Shown: positions 1 to 64,000 of the stretch, piece after piece
Position numbering within the stretch: the first letter of the stretch is position 1
How the letters are laid out: every line of letters begins with the position of its first letter
Assembly: GCA_000965745.1 (NCBI GenBank)
Contig: CP009479.1
Location: 1,746,457-1,810,456, forward strand
Source: an uncultured archaeon
GTDB lineage: Archaea; Thermoplasmatota; Thermoplasmata; Thermoplasmatales; Thermoplasmataceae
Direction of reading: 5' to 3'
DNA length: 64,000 bases
The notes under the pieces: model-generated
Databases searched by the model: none
The model's input: the letters and a program-made list of their open reading frames with translations, nothing else
Told to the model about the DNA's origin: nothing
Position numbers and translations under genes: made by a program

Positions 1-86
1 AATGGTGTCTGCCATTCTCCCCCTCTTATGAAAAGTACCTACTACCATATTAAGGCTTGAGGCTTAAGATGTAGGCTCAGAACAGT

Positions 87-575
87 TTACTGGCGCCAGA
101 CCCTTATTCTCCAGACATAGAGCAGGCTGATGACGTAGTTCAACGGATAAGCCGCCAGGGCTCCGCCAATGTTTGCAATGACCGGGTTGATTCCAAAGTT
201 GTAATAGATAAGCAACTGTACAATAATTCCAACAGCACTGCCAGCCGCGTATATCAGCTCAAACTTGATGAGCCGGATTAACAGGCCCACCCTTTCCCCG
301 CCATGATTGCCCTCATTCCTCACAGTCCACCATTCATTGGCGAGGAAGCCGAAGGCAACACTGAAGAAGACTGCCGCAACATTGATCGGGATTATGTAGT
401 AAACTCCGAATGCGAAAAGCCCCCATGCAAGGATTGCTTCCTCAAGGCCAAAGGATATTATGCTCACAGTGGAGAATTTTGATCCTCTTATGATGTTTGA
501 AATCAGTACCCTGTACTTTCCTTTCTCCATGAGTATCATCTCCTCTTCGGCATGTTTGAGGACCCGACGGCGCAA
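87..575 (-). CDS. GtrA-like four-helix membrane protein
   Basis: Predicted integral membrane protein of 162 residues with four hydrophobic segments (about residues 37-59, 60-80, 105-127 and 131-154), the length and topology of GtrA-family proteins. That family is usually linked to moving or using lipid-linked sugars during cell-surface polysaccharide synthesis, which suits the glycan genes further along. The TTG at 573-575 lies about 30 bases downstream of a TATA-like box at 601-610, which favours this start; an ATG at residue 16 preceded by GAGGAG is an alternative start giving about 147 residues. The family call rests on hydrophobic pattern and length, not on a catalytic motif, and the sugar substrate cannot be told. 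Confidence 0.6.
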   Translation of the reverse strand: MRRRVLKHAEEEMILMEKGKYRVLISNIIRGSKFSTVSIISFGLEEAILAWGLFAFGVYYIIPINVAAVFFSVAFGFLANEWWTVRNEGNHGGERVGLLIRLIKFELIYAAGSAVGIIVQLLIYYNFGINPVIANIGGALAAYPLNYVISLLYVWRIRVWRQ

Positions 576-600
576 CTCAAAGAACGGCCTGCCATGGGCA

Positions 601-610
601 ATATTTATTG
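601..610 (-). promoter_or_regulatory. TATA-like box for the GtrA-like gene
   Basis: On the minus strand the sequence reads CAATAAATAT, centred about 30 bases upstream of the TTG start at 575. This is close to the archaeal TATA-to-start distance of a leaderless mRNA. Confidence 0.4.
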
Positions 611-659
611 CCGCCCAAGCTTAAAAATGTTGCAACTCAAATATTCCATAACGTTCGAG

Positions 660-1838
660 TCAGCTGGAAGACTTTCCCGGCATAACTGCATTTAAGGCCT
701 CTGCTATTTTGAGCATCTTGCTGTCGTCCCCGGGAGCTCCGCTCACCATCAGTCCAGTCGGAAGACCGCTGGCGAATCCTGATGGAATGGATATCGATGG
801 GGCACCCACGACGTTGAAGAGTTCCGTGTTCCTGATCAGGCTTTCCCTGTAATTTTCCTCATTACCGATAACGTCAAGTATCCTGGGCGCGGTAATGGTG
901 GTTGTCTGCGAAACGATGACATCGTAGTCATACATGACCTCGTTGAACTGGGCAACCATCTCCTTTCTCAGGGACAGTGCCTCATCATAATCGCTCTTCT
1001 CAATACCACTCCCAGACTGCAGAACATTCCTCACATCGGGAAAATAATCGCATGCGTGATCCTTCAGCATATCCTTGTGTGCTTCATACCCGTCCCTTGC
1101 GGACACAAGCCTCCTGACCCTGTTGCCTTCCTTCTCCAGAAGAGGTATATTGGCATATTCCGCCGTGGTCCTGCCACTCCCGGACCTGACTTTGTCGAGG
1201 AAGGACGAGAAATTCATATCACGCGATTCCCCGAGGATCCCGATCTTTATCCCGTCCGAGCTCCAGTCCATATCCTCTATGTTTGGGAATAATTCCCTGG
1301 CAACCCATTTCAGGGTCGTAAAGTCCCTGGTGATGAGGCCGGTTGTTTCCATTATGTCTGAGAATGGAATTTCAGAATCGCTCCTGGCATACATGTTTGA
1401 CGGCTTGTAGCCAATCACGCCGCAGAGGGAAGCCGGGATGCGTATTGATCCACCTGTGTCTGTTCCCACGCCTACATCAACGTAGCCAGCCGCCACTGCA
1501 GCAGCCGATCCTCCCGATGATCCCCCGCAGATCCTGTCCATGTCGAACGGGTTCCTGCATGGCCCCATCACGGAGGATGTGCTGGTTGCACCGACCCCGA
1601 ATTCATGAAGGTTTGTCTTCCCGGAAATTTCACCACCGTTGAAGAGGATTGTCTGGGCAGTTTTTGAGTGTTTATCGGCAACATGGTTGAGCATTACCCT
1701 AGAACCGGAAGTGCACCTCATGCCCTTTACCGGTATGGAGTCCTTTATCCCGAAAGTCATCCCGTTGAGGGAGCCTGAATCCCTTTCCTTCACCGATTCT
1801 ATCGAAATGAAAGAGTTTGTAATGTCCCTTACACCCAT
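660..1838 (-). CDS. Amidase-signature family amidohydrolase
   Basis: Cytoplasmic amide hydrolase of 392 residues. The amidase-signature Ser-Ser-Lys triad is visible: Lys32 in GIKDSIPVKG, the cis-Ser pair S107/S108 in CGGSSGGSAAAVAAG, and the nucleophile Ser131 in GTDTGGSIRIPASLCG. At 392 residues it is shorter than most family members (about 450-500), mainly by compression of the C-terminal part. The family includes GatA, indole-acetamide, nicotinamide and peptide amidases, and the substrate cannot be read from sequence. No gatB or gatC lies beside it, so a tRNA amidotransferase role is unlikely. It sits among M20, M24 and hydantoinase genes, which suggests amide-nitrogen scavenging. A TATA-like AAAATTAAT at about 1864-1873 precedes the ATG. 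Confidence 0.8.
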   Translation of the reverse strand: MGVRDITNSFISIESVKERDSGSLNGMTFGIKDSIPVKGMRCTSGSRVMLNHVADKHSKTAQTILFNGGEISGKTNLHEFGVGATSTSSVMGPCRNPFDMDRICGGSSGGSAAAVAAGYVDVGVGTDTGGSIRIPASLCGVIGYKPSNMYARSDSEIPFSDIMETTGLITRDFTTLKWVARELFPNIEDMDWSSDGIKIGILGESRDMNFSSFLDKVRSGSGRTTAEYANIPLLEKEGNRVRRLVSARDGYEAHKDMLKDHACDYFPDVRNVLQSGSGIEKSDYDEALSLRKEMVAQFNEVMYDYDVIVSQTTTITAPRILDVIGNEENYRESLIRNTELFNVVGAPSISIPSGFASGLPTGLMVSGAPGDDSKMLKIAEALNAVMPGKSSS

Positions 1839-1897
1839 GGCGATCTATCAACGACTGGACAATGATTAATTTTGTGTAATCTAGACAACCATGCAAA

Positions 1898-1930
1898 AAG
1901 GTGTTTAAAAGAAATAAAAAATAAAAAAAA
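1898..1930 (-). terminator. T-rich terminator after the solute-binding protein gene
   Basis: Directly after the stop codon of the solute-binding protein gene the minus strand is very T-rich, with runs of eight, six and four T. Such tracts end transcription in archaea without a hairpin. It separates this gene from the amidase. Confidence 0.45.
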
Positions 1931-4726
1931 TTAGTTGTAGGAAAGGTAGTTGTAGAAGTAACTACCTGTTCCTGCAATCAGCGGGTTGTCGTTCCACTGA
2001 GTTATGGACTGTGAGTCCACGTGGGAGTTGACAACCCTGTTTACAACACTCTGGTATAGGTATATGTCCATGGTCATGTTCACCAGTTCTTCGTTCATCC
2101 TGTGGAAGTATTTCTCACGTACTGCCTGGTTGCTGGATGCTGTCGCGTTGTTGTAGTATGACTGCATGTCTGTCAGGTGCTGTGCCTGTGCTGCATATCC
2201 GAGGTTATTCGGATTGGAGAGGTTTCCTCCGCCCATCCATCCCGGAGACATGTAAGTCTGGAATGAAAGGGAGAGGGATGGATATGCAAGCGGCCCAAGG
2301 TTGGACGACGGAGTCGTCAGTGAAGGTATCCAGTTGCCCGGGTATATTGTCATCGGGTTCTGGCCATTCACGGACAGTGAAAGCCATTCCGGGAATGAAA
2401 TCTTCACTATTGTCAGCTTGACACCGGGTATGACGTTCTGAAGGCTGGTCTGCCACGTGCTGATTGCAATTGGCGTGGAGAAATCATTCTTCAGGACGAA
2501 TACAGGTATGTCAAGAGTCTGGCCGTTGTAAGTTGTAACTCCGTTTTGTACAGCTATGTTGACCTTGGCGGCATCACTGCTCATGAACTGGTCCCAGTAC
2601 GTCTTCGCAAGCTGCAGGTTGAAGTAGGGCACATTTCCATTGGTCGTGCTGTTGAGGTCGGATATGCTCTGGGAGAATCCCATTCCCTGCTCCAGGAAGC
2701 CGGCGAATCTCTTGCCCACCTGAAGGTTGGGGTAAGCCGGGTTTCCGAGCTGGTGCGACAGGTAGTACTTGTAGTTGAACGAATACGCGAACGCCTTCCT
2801 TACGCTGTGGTTCGTGAACAGGTTGAATGGAAGGTTGGCCTTCGATGTGTATGACTTGTGCAGGAATGATATGTTTATGTTTGTGTTGAAGTTGAACCAG
2901 TATATGGCAGGCGTAACAAGGCTCAGTACCTTGACTTTGCCCTGGTTCTGCATGTTCACAACGGAGCTCCAGTCTGATGTCGGCATCTGGCCTGACTGGG
3001 ACTGGTTGGACTGAAGCATCAGTGAAATCGTGGACGGTGAGCTTACGTAGTCAATGATTATCTTGCTTATCTTTGCCTTGGGGAACCAGGGACCCGGTGA
3101 AACGAAGTTCGGGTTTGATACCAGGACAATCTGCGATCCGGGTATGACGTATGCAATCTTGTAAGGACCGTCGGACAGCACATGGTTTTCAACGTATGTA
3201 TTGTAGTGTGGTGCGTTTCCCTGCTGTTCATAGTTCTTGAATCCTTTCGGAGTCCATGTTATTCCTGCTCCATGCGCCTGCAGCCAGTTTGCGCTTGTCA
3301 CCTGGCTTCCATAGTTGTCGAAAGTCTGGAACACAAGGTTCGGGGACTCAGGCTGCTGGAAGTGGAACGAGATTGAATTGGTCGCGTTGTCCACAGTCAT
3401 GTTGTTTGTTATGTTGTAGAACGTGTTCGTCTTGAGGTAATTGCCAGGCAGCATCAGCGGCGCCTGTATGTAAGCGGGCGTTGTCGGGGAGCCTCCTGCG
3501 AAGAGCAGTGTCCTTGTGAGTGAATACATTACGTCCCATGCTGTCACCGGCTGGCCGTTCTGCCATTTTGTGTTGTTGCTGATGTAGAACGTGTAGTTCT
3601 CATAGGGCTTCAGGTGCACCGTGTACGAAACGCCTGAAGGTGTCATTTCGGTGTAGTTCTTTGTGTTGTTGTTGATCATGCCATTTGCAGTTGTTGGAAG
3701 CGCTGTTGCAAGCATGGGCTTGAACGTGTTCTCGCTCGATCCGTTAAACATGACAAGCTGCTGGTATGTATTCATCAGAAGCTCGTAGCTGACCGTGTCG
3801 AATACGGTTGCGGGGTCAAGCTTGGAATAACCGCCATTCTCAAGTTCGGCGTTAACAAGCACCGTTCCGCCGGTCTGTGTCATTACGCTTGCCTTCTGGA
3901 ACACTGCAACATCGACATAGTATGTGGTGTTGTACTCATTTGCCTTGTCCAGAGCTCCCGTGGTGCTGTTAAGCATGGGTGCGGTCGTCGTTATTACCTT
4001 AAGCGAATACACTCCCTGTTTCAGGCCCGATACGTTCAGGAAGGAATTCCCCTCGTTGAGTATGTATCCACCCGCTGAACTGTTGAAACTGTATGCGTAG
4101 GTATCGTTCTTCACGACCGTTGTGTTCTGGATGATTGACACTTCCTGGGATATTACCTGGTAAGTCTTGTTTGCAGGCGGCGTGTAATATCCTATCCCGA
4201 AGGAAACGTGTGAGCCCGGTGAAAACACGTATGAGTTGTTCACAAGTTCACTCGATGACGAAGCCCTGTTCAATGTCAGAAGGCCAACGGACTCCTGGGG
4301 AGGCTGGGATGTCTGTGTAGCTTCAACGGGTATCAGATTGTTCGCTCCCGAATAAACCGATCCGCTGTAGTTCACCCTGTAATATATAAAATAATTTCCA
4401 GGTGCATTGTAAACGTGTGTTACGTTTAGGTCAGTAGTTCCATTGAAAGCAAATGTGTGAGAAGAACCGTCCCCGAAGTAAACCTGTACCGAGGAGAAAT
4501 CCTTCTTCGTGTTTAGCAGGAAGCTGTAGGCACTGCCTACACTGACTACCTGCTGTGCGTTAGTGACCGAAGGTGTCGCTGTGTTGTTTCTATTATGTGT
4601 TACTATTGCCAGTATCGAAAGACCTGAGACTATTACTATTACGGCCAAAATGATGGCCAATCTCTTCTTCCTGTTTGGATTCCCGTGGGAAAGTACTGGC
4701 TCGTTACTAGAGTCGTTTTTTTCCAT
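1931..4726 (-). CDS. Membrane-anchored family-5 solute (peptide)-binding protein with PKD-like domain
   Basis: Extracytoplasmic binding protein of an ABC importer for peptides or similar solutes, 931 residues. A short basic N-terminus is followed by one hydrophobic segment (about residues 22-42) that would anchor it in the membrane. Next comes a PKD-like beta domain (about 55-130, with YFGDGSSHTF and HVYNAPGNYF), a linker region, then the long SBP_bac_5 domain (about 300-920, with NTKWQNGQPVTAWDVMYSL, the typical family-5 entry motif). Family members are usually 500-600 residues, so the extra N-terminal domain is notable. More than twenty N-x-S/T sequons mark a likely heavily glycosylated surface protein. 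No permease or ATPase genes occur in the window, so its partners are elsewhere. Confidence 0.85.
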   Translation of the reverse strand: MEKNDSSNEPVLSHGNPNRKKRLAIILAVIVIVSGLSILAIVTHNRNNTATPSVTNAQQVVSVGSAYSFLLNTKKDFSSVQVYFGDGSSHTFAFNGTTDLNVTHVYNAPGNYFIYYRVNYSGSVYSGANNLIPVEATQTSQPPQESVGLLTLNRASSSSELVNNSYVFSPGSHVSFGIGYYTPPANKTYQVISQEVSIIQNTTVVKNDTYAYSFNSSAGGYILNEGNSFLNVSGLKQGVYSLKVITTTAPMLNSTTGALDKANEYNTTYYVDVAVFQKASVMTQTGGTVLVNAELENGGYSKLDPATVFDTVSYELLMNTYQQLVMFNGSSENTFKPMLATALPTTANGMINNNTKNYTEMTPSGVSYTVHLKPYENYTFYISNNTKWQNGQPVTAWDVMYSLTRTLLFAGGSPTTPAYIQAPLMLPGNYLKTNTFYNITNNMTVDNATNSISFHFQQPESPNLVFQTFDNYGSQVTSANWLQAHGAGITWTPKGFKNYEQQGNAPHYNTYVENHVLSDGPYKIAYVIPGSQIVLVSNPNFVSPGPWFPKAKISKIIIDYVSSPSTISLMLQSNQSQSGQMPTSDWSSVVNMQNQGKVKVLSLVTPAIYWFNFNTNINISFLHKSYTSKANLPFNLFTNHSVRKAFAYSFNYKYYLSHQLGNPAYPNLQVGKRFAGFLEQGMGFSQSISDLNSTTNGNVPYFNLQLAKTYWDQFMSSDAAKVNIAVQNGVTTYNGQTLDIPVFVLKNDFSTPIAISTWQTSLQNVIPGVKLTIVKISFPEWLSLSVNGQNPMTIYPGNWIPSLTTPSSNLGPLAYPSLSLSFQTYMSPGWMGGGNLSNPNNLGYAAQAQHLTDMQSYYNNATASSNQAVREKYFHRMNEELVNMTMDIYLYQSVVNRVVNSHVDSQSITQWNDNPLIAGTGSYFYNYLSYN

Positions 4727-4956
4727 AGTATTTCACCAAACAAAATCGGAGAAACATAATACCATTCAATAAGTAATTTGTCCTCAAAACAAATTTTTGG
4801 TATTTTACTCATTAATTTAAATACTATATCGGATAAATTTATTATATACATTTAAGTAAGGGGTAAGAAAATTGTAGAATTGACAATCCCGTTTTATGTT
4901 TCCCGAATAAAAGATAAACAGACATTTTGAAATAAAAGGTAGCCGATCCATGACGT

Positions 4957-6153
4957 ATGTCTCAATTAAGCCTGAACAAGGAAGTGGTAGATTATCTGAT
5001 CAAGGCAAGAAGACACCTGCACCAGTATCCGGAACTGAGTTTCGAGGAGCACAGGACAGCGGAATATGTTGAAAGAGAACTGGATTCAATGGGCATCCCG
5101 CACAGGAGAATGGCCAAAACAGGTGTGGTGGCAGATATCATGGGAAAGGAAAAAGGTCCCACAGTGGCACTCAGGGGCGATATGGATGCACTTCCGGTAG
5201 AGGAGGACAGTGATCTTCCATTCAAGTCAAAGAACAAAGGGAAGATGCATGCCTGCGGACATGATCTGCATACAGCAACGATACTCGCAATAGCAAAGCA
5301 GCTTGTTGACAGCAACCTCCCCGTCAGCGGGAATGTCAGGCTCATATTCCAGCCGAGTGAAGAGCATGCTCCCGGCGGAGCGCTAAGAATGGTTGAGGAG
5401 GGAGTAATGCAGGGCGTTGATTATGTTCTGGGGCAGCACACACATCCTAGGATGGAAGCGGGGAAGGTCGGCCTTTACCCGTCAACGATGATGGCCTACA
5501 CCGATGACTTTTATGTTGAGATAACTGGATCAGGGGGGCATGCAGGCTATCCTCAGGAAGCGCCGAACCTGGTTCTTCTTGCAGCACAGTTCATTGATAC
5601 TGTCCAGTCCATAATCTCGGTCGGGAAGGATCCTTTTGACCCTGCGGTAGTGTCGTTCTGCACCATACATGGCGGGGAAAAGGAGAATATAATCGCCAGG
5701 AACATCAAGATCGGCGGGACAATAAGGACTCTTAACCTGAAAACAAGGGAGACGATAATGAAGCGCATGGAGACTATGCTGGCAGGAATATGCAATACCT
5801 TTGGCGCGGAGTACACCATCGCCCTGGAAGAAGGTTATCCGGCTCTGACAAATGACCGGGAGGTGACTGGCATTCTTGGCGAAGTGGCAAAAGAGCTTCT
5901 TGGTGAAGAGAATGTTTCCTATCCCCTGCCCGACCTTGGCGGGGAGGACTTCGCCTACTTCACTCAGAAGGTCCCCGGAACCTACTACTATCTCGGTGTC
6001 GGAAGAAAGGAGGGAAACGATGACAACATATGGCACAGCCCCACATTCTTCATAAATGAGGAGGCACTGGAAATCGGCGCAACCCTCCTGTACAGGACTG
6101 CAATGAAGCTCCTGGAGAAAGAGGGTGCCGAGGGCGGTGGAAGAATTGCATAA
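4957..6153 (+). CDS. M20 family metal-dependent amidohydrolase/carboxypeptidase
   Basis: Predicted cytoplasmic amidohydrolase of 398 residues, M20D type (N-acyl-amino-acid, hippurate or carboxypeptidase-like activity). Motifs are intact: GDMDALPV, the metal-binding MHACGHDLHT, the catalytic Glu pair in QPSEEHAPGG, GQHTHP, the dimerisation-domain GSGGHAGYPQ and the C-terminal GGEDFAYF. Length is normal for the family. The ATG at 4957 has an AT-rich box (GAAATAAAAGG, 4930-4940) about 22 bases upstream. The stop overlaps the start of the next gene by 29 bases, so the two are probably co-transcribed and translationally coupled. It could deacylate or decarbamoylate products of the enzymes beside it; the substrate is not determined. 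Confidence 0.88.
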   Translation: MSQLSLNKEVVDYLIKARRHLHQYPELSFEEHRTAEYVERELDSMGIPHRRMAKTGVVADIMGKEKGPTVALRGDMDALPVEEDSDLPFKSKNKGKMHACGHDLHTATILAIAKQLVDSNLPVSGNVRLIFQPSEEHAPGGALRMVEEGVMQGVDYVLGQHTHPRMEAGKVGLYPSTMMAYTDDFYVEITGSGGHAGYPQEAPNLVLLAAQFIDTVQSIISVGKDPFDPAVVSFCTIHGGEKENIIARNIKIGGTIRTLNLKTRETIMKRMETMLAGICNTFGAEYTIALEEGYPALTNDREVTGILGEVAKELLGEENVSYPLPDLGGEDFAYFTQKVPGTYYYLGVGRKEGNDDNIWHSPTFFINEEALEIGATLLYRTAMKLLEKEGAEGGGRIA

Positions 6154-7336
6154 ATTCCCGAAGGAAGAGTATCTTGAAAGGATTGAGAAGCTCATGGGAC
6201 TGATGGAAGAGAAGGGCGTTGACTCAGTTTACCTCTCTTCCGGGATATCATTCGCATATTTCACGGGTTTTGCCTATCTGGCGACTGAAAGGCCGGCGTG
6301 CATGATAATAACCAAGAAGGGGGGCATCACCTTCATGGGGCCCTCCGTGGAGAAGGACCACCTTTTCAGCCAGACCGATCTTGTATCTGAAATCAGGACC
6401 TATCTCGACTACCCCGGGGATGAGCACCCGGAGGTGCTGTTCTCAAGGTGGATAAAGGAACTGAAACTGCCTTCAAGGATGGGTGTTGAATCCATGCAGT
6501 TCTACCCGTCCGCATATGGGTATGAAGGCCCAGAGATCAGGGAAGGGCTGCCAGATCTCACATTGGTGCCAATGGGGAGTGATATCTACAGGCTAAGGAG
6601 GATCAAGAGCGACAATGAGATTGAGGCCATAAGGGAGACCATAAAATGGGGCAATCTTGCACACACCTACCTGCAGGACTACTCCGCAGATAGAAGATAC
6701 GAATTCGAGGTTTCAGTTGAAGCATCCCTTGAGGCATCGATCGCAATGAAGAGAACTCTCGGGAAGAGCTACACGCAGAAGAGGTTCCTCAGCACTCCAG
6801 TTGAAGCGGTCTTCATGGGCCAGCTTGGAGAGCATTCCGCATATCCGCACTCAATCAGTGCAGACAGGCCCATGAAACATGGCGATATTCTCGGAACGTG
6901 GGCATACGCCGATGTTGAAGGCTATTTCTCGGAACTGGAGAGGAACATGTTCCTCGGGGAGCCTGATCCCAAAACATACGAGTTTCACCAGCTTCTCCTC
7001 AAGCTCCAGCAGACAGCCTTCGATGCAATAGTTCCAGGCGCCAGGGGATCTGACGTCGACAGGGCGGTCCATAAATTTGCGAAGGATCACGACCTTGAAA
7101 AATACCTGAGGCACCATTCCGGCCATAACATAGGACTGGAGATGCACGAGGCACCTTTCCTTGATGTGGGCGACCACACGCCGATCATGCCGGGAATGGT
7201 TTTCAGCGTGGAACCGGGGATCTATGTGCCAAAGCTTGGTGGATTCAGGCATTCAGACACAGTAGCAATGAGGGAGGATGGCCCTGAAATACTGACCTAC
7301 TACCCGAGGGAGACGGTGGAACTGATTATAGAATAG
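6125..7336 (+). CDS. M24 (creatinase/prolidase fold) hydrolase with degraded metal site
   Basis: Member of the pita-bread fold M24 family, 403 residues, with an N-terminal creatinase-like domain (about 1-155) and a C-terminal catalytic domain. GTG start inside the preceding M20 gene. Prolidases need five metal ligands, Asp-Asp-His-Glu-Glu. Here the two Asp positions appear to be Trp259 and Glu270 (in TWAYADVEGYFSELER), the His region is conserved (HHSGHNIGLEMHEAP), one Glu is present (E363 in SVEPGIY), and the last Glu is Ser377 (GGFRHSDTV). This pattern fits metal-independent creatinase-type C-N hydrolases better than Xaa-Pro peptidases. With hydantoinase, M20 and amidase genes alongside, an amide or guanidino-type small molecule is a plausible substrate; this is inference. 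Confidence 0.8.
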   Translation: MPRAVEELHKFPKEEYLERIEKLMGLMEEKGVDSVYLSSGISFAYFTGFAYLATERPACMIITKKGGITFMGPSVEKDHLFSQTDLVSEIRTYLDYPGDEHPEVLFSRWIKELKLPSRMGVESMQFYPSAYGYEGPEIREGLPDLTLVPMGSDIYRLRRIKSDNEIEAIRETIKWGNLAHTYLQDYSADRRYEFEVSVEASLEASIAMKRTLGKSYTQKRFLSTPVEAVFMGQLGEHSAYPHSISADRPMKHGDILGTWAYADVEGYFSELERNMFLGEPDPKTYEFHQLLLKLQQTAFDAIVPGARGSDVDRAVHKFAKDHDLEKYLRHHSGHNIGLEMHEAPFLDVGDHTPIMPGMVFSVEPGIYVPKLGGFRHSDTVAMREDGPEILTYYPRETVELIIE

Positions 7337-7375
7337 ACTGAGCACCCATCACCTTATTTCTGATTGTATGCGACT

Positions 7376-8932
7376 TCATTCTGCACCGTAGCCGCCACCG
7401 CCCGGGGTCTCAACAACAACTTCATCACCGGGCATGAGGGTTGTGGTGAACTTCCCGGGCATATCTTCAATCTTTCCATCCCTTATTATCCTGATTCTTG
7501 AACCCTCTCCGGCGGTTCCCCCCTCAAGCCCCCATGGCCTGGTCCTGAACCTTTCCCCGATCACTGACAGGGAACATTCCTCCGTTACCCTGAATGACCT
7601 TACTATGCCATCTCCTCCCCTGTATCTTCCTGAACCGCCACTTCTTTCCCTGAGATTGTTCGAAGTGAAAACAAGCGGGTATTCCATCTCGGCAATCTCC
7701 ACAGGTGTATTCAGCGTGTTAGTCATGTTGGAATGCACACCTGAGACTCCATTTCCTGAGGGCCTGGCACCAGACCCACCGCCAATGGTCTCGTAATAAG
7801 CCCAATAATCTCCGTTGCTCCTTCTTCCACCAAGCATTACGTTCATCATGGTCCCTGAGGAAGCCGCCGGAACTGAACCTTCTAGGGCACTGCTCATTGC
7901 GAGCAGTACAACATCGGCCACACGCTGCGTCGTCTCGACATTCCCGCCACCCACTGCAAAAGGCTTGCCGGGATTGAGCAGCGATCCCTCAGGCGCAAAG
8001 AATTCCACAGTCTCGTAAAAGCCATGATTGGTGGGGATATCCGAACCGATGAGGCTCCTTATCACAAAGGCAGTAGCAGAATATGCCACCCCCGGAACAG
8101 CATTGAGTGGCTTCCTGACCTGGCTGCTTGTGCCGGTGAAATCGGCCAGAACCCGGCCGTTACCGATTGAAACTCTTACCTTGAGGGGAATATTCTCCTC
8201 ATCCAGTTCGAGGTAATCAACAGCCTCATAGACGCCTTCTGGCCACCCTCCAATCTCCTTTTCCGCAAGTTCCCTGGAGTGCCCGACTGCCTGTGACCAG
8301 GCATCAAGGACATTTCCCTCGCCAAAACGCTTGAAGAGGGAGACCACCCTGTTTATTCCCATCCTGCTGGCAGCCATCTGGGCGTTAACATCACCCACAG
8401 CAGTAAGCGGGTCCTTGAAATTCTCCCTTATGATCGACAATATTTCATTGTCCAGGATTCCACGCTTCAGGATCTTAACAGGGGGAATCACCATGCCTTC
8501 CTCATGAAGCGTTGCCGCCGATGGATTGAGGCTCCCGGGTATTGGGCCGCCCACATCCACATTATGCGCCTTGTTGATTACATACGCGAGCAGACGGTCA
8601 TCAACGTAGACTGGCGCAATAACTGTAACATCATTGAGATGCGTTCCTGAGATATACGGGTCATTGAGGATAAGCATGTCTCCGTCATCAAGTGAAATTC
8701 TGTTCTTTTCCATCCACCTCATGATGTTTTCTGCGCCTATCTTGAATGATCCAAGATGCACGGGTATGTGTTCCGCCTGGGCCACAATCCTTCCCTGTAG
8801 GTCAAGGACAGCACAGCTGTGGTCCATTCTTTCCCTTATATTCGGTGATATGGCGGACCGCTTGAGTGCTATTCCCATTTCCTCTGCGATGAACTCAGTT
8901 GCCTTTCCTATCAGTTCCCATTTCACGCCCAT
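7376..8932 (-). CDS. hyuB: Hydantoinase B/oxoprolinase-type subunit HyuB
   Basis: Beta subunit of an ATP-dependent hydantoinase, N-methylhydantoinase or 5-oxoprolinase, 518 residues. Recognised by the N-terminal IAEEMGIALKRSAISPNIRE, DMLILNDPYISGTHLNDVT and the C-terminal GGGSGARPSGNGVSGVHS and PGGGGYG segments, all standard for HyuB. Length is typical (about 520-570). Its ATG overlaps the last 10 bases of hyuA (8923-8932), so the two subunits are translated from one message. With HyuA it would open a lactam or hydantoin ring using ATP. The exact substrate (5-oxoproline, hydantoins, N-methylhydantoin) cannot be told from sequence. It converges with the M24 gene, whose stop is 40 bases away. 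Confidence 0.88.
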   Translation of the reverse strand: MGVKWELIGKATEFIAEEMGIALKRSAISPNIRERMDHSCAVLDLQGRIVAQAEHIPVHLGSFKIGAENIMRWMEKNRISLDDGDMLILNDPYISGTHLNDVTVIAPVYVDDRLLAYVINKAHNVDVGGPIPGSLNPSAATLHEEGMVIPPVKILKRGILDNEILSIIRENFKDPLTAVGDVNAQMAASRMGINRVVSLFKRFGEGNVLDAWSQAVGHSRELAEKEIGGWPEGVYEAVDYLELDEENIPLKVRVSIGNGRVLADFTGTSSQVRKPLNAVPGVAYSATAFVIRSLIGSDIPTNHGFYETVEFFAPEGSLLNPGKPFAVGGGNVETTQRVADVVLLAMSSALEGSVPAASSGTMMNVMLGGRRSNGDYWAYYETIGGGSGARPSGNGVSGVHSNMTNTLNTPVEIAEMEYPLVFTSNNLRERSGGSGRYRGGDGIVRSFRVTEECSLSVIGERFRTRPWGLEGGTAGEGSRIRIIRDGKIEDMPGKFTTTLMPGDEVVVETPGGGGYGAE

Positions 8933-10923
8933 CCGTCATTCCTCCTGAGATTGATTTCCCCAATCGAGCCGGCTGATGCATTCCAACCCTCGGGAACAAA
9001 GGTTGACGAATCGTAATCATCTATTGCGCATGGACCACTTACAACTTGATCCGGGGTCAAACCGGGCCTCGCATAGGTCATGAGTGAAATCTTCTCCCCT
9101 CTGATCACCGCGTCCCTCGAGGAAACCGGATTGCTTTCTGCAGGATCTGCTGACAACCTTGGCTTCTTTCTTTCTATTACTGCAAAAACCCTGATCGTCA
9201 CGATCTCAACCTCCCTTTCCAGGCTGAACCCGTAAGTCGAGAAATGCAGCTTAATGAATGACTCTTCAATGCTCGGCCTCGACGCATCGGATACCACGAC
9301 AGTCAGTTCAGATCCCTGGCCCCTGTACCTGCAGTCCGCATATCTGAGGAACCTGCTGCCGGGATGTTTTTCCGCCAGCTCCTGCTCGATATCTTGGAAA
9401 CCACTTTCAGTATCTTGAGGGAATGGGCGCCTCGACTCATACCTCCAATCCGAGAACAGGAGGCCAAGCGCACTGAACACGCCGGGTTTTGGCGCTATAA
9501 CCACTTTGGTTATGCCGAGCTCATCTGCTATTCGGGCGGCATGCTGTGGCCCAGCACCGCCGAAAGCCATCAATGTAAAATCGGAAGGGTCAAGTCCACG
9601 TTCAACAGTTACGATCCTTATTGCCCTCGCCATTTCAAGGTCTGCAAGGCTGATTGCTGATTCAGCAACTTCATACGGTTCCCCAAGGTCAGACAAACCT
9701 GAAATTGCATCCTGAAAGTCTAGTGACATCCGGCCTCCGAGCAGGCTGCTCCCGATCATCCCAAGCACAAGGTTTGCATCAGTGATTGTCGGTTCAGCAC
9801 CACCTTTCCCGTAGCATATCGGGCCGGGCTCTGCGCCCGCACTTACCGGTCCAATCTTCAATGCGCCTGCCCGATCCTTCCAAATGACAGTACCTCCGCC
9901 AGCTGAGACCTCAGCCAGGTCGACAAAGGGAAATCTCACCGGGTATCCTGAGCCTTTGGTCATCCTCCCATGGTGTGACTTGCCGCCGACTTCATATTCA
10001 GATGTGATGGAAACCTCGCCATTGACCACAGTTCCAGCCTTTGCTGTGGTGCCTCCCATATCGAAACTTATAACATTGCCGAGCCGCAGGATCCTTGAAA
10101 CTTCCGATGATGCAATGACTCCTGCAGCGGGGCCGGATTCCACGATTTGGACCGGTCTTGAAAAGACCTCGTTGATTGAAACCAGGCCTCCTGAACTTGC
10201 CATGACACTTATGCCCGGAGAGCCAAAATCCACAAGCTTCTTTTCAAGATTCCTGATGTATCTGGAAACAATAGGCATGAGCGCGGCATTGACGACTGCG
10301 GTGGATGCCCTCTCATACTCCCTCTGCTCAGGCGATATATGGGATGAGGTTGTGACATAGCTGAAATGTCGAGAAAGGACACTGTTAGCTTCCTCCTCAT
10401 TGGTGTTATTCAGATACGAGTTGATGAATGATACTGCAATCGAACCGGGAGGTTCCTTCTTTATCTCATCCGCCAATTTTTCAACATCCTCTGTTCTCAG
10501 TTTCTTTACAACTGCACCTTTTGAATCCACCCTCTCATCGATCTCGAATCTAAGGTTTCTCTGAACTATCTGCTTTGGCTTCTCGAAAAAAAGGTCATAG
10601 AGGTTTGGCCTGTTCTGCCTGCCTATTTCAACAACATCCCTGAACCCTCTCGTGGAAAGTAAAGCCACCCTGGGAAGCTCAAGCCCATGCTGGCCAAGAA
10701 GCGCGTTGGTTGCGATGGTGGTAGCATGTATCAGGTTTTCTAAATCTTGGCCGGCGTATTTTCCCAGCCCATTTGCCAATCCAACCTCAGGCTCTTTTGG
10801 AGTAGTAGGGACCTTGTAGTAACCTACAATCTCATTATTTTTCTGCAGGATAATGTCGGTGAATGTTCCGCCTATATCTACTGAGGCGGTAAAGCCTGCC
10901 ATGCCTGGAAAACGATGTTGCAC
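8923..10923 (-). CDS. hyuA: Hydantoinase A/oxoprolinase-type ATP-binding subunit HyuA
   Basis: Alpha subunit that binds ATP and activates the ring substrate, 666 residues. The acetate-kinase-like nucleotide fold shows as VDIGGTFTDI near the N-terminus and SFDMGGTTAKAG in the middle; VESGPAAGVIASS and GGAGPQHAARIADELGI are further family hallmarks. Annotated from a GTG (10921-10923); an ATG seven codons in (start 10902, giving MAGFTASVDIGG) puts the nucleotide motif nearer the terminus as in most homologues and may be the true start. A TTTAAA box lies at 10939-10944. First gene of the hyuA-hyuB unit. Confidence 0.88.
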   Translation of the reverse strand: MQHRFPGMAGFTASVDIGGTFTDIILQKNNEIVGYYKVPTTPKEPEVGLANGLGKYAGQDLENLIHATTIATNALLGQHGLELPRVALLSTRGFRDVVEIGRQNRPNLYDLFFEKPKQIVQRNLRFEIDERVDSKGAVVKKLRTEDVEKLADEIKKEPPGSIAVSFINSYLNNTNEEEANSVLSRHFSYVTTSSHISPEQREYERASTAVVNAALMPIVSRYIRNLEKKLVDFGSPGISVMASSGGLVSINEVFSRPVQIVESGPAAGVIASSEVSRILRLGNVISFDMGGTTAKAGTVVNGEVSITSEYEVGGKSHHGRMTKGSGYPVRFPFVDLAEVSAGGGTVIWKDRAGALKIGPVSAGAEPGPICYGKGGAEPTITDANLVLGMIGSSLLGGRMSLDFQDAISGLSDLGEPYEVAESAISLADLEMARAIRIVTVERGLDPSDFTLMAFGGAGPQHAARIADELGITKVVIAPKPGVFSALGLLFSDWRYESRRPFPQDTESGFQDIEQELAEKHPGSRFLRYADCRYRGQGSELTVVVSDASRPSIEESFIKLHFSTYGFSLEREVEIVTIRVFAVIERKKPRLSADPAESNPVSSRDAVIRGEKISLMTYARPGLTPDQVVSGPCAIDDYDSSTFVPEGWNASAGSIGEINLRRNDGWA

Positions 10924-11059
10924 TCTTTAATTTTGTTTTTTAAATGGACGGTGGCCGTATTGTATTCGACGAAATGTCGGGGGATTATGGAACAGTCTTA
11001 CCTGCAAATATATCCTGGTGTTCGTTATTTTGCTGCATCTGCGATTTCTGGTTGTTTCT

Positions 11060-11080
11060 GGAAACGAAAAATTTCGTTCC
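11060..11080. repeat. Short inverted repeat in the hyuA/membrane-protein intergenic region
   Basis: GGAAACGAAA followed by ATTTCGTTCC forms a near-perfect hairpin (one bulged base). It lies between divergently transcribed genes, about 70 bases before the membrane-protein start. It could be an operator or mRNA structure. The rest of 10924-11152 shows no convincing gene. Confidence 0.3.
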
Positions 11081-11152
11081 TTCTTGCCGATATACTAAAG
11101 TATAGGTTCAAACGATTACCAATTATAGCCGGAGTGACAGCGGGTAAGTAGC

Positions 11153-12064
11153 ATGAAGGAAAAAGAAAAGATGGCCAAACCTCAAAAGAAGGACAGGAAA
11201 CTATTCCGAAGGGTAATACTGATTTCAGTCATTTTTTCTGCGTGGGTACTTGTAGCTGAACATAGCTCTGCGGTGATATCAAACAGCCCATTCACCAATC
11301 TGCACTTACAGTTTATTATTTCTGGAACCCTTAATTTTATTGCAAATGAACTCAAAGGGGTAATACTCGCCATAGGTTTTGTGATTAATGGCCTTACCAC
11401 CACGCCTTCCAACCTGACTTATCTTGCCGGACCTATTGATATTCTGGGAATAATCCCACTGTATTCACTTGTAAAAAGGAAAACAGATTCCAGAGGGGGA
11501 GCCTTCTTTGCGTCCCTCTTGTTTCTTTTCTTCGCCGTGCTTATTGCACCCAGCTGGTTCAGCCTGCTTTACTTATCACTTTTCCCCACGTTGTTTATGT
11601 TTGGATTGGCCCTTTACGTCAAAAAGAGGAAGATTCTCTCATTCATTTTCATGTTCCTTGCAATGTTTGTTGTTCCAATAGCATCAGTGGCAGTGTTTGT
11701 ATTCGCAATCAACGTCTTCTACCATGGATGGGACTCCGGCAGGGAAAGTTTCTTCAGGAACAGTTACAGCATGGTTCTTGAAGGAGCTTCGGGATTCATA
11801 TTTGTTGTGTTTATGCTGAAATACTCATACATGTTTTTCCTAAACCCCTTTGCTGTCAAATCGGCGGATATGGAATACTTATCATTGTATAACACCCCTC
11901 TGAGCAACCCTGTGATTACCTATCCATTTGCAAATGTCATGCCCATAGTGCCGGAGTTTTCTAGCATCCCCAGCCTGGAACTGAGTGGCCTTGTGATAGC
12001 GGTCATAGCAGGAATGTTTGTATTGGTCAGGATAATTTCGAAGAAGGTCAGCGAAGGTGAATGA
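11153..12064 (+). CDS. Polytopic membrane protein of unknown function
   Basis: Unrecognised 303-residue protein. After a basic N-terminus (residues 1-20) there are about seven hydrophobic segments, including ones near residues 22-40, 60-80, 118-140, 160-190 and a last one near 278-298. Two features stand out: a long extracytoplasmic-looking stretch before the last helix and a very basic C-terminal tail (ISKKVSEGE). It has no visible catalytic motif. It is transcribed toward the first glycosyltransferase of the glycan island and ends 20 bases from that convergent gene. An O-antigen or lipid-glycan membrane step is possible but unsupported. Confidence 0.6.
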   Translation: MKEKEKMAKPQKKDRKLFRRVILISVIFSAWVLVAEHSSAVISNSPFTNLHLQFIISGTLNFIANELKGVILAIGFVINGLTTTPSNLTYLAGPIDILGIIPLYSLVKRKTDSRGGAFFASLLFLFFAVLIAPSWFSLLYLSLFPTLFMFGLALYVKKRKILSFIFMFLAMFVVPIASVAVFVFAINVFYHGWDSGRESFFRNSYSMVLEGASGFIFVVFMLKYSYMFFLNPFAVKSADMEYLSLYNTPLSNPVITYPFANVMPIVPEFSSIPSLELSGLVIAVIAGMFVLVRIISKKVSEGE

Positions 12065-12084
12065 GTCTCTGCAGAGTCATTCAT

Positions 12085-13167
12085 TTATTGTTGCTTCATG
12101 ATAGAAGGATCAACCTTTCTGTACACTTCCACCGTTGATTCTGCCATTCTTTCAATGGAATATTGCCGGGAAAATTCTATTAGATTAGATGGTTTATGCA
12201 AATTCCCCATGGCTTTCTCGATATCTACCCTTATAGCATCTTCTTCCAACTTTGTGAAGAAACCTTTATTACCCAAAGTTTCTTTGAAAACCTCCAGATC
12301 GTTGACCAAAACATTGGTTCCACAAGCCATAGCTTCAATACTCGTATATCCGAAACCTTCAGCTTCTGAGAGATGCACAAGTAGGTCAGCAGACGACATG
12401 TATTGCCTTAAAACTCCTTGCTCAACGGGACCAACCATTCTGACATTTGACTTATCTTTGATTAAAGATCTTAATTCGTCTCTTCTTGTTCCCCATGCGT
12501 TTACAGGACCAACATGAAGGACTTGATATTGCTCATCACCTCCAATGGCGCGGAATAGAAGGTCATATCTTTTCCTAGGGTTCAAATCCCCGACTGTAAG
12601 GATGTGTTTCTTCCCCTCTTCCCAAAGTGTGCTGTTGGGGTCTCTGTAGAATGCTTGGTGATCTATAGACTGGTTGACGACATCTATTCTATCTTTGTTT
12701 GCGCCTGCTATTTCTACAAGATCCTTTTTTCCGGATTGAGTAAAAGATATAATGTGCTCGATCCTGTTTATCTTATCAAAAATCATCTTGTTACCGCGTT
12801 CTCTGTAGTAGGTGCCTGAAAACATCTCCTTCAATTTGAGGGGTATGATGTCATGGACAGTTAATACATTGGTTCTTGGATGTATCACCTCCGGAGATAG
12901 TGAATGCACTATATTTCCTGCGGGTCTTTTTATCCTTGTTCCCACAACTAGGCTGAGATTCCCCAACATTGGTTTTCCTGCTATGCTATACTCTCTTTTT
13001 GTAACTTCAATGGGCTCAATAGCCACCCCTATACTTTCAAGCCCCTTCAGTAGTCGCTTTGAATATTCCCCAAGGCCTGTACCTGCGGAAGATCCTACTC
13101 TTGAAACTGAATAGATAAGGGAAATCAATGCCTTACCATGCATAAGTAGTAAATTAATTGTAACCAC
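12085..13167 (-). CDS. GT4 family glycosyltransferase
   Basis: Cytoplasmic retaining glycosyltransferase (GT-B fold), 360 residues, adding a sugar from a nucleotide donor to a growing glycan. The N-terminal acceptor domain contains GTGLGEYSKRL. The C-terminal donor domain has HILTVGDLNPRKRYDLL, and the hallmark E-x7-E element appears in HLSEAEGFGYTSIEAMACGT. GTG start at 13167, or an ATG eight codons in (13143, MHGKALISLIYSV), which gives the more usual N-terminus. It shares a divergent AT-rich promoter region with the epimerase at 13214. Donor and acceptor unknown. Confidence 0.82.
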   Translation of the reverse strand: MVTINLLLMHGKALISLIYSVSRVGSSAGTGLGEYSKRLLKGLESIGVAIEPIEVTKREYSIAGKPMLGNLSLVVGTRIKRPAGNIVHSLSPEVIHPRTNVLTVHDIIPLKLKEMFSGTYYRERGNKMIFDKINRIEHIISFTQSGKKDLVEIAGANKDRIDVVNQSIDHQAFYRDPNSTLWEEGKKHILTVGDLNPRKRYDLLFRAIGGDEQYQVLHVGPVNAWGTRRDELRSLIKDKSNVRMVGPVEQGVLRQYMSSADLLVHLSEAEGFGYTSIEAMACGTNVLVNDLEVFKETLGNKGFFTKLEEDAIRVDIEKAMGNLHKPSNLIEFSRQYSIERMAESTVEVYRKVDPSIMKQQ

Positions 13168-13183
13168 AATCAGTTATCACACT

Positions 13184-13193
13184 GTTTAATAAC
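13184..13193. promoter_or_regulatory. Divergent TATA element between GT4 and epimerase genes
   Basis: GTTTAATAAC reads as a TATA-like box on both strands. Its centre is 25.5 bases upstream of the ATG at 13214, the exact leaderless spacing, and it lies 21-45 bases upstream of the two possible starts of the divergent glycosyltransferase. Confidence 0.45.
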
Positions 13194-13213
13194 TTTACAA
13201 ATATCTGCAACCG

Positions 13214-13996
13214 ATGAAAATACTGGTCACGGGACATAGAGGATTCATTGGAGGGCATCTCTACTCAGAATTGAAAAAGCAAGGATACAATCCCGATGGA
13301 TTTGACCTTAATGATCAACTAGTTGACCAGAAATATGACTACATATTCCATTTTGCTGCCAGAGGCCTCATAAGGAAGTCAATTGAGAAGCCATTTGAAT
13401 ATTTCCTTGATGACCTTGGCCTTACCCTCAGGATTCTTGAAATTGCAAGAAAACATGGTAGTACACTTATATTTCCGACATCAGGTTCTGTTGCTGAACC
13501 GACCAATCCATACTCCCTTTCCAAGAAACAATCTGTAGAATGGATCAAGCTCTACGGAAAATTATACGGGCTCAAATACTACATACTGAAATTTTATAAT
13601 ATATATGGTGAAGGAAGTCGGAAAGGTGCTGTTTACCTTTTTACAAAAGCAGCACTAAATGGCGGTGATATTGTAGTATATGGAGACGGGGACCATATCA
13701 GGGACTTCTTCAACGTTAAAGACGTAGTGCGTGGATGCATGAAGATAATAGGCAATGAAATACATCCAGGCGAGTACGAATTCGGAAGCGGGATAGGAAC
13801 TTCAGTCAAAGAATTGATAGCCAAGGTACAGGAAGAAACAGGCAAGTTTCTCAAAATAGAGAAGAAAGAGTATATACTGCCAGAAGCGGAGAGGCTGGTA
13901 GCTTCTAATCCAATAATCTCTGACCCCCTACCTCTTTCAGAAGGTATAAGACAGGTTAAGGCATTCGTCGAAAAAGAAAGTAGCGATTCTGCTTGA
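13214..13996 (+). CDS. NAD-dependent sugar epimerase/dehydratase (SDR)
   Basis: Extended-SDR nucleotide-sugar enzyme, 260 residues, somewhat shorter than the usual 300-330. The NAD-binding TGHRGFIGGH is at residues 6-15; the active-site pair Tyr-x3-Lys is present in NPYSLSKKQS; later KFYNIYGEGSR and VVYGDGDHIRDFFNVKDV match the substrate-binding part of UDP-sugar 4-epimerases. Probably makes a UDP- or dTDP-sugar for the neighbouring glycosyltransferases. Leaderless promoter 25 bases upstream. Confidence 0.8.
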   Translation: MKILVTGHRGFIGGHLYSELKKQGYNPDGFDLNDQLVDQKYDYIFHFAARGLIRKSIEKPFEYFLDDLGLTLRILEIARKHGSTLIFPTSGSVAEPTNPYSLSKKQSVEWIKLYGKLYGLKYYILKFYNIYGEGSRKGAVYLFTKAALNGGDIVVYGDGDHIRDFFNVKDVVRGCMKIIGNEIHPGEYEFGSGIGTSVKELIAKVQEETGKFLKIEKKEYILPEAERLVASNPIISDPLPLSEGIRQVKAFVEKESSDSA

Positions 13997-14026
13997 TCCA
14001 TTAGGTTTATGAAAAACATTATTATC

Positions 14027-14082
14027 GGAGGGTGATTATGTATATTCAAGTAAAGAGGAGGAATACGACGGGGTTGGCATGA
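14027..14082 (+). other. Possible 14-codon leader ORF with strong ribosome-binding site
   Basis: A strong Shine-Dalgarno sequence, GGAGGGTGAT (14027-14036), precedes an ATG at 14038 that opens a 14-codon frame (MYIQVKRRNTTGLA). Its TGA overlaps the ATG of the following glycosyltransferase (ATGA at 14079-14082). A second GAGGAGG lies inside the mini-ORF. This may be a coupled leader peptide, or simply the ribosome entry region of the downstream gene. Confidence 0.3.
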
Positions 14083-14906
14083 CTGTCTGTATTGAAATTG
14101 TTGTCCTTAATGACCAGAGAATTTTCAAATGTCTTGAATCACTTAGAAACCAGGAAATGGTGCCAGATAGGATTCTGATAGCTGATGGAGGCTCGACAAG
14201 TGAATTTCTCAACGGTATCAAGAAAGAATTTTCCGATTTGCCGATCGATATTAAGGACCTGCCTGGACTTCCCGTCGAAACACGGTATAAATCTTTGAGA
14301 TATTTGTCTGAAGACATAACTGTATTTCTGGATTCTGATCAGTATGCTCCCAAGGAGTGGTTGAAGCTTATCATTTCACCGTTCTCATCATACAATCAAA
14401 ATCTCGCCTACACGGGAGGGCCAACAAAGCCCTATAAGAAGCCGACCAGCAAAATTGAAGAGTACCTCGCGTTGCTGGAGGAGCACATTTACGGAGACGA
14501 TATCTCAAAAAGCTTGACATATATTCCGCTTGGTAACACTGCTTGGCGCACGGAAGTGCTTCTAAACCTCAAATTTGACAAAAGACTCAAATTCGAGGCA
14601 GAAGATAACGATTTGGAAACACGCGCATACAATTCCGGTTATCATGGGAAATTTGTCAAAGAGGCTTGGGTGTGGCATGACAAAACCATCGATAAGAGTG
14701 TTTACAGGGCAATGAAAAAGAGGTATCGTTACTTAGTCGGCGCAGCCACGGTATTTTTAAAAAATGGAACCATTGGTCAAAGAAGTAAAGAGAGGAGGAA
14801 AATGATTAGGCACGCTTACGCCGTGTTGGAGTTATTACTGAAGCCCATTGCTTTCCTTCATGCTTTCGTGAGATGGAACATCCACATTAAGAAAATTGAA
14901 GAATAA
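14079..14906 (+). CDS. GT2 family glycosyltransferase
   Basis: Inverting glycosyltransferase (GT-A fold) of 275 residues. IADGGSTSEF and the metal-binding DxD-type motif VFLDSDQYAP mark the donor site; FEAEDNDLETRAYNSGY provides the acidic catalytic segment (the ED element). A C-terminal basic hydrophobic tail (residues 250-275) suggests membrane association. It starts at the ATGA overlap with a possible leader ORF and follows the SDR gene on the same strand by 82 bases. The sugar is unknown. Confidence 0.8.
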   Translation: MTVCIEIVVLNDQRIFKCLESLRNQEMVPDRILIADGGSTSEFLNGIKKEFSDLPIDIKDLPGLPVETRYKSLRYLSEDITVFLDSDQYAPKEWLKLIISPFSSYNQNLAYTGGPTKPYKKPTSKIEEYLALLEEHIYGDDISKSLTYIPLGNTAWRTEVLLNLKFDKRLKFEAEDNDLETRAYNSGYHGKFVKEAWVWHDKTIDKSVYRAMKKRYRYLVGAATVFLKNGTIGQRSKERRKMIRHAYAVLELLLKPIAFLHAFVRWNIHIKKIEE

Positions 14907-14920
14907 GATTCCACTGTCTG

Positions 14921-16333
14921 TCACGCCTTCGGTGGTTTGATAGGATCTGACGGGAATAGAAATTCGCTGTTTCCGGCAAAAATCATCAGCTCATCAAGAA
15001 GAGTTTGGGCGATCTCGAGATTCTCACTTATTTCGACAGGGTTGCAATGATGGGAAAATTCCTCAATTGTTCCTCTGGAGCCGTTGACAGTCAAACTATA
15101 GCCGTTTTGGGACCAAACCCTTTTTCTTATTTCAGGAGGATATTCCTTGGCCATATCCCCAAGAAATAGGTTCCATTTAGGTTCGTTGTATCCGAACGCC
15201 TCAGAGAATACATAGTCATGCAAAGCCATTCCACTGGATCCATCCTTTGCGACACCAAGAATAAAGTCGTAAATGTCCACCGTGTTTACGTAGTCATCCA
15301 CAGTTGAAGGGGATTTCCCTGGTATTTTTATCAACAGAGGCACATTGACGACCGCATCATTCAACTTGTACTCGTGACCTATGTAAAGATTCTCACCCAT
15401 GGACTGTCCATGATCCGAAGTCACAACAATTATGCTATCGTCGTATGAACCAGATGACTTCAAGTACTGAACCAATGAACCAATAAACTCGTCTACCAAT
15501 TGCACTTCGTTCAGGAGAGCTTCCCTGGCACTTTCGAGCGTAGATGAATGTTTTTCAGCTCCCTCCAAGTTTCCTGTGAAACTAGCTCTAAAATAGCTTC
15601 GTCTGGCTATTTCAAATGGGTCCCTGCTGTCGAAAAATTTCATTTTACTTCGGCGAAAATTATAGGGCTCATGCATTTCAATGCAATTCAGAACAGCAAG
15701 GAATGGAGATTTGGGATTGGAATTTATGAATTCCTGCAACACATCTTTATGGCCTTTATAGTGTGGAAACCCTATTCTTCTATTGTACAACCTCCTTCTG
15801 ACTCCTAGGCTGATAATTTTTAAGAGATTTGAAGTCCCAATCAACTTTCTGAGTTCAAATAACTTGCCTATACTCTGGTACTTGTTCAGTGGTTCCCCGT
15901 TTGATAGGGCATGCTGCTGTCTTGAATATTCCATTTGCTTTACGACCGGGCCAACGTTTACAACCTGGTCAAAGCCCTGCTGAAATGCGGTGTCTTTGCC
16001 AACAAGGATGTTTGCGGATACCAGGATTGTTTTGTATCCTTCTGCTCTAAGTTTTTCCTGGAAAGTCTTATTCTGTTGTGGGAATGAGGAAATGGCACGC
16101 ACCATTTCACTGTCATTAAACCTCATGGTCATACCATGTTCAGAGGGGTATAAGCCAGTAAAAATGGACGCATGGGTTGGGATTGTCCAGGGGGATGGTG
16201 AAACTGCATTTCTGTAAACAGTAGACTCTGAAGCCAGTTTTTTAAGATTGGGCAGTTTATCAAGATTGTTGTAGAGAGTATCTCTCCTGAGCGTGTCAAG
16301 CACGATCAGTAGCACGTTGCTCTTCTTCATCAC
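14921..16333 (-). CDS. Alkaline-phosphatase-superfamily (sulfatase-like) hydrolase or transferase
   Basis: Sulfatase-fold protein of 470 residues. Metal-binding Asp13 in NVLLIVLDTLRRD and the C-terminal VVTSDHGQSMGE with GHEYKL are canonical. The nucleophile motif of sulfatases is Cys/Ser-x-Pro-x-Arg; here it reads T50-I-P-T-H within SPSPWTIPTHASIFTG. Thr cannot become formylglycine, so this is more likely a phosphodiesterase or phosphotransferase-type member, or acts on a sugar phosphate or phospholipid, than a true sulfatase. No signal peptide, so it appears cytoplasmic. GTG (or ATG one codon later) overlaps the stop of the upstream PAPS-reductase-like gene, so the pair is translationally coupled. 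Confidence 0.78.
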   Translation of the reverse strand: MMKKSNVLLIVLDTLRRDTLYNNLDKLPNLKKLASESTVYRNAVSPSPWTIPTHASIFTGLYPSEHGMTMRFNDSEMVRAISSFPQQNKTFQEKLRAEGYKTILVSANILVGKDTAFQQGFDQVVNVGPVVKQMEYSRQQHALSNGEPLNKYQSIGKLFELRKLIGTSNLLKIISLGVRRRLYNRRIGFPHYKGHKDVLQEFINSNPKSPFLAVLNCIEMHEPYNFRRSKMKFFDSRDPFEIARRSYFRASFTGNLEGAEKHSSTLESAREALLNEVQLVDEFIGSLVQYLKSSGSYDDSIIVVTSDHGQSMGENLYIGHEYKLNDAVVNVPLLIKIPGKSPSTVDDYVNTVDIYDFILGVAKDGSSGMALHDYVFSEAFGYNEPKWNLFLGDMAKEYPPEIRKRVWSQNGYSLTVNGSRGTIEEFSHHCNPVEISENLEIAQTLLDELMIFAGNSEFLFPSDPIKPPKA

Positions 16334-17130
16334 ATGTAACCCATTGATCTTAATTTTTCCATCATGCCTTCTTTGTCCTGAGACCTACCAGCTCTTTCCC
16401 CGGTGTTCTCAAGATCTTGTTCCCAGGCTGGGAGATCAGACTGTTTTGTTGAATCGTGAATGCCATCAATGGATCTGAATCCTTCTTTGTATTTCGGATG
16501 GATGGGAAGATTGTTGTCGAAAATATATGTCCAAACATCCTTCTCCATGAATGGCAGTATAGGCTGGACCCTTACATGCTCGGGATTTTCCCTTGAGGAG
16601 ATGAACACTTCGGTTGACCTCGCCGTGTTCTCGTCCCATCTTACACCGGTAACCAGGGCATTGAATCTATACCTCGCAATCGCGTTGTTCATGGCAACTG
16701 TCTTGAGAAGGTGATTTCCCACTTGTGTGTCAAGCGAGTACTCAAAGGAATCTTCCTCAAAACCTATTCTCCTTGCTTCACTCCTGTTCTGTTCATTCAG
16801 ATCAGCAAGCTTAATCACTCCGTCCTTGACGTTGTTTATAACATCGTCATTCCTCGCCATGATGACTTTGAATCCCCAATCCTCACTTATCTTCTTTAAC
16901 ATATCTAAGGTTTCCTGGAAGTGGTCACCGTGGTCTATAAACATCGCCGGAGGTAGCTTCATGTTGAGTTCGTCAGTGACTTTCTTGACAAGATGCAGTG
17001 CTACCGTACTATCCTTGCCTGCACTCCACACAACAGTTGGCCTGTTGAATTTTTTAAAGGCTCCCTTTATCACTATCTTTGAAATTTCCTCTTTGAATTC
17101 TATGTCCAGTATGCTTTCCTTTCTTGTCAT
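16330..17130 (-). CDS. PAPS reductase/CysD-like adenine-nucleotide alpha hydrolase
   Basis: ATP-pyrophosphatase-fold enzyme of the PAPS reductase/sulfate adenylyltransferase small subunit group. The P-loop-like VVWSAGKDSTVALHLVKK, AMFIDHGDHFQETLDML and VTGVRWDEN are visible, and the C-terminus (ERAGRSQDKEGMMEKL followed by RSMGYM) matches the conserved tail of CysD. The start is placed at the ATG at 17130 (MTRKESIL); longer readings up to 17286 add a non-conserved hydrophobic segment and overlap the neighbouring promoter. It would activate or reduce sulfate, or use ATP on a related substrate. No large subunit (CysN) lies beside it; the coupled downstream gene is the sulfatase-fold enzyme. Confidence 0.72.
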   Translation of the reverse strand: MTRKESILDIEFKEEISKIVIKGAFKKFNRPTVVWSAGKDSTVALHLVKKVTDELNMKLPPAMFIDHGDHFQETLDMLKKISEDWGFKVIMARNDDVINNVKDGVIKLADLNEQNRSEARRIGFEEDSFEYSLDTQVGNHLLKTVAMNNAIARYRFNALVTGVRWDENTARSTEVFISSRENPEHVRVQPILPFMEKDVWTYIFDNNLPIHPKYKEGFRSIDGIHDSTKQSDLPAWEQDLENTGERAGRSQDKEGMMEKLRSMGYM

Positions 17131-17320
17131 TGGTGAGAGTAGATTATATAATTGTTCTAATAGTCTTTTCCATTGGTATCTCAAGATACAAAAACCCGAA
17201 AAAGGGAGGAGAACCATACATTTTATAGATAAATGGAACACTTTGGCGGCTACTGAATTTTCAGTTGTATTCCGGAGAAAGTACAATAGGTCTTAAATAT
17301 CCTGGCAGAATCGCAGGTTA

Positions 17321-18400
17321 TTGTCCATCGAAGTGGAAAAGACTTCGTTAAAGTCAAGTGCAGGGAACTCATCCGATCTCACGAATGGATATGACATAAG
17401 TGTGGTAATAATATCCCATTCAAGAAAAGAATTCATTCTAGATGCTTTCAGATCTGTCATTGAACAGACTTTTCCGCGAGATAGATTCGAGGTAGTTGTT
17501 GTCAAGAATTACGAAGATGAAGAGATCGACGGCGAGCTGCAGGCTAATCAAGCTAAACTTGTGTTGGAACTCAAAGAGAGCTTTGGGGCCAAAATAGCTT
17601 CAGGAATCGAAAACTCGACTGGGCGTACAATATGCTTTCTCGATGACGATGACATCTGGAGCAAAGAAAAACTTGAGACCGTTTACACTTTATTTCAGAG
17701 CCCAGATGTCGTCTACTATCATAACAGCCAGTTATTCGTCGATTCAGAATTAAAACCCCTGGAGAAAGATCTGCTTCCTTCGGAACTTGGAAAAATGAAT
17801 GAGATTGGGCGCCTCGAGATTTCAAAAGACTCAGGGAAACGGAAACTTGGCCTCATCTATTCGGCATCCTCAGATTTCAATCTAAGCTCCATATCCGTCA
17901 GTAGGGAGTTCATCCAGAAATTCAACAGTGTGATTGGGGCATTCGACTCGACTCTGGATTCCCTGATATTCTATCTTGCTTTTGGTTCTGGCAGCAAACT
18001 GATCTTGGATTCAAGACAGCTGACAAGCTACAGAAAGCATCAAAATAACATATCAAAAATTGCGCTATCCGGGACAGACAAAGGTTCAGACATAAGAAAG
18101 AATTTTATTTTGAGACAGGCAAGAGGTTTTGCAGAAATCTGTGATTATTTCAAGAGAAATGGAGACTCAAAAACTTATAGGACAGTTTGCCCTGTAGCAA
18201 TAGGTCTCGAGATGATCGCCAACCTCCAGGACGGTCATCTGGGCAGATCAAGGCTTCTTGCAAAGCTTCTGAAATTCATAGCTACTGCAGGCATAGACCT
18301 CATGATGGCAAGGAAAGATTTTGCGTTCTACGGTCTTCTGCAGATAATATCGCCCAGAAAAGCCAAATCAGTTTATGTTGAACGCAGCGGGAACCTGTAA
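17321..18400 (+). CDS. GT2 family glycosyltransferase, FLDDDD paralog group, copy 1
   Basis: Glycosyltransferase of 359 residues starting at a TTG. The first 110 residues carry the GT-A donor domain: DISVVIISHSRKEFILDAF, FEVVVVKNYEDEEID and the DxD-type metal site ICFLDDDDIW. It is one of four clearly related genes in the window (also at 18452, 20834 and 36229) sharing the VVVKN(Y/F) and FL(E/D)DDD signatures and a helical C-terminal half of about 200 residues. It converges with copy 2; a perfect hairpin lies between them. Confidence 0.78.
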   Translation: MSIEVEKTSLKSSAGNSSDLTNGYDISVVIISHSRKEFILDAFRSVIEQTFPRDRFEVVVVKNYEDEEIDGELQANQAKLVLELKESFGAKIASGIENSTGRTICFLDDDDIWSKEKLETVYTLFQSPDVVYYHNSQLFVDSELKPLEKDLLPSELGKMNEIGRLEISKDSGKRKLGLIYSASSDFNLSSISVSREFIQKFNSVIGAFDSTLDSLIFYLAFGSGSKLILDSRQLTSYRKHQNNISKIALSGTDKGSDIRKNFILRQARGFAEICDYFKRNGDSKTYRTVCPVAIGLEMIANLQDGHLGRSRLLAKLLKFIATAGIDLMMARKDFAFYGLLQIISPRKAKSVYVERSGNL

Positions 18401-18412
18401 TTTTTATTCGGG

Positions 18413-18432
18413 TTGCAACCGCAAGGTTGCAA
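18413..18432. terminator. Hairpin between convergent glycosyltransferase genes
   Basis: A perfect 8-bp stem (TTGCAACC / GGTTGCAA) closed by a GCAA tetraloop sits in the 51-base gap between two convergent genes. It could act as a bidirectional 3-prime end or mRNA stabiliser. Confidence 0.5.
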
Positions 18433-18451
18433 ACACCGTGAAGTAGAAACA

Positions 18452-19546
18452 TCAATGGCTGGTCGGCATACCTTCATCATTGCCCGCACCCACCGAGAGG
18501 GCTATCTGGGCTCTTCTATCCATATATGATTTCCTGGCCTTCTCAGGGTTAATGGCAGCAAGGAACGAGTAATAGACCACATCCTTCCTGTGTATTATCT
18601 CTGAGATTCTGGAGTGTGCGAGATAGCTGAACACGTTAATAAGGTTACTGAGTCTCCCGGAACGTCTGTTTATGATGTTATGGAAAATGAGCGAAATGAA
18701 GTAATAATGGGCTGTTGACCGGATGAGATCTTTTGCATCCGTATCCTTGGCAAGATCGTAAAACGCCTTTCTGTTCTCATACATCATTTCCATTGTATTC
18801 CCTATACGCTCGACCCATCCTTCTGAGTTCACTGCAGAATCAAGGGACGTATTCTGTTGATGGAATCTGAAGGAGCTTGATTTGACGGCGTCCACCATTA
18901 TAACTCCCTTCATTCTTACCGCAAGGATGTACATTATCGTGTCCATACCAAGCTTGAGTGAGGATATGATTTCGGAATTCTCGCTCACAAGGCGACGCCG
19001 GACAGCTATGGCTGACAGGTTGTACGTCGCTGTATCGAATTCCCTGTACGGGTTGTGCCTCTCCCCCCCTGAATAACTGTATCTAATGGTTCCAATTCTT
19101 TCGACTGACCTTATGAATTGTTCAATAACCGGCCTTCCCGCAATCTCATTACCGTCCCCATCGATGAAATTGGTGAGGTTATGATAATAGATCAGGTCCC
19201 CGTCACTCATGAATGCTTCTTGAACCCTCTGTAGCTTGTCACTCCTGAAAATATCATCATCCTCAAGGAAAGCTATCACATTTCCACTGGCAATGGAGAG
19301 ACCCTCCATTATTTTTTTACCCTGGCTTTCTTCCGCGCTTTTCAGCCACTTGACCATGTTCGCGTTGAGGTATTCTTCCAAGTTAGCGTTCATGTAGTTG
19401 GATACAAGGATGATCTCGTAGTGCTCTCTGCTAAGAGTCTGGTTGAGAGTGCTCTCTATGGCCTCCATGAGGAACGGGCGCTCTTTGTATGCGGTGATTA
19501 TGACAGAGATCTCAACGCTCATGTCTGCTAAAGTAATCTTATTCAT
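18452..19546 (-). CDS. GT2 family glycosyltransferase, FLEDDD paralog group, copy 2
   Basis: Glycosyltransferase of 364 residues. EISVIITAYKERPFLMEAI, YEIILVSNYMNANLEEYL and the metal-binding VIAFLEDDDIF define the GT-A domain. An ATG eight codons in (19522, MSVEISVI) matches the usual N-terminus of the group better and may be the true start. The C-terminal half is predicted helical and contains the shared FRFHQQN and LAAINPEKARKSYMDRRA segments, which resemble FLRFATS-free tails of copies 1 and 3 (for example SPRKAKSVYVER in copy 1). Substrate unknown. Confidence 0.78.
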   Translation of the reverse strand: MNKITLADMSVEISVIITAYKERPFLMEAIESTLNQTLSREHYEIILVSNYMNANLEEYLNANMVKWLKSAEESQGKKIMEGLSIASGNVIAFLEDDDIFRSDKLQRVQEAFMSDGDLIYYHNLTNFIDGDGNEIAGRPVIEQFIRSVERIGTIRYSYSGGERHNPYREFDTATYNLSAIAVRRRLVSENSEIISSLKLGMDTIMYILAVRMKGVIMVDAVKSSSFRFHQQNTSLDSAVNSEGWVERIGNTMEMMYENRKAFYDLAKDTDAKDLIRSTAHYYFISLIFHNIINRRSGRLSNLINVFSYLAHSRISEIIHRKDVVYYSFLAAINPEKARKSYMDRRAQIALSVGAGNDEGMPTSH

Positions 19547-19712
19547 ATCTAATTAATGTCTCTTTTCTGACCCCATTATTCCACCTAGAAACTAATAGCA
19601 TTGGCAGTGGGTATCTTTCACGATTCTGGCAACCATTAGAGATTTCAAGACACACATACCTACATAAATACCTAGAAAAAAGGGATATTAGAAAGAACAG
19701 AGATTCAACTTC

Positions 19713-20606
19713 GTGGAACAGGTAACATTTATAAATAGAAAAGAGCAGGAATCTACAGTTTCATCACCCGCAATGGATTACCTGAATATCTTTGTGCGAG
19801 GAAACAGACTTGCGAAGAAAATGATCTGGAAGAACAGGTACTTCAGGGACCTGGGTGATATTTACTCGAGAAGGATCAGTTTTAGTGAGAAGATAAGGGA
19901 TATACTTTCAACAGAGGTCAAGAAATCAAACTTTAAAGAGTGGTCAGATTTCCCGAAGAAGATCGCGAGGGAGCACTATGGGATTGAGTTTCCACATGAG
20001 ACGCCGAGTCTCGCACTGCAGGAAGTCTTCATGGCCAACATCTATTTCTCATTCCCAGAATTCATCCCTGAAAAAGGTGAAACAGTCGTTGACGCAGGAT
20101 CGCAGTACGGGGATTATTCTCTCCTGTGTTCCAAAGTTTACGGGGCCGGAAAGGTGATATCCTTCGAGCCTCTGGAGCACATATACGATGCATTTGTGCG
20201 GGCAGTTCAGATGAACTCGGTCAACAACATCGAGATACACAACGCTGCTGTATCTTCCTCTGATTCCACGGTAGAGATACACAATTTCGATGGACAGATG
20301 GGCTCAAAATTCGGCAATTCTCCTACAAAGGCAGTAAAATCGGTCAAGCTTGATTCGGTTGTTTCCGGGCAGGTGGATATTCTCAAGATAGACGTCGAGG
20401 GTTTCGAGATAGATGCACTGGAAGGTGCTAGACGAATCATCAAGGAGAATCATCCAAAGATTATCATAGAAGTCCATTCTAGGGATCTCAAGAGAAAGAC
20501 TCTGAATCTACTGGAGGAATACGAGTACATCGTTATACATGAGGGAAGGAAAGCTTACAGCACTTCAGGGCACATCGATATGATCCAAAACCTGTACCTT
20601 TACTGA
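19713..20606 (+). CDS. FkbM family SAM-dependent methyltransferase
   Basis: Methyltransferase of 297 residues, probably capping or decorating a sugar with an O-methyl group. The SAM-binding motif I is VVDAGSQYGDYSLL, followed by VISFEPLEHIYDAF, and the family-typical KIDVEGFEIDALEGA and PKIIIEVH close the domain (about residues 105-260). GTG start at 19713; an ATG at 19776 (MDYLNIF) is an alternative. The N-terminal 100 residues are helical and not recognised. It stands alone on the plus strand between minus-strand glycosyltransferases. Confidence 0.82.
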   Translation: MEQVTFINRKEQESTVSSPAMDYLNIFVRGNRLAKKMIWKNRYFRDLGDIYSRRISFSEKIRDILSTEVKKSNFKEWSDFPKKIAREHYGIEFPHETPSLALQEVFMANIYFSFPEFIPEKGETVVDAGSQYGDYSLLCSKVYGAGKVISFEPLEHIYDAFVRAVQMNSVNNIEIHNAAVSSSDSTVEIHNFDGQMGSKFGNSPTKAVKSVKLDSVVSGQVDILKIDVEGFEIDALEGARRIIKENHPKIIIEVHSRDLKRKTLNLLEEYEYIVIHEGRKAYSTSGHIDMIQNLYLY

Positions 20607-20833
20607 CCTTTTTTTTGGCCTTGAATTTAAGGTAGGACGCAACACTTCTGGAGGATAAACTTTTTAACTTTTATGCTGGTGTGTGAGGATAGTAAACACA
20701 CTTCATATTCTACTGGATATGTCGTGTTGACTGATTATCGCCTATGGACTTCCGGAATTCGGTTATCTGAATTACCGGGATTGTGCTGAAAGCTGGGCAC
20801 TGGGAGCCGACTTAATAAAAAGAGAGAGGAGGA

Positions 20834-21886
20834 TCAGTCTTGAGCATTCCTCTTCATTCTGATTTCTGTCAGACTCTTCCACTGATTTGATACTCTTATC
20901 CATTCAAATACTGCGAAGATTCTCCTCGACAGTCCGGGTGAAATAAGGTAAACAACAAAAATGGCTATGAAGAAGGGAGGCAGTCTCTCACTTGTTTTTG
21001 ATACGTCCCTCAGATAGTCTCTGCCAAGTTTAAAGAGCTTCTTTCTGTCAGCCGCCGGATTCCTGATGACAGATTCTATCACGATCCAGGAATTGATCTT
21101 CCAGAAATTCTTCTTTATGACCGGGTCGGTGATCGAGTTAAATATGAATTCCCTGTCACGGGCAGCAAGATTTGAAAAGGACTTCCTTTTGCTATATACA
21201 TGACTAAAGTTGCCAATCATCCTGCTGGCGCTACTGGCGTACCACCTCATCCGGGTGAGTTCCTCCATATCCGTCAGGATGCTTTTTCCTGGTGCGAGCG
21301 AAGAGTAAAAGATGAAGAGGTCGGGCGCTCTCTCTATCCTCGCAAGATCCTGAAGCTTCCCCTCAATCATTTCCCTACGGATGGCCATGCAGCTTACGTT
21401 GAAGGGAAGTCTTGTGGTGAGCAGGTGGCCAAGCCTGCGGAAAATCTCTTGCGAATCACTGAAGTCAATCGGTTCACCGAACTTCTCTCTGTTTATGTAT
21501 GAAAGCTCGGATCCATTCTCCAATACTACTGTTTCTGGGTTCCTGTACAGTGTGAGGTTCGGGTATCGGGCGAAAAGAGAACTCAGGTGTTCCAGTTTCT
21601 TTGCAGTGAATTCGTCATCGTCCTCCAGAAAGGCTATGATATCTCCGGAGCTGTTTTTTATTCCGATAGCGAGTTTTGAACCGACCGGAACTTCGTCGGT
21701 ATAAATCCCGGAGATCCCATGCTCTTCGATGTAGGAGTCCAGTTCCGGGTCGCGGAAATTCTTCACCACAACGACCTCGTAAGAATTTCTATCCAGGCTC
21801 TGAGAAAGAACGGAATCTATGGCACTCCTAAGAAACTCCCTCCTGTTGTGTGCCACAACGATCACAGAAACATGAGGATTCAGCAC
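20834..21886 (-). CDS. GT2 family glycosyltransferase, FLEDDD paralog group, copy 3
   Basis: Glycosyltransferase of 350 residues with GTG start. HVSVIVVAHNRREFLRSAI, YEVVVVKNFRDPELDSYI and DIIAFLEDDDEF define the donor domain and place it in the four-member paralog group. A hydrophobic segment near residues 297-318 (FFIAIFVVYLISPGLSRRIF) could attach it to the membrane. A TATA-like ATAAATA (914-920 of 21914-21920) is about 31 bases upstream. The 227 bases downstream, to 20607, hold no gene that I can see. Confidence 0.78.
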   Translation of the reverse strand: MLNPHVSVIVVAHNRREFLRSAIDSVLSQSLDRNSYEVVVVKNFRDPELDSYIEEHGISGIYTDEVPVGSKLAIGIKNSSGDIIAFLEDDDEFTAKKLEHLSSLFARYPNLTLYRNPETVVLENGSELSYINREKFGEPIDFSDSQEIFRRLGHLLTTRLPFNVSCMAIRREMIEGKLQDLARIERAPDLFIFYSSLAPGKSILTDMEELTRMRWYASSASRMIGNFSHVYSKRKSFSNLAARDREFIFNSITDPVIKKNFWKINSWIVIESVIRNPAADRKKLFKLGRDYLRDVSKTSERLPPFFIAIFVVYLISPGLSRRIFAVFEWIRVSNQWKSLTEIRMKRNAQD

Positions 21887-22133
21887 TTAAGGTTATCAGT
21901 AGTGTAATTTAAGTATTTATCGGTCTACAAGAATATTCTTCATATATGCCTTTGATACCCTTTGAAAGGACTTCTACAACATAAGTATTACACGTATTCT
22001 ACTTAAATTATCAAGTGCATTAATTACTTGCCTAAGTCTAGTTACTTGTATTAATACACTTATTATCATTATATCAGTTTATCTGAAATCAAAGCACAGA
22101 TATGGCAGCATCAAGAGAGTTCAGAGCAACAAG

Positions 22134-22142
22134 ATTAAATCA
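22134..22142 (+). promoter_or_regulatory. TATA-like box for gmhA
   Basis: ATTAAATCA is centred 26 bases upstream of the ATG at 22164, leaderless spacing. The preceding 21887-22133 stretch is AT-rich and holds no visible gene. Confidence 0.4.
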
Positions 22143-22163
22143 AAGACATTAATCAAATGGGAG

Positions 22164-22730
22164 ATGGATACAAGAGAGGTTGAACAGTATATTCAGGAAG
22201 GCTTGGAAGCGAGAAGGCTTATAGATGTGGAACAGGTCGTCAGAATAGGGAAGGTGATTTCGGAGGCTTACAGGAAGGGGAGGAAGACCATGTTTTTTGG
22301 AAACGGCGGCAGTGCAGCTGATTCACAACACATAGCCGCGGAATTTGTCGGTCGTTTTGAGAAGGAAAGGAAACCTCTGCCTTCGCTCGCACTTTCTGTT
22401 AACTCTTCATCGGTGACTGCAATCTCTAACGATTATTCATACAACAATGTCTTTGAGAGGCAGGTCAGGGCTTTCTCCGTTGAAGGTGATGTTGCTGTGG
22501 GTCTTTCCACAAGCGGAAATTCCACGAACGTTGTAAACGCCCTACGCGCCGCACGGACTATTGGTTGCTACTGCGTGGCCATGACCGGTTCGAAGGGAGG
22601 GAAGGTCGAAGAATATGCCCACGAGGTGATAAGAGTTGGAAGCTCCAGAACGTCTATAATACAGGAAGTGCATATTGCCGTTGGACACATACTCTCAAAG
22701 ATCGTAGAGGAAGATATCTTCGGACAGTAA
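22164..22730 (+). CDS. gmhA: Sedoheptulose-7-phosphate isomerase (SIS domain)
   Basis: Converts D-sedoheptulose 7-phosphate to D-glycero-manno-heptose 7-phosphate, the first committed step to activated heptose. The 188-residue length and SIS motifs are typical: GNGGSAADSQHIAAEF near residues 47-62, the phosphate-binding GLSTSGNSTNVVNAL, and TSIIQEVHIAVGHIL with the catalytic Glu/His region. The heptose kinase gene hddA lies 1.7 kb downstream on the same strand. GmhB phosphatase and the nucleotidyltransferase are not in the window. Heptose pathways are best known from bacteria, so transfer is likely. Confidence 0.85.
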   Translation: MDTREVEQYIQEGLEARRLIDVEQVVRIGKVISEAYRKGRKTMFFGNGGSAADSQHIAAEFVGRFEKERKPLPSLALSVNSSSVTAISNDYSYNNVFERQVRAFSVEGDVAVGLSTSGNSTNVVNALRAARTIGCYCVAMTGSKGGKVEEYAHEVIRVGSSRTSIIQEVHIAVGHILSKIVEEDIFGQ

Positions 22731-22787
22731 TTCACCTTCTCTCAAGACTTCTAGATAAACGGAGCGCCAGGCCCAAGAGACTATTTC

Positions 22788-23429
22788 CTACTCGCCGGCT
22801 GCTTTCGTATTCTCTTCTTTATGGGCACCAGAACGGGGAAGTGCACTAATGAAGGCTTGTACATCCTTCCCATAGAATTTGTCGATTACTCCAGCCAATT
22901 CATTTCTGTCAAGCTCCCACCATCTGGATTCGAGGAGGAGACTGATCTCACTCTCGCTGAACCTTTCCTTGATAACGCGCGCGGGATTGCCTCCGACCAC
23001 GGAATAGGGAGGGACATTCTTAGTCACCACTGCGTCACCGGCAATTATGGCACCGTGCCCTATCTCGACACCATCGGTAATCATGGCGTTCATCCCGATC
23101 CAGACGTCATTGCCAATCTTCACCGGACGTATCGGTCTGTTTTCCTCTTCTACACTGAGCCCCTGGAATCTGACTTTCATAGGGTACGTAGTTATGCCCA
23201 TGCTGTGATTTCCACCCAGTATTATTGTTATGGTTCCTATTGAGGAGTAACGCCCAATTGTTATTCTGCCGCCCTCCTGGTAAGAAAACACATCTATCTT
23301 GCCGTAGGAATAGTCTCCGACGGTGCATTCCACATCCCTGAGATGCATCAGGAACCTGACATCATTCACAACTCTGACGTTGTAAGATAATTCTTCCAGC
23401 TTCTTGCGGAAGAAGCGTTTGAAGTTCAT
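22788..23429 (-). CDS. Hexapeptide-repeat acyltransferase (xenobiotic/Vat-type)
   Basis: Left-handed beta-helix acyltransferase of about 213 residues that would O- or N-acetylate a sugar. Hexapeptide repeats run from about [12 protein letters not shown] to [16 protein letters not shown], with the catalytic-loop HSMGITTYP and the signature [19 protein letters not shown], ending in the conserved [17 protein letters not shown] place the start at the ATG at 23429 ([10 protein letters not shown]) because a TATA-like TTTATTATC lies 27 bases upstream. Longer readings run into the divergent epimerase gene. Confidence 0.82.
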
Positions 23430-23450
23430 CGGAATTCGAGATGCATGGCT

Positions 23451-23460
23451 GATAATAAAC
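23451..23460 (-). promoter_or_regulatory. TATA-like box for the acyltransferase gene
   Basis: The minus strand reads GTTTATTATC, centred 27 bases upstream of the ATG at 23429. It decides the start of the gene in favour of MNFKRF. Confidence 0.45.
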
Positions 23461-23517
23461 TTCGCTCCATAGAGTTCAGATAGGGTAAATTTACACGCAG
23501 GATTTACGAAAGCAAAC

Positions 23518-23525
23518 ATATAATA
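23518..23525 (+). promoter_or_regulatory. TATA box for the epimerase-hddA unit
   Basis: ATATAATA is centred 26.5 bases upstream of the ATG at 23548, a textbook leaderless archaeal promoter. Confidence 0.55.
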
Positions 23526-23547
23526 TTTCATATGATAACCACTACGA

Positions 23548-24453
23548 ATGGAAACTAAGAACATCATCATCACCGGCGGGGCCGGGTTCATCGGGAGCAA
23601 CCTTGCAGAAGCGTTAAAGGACCACAACCTGACAATTATCGACAATCTCCACACTGGAACAGAGGAAAACATCAGGTCTGCCGAATCTGGGGCTACTTTC
23701 AAGAAAATGGACGTCAAAGATATTGGTTCACAGACCGGTGACTTTGACAGCATTTACCATCTGGGGTTCTACTCGGCGTCGCCAATGTACCGTGACAATC
23801 CCAATCTGGTATCGGAGGTCATAGCGGGGATGATAGCTGTTCTGGAGTTCAGTGTAAAGAATTCCAGCCCCCTCGTGTTCTCATCTACTTCCTCAATCTA
23901 CAACGGAATCCCCGTCCCACACAGGGAGGATATAATTCCCAAGGTCTCCGATTTCTACACTGAAGCAAGAATCGCTTCCGAGAGGCTGGCCGGACTTTAT
24001 GCCAAACTTCATGGAGTGAACGTTGCGGCGATGCGATTCTTCTCAGTCTATGGATATCACGAAAAGGCCAAGGGCGGGTACGCCAACCTCGCGACCCAGT
24101 TCCTGTGGGAAATGATGGGGGACAGAAGCCCTGTTGTCTATGGCGACGGCACACAGAGGCGTGACTTTGTTTTTGTCACCGATGTTGTGGATGCGCTCAT
24201 CAAAGCATCTTCGATCAGAGGATATGATGTCTTCAACGTGGGATATGGCAAGAACTATGATCTGAATGAACTTGTGTCGAAATTGAACTCTCTTTTGGGA
24301 AAGAATATCGCGCCGAAGTACATCGAGATGCCAGTAAAGAACTACGTCATGGAAACTCTCGCCGATGTTTCTAACGCATCCGCCAAACTTGGGTTCCGGG
24401 CCAAGATCGACCTGGACAAGGGTTTGAGATTGATACACGATTACTACAGGTGA
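23548..24453 (+). CDS. NAD-dependent nucleotide-sugar epimerase (SDR)
   Basis: Extended SDR of 301 residues. The NAD motif [14 protein letters not shown] is at residues 10-23, SSTSSIYNG supplies the Ser, and the active-site Tyr lies in [12 protein letters not shown], where the usual Lys of Tyr-x3-Lys is Arg. [16 protein letters not shown] and [22 protein letters not shown] match the sugar-binding half of UDP-glucose 4-epimerases. It ends four bases before hddA and is surely co-transcribed with it, so it may act on the heptose or another precursor of the same residue. Confidence 0.8.
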
Positions 24454-24457
24454 ATTT

Positions 24458-25447
24458 ATGAAAGAAAGGATGATTATGTCCAGGACGCCGCTGAGGATCA
24501 CTTTTGTAGGCGGTGGAAGCGACCTTCCTTCCTTTTATCGCAGCGGCGGACCCGGGGCAGTTGTTTCGGCAACCATCAACCGTTACATATACGTGATCGT
24601 GAACAAGAAATTTGACAACAGGATAAGGGTCAGCTACTCCAGAACTGAAATTGTTGACAGGGTCGAACAGATAGAGCACCCTACTATTAGAGAGGCACTC
24701 AAGCTGCTTCAAATCGATGGAGGAATAGAGATCGTAAGCATATCCGATATCCCTTCATCTGGAACGGGTCTGGGATCTAGCAGCACATTCCTCGTGGGAC
24801 TTCTTAATGCGCTCCATGCCTACAAGGGAGAATTCGCACCCGCGAAGCAGCTCGCCGAGGAAGCGGTGATGATTGAACGCAGTATCCTCAACGAACCCGG
24901 TGGAAAGCAGGACCAGTATGCCGCCGCTTTCGGGGGGATGAACCTGTTTGAGTTTTACCCGGACGAATCCGTTTCCGTGAACCCGCTGATCACAAGGGAA
25001 GAGAACAGAAAAGCTCTCCAGGACTCCATGTTGCTTCTGTACACAGGTATCAACAGAATGTCTGCAGACATCCACAGGAATCAGTCAGCCTACATTTCGG
25101 ATAAGATGTCAACTTACAGGAAGATGGCCGAAATGGCCCACAGCTCTTTTAACGCAGTCAGGGAAGGCGATATGGCCACACTCGGCAAATTTATGCACGA
25201 GAACTGGAACCTCAAGAAGACCTTAGCCAATGGCATATCTTCAGGATACATAGACGACAGGTACAGGTCATCAATTGATGCGGGCGCATTTGGAGGGAAA
25301 CTGGTAGGTGCAGGCGGAGGAGGCTTTCTCCTCCTGCTCGTCCCGCCAGAAAGAAGATCCGCTGTTGTCTTTGCTGCAGCACCATTCAAGGAAGAGAGCA
25401 TATCCCTGGAATATGCTGGAAGCAGGATTCTGTTTGTCGGAGAATAA
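24458..25447 (+). CDS. hddA: D-glycero-D-manno-heptose 7-phosphate kinase (GHMP family)
   Basis: Sugar kinase of 329 residues that phosphorylates heptose 7-phosphate at C1 in the GDP-heptose route. TPLRITFVGGGSDLPSFY at the N-terminus is the typical HddA opening; the ATP-binding GHMP motif appears as SSGTGLGSSSTFLVG; motif 3 is GGKLVGAGGGGFLLLL. An SD-like AGGTGAAT precedes the ATG. Together with gmhA it argues for an activated heptose in this organism. HddC and GmhB are missing from the window. Related GHMP kinases (fucose kinase-like) are an alternative. Confidence 0.78.
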   Translation: MKERMIMSRTPLRITFVGGGSDLPSFYRSGGPGAVVSATINRYIYVIVNKKFDNRIRVSYSRTEIVDRVEQIEHPTIREALKLLQIDGGIEIVSISDIPSSGTGLGSSSTFLVGLLNALHAYKGEFAPAKQLAEEAVMIERSILNEPGGKQDQYAAAFGGMNLFEFYPDESVSVNPLITREENRKALQDSMLLLYTGINRMSADIHRNQSAYISDKMSTYRKMAEMAHSSFNAVREGDMATLGKFMHENWNLKKTLANGISSGYIDDRYRSSIDAGAFGGKLVGAGGGGFLLLLVPPERRSAVVFAAAPFKEESISLEYAGSRILFVGE

Positions 25448-25489
25448 TTGTGAAGAAACGAGGGTTTGAGTCTTCAGACCTTCTTCCCC

Positions 25490-26509
25490 TCAAAGTAAAA
25501 TTCTAGATTTGTCAAGATAAAGGCCCTTTTTTTCAGTGCCCAACAGGTATTTGTATCGTTCCATGGTGTGTGTCTCGGGATAATCGCCCAATGAGTTGTT
25601 TTCAAGCTTCTCCTTTATTTCCATTACGCCATCTTCGATCGTCACTGTGGTGTTGTAGCCCAGTACAGACTCTATCTTGCTGAAGGAGGCTCTGTAGGAT
25701 CTCGTATCAGGGTCCCCGTACCAGAATATCTCGGAGTCCTTATTCACAGCATTCTTGACGGTCTCAGCTAGATCCTTCAACTTAACATTCAAGGTGGAAG
25801 ACCCAACGTTGAATACCTCGCCGTTCACAAGCTCCTCATCACTTTCCAGGGCCGTCTCAATAGCTCTGGAGATGTCGACAACGTGCACGAATGGCCGATA
25901 TTGCTCGCCATCTCTCATCAGTCCCAACTTTCCTTTCTTCTGGGCATTCAGGGCCATAGCGTTGATGGCAAGGTCAAACCTCATCCGCTTTGAGAAGCCG
26001 AATGCGGTCGCCAGCCTGAGCGCAACCGAGGTAAACTTTGAATCACCAAGCCTCAGGTTGTCTTTTTCGACCTCGACATTGGCCTGTGCATAAGTGGTAA
26101 GTGGGTTAACCGTAGATTTCTCATCCGCTACGTAGTCCCTGAACCCATAGACGCTGCAGGATGATGATACAAGGTACTTTTTCACACCGAGCTTCTTGGA
26201 AAGCCTGGCTACCCTAACCCTTCCGATGTAGTTTATGTCCCAGGTCTTCATCGGATCGAGATCCCCTGCCGGGTCATTGGACAGCGCGGCAAGGTCCACA
26301 ACAGCATCGTGGTCCCTGAGCAACGATGGATCAAAATATCTGATGTCATCCCTGATGAGGTTGCATCCAAGGTCTTTATATTCAGACTCTACGTCATCGT
26401 AGTTTAGAAACATCCTGTCGAGCACCGTAACTTCATGACCATGCTCGACAAGCATTGGGACTAGGACTCTTCCAATATAGCCCGTACCTCCTGTGACAAA
26501 TATCTTCAA
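25490..26509 (-). CDS. NAD-dependent epimerase/dehydratase (SDR), last gene of rml unit
   Basis: Extended SDR of 339 residues. TGGTGYIGRVLVPML binds NAD; SSSCSVYG and TTYAQANVEVEK hold the active-site Ser and Tyr. The usual Lys four residues after Tyr is Asn, which is unusual. The dTDP-glucose 4,6-dehydratase hallmark STDEVYG is absent, so this is not RmlB in spite of its position. It starts one base after the rmlC stop and is the last gene of a four-gene minus-strand unit. It may epimerise or dehydrate a dTDP- or UDP-sugar. Confidence 0.78.
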   Translation of the reverse strand: MKIFVTGGTGYIGRVLVPMLVEHGHEVTVLDRMFLNYDDVESEYKDLGCNLIRDDIRYFDPSLLRDHDAVVDLAALSNDPAGDLDPMKTWDINYIGRVRVARLSKKLGVKKYLVSSSCSVYGFRDYVADEKSTVNPLTTYAQANVEVEKDNLRLGDSKFTSVALRLATAFGFSKRMRFDLAINAMALNAQKKGKLGLMRDGEQYRPFVHVVDISRAIETALESDEELVNGEVFNVGSSTLNVKLKDLAETVKNAVNKDSEIFWYGDPDTRSYRASFSKIESVLGYNTTVTIEDGVMEIKEKLENNSLGDYPETHTMERYKYLLGTEKKGLYLDKSRILL

Positions 26510-26510
26510 T

Positions 26511-27074
26511 TTATCGACCTCTTTTGTAGATGAATGGTGACTTCAACTCACTAATGGTCGGCCACTCCTCATCCTTGGGCGAAAGCTGAACATCCTTGGA
26601 AGGCGAGGGTATGCCCAGCTCAGGGTCGTTCCATAACAGCCCGCCTTCTGATTCCTTGTTGTACTCACCTGTAACCTTGTAGTGTACGAGGCTTTCTGTG
26701 AGTGTAAGAAACCCATGGGCAAACCCAGGAGGAATCCATAGCATCTTCATGTCTTCCCCACTCAGGACTTCGGAGACCCATTTTCCGTATGTTGGCGAGC
26801 CTTTTCTGACATCCACGGCCACGTCGAGGATCTTTCCATTAATGGTTCGTACCAGTTTACCTTGATCGTAGGGTGGTGCCTGAAAGTGAAGCCCTCTAAT
26901 AACGTTTCCATCTGAGAAAGATGTATTGTCCTGCACAAAATCGTATTCTATCCCATTATTGAGAAAATCAGATTTCTTGTAGTTCTCGAAGAAGTATCCT
27001 CTGTCATCCGAGAATGCTTTTGGCTCGATCAGGATAACATCGGCAATCTCCTTTGGTGTGAATTTGAATGGCAT
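26511..27074 (-). CDS. rmlC: dTDP-4-dehydrorhamnose 3,5-epimerase
   Basis: Cupin-fold epimerase of 187 residues that inverts C3 and C5 of dTDP-4-keto-6-deoxyglucose. Family motifs: EPKAFSDDRGYFFENYKKSD, VIRGLHFQAPPYDQGKLVR with the catalytic His, DVAVDVRKGSPTYGKW, and WIPPGFAHGFLTL. Length is normal. It lies 32 bases after rmlD. Confidence 0.9.
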   Translation of the reverse strand: MPFKFTPKEIADVILIEPKAFSDDRGYFFENYKKSDFLNNGIEYDFVQDNTSFSDGNVIRGLHFQAPPYDQGKLVRTINGKILDVAVDVRKGSPTYGKWVSEVLSGEDMKMLWIPPGFAHGFLTLTESLVHYKVTGEYNKESEGGLLWNDPELGIPSPSKDVQLSPKDEEWPTISELKSPFIYKRGR

Positions 27075-27106
27075 CCAAGACAGAATATCCCATTGCTATT
27101 TTAATT

Positions 27107-27955
27107 TCATTCTCTCAGTAATCCAAGCGTCTCCTTCATAGCTGCTATGTTTGAGTCTATTGAGGAAAAGTCTTTCTTGATCAAGGAAAGGGCCTTAGTG
27201 GAATCTAGTGAAGAGTCGAATGGCCTTTTTGCCATCATTGAGGCTACATCATCGGCCTTATTCACAAGGGAGCGTTGAAGTGAGAAGGCATCAGCAATCC
27301 TCAGAGCAAAGTCGTATCGTGAGATTCTTTCACCAGCTACATTTATGAGGCCTTTTTCTTCCCTAACAACCAACTCCGATATTGCATTGGCAAGATTTGC
27401 AGCGTGTATTGGCGAGTAATATCCATGTATTGCTTTAACTTGCTTTCCCTCTTTCAGTGTGTCCAAAACAAACATCGGAAAATTCTTTGTGTAGCCAAAA
27501 ACACCGGATGTTCTTACTACGAGGGAGTTAGGATATAGAAGCACCTGTACATCCCCAATTAGTTTTGATAATCCGTAGTAATTGATTGGATTTGGTATAG
27601 ATTCCTCAGAATACCTGCCTAGAATCCCATCAAACACGTAATCTGTGGAAACGTGTACAATCTTGGCTCCAATGTCATTGCACACACGTGCCAAAATTCC
27701 AGGTGCCTCCCCATTCACGGCATAGGCAAGCACATGATTCTTTTCACACAAATCTACGTTTGCCAAGGCTGCTGCGTTAATCAAAACATCAGGCTCCTCT
27801 GAACTGACGATTTCTGAAAGTGTCGCATAGTCAGCGAAATCAACAGAACGACCAAGCTTTGAAATGGAATGATAAACCTTAACAGAGTCAGGGTATAGCT
27901 TTACAAACTCTCTTCCTAGTTGACCACCCGCGCCAAGGATCATAATTTTGCTCAT
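27107..27955 (-). CDS. rmlD: dTDP-4-dehydrorhamnose reductase
   Basis: NADPH-dependent reductase of 282 residues that makes dTDP-L-rhamnose or a related 6-deoxysugar. ILGAGGQLGREF binds the cofactor, NAAALANVDLCE and VHVSTDYVFDG follow, and Tyr-x3-Lys is intact in YYGLSKLIGD. VVRTSGVFG and the C-terminal RPFDSSLDSTKAL are family-typical. It starts 10 bases after rmlA. AGGxGQLG versus other SDRs in the window makes this the most secure reductase call. Confidence 0.88.
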   Translation of the reverse strand: MSKIMILGAGGQLGREFVKLYPDSVKVYHSISKLGRSVDFADYATLSEIVSSEEPDVLINAAALANVDLCEKNHVLAYAVNGEAPGILARVCNDIGAKIVHVSTDYVFDGILGRYSEESIPNPINYYGLSKLIGDVQVLLYPNSLVVRTSGVFGYTKNFPMFVLDTLKEGKQVKAIHGYYSPIHAANLANAISELVVREEKGLINVAGERISRYDFALRIADAFSLQRSLVNKADDVASMMAKRPFDSSLDSTKALSLIKKDFSSIDSNIAAMKETLGLLRE

Positions 27956-27965
27956 TAAAACACAC

Positions 27966-29042
27966 TCATAGCTCCAACTTCGAGTCTCTTCCTACGATGA
28001 GACGAATAGTCCTGGATTTTGATTTTGTGGGCATTACAGAAACGTTTGATCCTATGAGACTACCGCATATCCTTACTCCGTCAGAAATCTCAAGACTGCT
28101 CCCATCCATTACAATAGAGTCCTCGATCTCCAAGGTCTTAAGATGGCAGTTAACCCCTATTGATGTAAAAGGGCCTATGAAGGAGTCCTCTATCACTGAT
28201 CTATCTCCTATGTAACATGGTCCCAGAACTTTAGTTGTACCTTTAAATTCTACATTCTTTCCTATATGAACCCTTCCTGAAATGTTCACAGAACTATATT
28301 CATAGTCCGTGGGAACATTAGAATCCAATTTGTCCAAAACCATTCTGTTGCAGTCCAGAAACTCATCTACCGTGCCTGTATCCTTCCACCATCCGGTGAT
28401 AACCGAATACCCTATTGACATTTCCCGATCAAGCATTATCTGGAATGCCTCAGTTATCTCAAGTTCATCCCTCCAGGAGGGTTTCAACCCGTCTATTATC
28501 GGAAAGATCGCAGGAGAAAGAAAGTATGCACCGGCTATTGCGAGGTCAGATCTGGGCTCCTTTGGTTTCTCTACCAGTGAGACTATTTTTCCATTACTCA
28601 CTTCCGCAATTCCAAACTGTGAGGGATTGTTTACCTTCGTGAGTGCGATAAGGGTGTCGAAGCTCTTTGAACTAAACTTGTCGACCAACGACTTCAGGCC
28701 ACTCTGGAAATAATTATCGCCAAGGACTACGACAAATCTGTCGTTCCCTACGAACCCTCTTGTCATACCTATAGCATGTGCAATTCCTAGTGGTTTTCCT
28801 TGATATGTATACGTTATGCTAACTCCCCAATTGGAGCCATCCCCATAATATTCCTGCACCTCGCTCTTTCCAACGTCGCCTATAACGATATTTATCTCTT
28901 TTATTCCAATCTCGATCAGGTTCATGAGGGCGTACTCGCTGACAGGTCTGCCGGCCAACGGTAGTAGCTGCTTGACGTCAGTGTATGTAAGGGGTCGCAA
29001 TCTGGTCCCATTGCCCCCATGAAGGATAACGCCTTTCATCAT
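27966..29042 (-). CDS. rmlA: Glucose-1-phosphate thymidylyltransferase, long form
   Basis: Nucleotidyltransferase of 358 residues that makes dTDP-glucose. The nucleotide-binding signature is HGGNGTRLRPLTYTDVKQLL (first Ala of the usual AGG replaced by His), followed by LGDNYF with the metal Asp and SLVEKPKEPRSDLAI. After about residue 245 a beta-helix extension with hexapeptide-type repeats (VHIGKNVEFKGT, CYIGDRSVIEDS) marks the long archaeal form. First gene of the minus-strand unit rmlA-rmlD-rmlC-SDR. A TATAATAT box is 23.5 bases upstream of the ATG pair. Bifunctional sugar-phosphate specificity is possible in archaeal long forms. Confidence 0.88.
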   Translation of the reverse strand: MMKGVILHGGNGTRLRPLTYTDVKQLLPLAGRPVSEYALMNLIEIGIKEINIVIGDVGKSEVQEYYGDGSNWGVSITYTYQGKPLGIAHAIGMTRGFVGNDRFVVVLGDNYFQSGLKSLVDKFSSKSFDTLIALTKVNNPSQFGIAEVSNGKIVSLVEKPKEPRSDLAIAGAYFLSPAIFPIIDGLKPSWRDELEITEAFQIMLDREMSIGYSVITGWWKDTGTVDEFLDCNRMVLDKLDSNVPTDYEYSSVNISGRVHIGKNVEFKGTTKVLGPCYIGDRSVIEDSFIGPFTSIGVNCHLKTLEIEDSIVMDGSSLEISDGVRICGSLIGSNVSVMPTKSKSRTIRLIVGRDSKLEL

Positions 29043-29061
29043 ATTCTGATCGATAAGTATG

Positions 29062-29069
29062 ATATTATA
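29062..29069 (-). promoter_or_regulatory. TATA box for the rml unit
   Basis: TATAATAT on the minus strand, centred 23.5 bases upstream of the ATG at 29042. Confidence 0.5.
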
Positions 29070-29222
29070 CTGATGGATGTGCCATATCCGTAATTAAATA
29101 AAGAACTCGGAATTGATCATAAAAGTTTTCGGTTCATATAAGGAGTCTACTCTGATATTCGCTACATCTAGACCAATATCGGGAAACACAAGTTGTATAG
29201 TTGGGATGACCTATCTTACAAA

Positions 29223-30008
29223 TCAATGTGAATTATAGTCCGCTTTTGTAAAGTCTCTCAGAACAATTCTAGCGTATATCTTCGCTGAAATCCTCCAATA
29301 CCGTATTAACTCCATCATGTATTTAAGTAGAAACAAAAAATTCTTATCGACTATTTTTGAGGATCCCCTCTCCCTATCTACCATCGTGAATGGTACCTCT
29401 TCCACCGAAATTGACGGATTGGCGGCCATTATGTATAGGGCTAGCTTGTATGAGTCGGCATATGGAAACAGGCATGAAATGTATTTCACATCTGTCATAA
29501 AATACCCTGAGATCGGGTCTTTTACACCCCTCGTCGCTGGGAGGAAAATGTGCGACATGAATACAGCTCCTCGGCTAATGACTCCCCTCACCGGCGACCA
29601 CGAATTAGAACCCCCCTTCATATATCTCGATGCGATGATTAATTCCGACTTACCACGTGACTTTTCTATCATCCTTGGGACCGCCTCAAGCGGGTGCTGA
29701 AGGTCCGAGTCCATCACAATGACCGTTCGATTGGAAGCCTGTTGTGAACCCGTTATGCACGCATTAACCATGCCCATCTTTTGCCATCTTTCGACGAGCT
29801 TGATCCTATAGCTATGGCCCGAATTCATGCTTCTCCTTATGATCTCTTTGGTAGAATCTGTACTACCATCATCCACAAAGACGAGTTCATTAATAGAATG
29901 AAGGTTGTTTTCGGAAATAATACGATCAAAGGAATCAAGCAATTCCTGTACATTGTCCTCCTCGTTGAGGACTCCCAATACTACGGATATGCCACCCACA
30001 GACAGCAT
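29223..30008 (-). CDS. GT2 family dolichol-phosphate-sugar synthase-like glycosyltransferase
   Basis: Glycosyltransferase of 261 residues related to dolichol-phosphate mannose/glucose synthases, which load a sugar onto the lipid carrier. VVLGVLNEEDNVQELL, ELVFVDDGSTDSTKEI, IVMDSDLQHPLEAVPRMIE with the metal-binding DSDLQHP, and DPISGYFMT are all hallmarks. The C-terminus lacks the GtrA-like membrane domain seen in long forms; a hydrophobic stretch near residues 228-250 may associate with the membrane. A TATA-like ATTAATATCC lies about 27 bases upstream. Substrate not known. Confidence 0.83.
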   Translation of the reverse strand: MLSVGGISVVLGVLNEEDNVQELLDSFDRIISENNLHSINELVFVDDGSTDSTKEIIRRSMNSGHSYRIKLVERWQKMGMVNACITGSQQASNRTVIVMDSDLQHPLEAVPRMIEKSRGKSELIIASRYMKGGSNSWSPVRGVISRGAVFMSHIFLPATRGVKDPISGYFMTDVKYISCLFPYADSYKLALYIMAANPSISVEEVPFTMVDRERGSSKIVDKNFLFLLKYMMELIRYWRISAKIYARIVLRDFTKADYNSH

Positions 30009-30175
30009 CTGGAAGGTAATTCAAAAGGTTGGATATTAATCTATGCCCCATATATGGTTACAAAGTTTCAAAAAATAGTTTTTTTCCTCAAAAATGGACG
30101 ACTTTATCTTGCCGAACTGAAATCACTATTTGACAAATCTCCATAAATCAAGTTTTAGGATCTTGAAAAGAAGTC

Positions 30176-32446
30176 TCAGACCCGCTCCAATTGTATATTA
30201 TTCAGGACAATATCTGCATTGGGTGTACCATTGGAGTATGAGGTGAATCCTCTTATTTCTGAGTTTGGATATGGCTGGCTCAAATTAACTGTGTAGCTGA
30301 AAGTATAGTACCCCGGACCAGCAATCTTTGACATTGATATGTTTGAATTCAACAAGCTTATCGTATCAAAAACAATCCAGTCAACTGTGAGAATAGTGCT
30401 ATTTTCAGAAAGATTGCCCTTTATAGAGTTGAATGAAACATTGAATTTGAGCGAATATTTCCCGGGGAGAAAGGTGTAATAGGGGCCATACCAAATGTTT
30501 CCTGTGTCTATTCCTTCATTAAAGACATGCTTATTTTCAATAAGAACACTGGAAGCATTATTTGGATTAGGAATTTTTACCCCGAATTGCCCTGAACTGA
30601 GTTGTCTGCCATCCAGATTGAACAATGAAACATTTTGGTATGGGTAATAAGCAGAAGGGCTGTTCAATTTATATCCTTTCTCAAACAGATAGATTGATCC
30701 AGGGTACTGTGTCAGGGAGTATACGTAAGAGACCAGACCGTAATCGGAGGTGTTAAATAGCGTTTCCTTCAAGAAATTGGGAATCAGGGAAAACTGTGAA
30801 GCATCGACTAAAACATAGGCTGGCAAATTGGATTGATTGAATGGAAAAAATGGAACCCTTTGGCTGTACTCACTTGGAGGGAACCATGCAAGTGAATATG
30901 AATTTGGATTATTCGCCACAAAGGGGAACAAGTTGTCTGAAGCAAGAACAGTAGCTTTCTGGGGAACGTCTTCAACTAATTTACCCATGAATTGGTATTC
31001 TGCGTTATACCCATATTTAAGCCAATAACCCGGTGAATTACTATGCCCAAAATTGTTGGTGTTTAAAGGGGAAAGGGCGATATTCAAAACTAACAGAATA
31101 CCGAGAAATGCTAACACTTTCCCTTTCGATATGGGTCTTGCCTTTGGGATTTTCCTTGCTAATTGATCCCTGATGATAGCGTACCTTTCACCTTTAGACG
31201 TTCCGCTCGGGTCAAACAGTATGACAAAGAAAAATATAAATGACAATGAAAGAAAACCCACTACGTCTAATGGAATAGTCTCAACAATCTGCCAGGAATT
31301 ATGTACAGTTAACACAAACAGAAGTAAAGCTATCAACGAAAACATAAAAATGGGCACCCTATCAGATTTGATCTTTGATAGGCCGTTAACAGATGCAACT
31401 GCAATGGGTGGAGCAGCAACCAAGGAGTATTGAAAACCCAATGAGGCATATCCTTCATTTAGAAAAATAGTAAAGAAAAACCAGGGTAGCGCCAAAACAA
31501 AATGTTTCGGCGAAAGCAGACCAAGAAATCCAAACGATGCGTAAAGCATTAACCAATAAACAGAGGCATTCCCTATGAAGGGAAATGACAAGTTGATCAA
31601 GAAAAGACCCCGAACGGAAGCAGTTACTGAACCCGTTTGTGTGGTTCCACCTACTAAGTGAGGCAAGAGAATATACTGAATCGCCCTAATGGATATATAT
31701 GATATAACAGAGATTACAAAAATAAGAGTTAATATTCTCCATTCCCTCACAAATATCATACTCTTAATATCCAGGAATCTGAGCCCAAATTTTGAAAATG
31801 AGGAAAATAGTATTATCCCCATCGCCAGAAAAGGAAACACTTCTAGTGTCGAGACTCCAATAATGAATGGTACTAATGAGAGGGCATATTTCTTCCTCTC
31901 AACCAAGTAAAACATGCTGAGAAATTCCAGTGGCAGGAAAGATTCCCAGTGGAAATCGTACATATATCCAGAGATCATAAGGAAGTTGAATAGATACAGT
32001 AAAATGAAGAGAAACAGAATTGTATTGTTTTCAATTTTATTTCTTGCAAGGAAATAAAGGGGAATAATGGAAGAAGATAAAACAGTAGCCTGGATTACAA
32101 ACAGCGTTAGTGAGTAGGGCAGGAGACGATATATGTACGAGATCGGAAATGCAATATATGCACTGTGGATTTGAAGAAAGCTATGGACACCGAAGAATGT
32201 CAGATCACTAGTCTCAAACATCAAATAACCGTGAGTGGTAGTCCACAGAGTTTGCATTGCTATTCCCAAATCCCAGTTAAGCGCAAGGAAATTTAAAACC
32301 CTGAGATAGGAAAGGTAGGAAAAGACGGCAGAATAGAGCAAAATGATGATCATCAAAATAACATAATCTTTAAAATGAGGGCGCCTTTGCTTGATGCTCA
32401 AATTACTACCAACCTCTTCATCAATGCTGCCCTCTTTCACTTTCAT
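30176..32446 (-). CDS. DUF2079 polytopic membrane protein (GT-C-like)
   Basis: Large membrane protein of 756 residues, about twelve hydrophobic segments in the first 500 residues, then a soluble, probably outward-facing domain of about 250 residues rich in N-x-S/T sites (for example FNSIKGNLSENSTIL). The N-terminal LNWDLGIAMQTLWTTTHGYL, with its Asp in the first loop, is the DUF2079 signature and resembles lipid-linked-sugar transferases of the GT-C type. It overlaps the upstream GT4 gene by four bases (ATGA), so they are translated together. Likely an outer-face glycosyl transfer step; this is inference. Confidence 0.75.
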   Translation of the reverse strand: MKVKEGSIDEEVGSNLSIKQRRPHFKDYVILMIIILLYSAVFSYLSYLRVLNFLALNWDLGIAMQTLWTTTHGYLMFETSDLTFFGVHSFLQIHSAYIAFPISYIYRLLPYSLTLFVIQATVLSSSIIPLYFLARNKIENNTILFLFILLYLFNFLMISGYMYDFHWESFLPLEFLSMFYLVERKKYALSLVPFIIGVSTLEVFPFLAMGIILFSSFSKFGLRFLDIKSMIFVREWRILTLIFVISVISYISIRAIQYILLPHLVGGTTQTGSVTASVRGLFLINLSFPFIGNASVYWLMLYASFGFLGLLSPKHFVLALPWFFFTIFLNEGYASLGFQYSLVAAPPIAVASVNGLSKIKSDRVPIFMFSLIALLLFVLTVHNSWQIVETIPLDVVGFLSLSFIFFFVILFDPSGTSKGERYAIIRDQLARKIPKARPISKGKVLAFLGILLVLNIALSPLNTNNFGHSNSPGYWLKYGYNAEYQFMGKLVEDVPQKATVLASDNLFPFVANNPNSYSLAWFPPSEYSQRVPFFPFNQSNLPAYVLVDASQFSLIPNFLKETLFNTSDYGLVSYVYSLTQYPGSIYLFEKGYKLNSPSAYYPYQNVSLFNLDGRQLSSGQFGVKIPNPNNASSVLIENKHVFNEGIDTGNIWYGPYYTFLPGKYSLKFNVSFNSIKGNLSENSTILTVDWIVFDTISLLNSNISMSKIAGPGYYTFSYTVNLSQPYPNSEIRGFTSYSNGTPNADIVLNNIQLERV

Positions 32447-33573
32447 ACCTCGGAAATGATCTTTTGAAAAACTTGCCTTACACGCCTGAGAAACTTCATT
32501 TGTGAATAATTATCAAACTGTCTGATTGATTTTTCTGCTGATTCCCTGTATAGATTAACGTCAAGAAGCTGTGTTATGCATTCGATCCACTGGACAGGGG
32601 AATCAAGCGGAACCAACTGACCAGCATCCCCAACTATCTCCTTCATTGGTTCGATGTCATTGGCAATGATTGGAATTCCAAAGGCCATCGCTTCCACAAG
32701 TGGGATGCCAAAACCTTCGTAACGAGATGGATAAATTAGCACATCAGTATTAGAGTAAACCTCTTCCATGTTCTCTGCGTTTTCAACGACGCAAAGATTC
32801 GGCAGTGTAAAAGAATTAAGTTGTTCTTTGGTTGACCTTTTCAGTTTTGATACTAAGATAAATTCTATTTTATTCCCCTGCAAATGAGCAATCTTTGCCA
32901 GTTCCAGAAAGAAAACTATGTTTTTGTGCGGTTTATCCTGAGCAACGTAGGCTACGGTTATCTTTCCAGAGGACGTGATTCTGTCGGCCGATTCGGATAT
33001 GTGAGATGGCGTCTTTTTAAACAAGGTACTTTCAATCACCACCTCAATTCTATCCTTTTCAAAACCGAATTCCAAAAGCTCTACTTTGGTCTTCATGCTT
33101 GGCACTATTAACAGAGATGATTCTTTAAGGTTTTTAAGAAGGTGGCGGTATATCAAAGTAGTCACTTTTCTGTCAGCATACTCAGTGAGAGGTCTCAAAT
33201 CATGCACGAAAGTCACAGCCTTCACGTTTGGACCAAATGTCCTGATTAACGTTGGATCGGATATAAATGCCAAATCGCACTCGGCAGACTTCATCTTCTG
33301 CTTGAAGCAAAATAGTCTGTTTATACCCATACTCAAGGTCTCCCCAAAAAATGTATTCCCTTGTATTTTGACTTCTCCAACCGGATATTGGCCTGGATCT
33401 TTTTTATCCATCAGCTGGAACCATTTGGAGCACAAACCAATATTTTGGAAAGCATTTTTGTACTGTAGCATAATATTAGTGATTCCAGCAAATCTCTCAG
33501 ATGCGTTAATGATGCCAATGGTCTGCAAGTCTTTCGATGGGACATCATTAGGTTCTATAAATTTTCCTGTCAA
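32443..33573 (-). CDS. GT4 family glycosyltransferase
   Basis: Retaining GT-B glycosyltransferase of 376 residues with a TTG start. INASERFAGITNIM near the N-terminus binds the acceptor; ITVAYVAQDKPHKNIVFFLE is the start of the donor domain, and LIYPSRYEGFGIPLVEAMAF carries the paired Glu element. A TATA-like TTTATAT at 33589-33595 lies about 19 bases upstream of the TTG, somewhat closer than usual. Coupled to the DUF2079 gene by an ATGA overlap. Confidence 0.82.
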   Translation of the reverse strand: MTGKFIEPNDVPSKDLQTIGIINASERFAGITNIMLQYKNAFQNIGLCSKWFQLMDKKDPGQYPVGEVKIQGNTFFGETLSMGINRLFCFKQKMKSAECDLAFISDPTLIRTFGPNVKAVTFVHDLRPLTEYADRKVTTLIYRHLLKNLKESSLLIVPSMKTKVELLEFGFEKDRIEVVIESTLFKKTPSHISESADRITSSGKITVAYVAQDKPHKNIVFFLELAKIAHLQGNKIEFILVSKLKRSTKEQLNSFTLPNLCVVENAENMEEVYSNTDVLIYPSRYEGFGIPLVEAMAFGIPIIANDIEPMKEIVGDAGQLVPLDSPVQWIECITQLLDVNLYRESAEKSIRQFDNYSQMKFLRRVRQVFQKIISEV

Positions 33574-33704
33574 AGGGGTTATTTACCGATATAAACCCTG
33601 CTTGATAAACGGAAGCCCTAATCACAGGTAATTCCTGAAGTGCCTGAAGCTTGGTCTGTCACAAGCGAACCATAGAATTAAATACGGGATAGGTAACATT
33701 TTCG

Positions 33705-34847
33705 TTACTCACTGATAGCACCTTCCAATAATACAATGATCTTCTCAATATTTCGTTCAATTGAGAACTGACTTGCCCTCATTATACAGTCACCTGGGGA
33801 TAATAACGTCTTCCTGCTTTTCCACAGTTTCACCCCACACTGAACAAAGGCGGTCTTAGACTCAGTTAACCATCCCGTAACTCCATTTATTACTGTTTCA
33901 GATGGGCCTTGCTTGTTATAGGTGAGAACCGGCGTGCCACATGCCATTGACTCTACCGGCACGTATCCAAAAGGCTCATCAGTAAATGGAAATGCAGTAA
34001 ATAAAGCATTTGTATACAGATTGGCGAGAGACTTATCTGATATATTCTCTTTGAATAATACTTGATTTCTAATCTCGTGATACTGCCTACTGGATATGTA
34101 CTTGCTACCGAAAGCTACGATTTTCACTCCGTTCCATATCAAGTCCTTGATAGGTTCAAGATCTGTTTCCTTGCCTAGATACACCAAGACAAAATCTCTT
34201 GACGGAGCTGTGGTAGTAGGTTTAAAGGATGAAAAATCCTTCGTCGTATAGATTGTTGTATCAACATTAAACCCCATTGCATTATAAAGACTCTCCAGAT
34301 GCTTTGAATTAGTCACTTTCTTCTTTGCATTTTTTTTGTATTTTGTGAGAGTACGTTTCTCAAGATGCAGAAGAATCTTTCCTAAAAGTAATCGAGTGAT
34401 TTTCGCTGGAAGACTCGTCTCGGAATAATTCTTAATGGCGTGGTCTATTGGTGGTCCCTGGATCCACCACACATCTGACTTAACTGGGTTTGTCATTGAT
34501 AGATTCAAAACCTTGACCGGAAAAGAGGCGTCAATCTCGCTTGACAATTCCTGTGAATTTCTATACAATATATTCTCCCGAATCCAACCCTCTATCCAGA
34601 GTGTGGTTTCATTGCTGGCACCAAACAATGAAAGCAATCTGTTTAGGAGAAGCCCATTCTTTTTTCCAACTCTTACAGAAGCATTCAGTTCTTGAAGTTC
34701 CTGGACTGTCTCATTAGGCAGGTATGGGGAGAAGATAATGACTTCATACAAATTCCTTAGATGGGCTATCAAGGTCTTGATAAGCTGTAGTTGTACTGAA
34801 AATTTCGGAGAAATCGGATCTATTGCTATCATCAACTTATTGGTCAT
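33705..34847 (-). CDS. GT4-like glycosyltransferase
   Basis: GT-B glycosyltransferase of 380 residues. The donor domain shows FPFTDEPFGYVPVESMACGT followed by PVLTYNKQGPSETVINGVTG, the GT4 signature. The N-terminal domain includes WWIQGPPIDHAI and VTNSKHLESLYNAMGF, as in LPS mannosyltransferase-like enzymes. A TTTATATC box (about 34874-34881) is about 30 bases upstream of the ATG. It is separated from the next minus-strand gene by 131 bases without a visible gene. Confidence 0.8.
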   Translation of the reverse strand: MTNKLMIAIDPISPKFSVQLQLIKTLIAHLRNLYEVIIFSPYLPNETVQELQELNASVRVGKKNGLLLNRLLSLFGASNETTLWIEGWIRENILYRNSQELSSEIDASFPVKVLNLSMTNPVKSDVWWIQGPPIDHAIKNYSETSLPAKITRLLLGKILLHLEKRTLTKYKKNAKKKVTNSKHLESLYNAMGFNVDTTIYTTKDFSSFKPTTTAPSRDFVLVYLGKETDLEPIKDLIWNGVKIVAFGSKYISSRQYHEIRNQVLFKENISDKSLANLYTNALFTAFPFTDEPFGYVPVESMACGTPVLTYNKQGPSETVINGVTGWLTESKTAFVQCGVKLWKSRKTLLSPGDCIMRASQFSIERNIEKIIVLLEGAISE

Positions 34848-34980
34848 TAGATTACATGGGATTTCACGTTATGATATAAATTAGTTTTTTTGTCTTTGGG
34901 AGCCATTATTTACTCTATCAGACAATTAATTTACCCTGAAATTGCCCAATTCCATTCACAGATTCTTTAAAAAAAATATT

Positions 34981-34990
34981 ACTATATCTT
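34981..34990 (+). promoter_or_regulatory. TATA box for the GT4 gene at 35012
   Basis: ACTATATCTT; the TATAT core is centred about 26 bases upstream of the ATG, leaderless spacing. Confidence 0.5.
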
Positions 34991-35011
34991 GGTATCATTG
35001 CGTTCAATACA

Positions 35012-36187
35012 ATGTACAGAAATAGGAGGAGACAGAATGATTCCTTTGATTATTTGTTCCTTCTTCCAGGAACACTCCCTTACCCAACTGGCGGGCACAA
35101 AGTGACTTATGAGCTCTGCCGCGGGCTCTCCAGAATGGGGTATAATGTTGGGCTGGCTTTCATTAATGATGTGTACAAGGAAATCTACCTTGTGGACAAG
35201 GACCCATTGGTAAAATCCTTCCTCAAAAAGAGAAAATATGTATTTCGGCTTTATGAGACAATAGTCAACACTAAAATAGGCTTCAGAACAATCTTGCCGA
35301 TTTTGCGCTTTCTGATGCGCATCGAATACAAGGAGGAGCTGGATGATGTAAGGTTGTTTTTTAGCTTTAAACAGGTATCAAGACATTGTGTCGAGAGAGC
35401 TATTGCAGCATCATGGCAGACCTCTTTCCTATTAACGAATATGAATGGAGCTAAGCGTAAATATTACTTGATACACCATCACGAGGACGAAATATCTTTC
35501 TCTGATTATGTCTTGCCGTTGGCTTCGAAGTCATATGGCCTTGATCTCAAGAAAATAGTGATCAATGAGAAGACCTATGACAAGTTCAGGGACTCGAAGC
35601 CGATCAGGACTAGAATTGGACATGATATTGAAAAGTATCATTCGAATATACCTCCTGAAAACAGGATAGCTGACTTGGTTGTTTTTCCACTGCGTGAAGG
35701 GTTGGATAAGGGTTCTGAAATTGCATTGCAGGTTGCAGCAGGCGTTGCTGAGAAATTCCCTAACGCGAGGTTGGTTTCATTTGGAAATTACAGACCGAAG
35801 GATATTCCGAAAGGTGTCGAGCATCTTGGCTTTATCAATGATAAAGACCTAATCAAACTGTTGGGAAACGCTACTGTTTTTTTTCTCCCATCCTTAATCG
35901 AGGGGTTTTCTCTCATCGGAATTGAGGCTATGGCCGCAGGTGTGGCTGTCGTAAGTATTGACAATGGTGGTGTTAGAGAGTACCTTAACGACGGGCAAAA
36001 TGGGATGCTCGTTTATGAGGATTACATAAATAACTCCATTAGCGTCATTTCAAGGCTATTGACTCAGAGGGACCTTAGAATAAAATTGGCCAAGGCTGGC
36101 TTTGAAACGGCGAAGTTATACTCCTTTGAGTATATGCATGAATCTTTCTTCAGAGCAATATCAGAATATGAAAGACAGTTAGGGTAA
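35012..36187 (+). CDS. GT4 family glycosyltransferase
   Basis: GT-B glycosyltransferase of 391 residues. LLPGTLPYPTGGHKVTYEL is the N-terminal glycine-rich acceptor loop; the donor half has VFFLPSLIEGFSLIGIEAMA followed by AGVAVVSIDNGGVREYLNDG. A helical middle region (residues 60-200) with YYLIHHHEDE is less conserved. Own leaderless promoter; followed after 41 bases by a GT2 gene that has a promoter of its own. Confidence 0.82.
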   Translation: MYRNRRRQNDSFDYLFLLPGTLPYPTGGHKVTYELCRGLSRMGYNVGLAFINDVYKEIYLVDKDPLVKSFLKKRKYVFRLYETIVNTKIGFRTILPILRFLMRIEYKEELDDVRLFFSFKQVSRHCVERAIAASWQTSFLLTNMNGAKRKYYLIHHHEDEISFSDYVLPLASKSYGLDLKKIVINEKTYDKFRDSKPIRTRIGHDIEKYHSNIPPENRIADLVVFPLREGLDKGSEIALQVAAGVAEKFPNARLVSFGNYRPKDIPKGVEHLGFINDKDLIKLLGNATVFFLPSLIEGFSLIGIEAMAAGVAVVSIDNGGVREYLNDGQNGMLVYEDYINNSISVISRLLTQRDLRIKLAKAGFETAKLYSFEYMHESFFRAISEYERQLG

Positions 36188-36198
36188 ATATTGAAACA

Positions 36199-36208
36199 AA
36201 TATTTATC
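36199..36208 (+). promoter_or_regulatory. TATA box for the GT2 gene at 36229
   Basis: AATATTTATC centred about 25.5 bases upstream of the ATG at 36229. Confidence 0.45.
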
Positions 36209-36228
36209 CGTCTTAAGTATAGGACAAC

Positions 36229-37254
36229 ATGGCTTCTATTGAGATATCTGTCATAATAGTAGCTCATTCAAGAGAGGAGTATATCTTATCTGCAGTAGAG
36301 TCCGTTCTGCAACAAACGCTTCCAAGGGGCTTGTATGAAGTAATTGTTGTAAAGAATTTTAAGAATCAAAAGATTGACGAGTATCTCAAGAAAGAAAAGG
36401 TTAGATCTATATACACTCAAAGCTCTAAGGTTGGAAGCAAATTCTCAGAAGGTATACTCTCAGCCAATGGAGACATAATTTGCTTCCTGGAGGATGATGA
36501 TTTATTTTTTCCCGGGAAATTAAAATTCGTAAGGGATACATTTATGGCAAATTCTCAACTCGTATTCCTACATAACTCGTTCCATACCATTGATTCAAGA
36601 GGTACAGTTCAACCTAATCCATATTATCTCCAATTGAAAAATACGGTAGTTATAAGTAGATTAGACAAGAATGAAAGAGACATTTCAGGAATTCTTTCTC
36701 AACACGCTTTTCACAATATCAGCTCCATTAGTATCAGGAAAATGTTAATCAAGGGTAACGGCGATGAGTTCAGAGAAGTTTCTAAAATACCCGACTCATT
36801 CCTGTTTTTCCAATCTCTGGATAGCCCGTGGGAACTTATGTTTACCTCAGAGTTATTGACATCATTCAGAGTTCATCAGAGTTTAAGCCATGCAAAAGTT
36901 TCAAACGTTCAAGAATTTTCAAAATGGATCTCGGGAACAAATGAGACATTGATTAGAGAAATGGCCAAGACAAGAGAAGTAACGTGTGGAAGTCTTACAA
37001 GAGATATACTGCAATTCTATATACTCGAGTACAAAATTCTAATGGGGCTGTCATCCAAGGGAAGAAACAAGTTGAGCTTAAAAGAACACTCAAATTATCT
37101 AAGTTTGTCGAAGAAATTAGGGCTAACGCATGGAAGAAGGATATACCTGGCAGGTATTCTAGGAAAGTTCTTGCCAGTACTGGTCAGCATAATATACTAC
37201 TTCAGATATAAGAATTTTATGAACCCCTACTCACCTGAACTTGATCCGAACTGA
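36229..37254 (+). CDS. GT2 family glycosyltransferase, FLEDDD paralog group, copy 4
   Basis: Glycosyltransferase of 341 residues. EISVIIVAHSREEYILSAV, YEVIVVKNFKNQKIDEYL and DIICFLEDDDLF make it a clear paralog of the genes at 17321, 18452 and 20834, closest to the last by eye (shared GSK and IYT segments). More AT-rich in sequence than copies 2 and 3. The C-terminal 150 residues are helical and end in a hydrophobic stretch (LAGILGKFLPVLVSIIYY). Sugar and acceptor unknown. Confidence 0.78.
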   Translation: MASIEISVIIVAHSREEYILSAVESVLQQTLPRGLYEVIVVKNFKNQKIDEYLKKEKVRSIYTQSSKVGSKFSEGILSANGDIICFLEDDDLFFPGKLKFVRDTFMANSQLVFLHNSFHTIDSRGTVQPNPYYLQLKNTVVISRLDKNERDISGILSQHAFHNISSISIRKMLIKGNGDEFREVSKIPDSFLFFQSLDSPWELMFTSELLTSFRVHQSLSHAKVSNVQEFSKWISGTNETLIREMAKTREVTCGSLTRDILQFYILEYKILMGLSSKGRNKLSLKEHSNYLSLSKKLGLTHGRRIYLAGILGKFLPVLVSIIYYFRYKNFMNPYSPELDPN

Positions 37255-37342
37255 TGTGGATTCTATTTTCTGTTTTCGCATCCCTTATATAAATAACAAT
37301 AGATTGCCACGCCACACATATAACATTCAATCCAAGCAGAAA

Positions 37343-38860
37343 TCAACCTGAGAGAATTCTCTGGATTTTTTCCCGGAGGCCCCGATAACGAGCTGGAAAA
37401 GCATCAGCTATTAATCTCGCATCATCTTTTGAAAGAATATGGCTTGCTCTTAGCAGTATGATATACATGAAAACGCCCAATGGTACGAGATATAATAACG
37501 AAAGTACTCCATCTCCCAAAATCAGTTCTACAAGTACAATTAACGCGAGCATGATGAGACTTATGGCCCAGACCTTGAGTATTGGCAATGGCATGACATT
37601 GTACATTCCTTTCTTTTTAACATAAACATAGAGGATAATTGCCCTTATCGGAAGCATAAAGCCGAACCCAATGGAAGCACCAAGGATCCCAAGCGTGGGA
37701 ATCAGAGCAACAGAGAGACCTATATTTGTTGCCAATGACAAAGGAGATGTAAGGTATGCAATTTTTGTCTGCCTCACGGAGGCAATAATAGCGGAAAGTA
37801 TGATTGAGGGCAACGACATCGCAGTCAGAAGTAATAACAAATCAAGGGGGAGAATTGCACTACCGTAATCTGGCCCTCCAAGCAGGTAAACCAGGGGTTT
37901 CGAAACCGCAATTAAAAACAGGCTGACAGGTATATAAAGTGATGAGAGAATCCTCGAAGACCTGTCAACATTACTTTTAAGATCCTCTATGTCACCCCTG
38001 GCATAGATTTCTGAGAACTTAGGAATTAGGATCTGGTTAATTGTCCTGAAGGAACCAAACAAACCAGTAGATATCAGAAGCGATAGATTATAAATCCCAA
38101 CGGAAGGTACGTTAAGAAAAAATGCGGTGATCAGTTTATCAACATGATCTGATGCACTTCCCACCACTACCATCACAACAAAAGGGGCTGCATATTTTAA
38201 CAGATCCATAGTGCGAATGCTTCTCTTTCCGCCTAAGTGACTTCTTGATTTCTGCGGGATGTCCGGTAGTAGTGAAATTATTATAAATACTTGGCCTGCA
38301 AGAAGACCAATAATAATCAGTGACAATCTATCGAAGAAAATGGCAAAAACTGTAGCGAGAGAAAATCCTATCACCGAAGAGATTGCATTGATTGAGCTCA
38401 CTCTTCTGAACTTCTGCATTCCATAAGCCAAACCAGATACTATCTTAGCGAAGATAGACGCAGAAAGATACACTGATGCTATTCTAAGCACGGGCACATA
38501 CGAATCACTGTGAAAGAACAGCATTGACAAAACTGGGGAAATTAAGTAGAGTAAAAGCAGGGAAATAATTGATAAAATGAGACCTATGACGGTGAAATTA
38601 GTAACAAGCCAGCTAATTTCTTGTTTATCATCTATGTAGTAAGAAATAAAATGCGAGGCTGCGTCATAAAATGGAACATAGAAAACTGACGAAAGAATCT
38701 GTGTAATCGTGATTACAAGAACTATACTTCCAACCAGCAGCGGCGTAAAAAGATGCATCAGAAAAGTGTAGAAGACTACTCCGGATACCAGTATTATTGC
38801 AGTCGAGACGTACTGGAATACCGCCCCTTGGGATGCAGAATCCCTGACGTTTATTTTCAA
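37343..38860 (-). CDS. Wzx-type polysaccharide/lipid-linked glycan flippase
   Basis: Integral membrane transporter of the MOP (polysaccharide exporter) superfamily, 505 residues with about fourteen hydrophobic segments spread over the whole length. N-terminal ASQGAVFQYVSTAIILVSGV, and the middle IRTMDLLKYAAPFVV and PKFSEIYARGDIEDL, match the family. It would move the lipid-linked glycan to the outer face. TTG start, with a TTATATAT box about 20 bases upstream. Divergent from the GT2 gene at 38975. Confidence 0.8.
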   Translation of the reverse strand: MKINVRDSASQGAVFQYVSTAIILVSGVVFYTFLMHLFTPLLVGSIVLVITITQILSSVFYVPFYDAASHFISYYIDDKQEISWLVTNFTVIGLILSIISLLLLYLISPVLSMLFFHSDSYVPVLRIASVYLSASIFAKIVSGLAYGMQKFRRVSSINAISSVIGFSLATVFAIFFDRLSLIIIGLLAGQVFIIISLLPDIPQKSRSHLGGKRSIRTMDLLKYAAPFVVMVVVGSASDHVDKLITAFFLNVPSVGIYNLSLLISTGLFGSFRTINQILIPKFSEIYARGDIEDLKSNVDRSSRILSSLYIPVSLFLIAVSKPLVYLLGGPDYGSAILPLDLLLLLTAMSLPSIILSAIIASVRQTKIAYLTSPLSLATNIGLSVALIPTLGILGASIGFGFMLPIRAIILYVYVKKKGMYNVMPLPILKVWAISLIMLALIVLVELILGDGVLSLLYLVPLGVFMYIILLRASHILSKDDARLIADAFPARYRGLREKIQRILSG

Positions 38861-38974
38861 CGCGGTTTTATCGCTAATATATAATTAATTCTTATGGCGC
38901 TACTGTTTTCCCCAATAAAGAACGTCCCTTGACCTGTCGGTATGTAGAATATCAGACTTCCTCCAGAAGCACGA

Positions 38975-39874
38975 TTGATAGAAAACTTCAATAAGACAAT
39001 AGTTTTTAATGATGAAATGCCAACTTCTGAGGAGAAAGTCACAAACTCCAACCCAGTAGTAAATGTCATTATACGTGCATTTAATGCCCAGGCATACATA
39101 GGAGCAGCTGTTGATTCCGTTTACAGTCAAGATTACCCTGGCAATATACAAGTGCTTATACTCTTTGATGAAGGTACCTCAGACAATACTCTAGAAAAAC
39201 TCAATCAATTTTTTTCAAAACAAATTTCCAATAGGACAATAGGTATCATAAAGCACCCACACATGTCACCTTTCAGATCACTTTTTTACGGACTCAAAAT
39301 CTCTCAGTCAGACTTTACGACCTTTCTGGATTACGATAACCTCTATTCTACCGACTACATTCGTAAAATGATAGATTACTTTTCAGAAGGGAACTCTGAC
39401 TTTGCTTTCAGTTCACCAGTCTTGATTGATACCTCGGGAAGGAGAACTGGTGGAAGGCTATATGAAATATCGAAAAATATTCGCCGTCTAAGGCTACGAC
39501 AGATGTACAGTAATTCGATCGACATAAATACAATTTTTATTAACAGGAAAGCGTCCAAGTTAATCTGCAAAAGATTTGAAAGACTCCCATTTCCAACATA
39601 TGACTGGATTTATGAAGATTGGGTCATTGCAGTCATAGGCTTGTTCGAGTTAAACGTTGGGGTCATGTATGGAGATTACGTATTTTACAGGACCCATCCA
39701 CAGAACATTACATACAATATGCACACTGTTCATCTTTCCTCGCCAGACTTGCATAGGAAAATAATATCCTTAATCGCTATAAGGAACGTTGAGGGCATGC
39801 AACTTTCTACACTTCATCTTATGATTCTTGCTATCTACAGTGTCTATAAGGTTACTATCTCATGGTTCCTGTGA
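38975..39874 (+). CDS. GT2 family glycosyltransferase, 3-prime end rewritten by an insertion sequence
   Basis: Glycosyltransferase of 299 residues. VVNVIIRAFNAQAYIGAAVD, VLILFDEGTSDNTL and TTFLDYDNLYSTDYI (a DYD metal site) define the domain; FPTYDWIYEDWVIAVIG supplies the ED region. TTG start at 38975 with an AT-rich box 27 bases upstream; an ATG at 39017 is an alternative. The last codon and stop (CTG TGA) are built by the terminal repeat of the inserted IS481-type element; in the uninterrupted gene the end would have been Leu-Gly-stop, so the product should still work. Confidence 0.8.
   Translation: MIENFNKTIVFNDEMPTSEEKVTNSNPVVNVIIRAFNAQAYIGAAVDSVYSQDYPGNIQVLILFDEGTSDNTLEKLNQFFSKQISNRTIGIIKHPHMSPFRSLFYGLKISQSDFTTFLDYDNLYSTDYIRKMIDYFSEGNSDFAFSSPVLIDTSGRRTGGRLYEISKNIRRLRLRQMYSNSIDINTIFINRKASKLICKRFERLPFPTYDWIYEDWVIAVIGLFELNVGVMYGDYVFYRTHPQNITYNMHTVHLSSPDLHRKIISLIAIRNVEGMQLSTLHLMILAIYSVYKVTISWFL
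39857..39869 (+). repeat. Target-site duplication, left copy
   Basis: ATCTCATGGTTCC occurs here and again at 40851-40863, directly flanking the IS481-type element. A 13-base duplication shows that the element arrived by transposition and has not rearranged since. Confidence 0.8.
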
Positions 39875-40850
39875 TATCCTGAGTATTGTTTCTTTTTATA
39901 CTGCCTCTTCTTCCTCACCATTGTTCATCTTCTCCTCATATGCCATTGCTGGGGTCACAACAGGCCTCTCTTTATCACTGAGAGACATGTGCCTCCTCTC
40001 ATTGTTGTAATAGTACACAACTTCCTCCCAGGTGCCGAAGTGCTTCCTCAATCCCTTCAGTGTACCGTTGAACCTCTCCAGCTTGCCGTTTGTCTGGGGA
40101 TGCTTCACCCTTGCGAGGATGTGCCTTATTCCCTCTGATTCAAGGAATCTCTGGAACTCATTTGGACCTCCGGGCTCGCCGTTCTTCCCGTTTGAGAAGA
40201 ACTGTGTACCATGATCTGTCATGATCTCCCTCGGCTTTCCGTGCTCTTCTATTGCCTTCCTGAGAACAATGAGGCTGTTCTCAGTGGTGGCAGAATCAAA
40301 TGATCCAAATCCGACGATGTATCTGGAAGCATCATCCTCTATGACGAGGAGCTGCTCTTCCCTGTACTCTGCCCAGTCCATGTGCCACAGTGAGTTTGAG
40401 TGCTTTCTTTCGTATCTTACCCATTTTCGTTGTTTCTTCTTGTTTGGATCTTCCATAGCCATACCCGATTCGATGAGTATTCTGTGTATCCTGTTGTGCG
40501 AAATCATTAGGCCATTCTCCATGAGGTAATTCTCAATGGCAATGGCACCCGCGTTGGGGTGCCTCTGCCTTGCCTCCATGACTGCCTGTATCTCAGCATC
40601 AGTGATCTGATGAGGTTTTGGGCCCTTCTCCCTCAGGGTTCTCTTTCCGATCTCCCTGTAATTCTTCCATATGCTGTTCACGTACTGCACTGTTACATGC
40701 ATGGAACGTGCTATTTCGCTGCTTGATACACGCTTCTCCTTCTGACTGATGATCCACTGTACCTTTCGATCATTGAGCTTCAATCCCGAGGGATCAAGCA
40801 ATGATAAATCAAACCTGGGTATATATAGAAACTTTTCTCGGGATATTACA
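39870..40850 (-). mobile_element. IS481-type insertion sequence, complete (981 bp)
   Basis: Bounded by imperfect terminal inverted repeats of about 31 bases that both begin TGT (TGTGATATCCTGAG at the left, TGTAATATCCCGAG read inward from the right), with only a handful of mismatches over their length. A 13-base direct repeat flanks the element. It carries one transposase gene on the minus strand. TGT ends, single DDE gene and about 1 kb size are standard for IS481. Confidence 0.85.
39896..40801 (-). CDS. IS481-type DDE transposase
   Basis: Transposase of 301 residues. An N-terminal helix-turn-helix (about residues 15-60, with SSSEIARSMHVTVQYVNSIW) binds the element ends, and an rve-type catalytic core follows: LWHMDWAEYREEQLL (first D), IMTDHGTQFFS (second D) and HPQTNGKLERFNGTLK (E). 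TTG start at 40801. The catalytic residues are all present and the ends are intact, so the element may still be active. Confidence 0.88.
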   Translation of the reverse strand: MLDPSGLKLNDRKVQWIISQKEKRVSSSEIARSMHVTVQYVNSIWKNYREIGKRTLREKGPKPHQITDAEIQAVMEARQRHPNAGAIAIENYLMENGLMISHNRIHRILIESGMAMEDPNKKKQRKWVRYERKHSNSLWHMDWAEYREEQLLVIEDDASRYIVGFGSFDSATTENSLIVLRKAIEEHGKPREIMTDHGTQFFSNGKNGEPGGPNEFQRFLESEGIRHILARVKHPQTNGKLERFNGTLKGLRKHFGTWEEVVYYYNNERRHMSLSDKERPVVTPAMAYEEKMNNGEEEEAV

Positions 40851-40863
40851 ATCTCATGGTTCC
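40851..40863 (+). repeat. Target-site duplication, right copy
   Basis: Second copy of ATCTCATGGTTCC. Reading on, the original glycosyltransferase frame ends CTC GGA TAA here. Confidence 0.8.
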
Positions 40864-40959
40864 TCGGATAAGTGCCATTTTAAGGGCGTTTTTGATCCGA
40901 TTGATGGTAAGTCTTACCAATAGACTTTATTGATCGGGCAATTTCTGGGTATTGGACAA

Positions 40960-40968
40960 TTTAATAAC
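40960..40968 (+). promoter_or_regulatory. TATA box for the UDP-galactopyranose mutase-like gene
   Basis: TTTAATAAC centred 26 bases upstream of the ATG at 40990. It lies downstream of the inserted element, so the insertion should not block this gene. Confidence 0.5.
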
Positions 40969-40989
40969 TACTGACAAATCTCCAGTAGG

Positions 40990-42306
40990 ATGTATGATGT
41001 AGGAATTCTTGGAGGTGGCTGGGCAGGACTCCTTGCTGCAAGGATGTTAAAAGAGCAAAACCCTGAAGCTAAGGTCGCAATCTTCGAAAAAGAGGATCTA
41101 AACAACATGGGTGGATTGTTGAGATCAGTAAAGAAGAAAGGTTTCACCTTTGATACTGGAGGACCTCACATATTGTTCAGCAAGGACCAACAAATTCTCG
41201 AGAATATTACATCATTACTTGGAGACAACATAAGAAAAGTAGAAAGGAAAGCTTTCGTTTTCTATGAAGGAAGATACATTCCGTATCCATTCGAGAACGG
41301 TATGTTTCTGCTTGAACCTCAGACAAGATCGGAAATCGGAAATGGAATCATAGAAAGAATGGTGGATATGGCAAGAACACGCGATTGGGTTCCAGCCGAC
41401 TTCGAGGAGTGGATCTACGGTTTTTTTGGGCAATCTATGGCAAATCGGTATATGATGCCATACAACAGGAAGATATGGAAAAGAGAGCCTAGTTCCATGG
41501 ATGCCGATTGGGTGTTTTCGCCCGGTAGATTGCCGTTTCCAAATTTGAAAGATATTATAGATTCAGTAGCAGGAATACCATCTACGGGGTACAAAGAACA
41601 GGCCTATTTCTTTTACCCGGCCGAAGGCGGAATCCAGTCTCTATATGATTCTCTATTGCACATCGTAGAATTATTGGGAGTTGATATTTACCCGTCGACT
41701 GAGGTCACAAACATCATTTCTGATCGAGATCAGTGGGGTATTAACAATGCTCATAATTGCAGGCTACTTGTCAACACCCTGCCTCCTCAGGTGATTGCTC
41801 CAATGATCTTTTCACATGAAGATGATAGAAACTTAACAGAAAAGTTTGATTACAATAGCGTGGTGGTTGTTGGAATAGCCATAGACAAAGAAGCGCCATA
41901 TCAACATGCAGTTTATGTTCCAGACCCACATGTCGTATTTCACAGGTATACTTGGATGAACAATCTGACTACGGATACCCCAGCTGGCAAATCCAATTTA
42001 ATCGCCGAAGTGACTGTGCCAAAGTGGGAAAAGATAAATAAATCAACTGTCAGGGAAAAAGTCATTGAAGGACTATTTAAATTGCATATATTAGAGTCAC
42101 GCGACGAGATCTTGTTCTCGGAAGCATGGGTTAATGAATTTGGGTACCCAATATACCTAAAAGGTCATGGAAAACTGAGGGATAAATTCCAACTTCAGTT
42201 AAAGAATCGAGGAATAACAAGTGTTGGAAGGTGGGGTTCTTGGCATTACTGGAATACAGACAAGGTTTACCGGGCGGTTGAAAAGGAAATAAGCAGTATT
42301 ATTTAG
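40990..42306 (+). CDS. UDP-galactopyranose mutase-like FAD enzyme
   Basis: FAD-dependent enzyme of 438 residues. The dinucleotide-binding GILGGGWAGLLAARMLKE is at residues 5-22, with FEKED at the end of the second strand, then GGLLRSVKKKGFTFDTGGPH, which is the flavin-site loop of UDP-galactopyranose mutase and related amine-oxidase-fold proteins. A YNRKIWKREPSSMDADWV segment and C-terminal GRWGSWHYWNTDKVYRAVEK fit the mutase group. It would interconvert a UDP-hexopyranose and its furanose form. A general NAD(P)/FAD amine oxidase cannot be excluded, so no gene symbol is given. Confidence 0.72.
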   Translation: MYDVGILGGGWAGLLAARMLKEQNPEAKVAIFEKEDLNNMGGLLRSVKKKGFTFDTGGPHILFSKDQQILENITSLLGDNIRKVERKAFVFYEGRYIPYPFENGMFLLEPQTRSEIGNGIIERMVDMARTRDWVPADFEEWIYGFFGQSMANRYMMPYNRKIWKREPSSMDADWVFSPGRLPFPNLKDIIDSVAGIPSTGYKEQAYFFYPAEGGIQSLYDSLLHIVELLGVDIYPSTEVTNIISDRDQWGINNAHNCRLLVNTLPPQVIAPMIFSHEDDRNLTEKFDYNSVVVVGIAIDKEAPYQHAVYVPDPHVVFHRYTWMNNLTTDTPAGKSNLIAEVTVPKWEKINKSTVREKVIEGLFKLHILESRDEILFSEAWVNEFGYPIYLKGHGKLRDKFQLQLKNRGITSVGRWGSWHYWNTDKVYRAVEKEISSII

Positions 42307-42525
42307 TCTTTAAAACGCCTGACTTCCCACCGTGTTAGACTTGATAAGGGAATATTGATCAGTGTACGTGATGATTACCACAATAAATGCTGAAGATTAA
42401 GTGACCATCAAGTTGGCTTTTACTATTCATGTCGTATTTTATCCGCTTTCGAATATAGCAGGGATGAGACTATATGTCTAGAACAAAAATTCATATCACT
42501 TTAAGAATATTAACATCAGTAAACA

Positions 42526-42704
42526 TTGGAACCGCAAAATCTTTTCGAACAACAGCTTGAGCCTCCTGCTAATGTGTCAGTAATCATTCCAGCATACAAC
42601 GAAGAAGAACGGATCGGGCCAGTTCTAAATGAAATCCTAGATTTTTGCAAACTAAATTCCTTGAATTTGCAAGTTATAGTATCCATCGACGGTGATGACA
42701 GCAC
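42526..42704 (+). pseudogene. Truncated GT2 glycosyltransferase cut by an IS3-type element
   Basis: The frame from a TTG gives the start of a GT2 enzyme: VSVIIPAYNEEERIGPVLNE followed by LQVIVSIDGDDSTD. It then runs into the end of the IS3-type element (TGATCTGCCCC from 42705). Only about 60 residues remain, so no donor site is complete. The missing 3-prime part is not found on the other side of the element. A TTTAAGAATATTAAC box lies about 20 bases upstream. The 219 bases before it hold no other gene. Confidence 0.75.
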
Positions 42705-42738
42705 TGATCTGCCCCACCGGAATTTGGAACACTTTTTC

Positions 42739-43614
42739 TCATTTTTCATCTAGTGCTACCTCCATTTCTTTCGATTCAAATCTTTCCCTGAATGCCTGAT
42801 CATCCCGGAACTTCCTCCTGAACTCCCTTGGAGGAAGATAATCAATGGATGAATGCGGCCTGCATTCATTGTAGTCGGTGAACGCCTTTTCTATTGTCCT
42901 GGATACTTCACTGAAATCCCTGAACTCGTTTGGCCAGATGTAATCTGTCTTTATGCTGTTGTGGAAGGACTCAATGTTTCCGTTGTCCTCTGGAGTGTGT
43001 TTCTGGATATACTCCAGCCTTATCCCAAGGAGTTTCATGGCGTTCCTGAACTCATGGGATTGATACTGGGGGCCATTGTCAGTTCTCAGTACCAAGTTCT
43101 TTGGTACTGTACCATTGAAAGCAAGAAGAACAGCGTTTTCCACCGATCTTACGGCATCTTTTGCCATGCATGACCTGGAATAATGAAAACCCTGCCATTC
43201 CTTCGTGAAACAGTCCTTTATACACATCAGATAGGTCATTCCAGAATCAGTGGGAATATACGTGATATCAGTTTCCCAGAGTTGATCAGGACCATTTGGA
43301 CGGAAGAGATTCCTGGACTTTGTTCTCCCTCTGTGTTTTGATGCAGGAAGGGAGAGATTGTTATCCTTCAGCACCTTCCTGACAGTTTTCTGGTTCACCT
43401 TCGTACCTTGGTTCCTCAGTATTGCCCATACTCTCCTGTATCCGTATGTTGGCCTTTCGGAAGCGATATCCCTGATCTTGCTCTGCACAGATAGATCAAG
43501 CCTCTGAATATGTCTCTTCCTGGGTGCGTAATAATATCCGGACAGTGAGATTCCGGATATTCTTGATGCGTTTCTCAGAGACATCATAGGTTTCAGATCT
43601 TCAAGAACCATCAT
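42739..43614 (-). CDS. IS3 family transposase OrfB (DDE integrase domain)
   Basis: Catalytic subunit of 291 residues. N-terminal HTH_21-like segment (RPTYGYRRVWAILRNQG), then the DDE core: WETDITYIPTDSGMTYL, LRTDNGPQYQSHEF and HTPEDNGNIESFHNSIKTDY. Ends with YNECRPHSSIDYLPPREF, the classical IS3 finish. Its ATG overlaps the OrfA stop (ATGA). A run of seven A in the mRNA just before the OrfA stop (43634-43640 as T on the plus strand) is a possible slippery site for making an OrfAB fusion. Confidence 0.9.
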   Translation of the reverse strand: MMVLEDLKPMMSLRNASRISGISLSGYYYAPRKRHIQRLDLSVQSKIRDIASERPTYGYRRVWAILRNQGTKVNQKTVRKVLKDNNLSLPASKHRGRTKSRNLFRPNGPDQLWETDITYIPTDSGMTYLMCIKDCFTKEWQGFHYSRSCMAKDAVRSVENAVLLAFNGTVPKNLVLRTDNGPQYQSHEFRNAMKLLGIRLEYIQKHTPEDNGNIESFHNSIKTDYIWPNEFRDFSEVSRTIEKAFTDYNECRPHSSIDYLPPREFRRKFRDDQAFRERFESKEMEVALDEK

Positions 43615-43889
43615 CTTGACCTCCCTTGTAGCCTTTTTTTAAAAGCATCTATCACCAGGCTCTGGTCTCCTATGATCTTCTTGAGGTCATCGATCTCCTC
43701 GTCCCTGCTGTCAGAATTCCTTCTCTGAGCCAGTGCAGATTTTCCTCCCTGGATGAACTGTTCTCTCCACTTGCTAAGTTGCACAGGATATATGCCGTGC
43801 CTCCGGCATATCTCCGCCTGTGTCACATTGTCTGAGAAGGATTCCATGACGATCTGGAACTTCTCCTCAGCCGAATATTTGGACTTCAT
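43611..43889 (-). CDS. IS3 family transposase OrfA (helix-turn-helix subunit)
   Basis: DNA-binding subunit of 92 residues, HTH_8 type: KYSAEEKFQIVMESFSDNVT followed by QAEICRRHGIYPVQLSKW, and a short C-terminal coiled coil (SRDEEIDDLKKIIGD). Lies just upstream of OrfB with a 4-base overlap. Confidence 0.88.
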   Translation of the reverse strand: MKSKYSAEEKFQIVMESFSDNVTQAEICRRHGIYPVQLSKWREQFIQGGKSALAQRRNSDSRDEEIDDLKKIIGDQSLVIDAFKKRLQGRSR

Positions 43890-43958
43890 GAAGAGACCTC
43901 CATGTTCCGGAAAACCACTTTTCGCATGCTCTTTATGTATCTGTTCTTGTCTATAATA

Positions 43959-44213
43959 TTAATCATAGAGTGTTCCAGTCCTATGATGGTTCGGTTCACC
44001 ATCCACAAATGGATGTAGCCTTGTAATGCCCTCAAATACAACTGCAGCTTTAAGATAAATATCAGCATAATTTGCATATCCAAAAATATTGTCTTCCGCC
44101 TTTTCGAGAATGGAGCCAACTATATTTCTGTCTCTGAAGCCAGGTTCTATCCTATTTCTTTTAGACAGCTCCTCATGAATTTGAAAAACGGTTTCAGCGT
44201 TAAATGGCGTAAA
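43959..44213 (-). pseudogene. Decayed Fic/Doc-type toxin
   Basis: An 84-codon open stretch without a start codon. By eye it follows the Doc (death-on-curing) pattern: FNAETVFQIHEELSKRN, FRDRNIVGSILEKAED, YADIYLKAAVVFEGITRLHP and then HPFVDG at 43998-44015. The canonical Fic loop HPFxDGNxR is broken here (HPFVDGEPNHHRTG), and a stop follows eight codons later where about 30 more residues are expected. Doc transfers phosphate to EF-Tu; this copy should be inactive. The IS3-type element lies directly beside its 3-prime end. Confidence 0.6.
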
Positions 44214-44219
44214 TTAAGT

Positions 44220-44318
44220 TTAAAGTTTTTCGAGCCTTTCATAAACAATTTTACCGATTGGATCTATTTCTGTAAAGAATTCAACATTCTTCCTTACTCT
44301 CTCCTTTTCAGTTGCCAT
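44220..44318 (-). CDS. 32-residue ORF upstream of the Doc remnant (possible antitoxin)
   Basis: A small frame with ATG at 44316-44318 encodes a charged helical peptide (MATEKERVRKNVEFFTEIDP and so on). It ends six bases before the Doc-like frame and on the same strand, where an antitoxin gene would be. A TTTATAG box is about 34 bases upstream. It is shorter than known Phd antitoxins, so it may itself be a remnant. Confidence 0.4.
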   Translation of the reverse strand: MATEKERVRKNVEFFTEIDPIGKIVYERLEKL

Positions 44319-44433
44319 TTTATCACTAAACTGTTAGTTGAATGCTATCTATAAATCTTTCTTAGGTTATTATTAGTTTTCAAAAGGGAAAAACGTGCAA
44401 TTCCAATATGGCCTAAAATATATCAAGGATAGT

Positions 44434-44631
44434 CTACGTGACCTCCTCCCCTATCCTTCGAAAGGGGCTTCCTGCTTCCACGGTTACCAGCGGAACCTCC
44501 GCAGGCATGAATTCCCTCCGGCCCGGGGGTACTTTGCCCTCCACACTTAGCCATTCGACTTTACGGACACAGGAACGCATGGAGCTACATGTTATCCGAC
44601 CCTTCTTCCATTCTGTCTGCTGGTGAGCCGC
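44434..44631 (-). pseudogene. 3-prime remnant of an IS200/IS605-type tnpB gene
   Basis: The minus strand keeps about 65 codons of open frame ending in a TAG (44434-44436). The tail PPGRREFMPAEVPLVTVEAG followed by SPF is what the C-terminus of archaeal TnpB proteins looks like (the VEAGSP ending). The catalytic RuvC part and zinc finger are gone. The frame is closed upstream by a TAA at about 44634. The hairpins nearby fit the right end of such an element. Confidence 0.55.
44443..44465. repeat. Hairpin in the tnpB tail
   Basis: CCCCTATCCTTCGAAAGGGG can fold with CCCC/GGGG arms and additional pairing around TTCG. A related hairpin lies at about 44672-44690. IS200/IS605 ends use such subterminal hairpins for TnpA recognition and the omega RNA. 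Confidence 0.35.
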
Positions 44632-45035
44632 GTGTTATTTCTGGAAAAAAGAAAAAGATTTCGCTTTCTTCCCCCCCTTTCGGAAGGGGATTTCCCGCTC
44701 AATTTTGTTAAAATTCTGATCCAAGGCTTGAGTTTCATATCCATATGCGAATTAACGTTTGGCTAATAGTCCGATATTGAGCTATTAGTTATTGTTTCTC
44801 TTTAAAGAGCTTTCATATTCCTCCAATCATACAATACTTGATCGGACATCTTAACGAGAATATGAAGTGGTGAGACTTAAAAGAGGTCGCTCAAAATTTG
44901 AAAAGGGGAAAGTAGAAGATTCAGGGGAAGGCGAATAATCTAAGGGATAGGATAACTTTGTCAATATAAATAGAATTGCACACTATTGGGATAACTTATA
45001 TAGCAGGCTTAAAATCATCATATGTCTGATCCACT
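44632..45035. other. Gap of 404 bases without a recognised gene
   Basis: Holds a palindrome CCCCTTTCGGAAGGGG (about 44673-44690), probably belonging to the IS200/IS605 remnant, and then AT-rich sequence. An ACTTATATAGC box at about 44995-45005 is likely the promoter of the enolase-phosphatase gene. I see no other gene. Confidence 0.5.
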
Positions 45036-45779
45036 ATGATGATAAATGATATAGTTAACAGGGCAAAGATGATACTACTTGATATAGAGGGTACGACCAC
45101 ACCCATGGATTTCGTTCACAAGACTCTTTTCAACTATTCAAAAGAACACATGGACGAATTTATACAGAATAATTCCGATGCAAAAGAGGTGGCAGAGTCA
45201 ATCAGGCAACTCATGGAACAATATGCCGAGGATGCAAGGAAACACCTCGAATTGCCATCATGGTCTGATGTTCACGGACCGGGATACCTCAAATCTGCAT
45301 CCACATATTCAAAGTGGCTTGTGGATCGGGATAGTAAACTAAGTTCTCTCAAGCACATTCAGGGCCTCATTTGGGAACGTGGGTTCTCCTCGGGTGGACT
45401 GAAAGGAAAAGTGTACGATGATGTCCCAGCGGCCTTGGAACGATGGAGGAAATTCGGAAAGGACATATGCATTTACTCTTCCGGGAGTGAAATATCCCAG
45501 AAGCTCATATTCACCACAACCCCCCTAGGTGACTTGTCCAGATATATCTCCTCGTTCTTTGACACTAGAATCGGCAGTAAACGTGACTCTGACAGCTATA
45601 GAAGGATAGCTGCATCTAAGACACTGCCGCCTTCAAGCATAATCTTCTTTTCGGATGTGCCTGAAGAGCTGGAGGCAGCTGATAAGGCTGGGCTTATGAC
45701 GGGACTGGTTGACCGGGAGAAGAAGATTATGCCCGGCAGGGAAAAATTTGTTACCGTAACAGGCTTTGAAAACCTGTGA
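45036..45779 (+). CDS. mtnC: 2,3-diketo-5-methylthiopentyl-1-phosphate enolase-phosphatase (acireductone synthase)
   Basis: HAD-superfamily enzyme of 247 residues in the methionine salvage pathway, converting the diketone phosphate to acireductone. Motif I is ILLDIEGTTTPMDFVHKTLF with the nucleophile Asp; GLIWERGFSSGGLKGKVYDD, the phosphate-binding ICIYSSGSEISQKLIF, and YISSFFDTRIGSKRDSDSYR are the family features; IIFFSDVPEELEAADKAG is motif IV. Length is typical (about 230-250). Two ATGs stand side by side at the start. mtnC is mainly bacterial and eukaryotic, and this copy lies between a tnpB remnant and an IS256-type element, so horizontal acquisition is likely. No other salvage gene is in the window. 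Confidence 0.85.
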   Translation: MMINDIVNRAKMILLDIEGTTTPMDFVHKTLFNYSKEHMDEFIQNNSDAKEVAESIRQLMEQYAEDARKHLELPSWSDVHGPGYLKSASTYSKWLVDRDSKLSSLKHIQGLIWERGFSSGGLKGKVYDDVPAALERWRKFGKDICIYSSGSEISQKLIFTTTPLGDLSRYISSFFDTRIGSKRDSDSYRRIAASKTLPPSSIIFFSDVPEELEAADKAGLMTGLVDREKKIMPGREKFVTVTGFENL

Positions 45780-45902
45780 AACCACTAAACTTATCGTTTT
45801 TACCTTAACACCAGTATATTTGAAATGGTGGCTTCAGCATCCGGCATCTGCTTTGTGGGAACATCACATAGGCAACAAGAGCTTTGATAATTCCTTTGCT
45901 GG

Positions 45903-46172
45903 TTGTCGGTTTATGACATTCAATCGTTAATTCATACTCACATAGAAGCGGCAAAAAGGAATGGACGATTGTTATTGGGCCTTTCTCTCTTGGCAGCAGG
46001 GTTAATCTCAATGATTTCCTCAAATTCTTTGACTGGGTTCTTAAATCTAAAGCCTATATCGCTCCACAGTTCAACTAACCAGTTTATTCTGTTTAGCGGG
46101 TCAGGTATTCTGGTTGCTACGATTGGACTTTTTGTCGCCCTCTCCTCATTTGAAAAAGATGATGGGTACTAA
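45903..46172 (+). CDS. Small two-helix membrane protein, unknown
   Basis: An 89-residue frame from a TTG with two hydrophobic segments (about 24-40 and 63-83) and a short charged C-terminus (SFEKDDGY). Composition looks like a genuine membrane protein. No family was recognised, and the start is uncertain because no ATG lies upstream of the first helix. Confidence 0.4.
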   Translation: MSVYDIQSLIHTHIEAAKRNGRLLLGLSLLAAGLISMISSNSLTGFLNLKPISLHSSTNQFILFSGSGILVATIGLFVALSSFEKDDGY

Positions 46173-46300
46173 AATTTCTCTGAGGCTTTCTCATGCAGGC
46201 CTCGTCAGAACAAATCGAGTTTAAGGGCATTAATGGGTCGAAATAATGTTGTATAATGATACACATCTGACATTAAATTTTGGTCATGTGCAGCAAGTGC

Positions 46301-47518
46301 TGTAAATTAAAGAGGGACTCCCCCACCGTGCAAATCCTCGATCCTCAAATACTTTCTCCCAGTGATCCATTCTTCATTCATGTCCATTAGAATGGAACCT
46401 GCTAACCTGATCAATGCTTTCTCAGATGGAAACGCACCCACTTTCTTCGTACGACGCTTGATCTCATAGTTCAACCGCTCCATCATGTTTGTTGTTCTTA
46501 TCCTGCGCCAGTGCTGCTGTGGACAGGACTGATAGTTGTACAGTGAATCCGACCATCTATCGTACATCTCAGCAGCCCTGTCCATCCCATTATCGATCAA
46601 GGCCTGCTGTGCCAGCGGCATGAGTGAAGGATTTTCGAGAGATTCCTTCACTATGAGTGATACTGATCCCCACTTTTTCCTGGAGACCTTCTTCATCAGA
46701 TTCCTGATGAAATGCACATGGCAGAACTGCCATGATGCACCCGGGAATGATCGGAGTACAGCCTCTCTTATGCCCTTATGGCCGTCGGATATGACGAGAT
46801 CAAGGCCTTTCAGGCCACGATCCTTCAGATCATCGAAGAATGATTCATAATCTATCTCTGTCTCAGAGTCATAAAGCCTTGCTCCCAGGATTTCCCTGTA
46901 TCCATCCTCTCTCACGCCAGCTGCAATGTACAGCGCCATGCTTTTGTATCTGGAATCCTGTCTCACCTTTATGTATGTGGCATCCACATACATGTACCTG
47001 ATCCCCTGTTCGATAGGACGCTCAAGGAATTCCTTCACCTTCTCATCCAGCTCGGAGGAGAGTGATGAGACATATGACGGGGATACTTTTCGTATCCCAA
47101 GGGTCTCAACAATGCTCTTCACCTTCCTTGTTGAGACACCCTGTATGTACGATTCCAGGGTTGCTGATTCAACTGCTCTCTCGACTCTGCTGTACCGGTC
47201 AAATACCTGTGTTTCGAATGGAAACTCACGTATCTGGGGCTTCTCCAGAGTGAGATCGCCGTCCGATGTCTTCAGTGATCTCTTCCTCTTGCCATTCCTG
47301 TGTGCTTTCCTCTGCTCAGATCTCTCGTACCATTTCGCCATGATCTGATCCATCGCTTCCCTGTCCATGACTTCGTTCAGAAACCACTCGATCAGCTGTT
47401 TCTTCCCTTCCTGATTGTCATTCAGGAAAGTGCTTATTAATTCCTCTACCATGTTCAACTGGTCCTGCATTTTTGGTCCTCCTAATTCCAAATTTTGCGG
47501 GACCTCTTTAAAATTACA
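46301..47518 (-). mobile_element. IS256-type insertion sequence (about 1.2 kb)
   Basis: Contains a Mutator-type transposase. Matching terminal inverted repeats begin TGTAAATTAAAGAGG at the left and TGTAATTTTAAAGAGG read inward from the right (one indel, one mismatch). The transposase stop lies inside the left repeat. No flanking direct repeat was found, so one end may have recombined or the duplication has decayed. Confidence 0.75.
46307..47491 (-). CDS. IS256 family (Mutator-type) transposase
   Basis: Transposase of 394 residues with all family landmarks: N-terminal ITAEWF-like helix region and RNGKRKRS, YMYVDATYIKVRQD (first D), LVISDGHKGIREAVLRSF (second D), the C-x2-H element in WQFCHVHFIRNLMKKV, and NMMERLNYEIKRRTKKVGAF with the catalytic Glu. 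Full length, so probably functional. Confidence 0.9.
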   Translation of the reverse strand: MELGGPKMQDQLNMVEELISTFLNDNQEGKKQLIEWFLNEVMDREAMDQIMAKWYERSEQRKAHRNGKRKRSLKTSDGDLTLEKPQIREFPFETQVFDRYSRVERAVESATLESYIQGVSTRKVKSIVETLGIRKVSPSYVSSLSSELDEKVKEFLERPIEQGIRYMYVDATYIKVRQDSRYKSMALYIAAGVREDGYREILGARLYDSETEIDYESFFDDLKDRGLKGLDLVISDGHKGIREAVLRSFPGASWQFCHVHFIRNLMKKVSRKKWGSVSLIVKESLENPSLMPLAQQALIDNGMDRAAEMYDRWSDSLYNYQSCPQQHWRRIRTTNMMERLNYEIKRRTKKVGAFPSEKALIRLAGSILMDMNEEWITGRKYLRIEDLHGGGVPL

Positions 47519-47679
47519 TCACTTTATGCACACGATCTAAATTTTCAGTTGCAGTTTGTCAGATTTTTGTTTTTTCCATCTAGTTCTCATTGGAAGGAGA
47601 AAAGGCAGCAATGGGATGAGTACAGGAGGTCGAGCATATCATGTAATTTCTTTGTGCTAGACCACATTGTTAATGCTTC

Positions 47680-48404
47680 CTATAATTGAGATGGGATCAT
47701 GGCCAACATCTTTGATTGGAACTCATTCCATATTTCAATGGTCTTTGGGCTCCTCTTGAAGCCCATTCTGGACATTGAATCTTCATACATTTTAGTCCTG
47801 TGGACCTTCTCTACTGTTTTCTTAAGTTTCAGATCCAGTGATTTTGACGACACCTGCTTGAATAATTGCAAGACCTCTTGTTTGTTGATTTTATCTGCGA
47901 AATAGAAAAAAGGTCTGGGATATCCTGGTCTCTTCCAGATTGAGGTTTAAGTGCCCACATAACCTCTGGCCTTGCTATTTGTACAGGATTAGATGTTCTT
48001 CCTGTAATCGTGATCAATTGCTTCTTAATTGGTTGTCTGGTAATCCAGGGTTCGAGGATATCTACCTTAGCCTCTCGGTCACGGACTGCACCTGCAAGTA
48101 TGTCTAATGTCAACAAATCATTTGTTAGTCTGTAGACCCTTCCTGAATAATTCTGTGGATTAGGCATACTTGCCCTGTCTATTTCAAATTTAGAGCTTAG
48201 AAGCCAATTTATGATACGTTCTGATGATTCGAAGGGTATTACTAAGTCCAAGTCATTGGAGTATCTTGGCCTTCCGTAAGATGAGATTGCATATCCACCG
48301 ATTACTGTTCCACCAAATTGCCAAGGCCATGAATCTAGCAAGTTAAGAGCCTGTCTCTCTCGAATTTCAGTATCAATCCTCAATAAGATCCTCAGCTCCT
48401 GCAT
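47680..48404 (-). pseudogene. AbiEii-type nucleotidyltransferase toxin, frameshifted
   Basis: Type IV toxin component, a nucleotidyltransferase. The N-terminal 191 residues include QFGGTVIGGYAISSYGRPRY and the metal-binding SNDLDLVIPFE (D-x-D). At a run of six A (47906-47911, T on the coding strand) the frame is lost; adding one base restores a continuous C-terminus (FADKINKQEVLQLFKQVSSK and on to MIPSQL) to a stop at 47680-47682, giving about 242 residues. This is a mutation, a phase-variable homopolymer or a base-calling slip. It overlaps the antitoxin gene by 32 bases. Confidence 0.7.
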
Positions 48405-48936
48405 AGATCCCTGGATGTTCGCGTATCAGCTTAATCGTCATCTCTTTGGAGATTACCGGTTCTCCTTCTATTTCAACATATTCCAGTTTATCAGCGGGAT
48501 GAAGTTCCACGTATGCGCCTATACTCTTAGATCCTCTTGTTGAGATGCCATGTGATTTGAGATAGTCCACCCAATTATTGTGATCAGAAGTCAGGACAAC
48601 GAGATCAAAAGTGTGCGCAAATGCATTCGGATACACCCTATACTTTCCGTTTGTCCATAGCTCCACTGCGTTAGACCCGGTCCATGCCTTAGGCCAGGGC
48701 GCATTAAGCAATAGCCGGCTTACCCTATTCCATTCAGTCTTCCTAAAGTCAGGACGATCCTCAATTTTTAAGCACCTATAGGTTCCATGACCAACTCGTT
48801 CAACGATACCCCTGAACTTCAATTCTGAAAGCAACTTTCCAGGTCTGGAATTACCGGTCAGTTCTGTTACTTCCTTTGTTGTAAACTCGTCCTCGCCAAA
48901 CGCATACGTTAAAACGTCGGCATAAGTCATGCCCAT
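48373..48936 (-). CDS. AbiEi-like antitoxin/transcriptional regulator
   Basis: Antitoxin partner of 187 residues. The N-terminal winged helix is FTTKEVTELTGNSRPGKLLS followed by ELKFRGIVERVGHGTYRCL. The C-terminal half has the AbiEi features of a short beta-rich domain. It precedes the nucleotidyltransferase and overlaps it by 32 bases, the common antitoxin-first order. A palindrome right at its start codon probably serves as its operator. Confidence 0.7.
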   Translation of the reverse strand: MGMTYADVLTYAFGEDEFTTKEVTELTGNSRPGKLLSELKFRGIVERVGHGTYRCLKIEDRPDFRKTEWNRVSRLLLNAPWPKAWTGSNAVELWTNGKYRVYPNAFAHTFDLVVLTSDHNNWVDYLKSHGISTRGSKSIGAYVELHPADKLEYVEIEGEPVISKEMTIKLIREHPGIYAGAEDLIED

Positions 48937-48937
48937 A

Positions 48938-48954
48938 TTCCTAATTATTCGGAA
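48938..48954. promoter_or_regulatory. Palindromic operator at the AbiEi start
   Basis: On the minus strand TTCCGAATAATTAGGAA is a 17-base near-perfect palindrome (one mismatched pair) ending one base before the ATG at 48936. AT-rich TATTTAAGTATAAG follows just upstream. Its position over the expected transcription start fits autorepression by the winged-helix protein. Confidence 0.45.
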
Positions 48955-49135
48955 CTTATACTTAAATATTATTATCTAAATGGCATCAGACATGTAGCCA
49001 CTATTTTTCAATATTATACCTGGAAGCTGACTTTCTATAAGACGTGCAACTTCGCTAAAGCTCAACCAGGAAACGTGAAATTATAAAAAGAATGATCACC
49101 CGAATCAAGTTCGGAGGTATTAGTCAACAAATGAA

Positions 49136-49831
49136 TTAATGTTGCAGAACGGGAACAACCAAAGTAAAAACAAAGGCATAAACGATTAGATCTACTGGCA
49201 TTAATACTACAAACCAAATAATCCCCCATTTCAATTTCCCATCTCTCCCCATAGGTAATGAGCTGTCCCAAGAGTTAAGAAAAGCGAAGACCACAGCGTT
49301 AAATATGGAGATCATGAAAATAACAATTAAGAGAAAAAGAAACGTGCGGGGCGTAATTTTTAGTGGAAAAGACAATAATGATGATGCGGCAAGGATGATC
49401 GCATATTCTATAAGACCATATTGCCAGTCATTAAATTTCGCGGCGGACTTACTGGGCGATTCATCCTTCTCTCCCACCTCACTCGAATGTTCAGTGGCAA
49501 GCTTTCCAATGGAACCTGGTGAAAATAGCATAGTCACTCTGTGCGAGTTTGATAATTCGCTGCCACAGTATGCGCAGTTCTGCTGATCTAATGCATTCAA
49601 CGACATACAGCTTGTACACCTGATAAAGATCTCCTCATGAGATCCCCATAAGTCATGTGTTATTGGAACTCCAGGCTCGACAGCGTCATGACCATTACTT
49701 CTCTCACTGTTCACAGAAATTGTAGGCAGAGTGACCAGGTCGGAATCAGACAGACCGGCACCACAGATATCACAAAGCCTGCGGTCTGTCTGGTTGAGGG
49801 TCATGCAATTTCCACATCTTCTGTATTCCAT
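49136..49831 (-). CDS. Double zinc-ribbon membrane protein
   Basis: Unrecognised protein of 231 residues. Two zinc ribbons open it: CGNC-x10-CDIC (residues 6-23) and CTSC-x10-CAYC (about 73-90), each Cys-x2-Cys-x10-Cys-x2-Cys. After a polar linker come about three to four hydrophobic segments (about 138-158, 164-186, 203-228). Soluble zinc heads on a membrane base resemble proteins that sense or recruit nucleic acid or protein at the membrane. It stands between the two AbiE-type modules, on the minus strand. Confidence 0.65.
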   Translation of the reverse strand: MEYRRCGNCMTLNQTDRRLCDICGAGLSDSDLVTLPTISVNSERSNGHDAVEPGVPITHDLWGSHEEIFIRCTSCMSLNALDQQNCAYCGSELSNSHRVTMLFSPGSIGKLATEHSSEVGEKDESPSKSAAKFNDWQYGLIEYAIILAASSLLSFPLKITPRTFLFLLIVIFMISIFNAVVFAFLNSWDSSLPMGRDGKLKWGIIWFVVLMPVDLIVYAFVFTLVVPVLQH

Positions 49832-50115
49832 TTAGCTTCAAACATATCCTGGTAAATATACTTAAGAATTCTGATCCAGCTAGTTTTCATCTTATCAGAA
49901 AGCAAGTGATCACAGAGAATCGTGTTGAATTGATTCCAAGCTCACATCTCAGTCTGATAGGGTAGTCAAGTCCTTAATAAAATTTGTAAACAAAATGATC
50001 AAAAGCCAAAAAATTATTAGTGAGGGAATGAATTGAACTCCCCGAGTGGCTATGGCCTGGAACAGCATCGCTCACTCTATGGAAATATTGGGATATCCAA
50101 AAAATGTCGTATAAT

Positions 50116-50126
50116 CATGGTTATAC
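50116..50126 (+). repeat. CATGGTTATAC direct repeat, copy 1
   Basis: First copy of an 11-base repeat upstream of the second AbiE-type module. It is also half of an inverted repeat GTATAA-6 bases-TTATAC (50109-50126). A possible operator. Confidence 0.4.
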
Positions 50127-50247
50127 AGCATTTTTATCCGGCCAAAAAGATTGACCGCGATTCCCGGCTTTATGTCAGTCTCATAACCTGTATTGCTGCT
50201 GGTCTTGACAAAATCATGCTAATCCGTACTTTCAATGTAGAATCAAC

Positions 50248-50258
50248 CATGGTTATAC
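50248..50258 (+). repeat. CATGGTTATAC direct repeat, copy 2
   Basis: Second copy, 132 bases after the first and overlapping a TATA-rich stretch (TTATACTTTGTTATAAC, 50253-50269) about 25 bases before the likely start of the toxin gene. Confidence 0.4.
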
Positions 50259-50287
50259 TTTGTTATAACTTCAGTTGATCCAGTAGG

Positions 50288-50932
50288 ATTAAAATTCCAA
50301 TAGCAAATCAACTCAAAAAGAGACATCAGGTCGAAATTGCGGAATTGCAGGATGAAGTTATGTCAATAGCTTATAGCGTCTGTGAAGACATTGTTTTCCA
50401 CGGAGGAACTGCGATATGGAGATGTTTCTCCGGGAAAAGATTTTCGGAAGACCTTGACTTCTATTCCCGTACTTTTCCCGATGCTTCTGAAGAATTTGTA
50501 AAAATGGTTAAATCACATGGTCTCACAATCAGCAAATTGAAAGATACTGGCAACGTTATATGTCCTTCAATTTCCAACAGCAGAGCAACTGTTAAGATCG
50601 AAGTCAACCATGTTATTGATGTTAAGGGAGTGGAGACTGCATATGAGCTAGTTGATGGATCCTCTATAGAGATTATATGCCTCTCTCCTGAAAATTTAGT
50701 TATTGAGAAAATTGCGGCATATCGTGATAGAAAGTTTATCCGGGACCTTTATGATATTTACCATTTAACGGGCTATGGTGTAGAAATTGAAGCTGTAAAG
50801 AAGGAGCTTATAGAATTTCTTTCACATACCGACAAGCCTGTCGACGAGGGAGTTCTTAAAAGCATTGTTTATCTTAGTCTGCCACCATCCTATGAGAAGA
50901 TGATAAGCACCATACGCAGGAGGGTTTCATGA
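50288..50932 (+). CDS. AbiEii-type nucleotidyltransferase toxin, second module
   Basis: Type IV toxin, nucleotidyltransferase. IVFHGGTAIWRCFSGKRFSE followed by DLDFYSR (D-x-D) is the active site. From an in-frame TTG at 50345 it has 195 residues, but reading upstream gives KIPIANQLKKRHQVEIAELQ, the normal start of this family, back to an ATT codon at 50288; there is no ATG or GTG between the stop at 50276 and 50345. So an ATT start or a lost ATG is suspected. The stop overlaps the antitoxin start (ATGA). Toxin-first order, unlike the first module. Confidence 0.72.
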   Translation: MKIPIANQLKKRHQVEIAELQDEVMSIAYSVCEDIVFHGGTAIWRCFSGKRFSEDLDFYSRTFPDASEEFVKMVKSHGLTISKLKDTGNVICPSISNSRATVKIEVNHVIDVKGVETAYELVDGSSIEIICLSPENLVIEKIAAYRDRKFIRDLYDIYHLTGYGVEIEAVKKELIEFLSHTDKPVDEGVLKSIVYLSLPPSYEKMISTIRRRVS

Positions 50933-51519
50933 GGTACATTAGTGATTTTTTACATCATTTTTCTGAAAAGCCTGCGTTTAGTGCAAATGAAGCGAGACTT
51001 TTTCTTAAACGGAGGGGTGCATCCGAAGGTTACCACAAACTGCTTTTAGAGAAGTTATACTCTTCTGGAAGGATATACCGCATTACACGTGGGCATTACA
51101 CGTTCTATGAAGAGGTTCAACACGTGGGTTTTGCCTTTTCGCCTTTTTATTATGGGCTTGAAGATGCGCTCTCTCTGTTGAATTTGTGGGAGCAGGAAAC
51201 TAACCCAGTAGTCATTACCCCAAGAAAGGTCAGAAGTGGAATCCGAGAATTTCGCGGAAGAAATTACGTTGTCAGGAGGATAGATAGGTCGATGTTTTTC
51301 GGATATATTTATATCAAATATGAGAAATTCTACATCTCAGTATCTGCCCCTGAAAAGACCCTCATTGATCTCTTCTACTTCAGGACTTACATCGAGAATG
51401 ACACATATGATGAGGTCTTTAAAAACATCGATGCCACAAGGTTCAAAGATTATCTTGAAAATGTTCCTGGATGGTTGAAATCCAAGTTGACAGGGGTTCT
51501 TGATGATTCTGGAGGTTGA
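50929..51519 (+). CDS. AbiEi-type antitoxin, second module
   Basis: Winged-helix antitoxin of 196 residues: FSANEARLFLKRRGASEGYH and KLYSSGRIYRITRGHYTF form the N-terminal DNA-binding part; the AbiEi C-terminal domain contains FYYGLEDALSLLNLWEQE and ISVSAPEKTLIDLFYFR. ATG overlaps the toxin stop by four bases. Not obviously the same family branch as the first-module antitoxin. Likely autoregulates through the CATGGTTATAC sites. Confidence 0.72.
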   Translation: MRYISDFLHHFSEKPAFSANEARLFLKRRGASEGYHKLLLEKLYSSGRIYRITRGHYTFYEEVQHVGFAFSPFYYGLEDALSLLNLWEQETNPVVITPRKVRSGIREFRGRNYVVRRIDRSMFFGYIYIKYEKFYISVSAPEKTLIDLFYFRTYIENDTYDEVFKNIDATRFKDYLENVPGWLKSKLTGVLDDSGG

Positions 51520-52155
51520 ACAGTCAAAACATTCTCTAATAATGAAGGATAAGATTGGCGATTACACCGACAATTCAATTGCATAAACTAGAACCAAGTC
51601 GGAATGGACGCTACCCTTTACTGAGAGAAATAACCGCTTCTTCCTCAACATAAGTAATTATACCTATAAAATGGTGATTAAAACTCTATCATAGCATTAT
51701 TCTAATTATAACAACATGATGTTTGCAGTATATGTCATGTTACTATGTGGTATTGAATCAAGGGAAAGAAAAATATCATAAGAAGTACTCATCATTGTAT
51801 ATTATATCTGAGGAATTTTAAAACAATTCTAGACTGTTATCTCATGTATCAATGACTAAATGACCATGCCGGTCTGAATTTAAGAGGTGAATCTTCAATG
51901 AAATTACTAGTAAATAGTAATTACGTTGTACATACCTATTTACACGGTATAATGGTTATTTCATCTGTAGTTATCATCGATTTCTAATTTCATCAGTGAA
52001 ACAAACCATGAATAGTCTCTCTCTAATAGCGATATTATCTCTATGATAGCGGAAATAAGATGATTAAAACTGCGACATATAGTAACTAATATTTTTTTTT
52101 CAAAATAACGATGAAAACTTATTCCCAGTGAGGTATCATTATCAATAAACTCACC
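51520..52155. other. Long AT-rich gap
   Basis: No gene recognised. The stretch is AT-rich with short inverted repeats such as AACATGA and TCATGTT (about 51713-51742). Confidence 0.5.
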
Positions 52156-52545
52156 ATGTTTTGGCTATACCTTGGAAAATGCTGCCTTACCATGGTACTG
52201 TTAGTGCTGCTCGTTTCAACAATACTCCTCTCTGCTTTGGCAATGTCTGTGCATTCATACCCGAAGTACAGAATAATAATTAATGCCTGATCTCCACGTG
52301 GTTGCCAGGATCACAGGTACTTGTTGAAAACGGGCCGTTACAGAAGACAAAGCTCTCGCTGCCTGCCGATATGGCTTACGACAAAATGGTTGTTTACATG
52401 AAATAGATGATGGAGAACAACCTTATACAGGAGAATGCCGCTCACATCGACCTGAATGAAGATGGAGTAAGAACCTGTGAAGAGGTAGTTTCATGGATCG
52501 CGCAGTACGTGGGCAGACTGTGCTTTCCAAGGGAAAGATGATGGC
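52156..52545 (+). pseudogene. Decayed gene: signal-peptide ORF plus broken downstream frame
   Basis: A 44-codon ORF (52156-52290) starts MFWLYLGKCCLTMVLLVLLV and looks like a signal or membrane segment. After its stop another frame is open for about 40 codons (SQVLVENGPLQKTKLSLPAD, AYDKMVVYMK), stops at a TAG, then resumes (ENNLIQENAAHIDLNEDGVR, EEVVSWIAQYVGRL). These look like protein with ordinary composition, broken by stops and a frame change. No family is recognised. Confidence 0.3.
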
Positions 52546-52630
52546 CATCTATAGAAAGAAAGCAAAACTTCACCCGGTCATTCATAAAAATTTGTTTATT
52601 AACTGTATAGGGATCATATCCTGTTGCTTC

Positions 52631-53029
52631 ATGAGTGCTGATGATGGGGTCAAACTACTAATGCAGAGGTCAGAGAGATTTCTGGAGAATGTGAAACATA
52701 ACTTTGAGATAGGATTTCTGGATATTGCGGCTTTCAGCCTCGAACAATCGATCGAATTATTTCTCAAGTCAAAGGTACTTGAGAAGGCCGGAGATTTTCC
52801 TCATACGCAAAATATCAGAACACTAATGCAGACACTCTCTGAGCAATCAAGTCAGCGGTGCAGTGAGATCGTTAAATCCTATCTTGACAAGCATGGAATA
52901 ATACTCGGGGCGATTCAGGATGCATATATTACATCAAGGTATTTTGCGATCAATATTGAAAAAAATGATCTGGACAAGATGATCCAGGTGGTTCAGGAGA
53001 TAATCCATGACCTTAGACATGTTTGCTAG
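52631..53029 (+). CDS. HEPN-domain protein (HEPN-MNT pair)
   Basis: HEPN toxin-type protein of about 132 residues. The start is set at the ATG at 52631 (MSADDGVKLLMQRSERFLEN) because longer readings to 52493 add unrelated sequence. FLDIAAFSLEQSIELFLKSK and QDAYITSRYF are HEPN (PF05168-type) landmarks; the second holds the conserved Arg-Tyr. A TTTATTAAC box lies about 33 bases upstream. The next gene overlaps its end by 23 bases. In such pairs HEPN is often an RNase and MNT its antitoxin. Confidence 0.75.
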   Translation: MSADDGVKLLMQRSERFLENVKHNFEIGFLDIAAFSLEQSIELFLKSKVLEKAGDFPHTQNIRTLMQTLSEQSSQRCSEIVKSYLDKHGIILGAIQDAYITSRYFAINIEKNDLDKMIQVVQEIIHDLRHVC

Positions 53030-53327
53030 ATACTCGAAGCGACGCAAGGAAGCATTTAGTCGTCTCAATGAAAACCTCCAGAAAGTAAAATCTATTGTGG
53101 TAATGGAAGATCCATCAGCTAAAATCTATCTTTTCGGCTCCGTTGCCAGGGGAAACTACAATATGGCAAGCGATATAGATATACTCATAGTCTCCAGGGA
53201 TTATGTCAAAGCAATACGCAAAGCCCTGATAGAAGCAGGTTTTGGGGAGCCGTACGAATTTCACATCAGGTCACCAAGAGATGCTCAAACATACTTTCGT
53301 CATGTAAAAGATATTAGGAAAATTTAG
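53007..53327 (+). CDS. MNT-domain nucleotidyltransferase (antitoxin of HEPN-MNT pair)
   Basis: Minimal nucleotidyltransferase of 106 residues with the diagnostic IYLFGSVARGNYNMASDIDI (G-S-x10-D-x-D). It can add AMP to the HEPN partner and so neutralise it, as shown in related systems. Starts inside the HEPN gene. Length is right for this family. Confidence 0.78.
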   Translation: MTLDMFARYSKRRKEAFSRLNENLQKVKSIVVMEDPSAKIYLFGSVARGNYNMASDIDILIVSRDYVKAIRKALIEAGFGEPYEFHIRSPRDAQTYFRHVKDIRKI

Positions 53328-53418
53328 GTATGGCAGGATTTGTTTCCGTAGTGTTCCTGAATCTGCTTTGTTCCTCTATATACTGCCCCTTTACAGTGTA
53401 ATCGAATGAGATGTAGCG

Positions 53419-53427
53419 TTTATTAAT
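53419..53427 (+). promoter_or_regulatory. TATA box for polX
   Basis: TTTATTAAT centred 25 bases upstream of the ATG at 53448. It supports that ATG over the ATG at 53433. Confidence 0.45.
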
Positions 53428-53447
53428 ATCAAATGCAATTGTCAATA

Positions 53448-55148
53448 ATGACCAACAGGGAGCTCGCATCACTTTTCCAGGACCTTGCTGATATGGAGGA
53501 GATAGAAGGGAACAGATGGGAATCTCTGGCCTATGGTAAAGTTGCTCTGAGTATTGCAACACTTGTAGAGGATGTGGGTGAGCTCAGGAAGAAGGACTCC
53601 CTCCGTAATATAGAGGGAGTAGGTGCTGCCATAGAGAAGAAGATCATTGAGTATCTTGAAACGGGGCATATTGAAAAGCATGTCAAGATGAAGGAGAAAT
53701 ACCCGATTGACTTCCCATCACTCAGGAATATCCAGGGGCTCGGTCCTAAACGAATTGCGCTGCTCCACAGAGAACTTGGCATCAAGAACGTTGATGATCT
53801 TGAGAAAGCTCTGGAGGAGGGGGCAATATCTTCAGTGCCCGGATTTGGAAAGAAATCGGAAGAGTCTCTCCGCAGATCGCTTGAAGTGCACAGGAGAACT
53901 GGCTCAAACCGCCTCTTTCTGGCACTTGTATACGATGATATCCATAGGTTTCTCTCAAAGGTAAGGGATAACGGGTATTTCCTCAAGGCAGACATAGCGG
54001 GTTCCACCAGGAGAAACAGGGAAACGATAGGAGACATTGACATTCTTGCCGTATGCACTGACAATGCAAAATGCACAGAATTTTTCCTTTCTCTGGATGA
54101 AGTGGAGGACGTCGTTGTAAGAGGCGAGACAAAGGTATCGGTTCGCCTATCCTATGGCATCAACTGTGACCTCAGGATAGTGGACCCTGAGTCCTACGGG
54201 GCTGCGATGCAATATTTCACTGGAAGCAAGGAGCACAACATCAAGATGAGGGACCTGGCAATTGAGCAAAATCTCAAACTGAATGAATACGGGCTGTTCA
54301 GCGGCGAAAAAAGCGTTGCAGGAAAGACGGAAGAGGAGGTTTATGAACACCTTGGCCTATCGTGGGTCCCCCCTGAGCTGCGTGAAAACATGGGAGAACT
54401 TGAAGCCGCCAGAGGCAGAAGCCTGCCTACTCTCATAGAACATCGTGATGTCAGGGGAGATTTCCATGCACACACAAATGCCAGCGATGGTACTGCAACA
54501 TTGGAGGAAATGGTTGAGAAGGCCAAGTCGCTGGGGTATGATTACATCGCACTGACGGAACACAGTGCAAGCCTGAGAATTGCAAACGGGCTTGACGAGA
54601 AAAGGTTCAATGAGCGGAATGTTGAGATCGATAAGATAAATGAGAGTGACAGATCCATCAGAATATTGAAGGGGGTTGAACTGGAAATAAGGAAGGATGG
54701 CACTCTTGACCTGCCTTATAAGCTTCTTGAGGAAATGGATGTGGTGGTGGGTGCACTTCATCAGTGGGTTGGCGACAACATAACTGAAAACACCAACAGA
54801 GTTGTTAAGGCACTCAATAGCGGCCACATTTTCACTCTGGCACACCCTACTGGACGGCTCATAGGGGTGAGGGAGCCTTACAGGCTGGACTTTGAAAAGA
54901 TCTTCCAGGCGTGTGAGGAAAACAATGTCTCACTTGAAATAAATGGCTATCCTGAGAGATCAGACCTTCCTTACGACCTGGTGAAAAGGGCACGGGAATA
55001 TGATCTCAAGTTTACGCTTGGAAGCGACTCTCACAGGACCGATCATCTGAGATTTCTCAGGTTTGCCACTTCAATAGCAAGGCGTGGTTGGCTGGAAAAG
55101 AATGATGTAATGAATACCTCATCCTGTCATGAGCTTTTCGCCAAATAG
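53448..55148 (+). CDS. polX: Family X DNA polymerase with PHP domain
   Basis: Gap-filling repair polymerase (PolX) of about 566 residues. N-terminal 8-kDa region with helix-hairpin-helix motifs (IEGVGAAIEKKIIEYL, IQGLGPKRIALLHREL, VPGFGKKSEESL), then the palm with DIAGSTRRNRETIGDIDIL (the G-S motif and first two metal Asp) and CDLRIVDPESYGAAMQYFTGS. C-terminal PHP exonuclease domain: DFHAHTNASDG, LTEHS, GVELEI, LAHPTGRL, EINGYPERSDL and LGSDSHRTDHL, all metal ligands present. Length and order are typical of bacterial/archaeal PolX. Confidence 0.9.
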   Translation: MTNRELASLFQDLADMEEIEGNRWESLAYGKVALSIATLVEDVGELRKKDSLRNIEGVGAAIEKKIIEYLETGHIEKHVKMKEKYPIDFPSLRNIQGLGPKRIALLHRELGIKNVDDLEKALEEGAISSVPGFGKKSEESLRRSLEVHRRTGSNRLFLALVYDDIHRFLSKVRDNGYFLKADIAGSTRRNRETIGDIDILAVCTDNAKCTEFFLSLDEVEDVVVRGETKVSVRLSYGINCDLRIVDPESYGAAMQYFTGSKEHNIKMRDLAIEQNLKLNEYGLFSGEKSVAGKTEEEVYEHLGLSWVPPELRENMGELEAARGRSLPTLIEHRDVRGDFHAHTNASDGTATLEEMVEKAKSLGYDYIALTEHSASLRIANGLDEKRFNERNVEIDKINESDRSIRILKGVELEIRKDGTLDLPYKLLEEMDVVVGALHQWVGDNITENTNRVVKALNSGHIFTLAHPTGRLIGVREPYRLDFEKIFQACEENNVSLEINGYPERSDLPYDLVKRAREYDLKFTLGSDSHRTDHLRFLRFATSIARRGWLEKNDVMNTSSCHELFAK

Positions 55149-55155
55149 GAGGGGA

Positions 55156-55464
55156 TCATCCTTTCCAGATGCCTATCCCCACTCCCACAACGAATAAGAC
55201 GACCAGCAGGGAAAGGGAGCCTGCGTTCCCTATTGGAATTATGGACGCTATTGAATGCAGGTTAGTAACGATATATGACACAGCTTTTGACAGGATGTTT
55301 GAAATTGATATCTTAGGGACAAAGGACAGGCCAACGTATCCCGAAAGAATGAAAGCAACTATGAGCAGCACGAAAGAGACTATTCCTTTCTTGACGGCGA
55401 GACCAAAGAGGAGCCCGTCAACGAAAGCGAGTATCAATAAAACTATTCCACTTATATCCGGCAT
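55156..55464 (-). CDS. Small membrane protein, unknown
   Basis: 102 residues with about three hydrophobic segments (residues 5-24, 27-48, 83-100) and a middle amphipathic stretch. Convergent with polX, 7 bases away. The composition, and a clear start after an AT-rich leader, support a real gene; function unknown. Confidence 0.55.
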   Translation of the reverse strand: MPDISGIVLLILAFVDGLLFGLAVKKGIVSFVLLIVAFILSGYVGLSFVPKISISNILSKAVSYIVTNLHSIASIIPIGNAGSLSLLVVLFVVGVGIGIWKG

Positions 55465-55591
55465 TTTTTTAACCTGATTACAATTATATTAATTCTCCTT
55501 AAATTCTTTATGGTACGTTTCCGGTTATACATCCTGCAACTCAGTACGGAATCCAGGTAAAACGGAGAATGAATGTTAAAAACAGCGTGAA

Positions 55592-55648
55592 GAATATTAA
55601 AATATATAAAAAATAAATAAAAATAAATTACTTATTTTCATTTTTTAA
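55592..55648 (-). terminator. T-rich terminator after the secreted-protein cluster
   Basis: Downstream of the last secreted-protein gene the minus strand is T-rich over about 55 bases (ATTTATTTTTATTTATTTTT and similar). Likely the transcription end of the three-gene unit. Confidence 0.45.
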
Positions 55649-55650
55649 AT

Positions 55651-56235
55651 TTAGCTAGAGATGTATGTCATGGATACTAGTATCTCACCATTCAGCGCAG
55701 CACCATCGTAGGGTGGCGTGAAGAATCCAATGTAAATCGTTGTGCTCCCGTCGACAGCGACTGAGTATGAGTCAGCCGATGTCAGAGAGAACGCCGTTAC
55801 ACCGGGGTTCACGACTGTGGGTATCTCGCCAGGGAGTCCCTGGTAATTGAAGTCGCTGAAGCTCAGTGGGGCCAGTGAGAAATACATGTATGATCCTGTA
55901 ACGAACGGTGAACTCACGGTTGAGTTAAAGTAAAACATACCAGACCCAAGAGTGGGTGCGAAGTTGATCTGCATCACGTTTATGATGAAGGTCGACTGGT
56001 TGCTTACTGTGCCAAACTGGAGATCGCCCATTGCGTTATGCGTTCCCGTGTATGGGTTCCATGAGATAGATCCGTCTGCTGTCTGGAAGTTGGATCCCGG
56101 TGCAAGCCAGAATGCGGCATTGTTATGGGTTCCATTTACTCCTACCTGGCCTGTTATCATCACATCTGCTACGGCTACCGCTGGAAGGATGGCCGATACT
56201 GCTGCAATTAACAACAGGGTTAATCTTCTGTTCAT
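55651..56235 (-). CDS. Secreted beta-rich protein, paralog C
   Basis: 194 residues with a Sec signal peptide (MNRRLTLLLIAAVSAILPAV, cleavage likely after AVA, mature start DVMITGQV). Shares with its two neighbours the DVMITG start, the (L/I)xPGxN(Y/F) and (A/S/G)W(N/M)P motifs, and a C-terminal FYIGF-x-PP-type motif (here IYIGFFTPPYDGAALNGEIL). Predominantly hydrophobic beta pattern; no cysteines. Strong SD AGGAGTGAT. Last of three genes, 21 bases after paralog B. Probably a cell-surface or fibre subunit. Confidence 0.7.
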   Translation of the reverse strand: MNRRLTLLLIAAVSAILPAVAVADVMITGQVGVNGTHNNAAFWLAPGSNFQTADGSISWNPYTGTHNAMGDLQFGTVSNQSTFIINVMQINFAPTLGSGMFYFNSTVSSPFVTGSYMYFSLAPLSFSDFNYQGLPGEIPTVVNPGVTAFSLTSADSYSVAVDGSTTIYIGFFTPPYDGAALNGEILVSMTYISS

Positions 56236-56256
56236 TTTATATCACTCCTTGTTCCC

Positions 56257-56874
56257 TCATGATAGTGCCACGAATTGGCCCGTGAGCAGTGCGCTAGATC
56301 CTGCATAGTATCCAGGTGGCAGAACAAATCCAATGTAGAACGTCTGTGCCGGGCTGAAATTGGTTATCAGCAGGTGCGGGTTCTCACTGAGATCAACAGC
56401 TACTACGGTCGCAAGTGAAGATCCATCAACTGATATCGGTGTACCGACATAGTGTGTTATGGCTGTCCCTATAAGAACTGCAAAGGTAATCGTGGAAGTC
56501 GAGATGACCATTTCAGTTCCGACCGGGAAGTTTGATGAAGACACGTTAAGGTACAAACCCATGAACGACGATGGAGCTAAAGCATTACTAATAGTAATGT
56601 TCAGGTCAATCACGTTTATCATGGAGGTCTGCACGTAGTAACTTCCCTGGAGGTCCAGTGTTCCCATTTCTCCGCCAAGCACATCAGGCATCCATCCTAT
56701 GGAGTTTGTTGCGTTGGCTGCGGCGTAGTTCGGTCCAGGCTGGAATTCAAACGCAGTGTGATGATGTTTGTTCTCTAGTGAAATCTGTCCTGTTATCATT
56801 ACGTCAGCCACAGCTACCGCTGGAAGCAGTGTTGCAATGGCTGCAACCAATAACAGTGTCAATTTTCTGTTCAT
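56257..56874 (-). CDS. Secreted beta-rich protein, paralog B
   Basis: 205 residues; signal peptide MNRKLTLLLVAAIATLLPAV then AVADVMITGQ. AFEFQPGPNYAAA, NSIGWMP, MINVIDLNITISN and FYIGFVLPPGYYAG align with paralogs A and C. The extra length lies in the middle. SD GGTGA six bases before the ATG. Lies 48 bases after paralog A. Sequons NVSSSN and NATNS suggest glycosylation. Confidence 0.7.
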   Translation of the reverse strand: MNRKLTLLLVAAIATLLPAVAVADVMITGQISLENKHHHTAFEFQPGPNYAAANATNSIGWMPDVLGGEMGTLDLQGSYYVQTSMINVIDLNITISNALAPSSFMGLYLNVSSSNFPVGTEMVISTSTITFAVLIGTAITHYVGTPISVDGSSLATVVAVDLSENPHLLITNFSPAQTFYIGFVLPPGYYAGSSALLTGQFVALS

Positions 56875-56922
56875 TTTTTTTCACCTAACCAAAAATAATG
56901 GTGTTTTTTAGGACACCACTAT

Positions 56923-57498
56923 TTAATGCGCTATGAAAGTGCCAGTTATGGTACCAGTTGCTCCAGCATATGATCCAGGGGGCAGGTAGAAGCTCATGTA
57001 GTATGTTGTTGTTCCACCGGGGAATGGCCCGTTGAACTGGAAGCTTGCGCTGTTGATCGACTGTCCGCCGAGAAGACCTGGGAGTGAGTGCACATCAACC
57101 GTGTTGTTTGTAACCCAAACCATTGCTCCAGCGGGGAAGTTTCCAGTGAAGTTCACATACAGTGTTCCGGTAACTCCTGCGCCTATTGTCACGTTCAGGT
57201 CAAGAACATTTGCGAGTGCTGTTGTCTGGTTGTTTATGCCTTCAAGGTCGAATGATGCCATTGGTGCGAGTTGTCCGGGTTCTACTGATGCGGGCTGCAT
57301 GGGGTTCCACGCAATGGCTCCGGCTGCGTAGGCTGCGGGGTAGTTAGGTCCTGGTTGGATCTCAAACACGGGTGTGTTCTGAGTACCAACAATGCTTACA
57401 TTTCCTGTTATCATCACATCGGCTACAGCAACTGCGGGAAGAATTGCTGCAACTGTTGCGAGTAACAACAGGGTCATCTTTCTATTCGTACTTTTCAC
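56923..57498 (-). CDS. Secreted beta-rich protein, paralog A
   Basis: 191 residues from a GTG (57496-57498): MKSTNRKMTLLLLATVAAIL then PAVAVADVMITGN. FEIQPGPNYPAA, GAIAWNP, ANVLDLNVTIGAGVTGTLYV and YYMSFYLPPGSYAGATG mark the family. The paralogs begin Met-Asn-Arg; here the matching codon is ACG (57487-57489), five bases after the same GGTGA ribosome site, so the start is either the GTG inside that site or the ACG itself. Promoter-side AT-rich region upstream; first gene of the unit. Confidence 0.68.
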   Translation of the reverse strand: MKSTNRKMTLLLLATVAAILPAVAVADVMITGNVSIVGTQNTPVFEIQPGPNYPAAYAAGAIAWNPMQPASVEPGQLAPMASFDLEGINNQTTALANVLDLNVTIGAGVTGTLYVNFTGNFPAGAMVWVTNNTVDVHSLPGLLGGQSINSASFQFNGPFPGGTTTYYMSFYLPPGSYAGATGTITGTFIAH

Positions 57499-57691
57499 CT
57501 CTCTATTTTTGGCTTAATGCCTGATTACATTATGAGCGGTGAAATATATTTAATGGGTGGAATAAAAAATACATATAAGATCTTCTAATAGTTTGTAGGA
57601 ATAAGAAATTCCTACATCTTATATACCTGTAAAGTTGAAATGCCGGCCCGGGCTCCCGCTGGATTGAAAATAAATGGAAAAAGCAACCAGT

Positions 57692-58486
57692 TCACTGAAA
57701 AGCTGTTGTGAAGAGATTGAAAAACAGAATGAATGCGGTAATCCCATAGGAGGCGAATGACGTGTATGCAGACGCTGAAAATGCAGGCTTCCTTTTCATG
57801 TAAGTTGCTACGGTGTAGACGGCCATGCACACTATTACTACGGCAGAATATACAATCGCCAGGTGTATGAGGCCGTTTATGCCGGTGATCCATGACATGG
57901 AGGGCGCATAGAAGGCAGCAAACGTTAAGGCTCCTGCTGAAACGAGCATTATTGCCATCAATCTCTTGGTTACGCTTATCCTGCTCACGACTGTCGTCAG
58001 TACTGCTATGCCGAGGACTGCAGCCAGAATAACGTATATGGAATAGGTTACTGTCGACGGAAGCGAAGGCAGCAGCAGGTTTAGTTTCTTGACCGGGGAA
58101 AGCAGGAGAGATACGAGTATCCACAAATCGAGTGTGAGGAGTATGAGCTGAGTGTCCGCGACAATTCCTTTACCCCCCGTATTGTGGACGAAATCTGAGA
58201 AAGGGGCTGTTGCTATGCTTGGTTCTGCATCTGGGACAGAATTCTCTGAATTCTCAGGCAGAGTACTTTCCATTAACCCATCCAGGGTGGACCGTTCCCC
58301 CTCTTGATGCTCAATCCTGTCTTTTTCCAGCCCATCACCATGGCCACCGGGAGGGGCAAGCAGGAATTCAAGTTTTTCCTCTTCAGGGCTGAGCTTTCTG
58401 AATGTTATGAAAAAATATATGGCAACTACTCCACCTATTACAAACTGTGGAAGAAAACTGATCAATGCAGCAAGATCGAATTGCAT
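57692..58486 (-). CDS. Multi-spanning membrane protein, unknown
   Basis: 264 residues. One N-terminal hydrophobic segment (residues 8-27), a charged linker (about 30-110, with acidic and Pro/Gly stretches such as LLAPPGGHGDG), and then about five hydrophobic segments (118-255). It lies between the secreted paralogs and the signal peptidase on the same strand, so it may belong to their export or assembly unit. No family recognised. Confidence 0.55.
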   Translation of the reverse strand: MQFDLAALISFLPQFVIGGVVAIYFFITFRKLSPEEEKLEFLLAPPGGHGDGLEKDRIEHQEGERSTLDGLMESTLPENSENSVPDAEPSIATAPFSDFVHNTGGKGIVADTQLILLTLDLWILVSLLLSPVKKLNLLLPSLPSTVTYSIYVILAAVLGIAVLTTVVSRISVTKRLMAIMLVSAGALTFAAFYAPSMSWITGINGLIHLAIVYSAVVIVCMAVYTVATYMKRKPAFSASAYTSFASYGITAFILFFNLFTTAFQ

Positions 58487-58557
58487 AGCGAACGTTGATC
58501 ATATCCCCAAGCCGGCATATAAACTATTCCAAAAAATTGAAAAATATTTTGAAGCGG

Positions 58558-59352
58558 CTACTTCTTTTCCTTTTTGAACAACCTGTCATAAGGGAATACA
58601 GAAGCCGCGATGACAATCACAATAAGTATGCCCAGGTACAGGTATGCGTTGTTTGGAACCTCGTTGTACTGGGTCCAGCTGCCACTGAATCTCAGTATAT
58701 TAAGCTTTATCAGTCCGACCCATGGTATCTGACCGTAGGAGGTTCCCACGACCTTATCGGGCTGTACCGGGTTGAAGCCGAATACGTTCTGGTCTGAAGC
58801 ACTGTATGCATTCTGGCTGGAATTGTAGAGGGGGCTGTGTGCAAGATTGTAATCGCCTACGGTTACGTAGCCGTCCTTGCCGACAAAGTGGTTCAGGTAG
58901 ACGATGAGATTTCTGTGGGTAAAGCCAACATTATCGATGATCACAGCGTTTGAAGTAATTTTGATCCAGCTTTGGCCATGATCACCTGCGACAATAGGAG
59001 TTGAACCGTTCCAGGACAGGTAAAACATGGCCCTGTGTATGATTATCCTGCCATTCGGGTCATGGTAGAGTATAACGTTTCCAAACTCGCCATAGGTGCT
59101 GTAGCCTGAATCTCTTCCCTGAACATAAGTTACCACATCTCCGGTAGAGTTGTGGATATTCTTGGCGAAAACAATGTCCCCGGTGTTTATGGTCCCATAG
59201 GTCCAGTTCTGTGAATGTTCCATGCTCTCTGACTCCACAACATACAGGGGGGGCCATACGTCAGAGTATGCAATGACAGAGGCAACGCTTGCCAGAACAA
59301 CTACTGCAATTGCGATAGAGGCAATCTTTCTTGCTTTCACGGTACATCGCAT
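58558..59352 (-). CDS. Archaeal-type signal peptidase I (S26B)
   Basis: Membrane protease of 264 residues that removes signal peptides on the outer face. N-terminal anchor (about 10-30), then catalytic Ser43 in VVESESMEHSQNW, His106 in GRIIIHRAMFYLS (His in place of bacterial Lys), Asp residues in VAGDHG (D124) and YVTVGDYNLAHSP (D167), and a C-terminal anchor near 240-255. Larger than many S26B members (about 180-200) because of an insert and the C-terminal helix. It is encoded near three signal-peptide-bearing paralogs, which makes a dedicated role plausible. Separate promoter region likely. Confidence 0.82.
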   Translation of the reverse strand: MRCTVKARKIASIAIAVVVLASVASVIAYSDVWPPLYVVESESMEHSQNWTYGTINTGDIVFAKNIHNSTGDVVTYVQGRDSGYSTYGEFGNVILYHDPNGRIIIHRAMFYLSWNGSTPIVAGDHGQSWIKITSNAVIIDNVGFTHRNLIVYLNHFVGKDGYVTVGDYNLAHSPLYNSSQNAYSASDQNVFGFNPVQPDKVVGTSYGQIPWVGLIKLNILRFSGSWTQYNEVPNNAYLYLGILIVIVIAASVFPYDRLFKKEKK

Positions 59353-59476
59353 TAATTTATGAGGGTTAATAAATATATCCGATTAACATTTATTTCAAAC
59401 TCAAGCAGCATCCAGGTATTTTAAAAAGTATTGCTGGCAGCCATTGTTCGAAAAAAAGGTTGGAACTGGAAGATAA

Positions 59477-60100
59477 TTATTCAACACTGAGTGTGGACTG
59501 GCGGTGTTTGCTGTAGTTATACTCGACATTTTCAAAGGCATTGTTTATTTTGCGAGCAGTAGTGAACAGGTCCACAAGTATCAGAAGCAGCACTGCCGAG
59601 AATATTATGGTTATACCGAAAACAATACCATCCAGCTGGAATATGATGCTGTCGGTGAATGCAAACTGGGTAGCAGTAACCAGGACGTATTCAGTTATGG
59701 CTATCATTACTCCGTAGATTATCATGAGTTTCCTGATCATTGATGAGTCATGCTTGACCCTCTCGAGGTCTCTGCTTGGCTGCAATGCGTTTTTGAGGGA
59801 CGACTCGAGCTTTTCCATATCCTTCATGGACATCATTGGCATATCGTCCGGTTTGGTCTCTTCACCCATTTCCTCCGCAATCTCCCTTTCACTGAAGAAC
59901 AACTGCGTATTGAGAGAGCTGTTCCTCAGGAACATTGAAAGCATGTTCTTGGTGAATACCATGTTTGAGAGTTTTTCGATAGTCTTGACCTTGCTTTCAA
60001 GTCGTGAAATGTAGTCCTTGAATCCTTTTCCGGATATGTTGTATATCAAGAATGATACGACAAGTATCAGGGTAGGGATTATGTAAAGATACAGCAACAT
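59477..60100 (-). CDS. Membrane protein with coiled-coil-like middle
   Basis: 207 residues. One N-terminal hydrophobic segment (residues 2-22), a long helical soluble middle (about 25-125) that includes a Met- and acid-rich stretch (EEMGEETKPDDMPMMSMKDM), and two hydrophobic segments near 128-148 and 152-178. It follows the ribbon-helix-helix-like gene by 51 bases on the same strand and may be co-expressed. It could anchor the cytoplasmic filament system at the membrane; that is speculation. Confidence 0.5.
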   Translation of the reverse strand: MLLYLYIIPTLILVVSFLIYNISGKGFKDYISRLESKVKTIEKLSNMVFTKNMLSMFLRNSSLNTQLFFSEREIAEEMGEETKPDDMPMMSMKDMEKLESSLKNALQPSRDLERVKHDSSMIRKLMIIYGVMIAITEYVLVTATQFAFTDSIIFQLDGIVFGITIIFSAVLLLILVDLFTTARKINNAFENVEYNYSKHRQSTLSVE

Positions 60101-60151
60101 TTTATTCAGCCCCCCTTCCAGGATATTTCATCTGATCATTATCCATGAATA

Positions 60152-60580
60152 TCATGTACCTGGCCTCCTGATCTGGCTCTTGATGGCCCATCTCCTTTCC
60201 ATTGCCTGCTTCATCTTCTCCTTGTCGCCACGGAACTCAGGAACATCGGGGGAAAGGGGGGCATTTTTCGCGTTTCCTCTCTTTACCTCCGATCTTATTT
60301 TCTCAATGGTTTTCTGCCTCTCTAGAATTTCCTCGAACTCCTCTTCTTCCATGCTGTTCTTCTGGCCGGCAATGTCTTCAACTTTCTTCTCGAGATAATT
60401 GACCGTTCTCTTAAGCATCTGAAATTCAAAATTGTCGTACAGCGCCCTTCTGATAACGCTCAGGGTGCTCTCATTCGGTCTCCTGAGAAGTTCTATCAGG
60501 ACAAGGTCCTCCCTGAACAGCTCAACGGTCAGTGACTTCAGTTCCTGATTTTTGTTCTCCGAAACGCTTTCATTTGCCAA
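60152..60580 (-). CDS. Ribbon-helix-helix-like small protein with coiled coil
   Basis: 142 residues from a TTG. The N-terminal part KSLTVELFREDLVLIELLRR followed by PNESTLSVIRRALYDNFE has the strand-helix-helix rhythm of a ribbon-helix-helix DNA-binding domain; residues 55-105 are a charged coiled coil (LEKKVEDIAGQKNSMEEEEF). A TAATATTATG box (about 60597-60606) lies about 22 bases upstream. It follows the actin-like gene after a T-rich terminator. If right, it parallels ParR beside ParM. No search was possible. Confidence 0.5.
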   Translation of the reverse strand: MANESVSENKNQELKSLTVELFREDLVLIELLRRPNESTLSVIRRALYDNFEFQMLKRTVNYLEKKVEDIAGQKNSMEEEEFEEILERQKTIEKIRSEVKRGNAKNAPLSPDVPEFRGDKEKMKQAMERRWAIKSQIRRPGT

Positions 60581-60601
60581 TTATCATCATCCACTCATAA
60601 T

Positions 60602-60645
60602 ATTAGATGGCGAAAAGAAAATAAAAAAGAAGGATTTTCCTCGCC
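60602..60645 (-). terminator. T-rich terminator after the actin-like gene
   Basis: On the minus strand the bases after the actin stop read CCTTCTTTTTTATTTTC, a typical archaeal T-rich terminator, so the downstream gene probably uses its own promoter. Confidence 0.4.
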
Positions 60646-61635
60646 TTATTGTCCTATTTCCCTCTTTGCTGCATCCTTGTAGCCAAGGGCGTTTGCAAAG
60701 GGAAGATCCTCTTCGGGAATTTTAATAAGTGCACCCGGAGCCAGTGATTCGAGCTTTTCGCCAATAAGGGCCGCTCCCCCGCCAACCGGTATGAGTGCAG
60801 TGACACGGTCAAGCTCACTTCTCAGGTTCGCCCTCATGTTATCCACGATCCTGTCTGCAAGTTCCTGAAGGAATGGTGCAGCGAATTCCGGGCCACCCAC
60901 TTCTCTCTGCTTGAACATGACGCTTTCCGATATCGACTCGCGTGCAACATCAGTCGGGACAACAAACCCGGTTTCCCTGGCGATGGCCTTTGCAATTTCT
61001 GAAACTGAGTCTCCGACTCCGGTTGTTATGCTGAACGACATCTGGAGAACAGGCTCCATGGTAGAAAGGTTCAATGTAAGAACATCAGTTGTTCTGGATC
61101 CCACATCAATTACTGTTGCAAGGCCCTTCTGCTGTTTCATTAGACCTTTCTCTATCATATAGAGTGCAGCTCCTACTCCCTGTGGCCTCATGACAAGCCT
61201 GTCTATGGAAAGCTGCCTGACTTCCCCGGACAGTGAAGTGATCTTGATGCTCCTGCCTTCGAGAGCCTTTCTGGATTCGGCCAGTTCCTTGTCAAAGGTT
61301 CCCAGGGGAGTCCCGCTTCCAAGAACCACCTGGGTGGGAGATCCATCAGCTCCTGCACCGCTTGCCCAAAGGGCTGCCCCGATAAGGGGGAGTGAAGCAT
61401 TGTCTGCGAGTCTTCCATCGCCCAGAGGCTCCCTTGCATTTGGCCCATTCGCATCTTCTCCAAATGCAAAATGGTCTGTGCCGTCATCTACACTTAATAT
61501 GGGAATATTCCCACCAATCCCCCACGATGTTCCATCATGCTTTGCCCACCGGGAAGGGAAGCTTATTCTCTCATCATTTACACTGATTACTTTTGTATCT
61601 CCATAACCAAGGTCTATACCAACAACTACTGACAA
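60646..61635 (-). CDS. Actin-like (ParM/Ta0583-type) filament protein
   Basis: Actin-fold ATPase of 330 residues. Phosphate 1 loop: VVVGIDLGYGDTKVISV at the N-terminus; SFPSRWAKHDGTSWGIGG follows; connect and phosphate 2: ATVIDVGSRTTDVLTLNLS; adenosine region: IPVGGGAALIGEKL; C-terminal ANALGYKDAAKRE. The order and wording match, from memory, Thermoplasma acidophilum Ta0583, which forms ParM-like filaments. The start is set at TTG 61633-61635 because GGAGGTG (61643-61649) sits seven bases upstream and the family motif then begins at once; longer readings to 61668 are unlikely. Confidence 0.88.
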   Translation of the reverse strand: MSVVVGIDLGYGDTKVISVNDERISFPSRWAKHDGTSWGIGGNIPILSVDDGTDHFAFGEDANGPNAREPLGDGRLADNASLPLIGAALWASGAGADGSPTQVVLGSGTPLGTFDKELAESRKALEGRSIKITSLSGEVRQLSIDRLVMRPQGVGAALYMIEKGLMKQQKGLATVIDVGSRTTDVLTLNLSTMEPVLQMSFSITTGVGDSVSEIAKAIARETGFVVPTDVARESISESVMFKQREVGGPEFAAPFLQELADRIVDNMRANLRSELDRVTALIPVGGGAALIGEKLESLAPGALIKIPEEDLPFANALGYKDAAKREIGQ

Positions 61636-61642
61636 CTCTTTA

Positions 61643-61649
61643 CACCTCC
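61643..61649 (-). promoter_or_regulatory. Strong Shine-Dalgarno site deciding the actin start
   Basis: GGAGGTG on the minus strand, seven bases before TTG at 61635. It makes the TTG the likely start and shows that this transcript has a leader, unlike many genes here. Confidence 0.6.
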
Positions 61650-61892
61650 AACTGGAAATATCTTCCACAACTCTTCCATAACTAGTTGAGTCACTTATTG
61701 ACTATCAGAGCCTTTTCGTATTAAAATCTTTACATCGACTGCAGGCGAAATTTTTGTCTAGACACGTTGAAAACTGCGGTTTCCCGTGAAATTTTTTTTC
61801 TTCATGAAGCCGTGTTTATCTGATTCCCACATTATTAGCCTTTCTATTTTGATATTTTTAATAGTTTTGAAGCACTACCACAGGGAGGATAA

Positions 61893-62624
61893 TTGGCTGG
61901 GACTGGTCCAAAAGGGGAATTTTTCATAACCGGAAGGTTGGGTTCCAAGGATGATCAATTCAGGGGATCTTTTTCGGGAGACGGTGAGGTTGGCAGGTAC
62001 GCCTTTGCAACTGCCTATCCTGATCAGCCGTTATCCGGGAAATGGGCTGAATCACTGGTGAGGTCATTCATCGGTTTCGAATACCCTGTGGAAAATAGCA
62101 TTGATTTGGTAAAGGAGTTCCTCTCAGAGTCCAGGAAGATGTGGCTTGAATTACTGGACTGGGGCAACCTTAAATGGTATATCAGAAACAAATCAATGGA
62201 TGGTGTTTATTCTTCCTTCTCCGGACTTTCAGTTGCATCCAGGGATGGGTCAATCGAATGCAGGGGGTTTTCTTCAGGCTTTGACAGTTTTTTTGCCCTG
62301 GGCCCGTCAGATAAGATTTCCCGGATTGATTCTGCTGGCTCAGCACCCGATATTCACGAATTCTGGAGTGGCTATCCTTCTTCAGCTTCACCTGTGTACA
62401 GGTGGGATGTTCCCCAGAATGTCTTTTTTAAGTGGATTGTCCCCATAGATTCACGTATGGTCCTTGTAACCCCCAACGTATCGAGGTGGATCCTGAAAAA
62501 TCCCGAAGTTAACCTGGTCACTGTCGTTAATAACAGCGACCCGGGAGTCCTGGTAAGGAATAAGATGAAGTCGGGGGATATAGATAACGCCGAATCAGTG
62601 GTTCTCCTTCTTGAAAGGCGATAG
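61893..62624 (+). CDS. Possible degenerate PP2C-like protein, unknown
   Basis: 243 residues from a TTG with an SD GGGAGG (61883-61888) five bases upstream. No family is certain. The layout is reminiscent of PP2C phosphatases: an early FATAYPDQPLSGKWAESLVR, a central GFDSFFALGPSDKISRI, MVLVTPNVSRWILKN where PP2C has its TDG strand, and a final KSGDIDNAESVVLLLER resembling the DN-x-T ending. The metal-binding Asp residues are not conserved, so it would be a pseudophosphatase. Divergent from the actin-like gene with 257 bases between starts. Confidence 0.5.
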   Translation: MAGTGPKGEFFITGRLGSKDDQFRGSFSGDGEVGRYAFATAYPDQPLSGKWAESLVRSFIGFEYPVENSIDLVKEFLSESRKMWLELLDWGNLKWYIRNKSMDGVYSSFSGLSVASRDGSIECRGFSSGFDSFFALGPSDKISRIDSAGSAPDIHEFWSGYPSSASPVYRWDVPQNVFFKWIVPIDSRMVLVTPNVSRWILKNPEVNLVTVVNNSDPGVLVRNKMKSGDIDNAESVVLLLERR

Positions 62625-62633
62625 TTAGAGCCC

Positions 62634-64000
62634 TCAGAACCTGCTTCTCACCGCGTTCAATATGGAAATTGCGTCCACTATTTCCTGAATTACCGCTCCG
62701 ACTGCAGGCTCAATATACCCAACGGATGCAATAATCATGAAGAATATGCTTAACCCCATCCCGGCGAATATACTCTGTTTCACAATGTCAAGAGTTCTTC
62801 TTCCTATCTTTATGGCATCGCCAACCTTCAGGACGTCGTCCACAGATATTATGACGTCGGCAGTTTCAGAAGAGATCTCCGACCCCTTTGCCCCCATGGC
62901 TATCCCCACTGTGGCAGATGCCAGCGCAGGAGCATCATTAATTCCGTCACCAACCATAACAACCGACAGTCCATCTTCAAGGGACCTTCTGACATAATTG
63001 GTCTTGTCCTCAGGCTTCAGGTCTGCCTTGTAATCTGATATCCCGGCCTCGCGCGAGATCCTGAAGGCGTTTTGCTCATTATCCCCTGTAAGCAGAACCG
63101 TCTTAGTTATTCCGGCTTTCTTCAGATCCAGGATCATGTTTTTCACCCCGCCCCTCAGCAAATCTGAAAAGAGGATCATCCCCGCAAGGCTGCGGCCAAC
63201 AGAAATGAAGCTTGCAACCATCTCCCTGTTCTCAGCCATTATGTCCTCTATGACCGATAGTTTTCCATAATCGGGTGCAAGCTCCATGCAGTATGTGAGA
63301 GTGCCAACACGCACTATTTCTCCGTCCACTTCCGCCTGTGTCCCCATTCCCGGGGATTCTAGAAAATTTTCAGGAAGGGGGAGGTCACCGACCCTTTCCC
63401 TTGCATAATCAGTTATCTCAACCGCAAGGGGGTGTGAGGAAAAGCTCTCTGCTATACCAATTATCCTGATAAGATCGACCTCATGATATTTGTCTATAGG
63501 CATTATCCTGTTTATGACAGGTTTACCGTGAGTCAGTGTTCCAGTCTTGTCGAATATGACAGTATCGCATCTTCCGAGCTCTTCAAGCGGTGTCCCTCCT
63601 TTGATTATAATTCCTTTTTCTGCTGCCTTGTTAAGTCCTCCCATCATGCCAATTGGTGTGGCAAGGATCAGGGGGCAAGGAGTAGCGACAACCAGGACAG
63701 ACAATATGGTGAGTGTTTCTCCGGTAATAAGCCAGCCGATAAATGCAACAGAAAGAGTGACTGGAATCAGCAGTGCACCATACCTGTCTGCTATCCTCTG
63801 CACGGGTGCCCGGTCCTGCTGAGCCTGTTTGACAAGCTCAACTATTCTTGAGTACTCGCTTTCACCGCTCGTCCTGTCAGCCCTTATCTCTAGAGTGCGT
63901 GAAATGTTGATTGTTCCGCTCATAACCGTGTCGCCCCTCTCCTTTACAACCGGCATGGGTTCGCCGGTGATCGATGATTCATCGACTTCAGAGTACCCAC
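62634..64000 (-). CDS. Heavy-metal P-type ATPase (P1B), N-terminus beyond the window
   Basis: Metal-exporting ATPase; 455 codons here, reading past the window edge (the true start lies outside). The actuator motif DESSITGEP is split by the edge region, followed by MPVVKERGDTVMSGT. Transmembrane motif ATPCPLILATP has Thr-Pro-Cys in place of the usual Cys-Pro-Cys, indicating a P1B group different from Cu(I) pumps. Phosphorylation site DKTGTLTHG, HP motif SSHPLAVEI, nucleotide site GDNEQNAFRIS and hinge GDGINDAPAL are all present. C-terminus lacks a metal-binding domain. Metal not determined. Confidence 0.88.
   Translation of the reverse strand, partial: GYSEVDESSITGEPMPVVKERGDTVMSGTINISRTLEIRADRTSGESEYSRIVELVKQAQQDRAPVQRIADRYGALLIPVTLSVAFIGWLITGETLTILSVLVVATPCPLILATPIGMMGGLNKAAEKGIIIKGGTPLEELGRCDTVIFDKTGTLTHGKPVINRIMPIDKYHEVDLIRIIGIAESFSSHPLAVEITDYARERVGDLPLPENFLESPGMGTQAEVDGEIVRVGTLTYCMELAPDYGKLSVIEDIMAENREMVASFISVGRSLAGMILFSDLLRGGVKNMILDLKKAGITKTVLLTGDNEQNAFRISREAGISDYKADLKPEDKTNYVRRSLEDGLSVVMVGDGINDAPALASATVGIAMGAKGSEISSETADVIISVDDVLKVGDAIKIGRRTLDIVKQSIFAGMGLSIFFMIIASVGYIEPAVGAVIQEIVDAISILNAVRSRF

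What the first reader, a model, noticed from the sequence alone, without database searches (positions are those of the whole stretch)
55651..59352. Three tandem secreted paralogs with a nearby signal peptidase: candidate archaeal fibre or matrix locus
Three genes encode 191-205-residue proteins with near-identical signal peptides, a shared mature start (DVMITG), conserved PG-x-N and W-N-P motifs, no cysteines and a beta-rich pattern. An S26B signal peptidase and a multi-spanning protein lie upstream on the same strand. Known fact: TasA-type biofilm proteins and archaeal bundling pili are encoded as paralogs next to a dedicated SipW-like signal peptidase and assemble by strand exchange. The match here is in layout and size, not in recognised sequence, so this could be a new branch or an unrelated surface protein.
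Basis: partly seen in the sequence, partly recalled or inferred. Interest (0 to 1): 0.65.

Follow-up and report, generated by a model that had tools for sequence, protein, structure and literature searches.

The report
Candidate thread-like fibre locus in Thermoplasmatales
Three side-by-side genes for secreted proteins, with an extra signal peptidase and a membrane protein, look like the building blocks of a surface fibre linked by exchanged strands; this kind of fibre has been solved in two other archaea, and in the papers I could search it is not described from these wall-less acid-loving archaea.

Summary
In detail: three tandem paralogs (window 55651-57498, minus strand), a 6-TM protein and an S26B signal peptidase. 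The paralogs match no Pfam, NCBIfam, PHROG or PDB sequence. An AlphaFold model of the mature third paralog, built on 26 relatives (pLDDT 84, pTM 0.79), has as its best two matches among 350,542 PDB chains the two archaeal donor-strand fibres, AbpA (7ueg) and the Sulfolobus thread (7pnb). The scores are modest (E 6e-4 and 9e-4, TM about 0.5; carbohydrate-binding modules follow at 2e-3). The mature N-terminus (DVMITG) is among the best conserved segments but is unplaced in the monomer model, as a donor strand would be. The family occurs in 35 of 117 genomes of the order. In six genomes an extra signal peptidase sits beside it; five of these enzymes form one clade apart from the housekeeping ones, while the window's own copy is not placed. 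Most members lack an adjacent peptidase; the 6-TM protein recurs more often. Most likely: subunits of a new branch of thread/AbpA-like donor-strand fibres. Not shown: polymerisation, strand insertion, peptidase specificity. It is not a TasA (PF12389) member by sequence.

The parts
56923..57498 (-). Paralog B3 (191 aa; mature part 165 aa from 57420), proposed major fibre subunit
   Evidence: ORF; model pLDDT 84.4 with best PDB matches AbpA and Saci_0406; third-highest codon adaptation of 94 non-ribosomal ORFs; best conserved of the three between genera, 72%
56257..56874 (-). Paralog B2 (205 aa), proposed fibre subunit
   Evidence: homologous to B3 (39%); orthologue in same order in another genus, 65-70%
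55651..56235 (-). Paralog B1 (194 aa), proposed fibre subunit
   Evidence: homologous to B3 (33%); orthologue in same order in another genus, 62-65%
57403..57420 (-). First six mature residues of B3 (DVMITG), proposed start of the donor strand
   Evidence: mean information 2.95 bits versus 1.96 in residues 15-165, fifth of 160 six-residue windows; residues 1-3 and 5-14 have pLDDT below 50 in the monomer model
57692..58486 (-). 6-TM membrane protein, proposed assembly or anchoring factor
   Evidence: hydropathy; family recurs next to the fibre family in many genomes, including a second cluster in this genome
58558..59352 (-). S26B type I signal peptidase, the second copy in this genome
   Evidence: TIGR02228 weak match; other copy at G000:C1:1137855-1138679 beside mevalonate-3-kinase
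59477..60100 (-). 207-aa protein with about 3 hydrophobic segments; likely accessory gene of the cluster
   Evidence: its family was found in the fetched loci only beside the signal peptidase or fibre genes: window, G007, G111 twice
56893..56924 (-). 12-bp perfect RNA hairpin at the stop codon of B3, possible partial terminator or processing site
   Evidence: fold z-score -2.76; not conserved in relatives, where the gap is about 10 bp
57542..57553 (-). TATA-box-like TTAAATATATTT upstream of B3
   Evidence: read directly from the sequence; not tested

Best explanation
The three paralogs are subunits of an extracellular fibre built by donor-strand complementation. Each preprotein goes through Sec; a type I signal peptidase, probably the one encoded beside them, cuts after AVA and frees an N-terminal strand beginning DVMITG. 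That strand leaves its own jelly-roll domain and fills the groove of the next subunit, giving a thin head-to-tail fibre like AbpA pili or Sulfolobus threads. B3 is probably the major subunit, B1 and B2 are specialised or minor ones, and a distant homologue (P2a, about 10 kb past the window end in this genome, beside the fibre genes in relatives) is a candidate starter or cap. The 6-TM protein is a candidate assembly or anchoring factor. Shown: homology, gene layout, fold similarity of the model, conservation of the free N-terminus, an extra linked peptidase in six genomes. Inferred: polymerisation, strand insertion, all roles.
For: AbpA and Saci_0406 are ranks 1 and 2 of 350,542 PDB chains for a good model. 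The conserved N-terminus is not packed in the monomer and alternates hydrophobic residues at 2, 4, 8, 10. Saci_0406 is likewise cut to a mature N-terminal Asp (LVA/DV), has an N-terminal donor strand and a same-fold neighbour proposed as a cap (PMC9715654). Extra signal peptidases: of seven genomes with two peptidase loci, six have one beside the fibre genes, and five form a 100/99 clade apart from the housekeeping copies. The order TM-B3-B2-B1 is kept in another genus with one-to-one orthologues. Three to five N-glycosylation sequons per mature window paralog and almost no Lys/Arg fit an exposed acid-stable surface protein.
Against: The fold scores are modest: TM about 0.5, and carbohydrate-binding beta-sandwiches follow closely (E 2e-3). 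There is no sequence match to AbpA, thread or TasA. A peptidase lies beside the family in only 6 of the 35 genomes as far as seen. The window peptidase itself is not placed in the linked clade (AU p 0.142 does not reject it, but gives no support). The P2a model is poor (pLDDT 63) and its fold matches are uninformative. No multimer could be predicted. The fibres seen in two Thermoplasmatales by cryoEM were type IV pili and archaella (PMC12448462).
Confidence: 0.6

Rival explanations
1. The proteins are non-filamentous components of the dense exterior protein layer that replaces the S-layer in Thermoplasmatales, carrying a beta-sandwich domain that binds glycans or neighbours.
For: A roughly 20 nm unordered protein layer without known composition was seen on two Thermoplasmatales (PMC12448462). 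CBM4-type carbohydrate-binding modules rank just after AbpA and thread in the fold search. Acid-stable, sequon-bearing composition fits any surface protein.
Against: The conserved but unplaced N-terminal strand has no obvious role in a simple lectin. A linked signal peptidase lineage and a P2a homologue resemble fibre systems more. No C-terminal membrane anchor was found by hydropathy.
Confidence: 0.22
2. A true TasA-type biofilm matrix system, descended directly from the TasA/SipW operon.
For: Layout: paralogs, signal peptidase and accessory gene together; AbpA, described as TasA-like, is the best fold match.
Against: PF12389 (Peptidase_M73, TasA/camelysin) finds nothing in this genome, and nothing over its cut-off in 61 genomes although it rings in Bacillus subtilis. 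TasA is not in the top 50 fold matches. The peptidase is missing beside most family members.
Confidence: 0.1
3. Unrelated secreted proteins whose nearness to the signal peptidase is accidental.
For: Most family members are not beside a peptidase; the window peptidase is not clearly in the linked clade; the window genes have separate TATA-like motifs and are not one tight operon.
Against: Extra peptidases occur almost only beside this family (six of seven genomes) and five share ancestry apart from housekeeping copies.
Confidence: 0.08

Closest known systems
Archaeal thread of Sulfolobus acidocaldarius (Saci_0406, PDB 7pnb; cluster arCOG10215)
   Same: Second-best fold match; type I signal peptide cut to a mature N-terminal Asp-Val; N-glycosylation sequons; in the thread a same-fold neighbour is a putative cap (PMC9715654), and here relatives carry P2a.
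   Different: No sequence match; the conserved YYY of thread N-termini is absent; three parallel paralogs; a linked signal peptidase and 6-TM protein; Asp1 is replaced by Ala, Ser, Gly or Thr in the wider family, so the thread isopeptide bond cannot be general.
AbpA archaeal bundling pilus of Pyrobaculum calidifontis (PDB 7ueg)
   Same: Best fold match of 350,542 PDB chains; described as a TasA-like donor-strand fibre (paper not held; from memory and from citations in PMC9715654 and PMC10151520).
   Different: No sequence match; different archaeal phylum; TM about 0.5 only.
TasA / TapA / SipW of Bacillus subtilis
   Same: Secreted beta-rich subunits, accessory protein and signal peptidase gathered together.
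   Different: Not in PF12389; TasA not among the top 50 fold matches; peptidase linkage not universal; 6-TM companion.
Type IV pili and archaella of Thermoplasmatales (PMC12448462)
   Same: Surface filaments in the same order.
   Different: Those have class III signal peptides and a helical core; here the proteins have a type I-like signal peptide and a beta-sandwich, with no ATPase or platform protein recognised alongside.

Membership tests
Archaeal thread (Saci_0406-like) | Thread-type beta-sandwich head | tested here: met
   rank 2 in the PDB fold search, E 8.9e-4, TMq 0.56; modest score
Archaeal thread (Saci_0406-like) | Sequence relationship to Saci_0406 | tested here: not met
   family profile finds no thread chain at E up to 10
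Archaeal thread (Saci_0406-like) | Type I cleavage giving N-terminal Asp followed by conserved YYY | tested here: not met
   AVA/DVMITG: Asp present in the window paralogs, YYY absent; thread motif from PMC9715654
Archaeal thread (Saci_0406-like) | N-terminal strand donated to the next subunit | tested here: inconclusive
AbpA bundling pilus | AbpA-type fold | tested here: met
   rank 1 in the PDB fold search, E 6e-4, TMq 0.49; modest score
AbpA bundling pilus | Sequence homology to AbpA | tested here: not met
   no 7ueg hit at E up to 10
TasA / camelysin (PF12389) | Match to PF12389 | tested here: not met
   no match in this genome, none over cut-off in 61 genomes; control rings in B. subtilis
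TasA / camelysin (PF12389) | Dedicated signal peptidase beside the subunit genes | tested here: inconclusive
   an extra peptidase is adjacent in six genomes, five in one clade, but absent in most; window copy unplaced
Type IV pilin | Class III signal peptide and hydrophobic N-terminal helix in the mature protein | tested here: not met
   type I-like AVA cleavage site; no helix at the mature N-terminus

The most novel reading that the evidence does not exclude
Probability: 0.35. Interest if true: 0.78.

Novelty: new variant of a known kind. Interest (0 to 1): 0.6.

Why it matters
Threads are reported as conserved among some crenarchaea and their assembly machinery is unknown (PMC9715654); cryoEM of two Thermoplasmatales showed type IV pili and archaella and no S-layer (PMC12448462). 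A donor-strand fibre in this order would extend the kind to another archaeal phylum and to cells with no S-layer to guide or anchor it. The recurring 6-TM protein and the linked signal peptidase give concrete assembly candidates. One genome carrying the cluster is 1,564,906 bp, the size I recall for cultured T. acidophilum, so it can be tested. The mature window proteins have no Lys or Arg (B1, B3) or one Lys (B2), so trypsin-based proteomics would miss them.

Tried and rejected
No Pfam, NCBIfam or PHROG match for the paralogs; Pfam on all 26 family members gave only chance hits. PDB sequence search with family profiles found nothing real. The viral structure library gave no match at E 0.001 or better, so a viral origin is not supported. 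The P2a model was too weak to use. A single origin of all six fibre-linked peptidases is neither shown nor excluded; 43-row and 33-row trees leave the window copy on a long branch. Weak class-level hits (E 1e-4 to 1e-8) show no signal peptidase of this family nearby in the loci read and were not counted as members. The hairpin after B3 is not conserved in relatives.

Full report
WHAT IS THERE. The window lies at G000:C1:1746457-1810456 of a 2.23 Mb single-contig genome of a Thermoplasmata archaeon (signal-peptidase relatives are all Thermoplasmatota). On the minus strand, in order of transcription, stand: a 207-aa protein with about three hydrophobic segments (59477-60100), an S26B signal peptidase (58558-59352), a 264-aa protein with six predicted membrane segments (57692-58486) and the three paralogs B3 (56923-57498), B2 (56257-56874) and B1 (55651-56235). 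The paralogs share AVA/DVMITG, PG-x-N and no cysteine.

THE FAMILY. No library names it. A profile of the three finds a fourth copy in this genome at C1:1482233 and homologues in relatives. An iterated search links a second, more distant type (P2), next to the first in many loci. A 26-member profile finds the family in 35 of 117 genomes of the order, and weaker matches in the class. Two layouts recur. One is P1-P2-6TM, found for example in this genome at about C1:1480533-1482646. The other, with the DVM-type N-terminus, has P1, P2a, the 6-TM protein and in some genomes a signal peptidase. In G015, G102 and G103 the order TM-B3-B2-B1 followed by P2a is kept, and each paralog has its own orthologue (62-72% identity versus 28-44% between paralogs). 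The triplication is therefore older than the genus split, and the three have been kept distinct. In this genome P2a lies at C1:1820706-1821233, about 10 kb past the window end on the other strand.

THE FOLD. A model of mature B3 on the 26-row alignment has pLDDT 84.4 and pTM 0.79, with about nine strands. Against 350,542 PDB chains the first two matches are 7ueg, the Pyrobaculum bundling pilus AbpA (E 6e-4), and 7pnb, the Sulfolobus thread Saci_0406 (E 9e-4); then come CBM4 carbohydrate-binding modules at 2e-3. That two solved archaeal donor-strand fibres come first is striking, but the scores are modest and the general beta-sandwich is common. The second clue is independent of the ranking: the first six mature residues are among the best conserved stretches (2.95 versus 1.96 bits, fifth of 160 windows), yet residues 1-3 and 5-14 are below pLDDT 50. 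Conserved but not packed in the monomer is what a strand given to the neighbour would look like. In the thread, cleavage after Ala leaves an N-terminal Asp and the strand completes the next subunit (PMC9715654). Here the window paralogs also start Asp-Val, but the YYY that marks thread relatives is absent, and the wider family starts with Ala, Ser, Gly or Thr, so the thread's Asp isopeptide bond cannot be general.

THE SIGNAL PEPTIDASE. All archaeal type I signal peptidases are S26B (background knowledge), so class alone says nothing. This genome has two: the window copy and one at C1:1137855-1138679 beside mevalonate-3-kinase. I looked at 77 genomes in two searches. Seven genomes have two peptidase loci. 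In six (G000, G007, G108, G109, G110, G111) one copy lies beside fibre-family genes. In the seventh (G082) the second copy begins with the same sequence as a peptidase from another bin (L009) at the same contig position and is probably contamination. Five fibre-linked peptidases form a clade with 100/99 support, apart from the housekeeping copies of G108-G111. The window copy is on a long branch: the data do not reject it as a member (AU p 0.142) nor as a duplicate of its own other enzyme (p 0.535). So a linked peptidase lineage exists in Thermoplasmatales, but for this window 'dedicated' rests on position and on being a second copy. Most of the 35 genomes have no adjacent peptidase as far as the fetched flanks reach.

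OTHER COMPANIONS. The 6-TM protein family is the commonest neighbour, with exceptions in G005 and G023, where it is elsewhere. The 207-aa family was met in the fetched loci only beside peptidase or fibre genes.

EXPRESSION HINTS. B3 has the third-highest codon adaptation of 94 non-ribosomal ORFs (0.734; most ribosomal genes 0.70-0.81; B1 0.684, B2 0.649). A TATA-like TTAAATATATTT stands before B3, and a 12-bp hairpin sits at its stop codon (z -2.76), not conserved in relatives. These fit B3 as the major subunit but do not prove it.

MECHANISM. Most likely, subunits are exported, cut by the linked or the housekeeping peptidase, and polymerise by donor-strand complementation, with P2a or one paralog starting or capping the fibre and the 6-TM protein helping assembly or anchoring. 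Probability about 0.6. Fibre formation, strand insertion and roles are inferred. The chief rival is a non-filamentous part of the exterior protein layer seen in this order (PMC12448462). No thread-like fibre from Thermoplasmatales turned up in the papers I could search.

MEMBERSHIP. It works like a thread/AbpA system if the prediction is right. It cannot be filed as a Saci_0406, AbpA or TasA member by sequence. I therefore rate it a new variant of a known kind.

Noticed in passing
window 57487-57498: B3 start is odd: homologues begin ATG (MNRK), but here the homologous codon is ACG, and the upstream GTG overlaps the ribosome-binding site GAGGTGA.
   Followed up: partly
window 55654-57420: Mature B1 and B3 have no Lys or Arg and B2 has one Lys, so trypsin digestion yields almost no peptides; standard proteomics would miss these proteins.
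   Followed up: partly
window 60646-61668: Archaeal actin homologue (PF21522 MreB-like_C, PF17989 ALP_N) three genes upstream of the signal peptidase on the same strand; link to the fibre genes unknown.
   Followed up: no
window 50345-51519: AbiEii-type nucleotidyltransferase toxin gene (PF08843) overlapping a probable partner gene; a second pair with a weak AbiEi_4 match lies at 47829-48936.
   Followed up: partly
window 52493-53327: HEPN (PF05168) and nucleotidyltransferase (PF01909) overlapping gene pair, a likely HEPN/MNT toxin-antitoxin.
   Followed up: partly
L094 (G004:C76) 8137-14621: Five fibre-family copies in a row with the same signal peptide, with an apparently transposase-like gene between the last two: recent local expansion.
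   Followed up: no
L101 9231-11252 and L102 9189-11189: In two genomes the second gene of the P1-P2 pair is replaced by a secreted protein of about 670 aa, possibly a large tip or adhesin subunit.
   Followed up: no
L170 1-3780 (G108): Large secreted protein with a pro-kumamolisin activation domain lies near the fibre and peptidase cluster; a similarly large gene is in the same place in G109.
   Followed up: no
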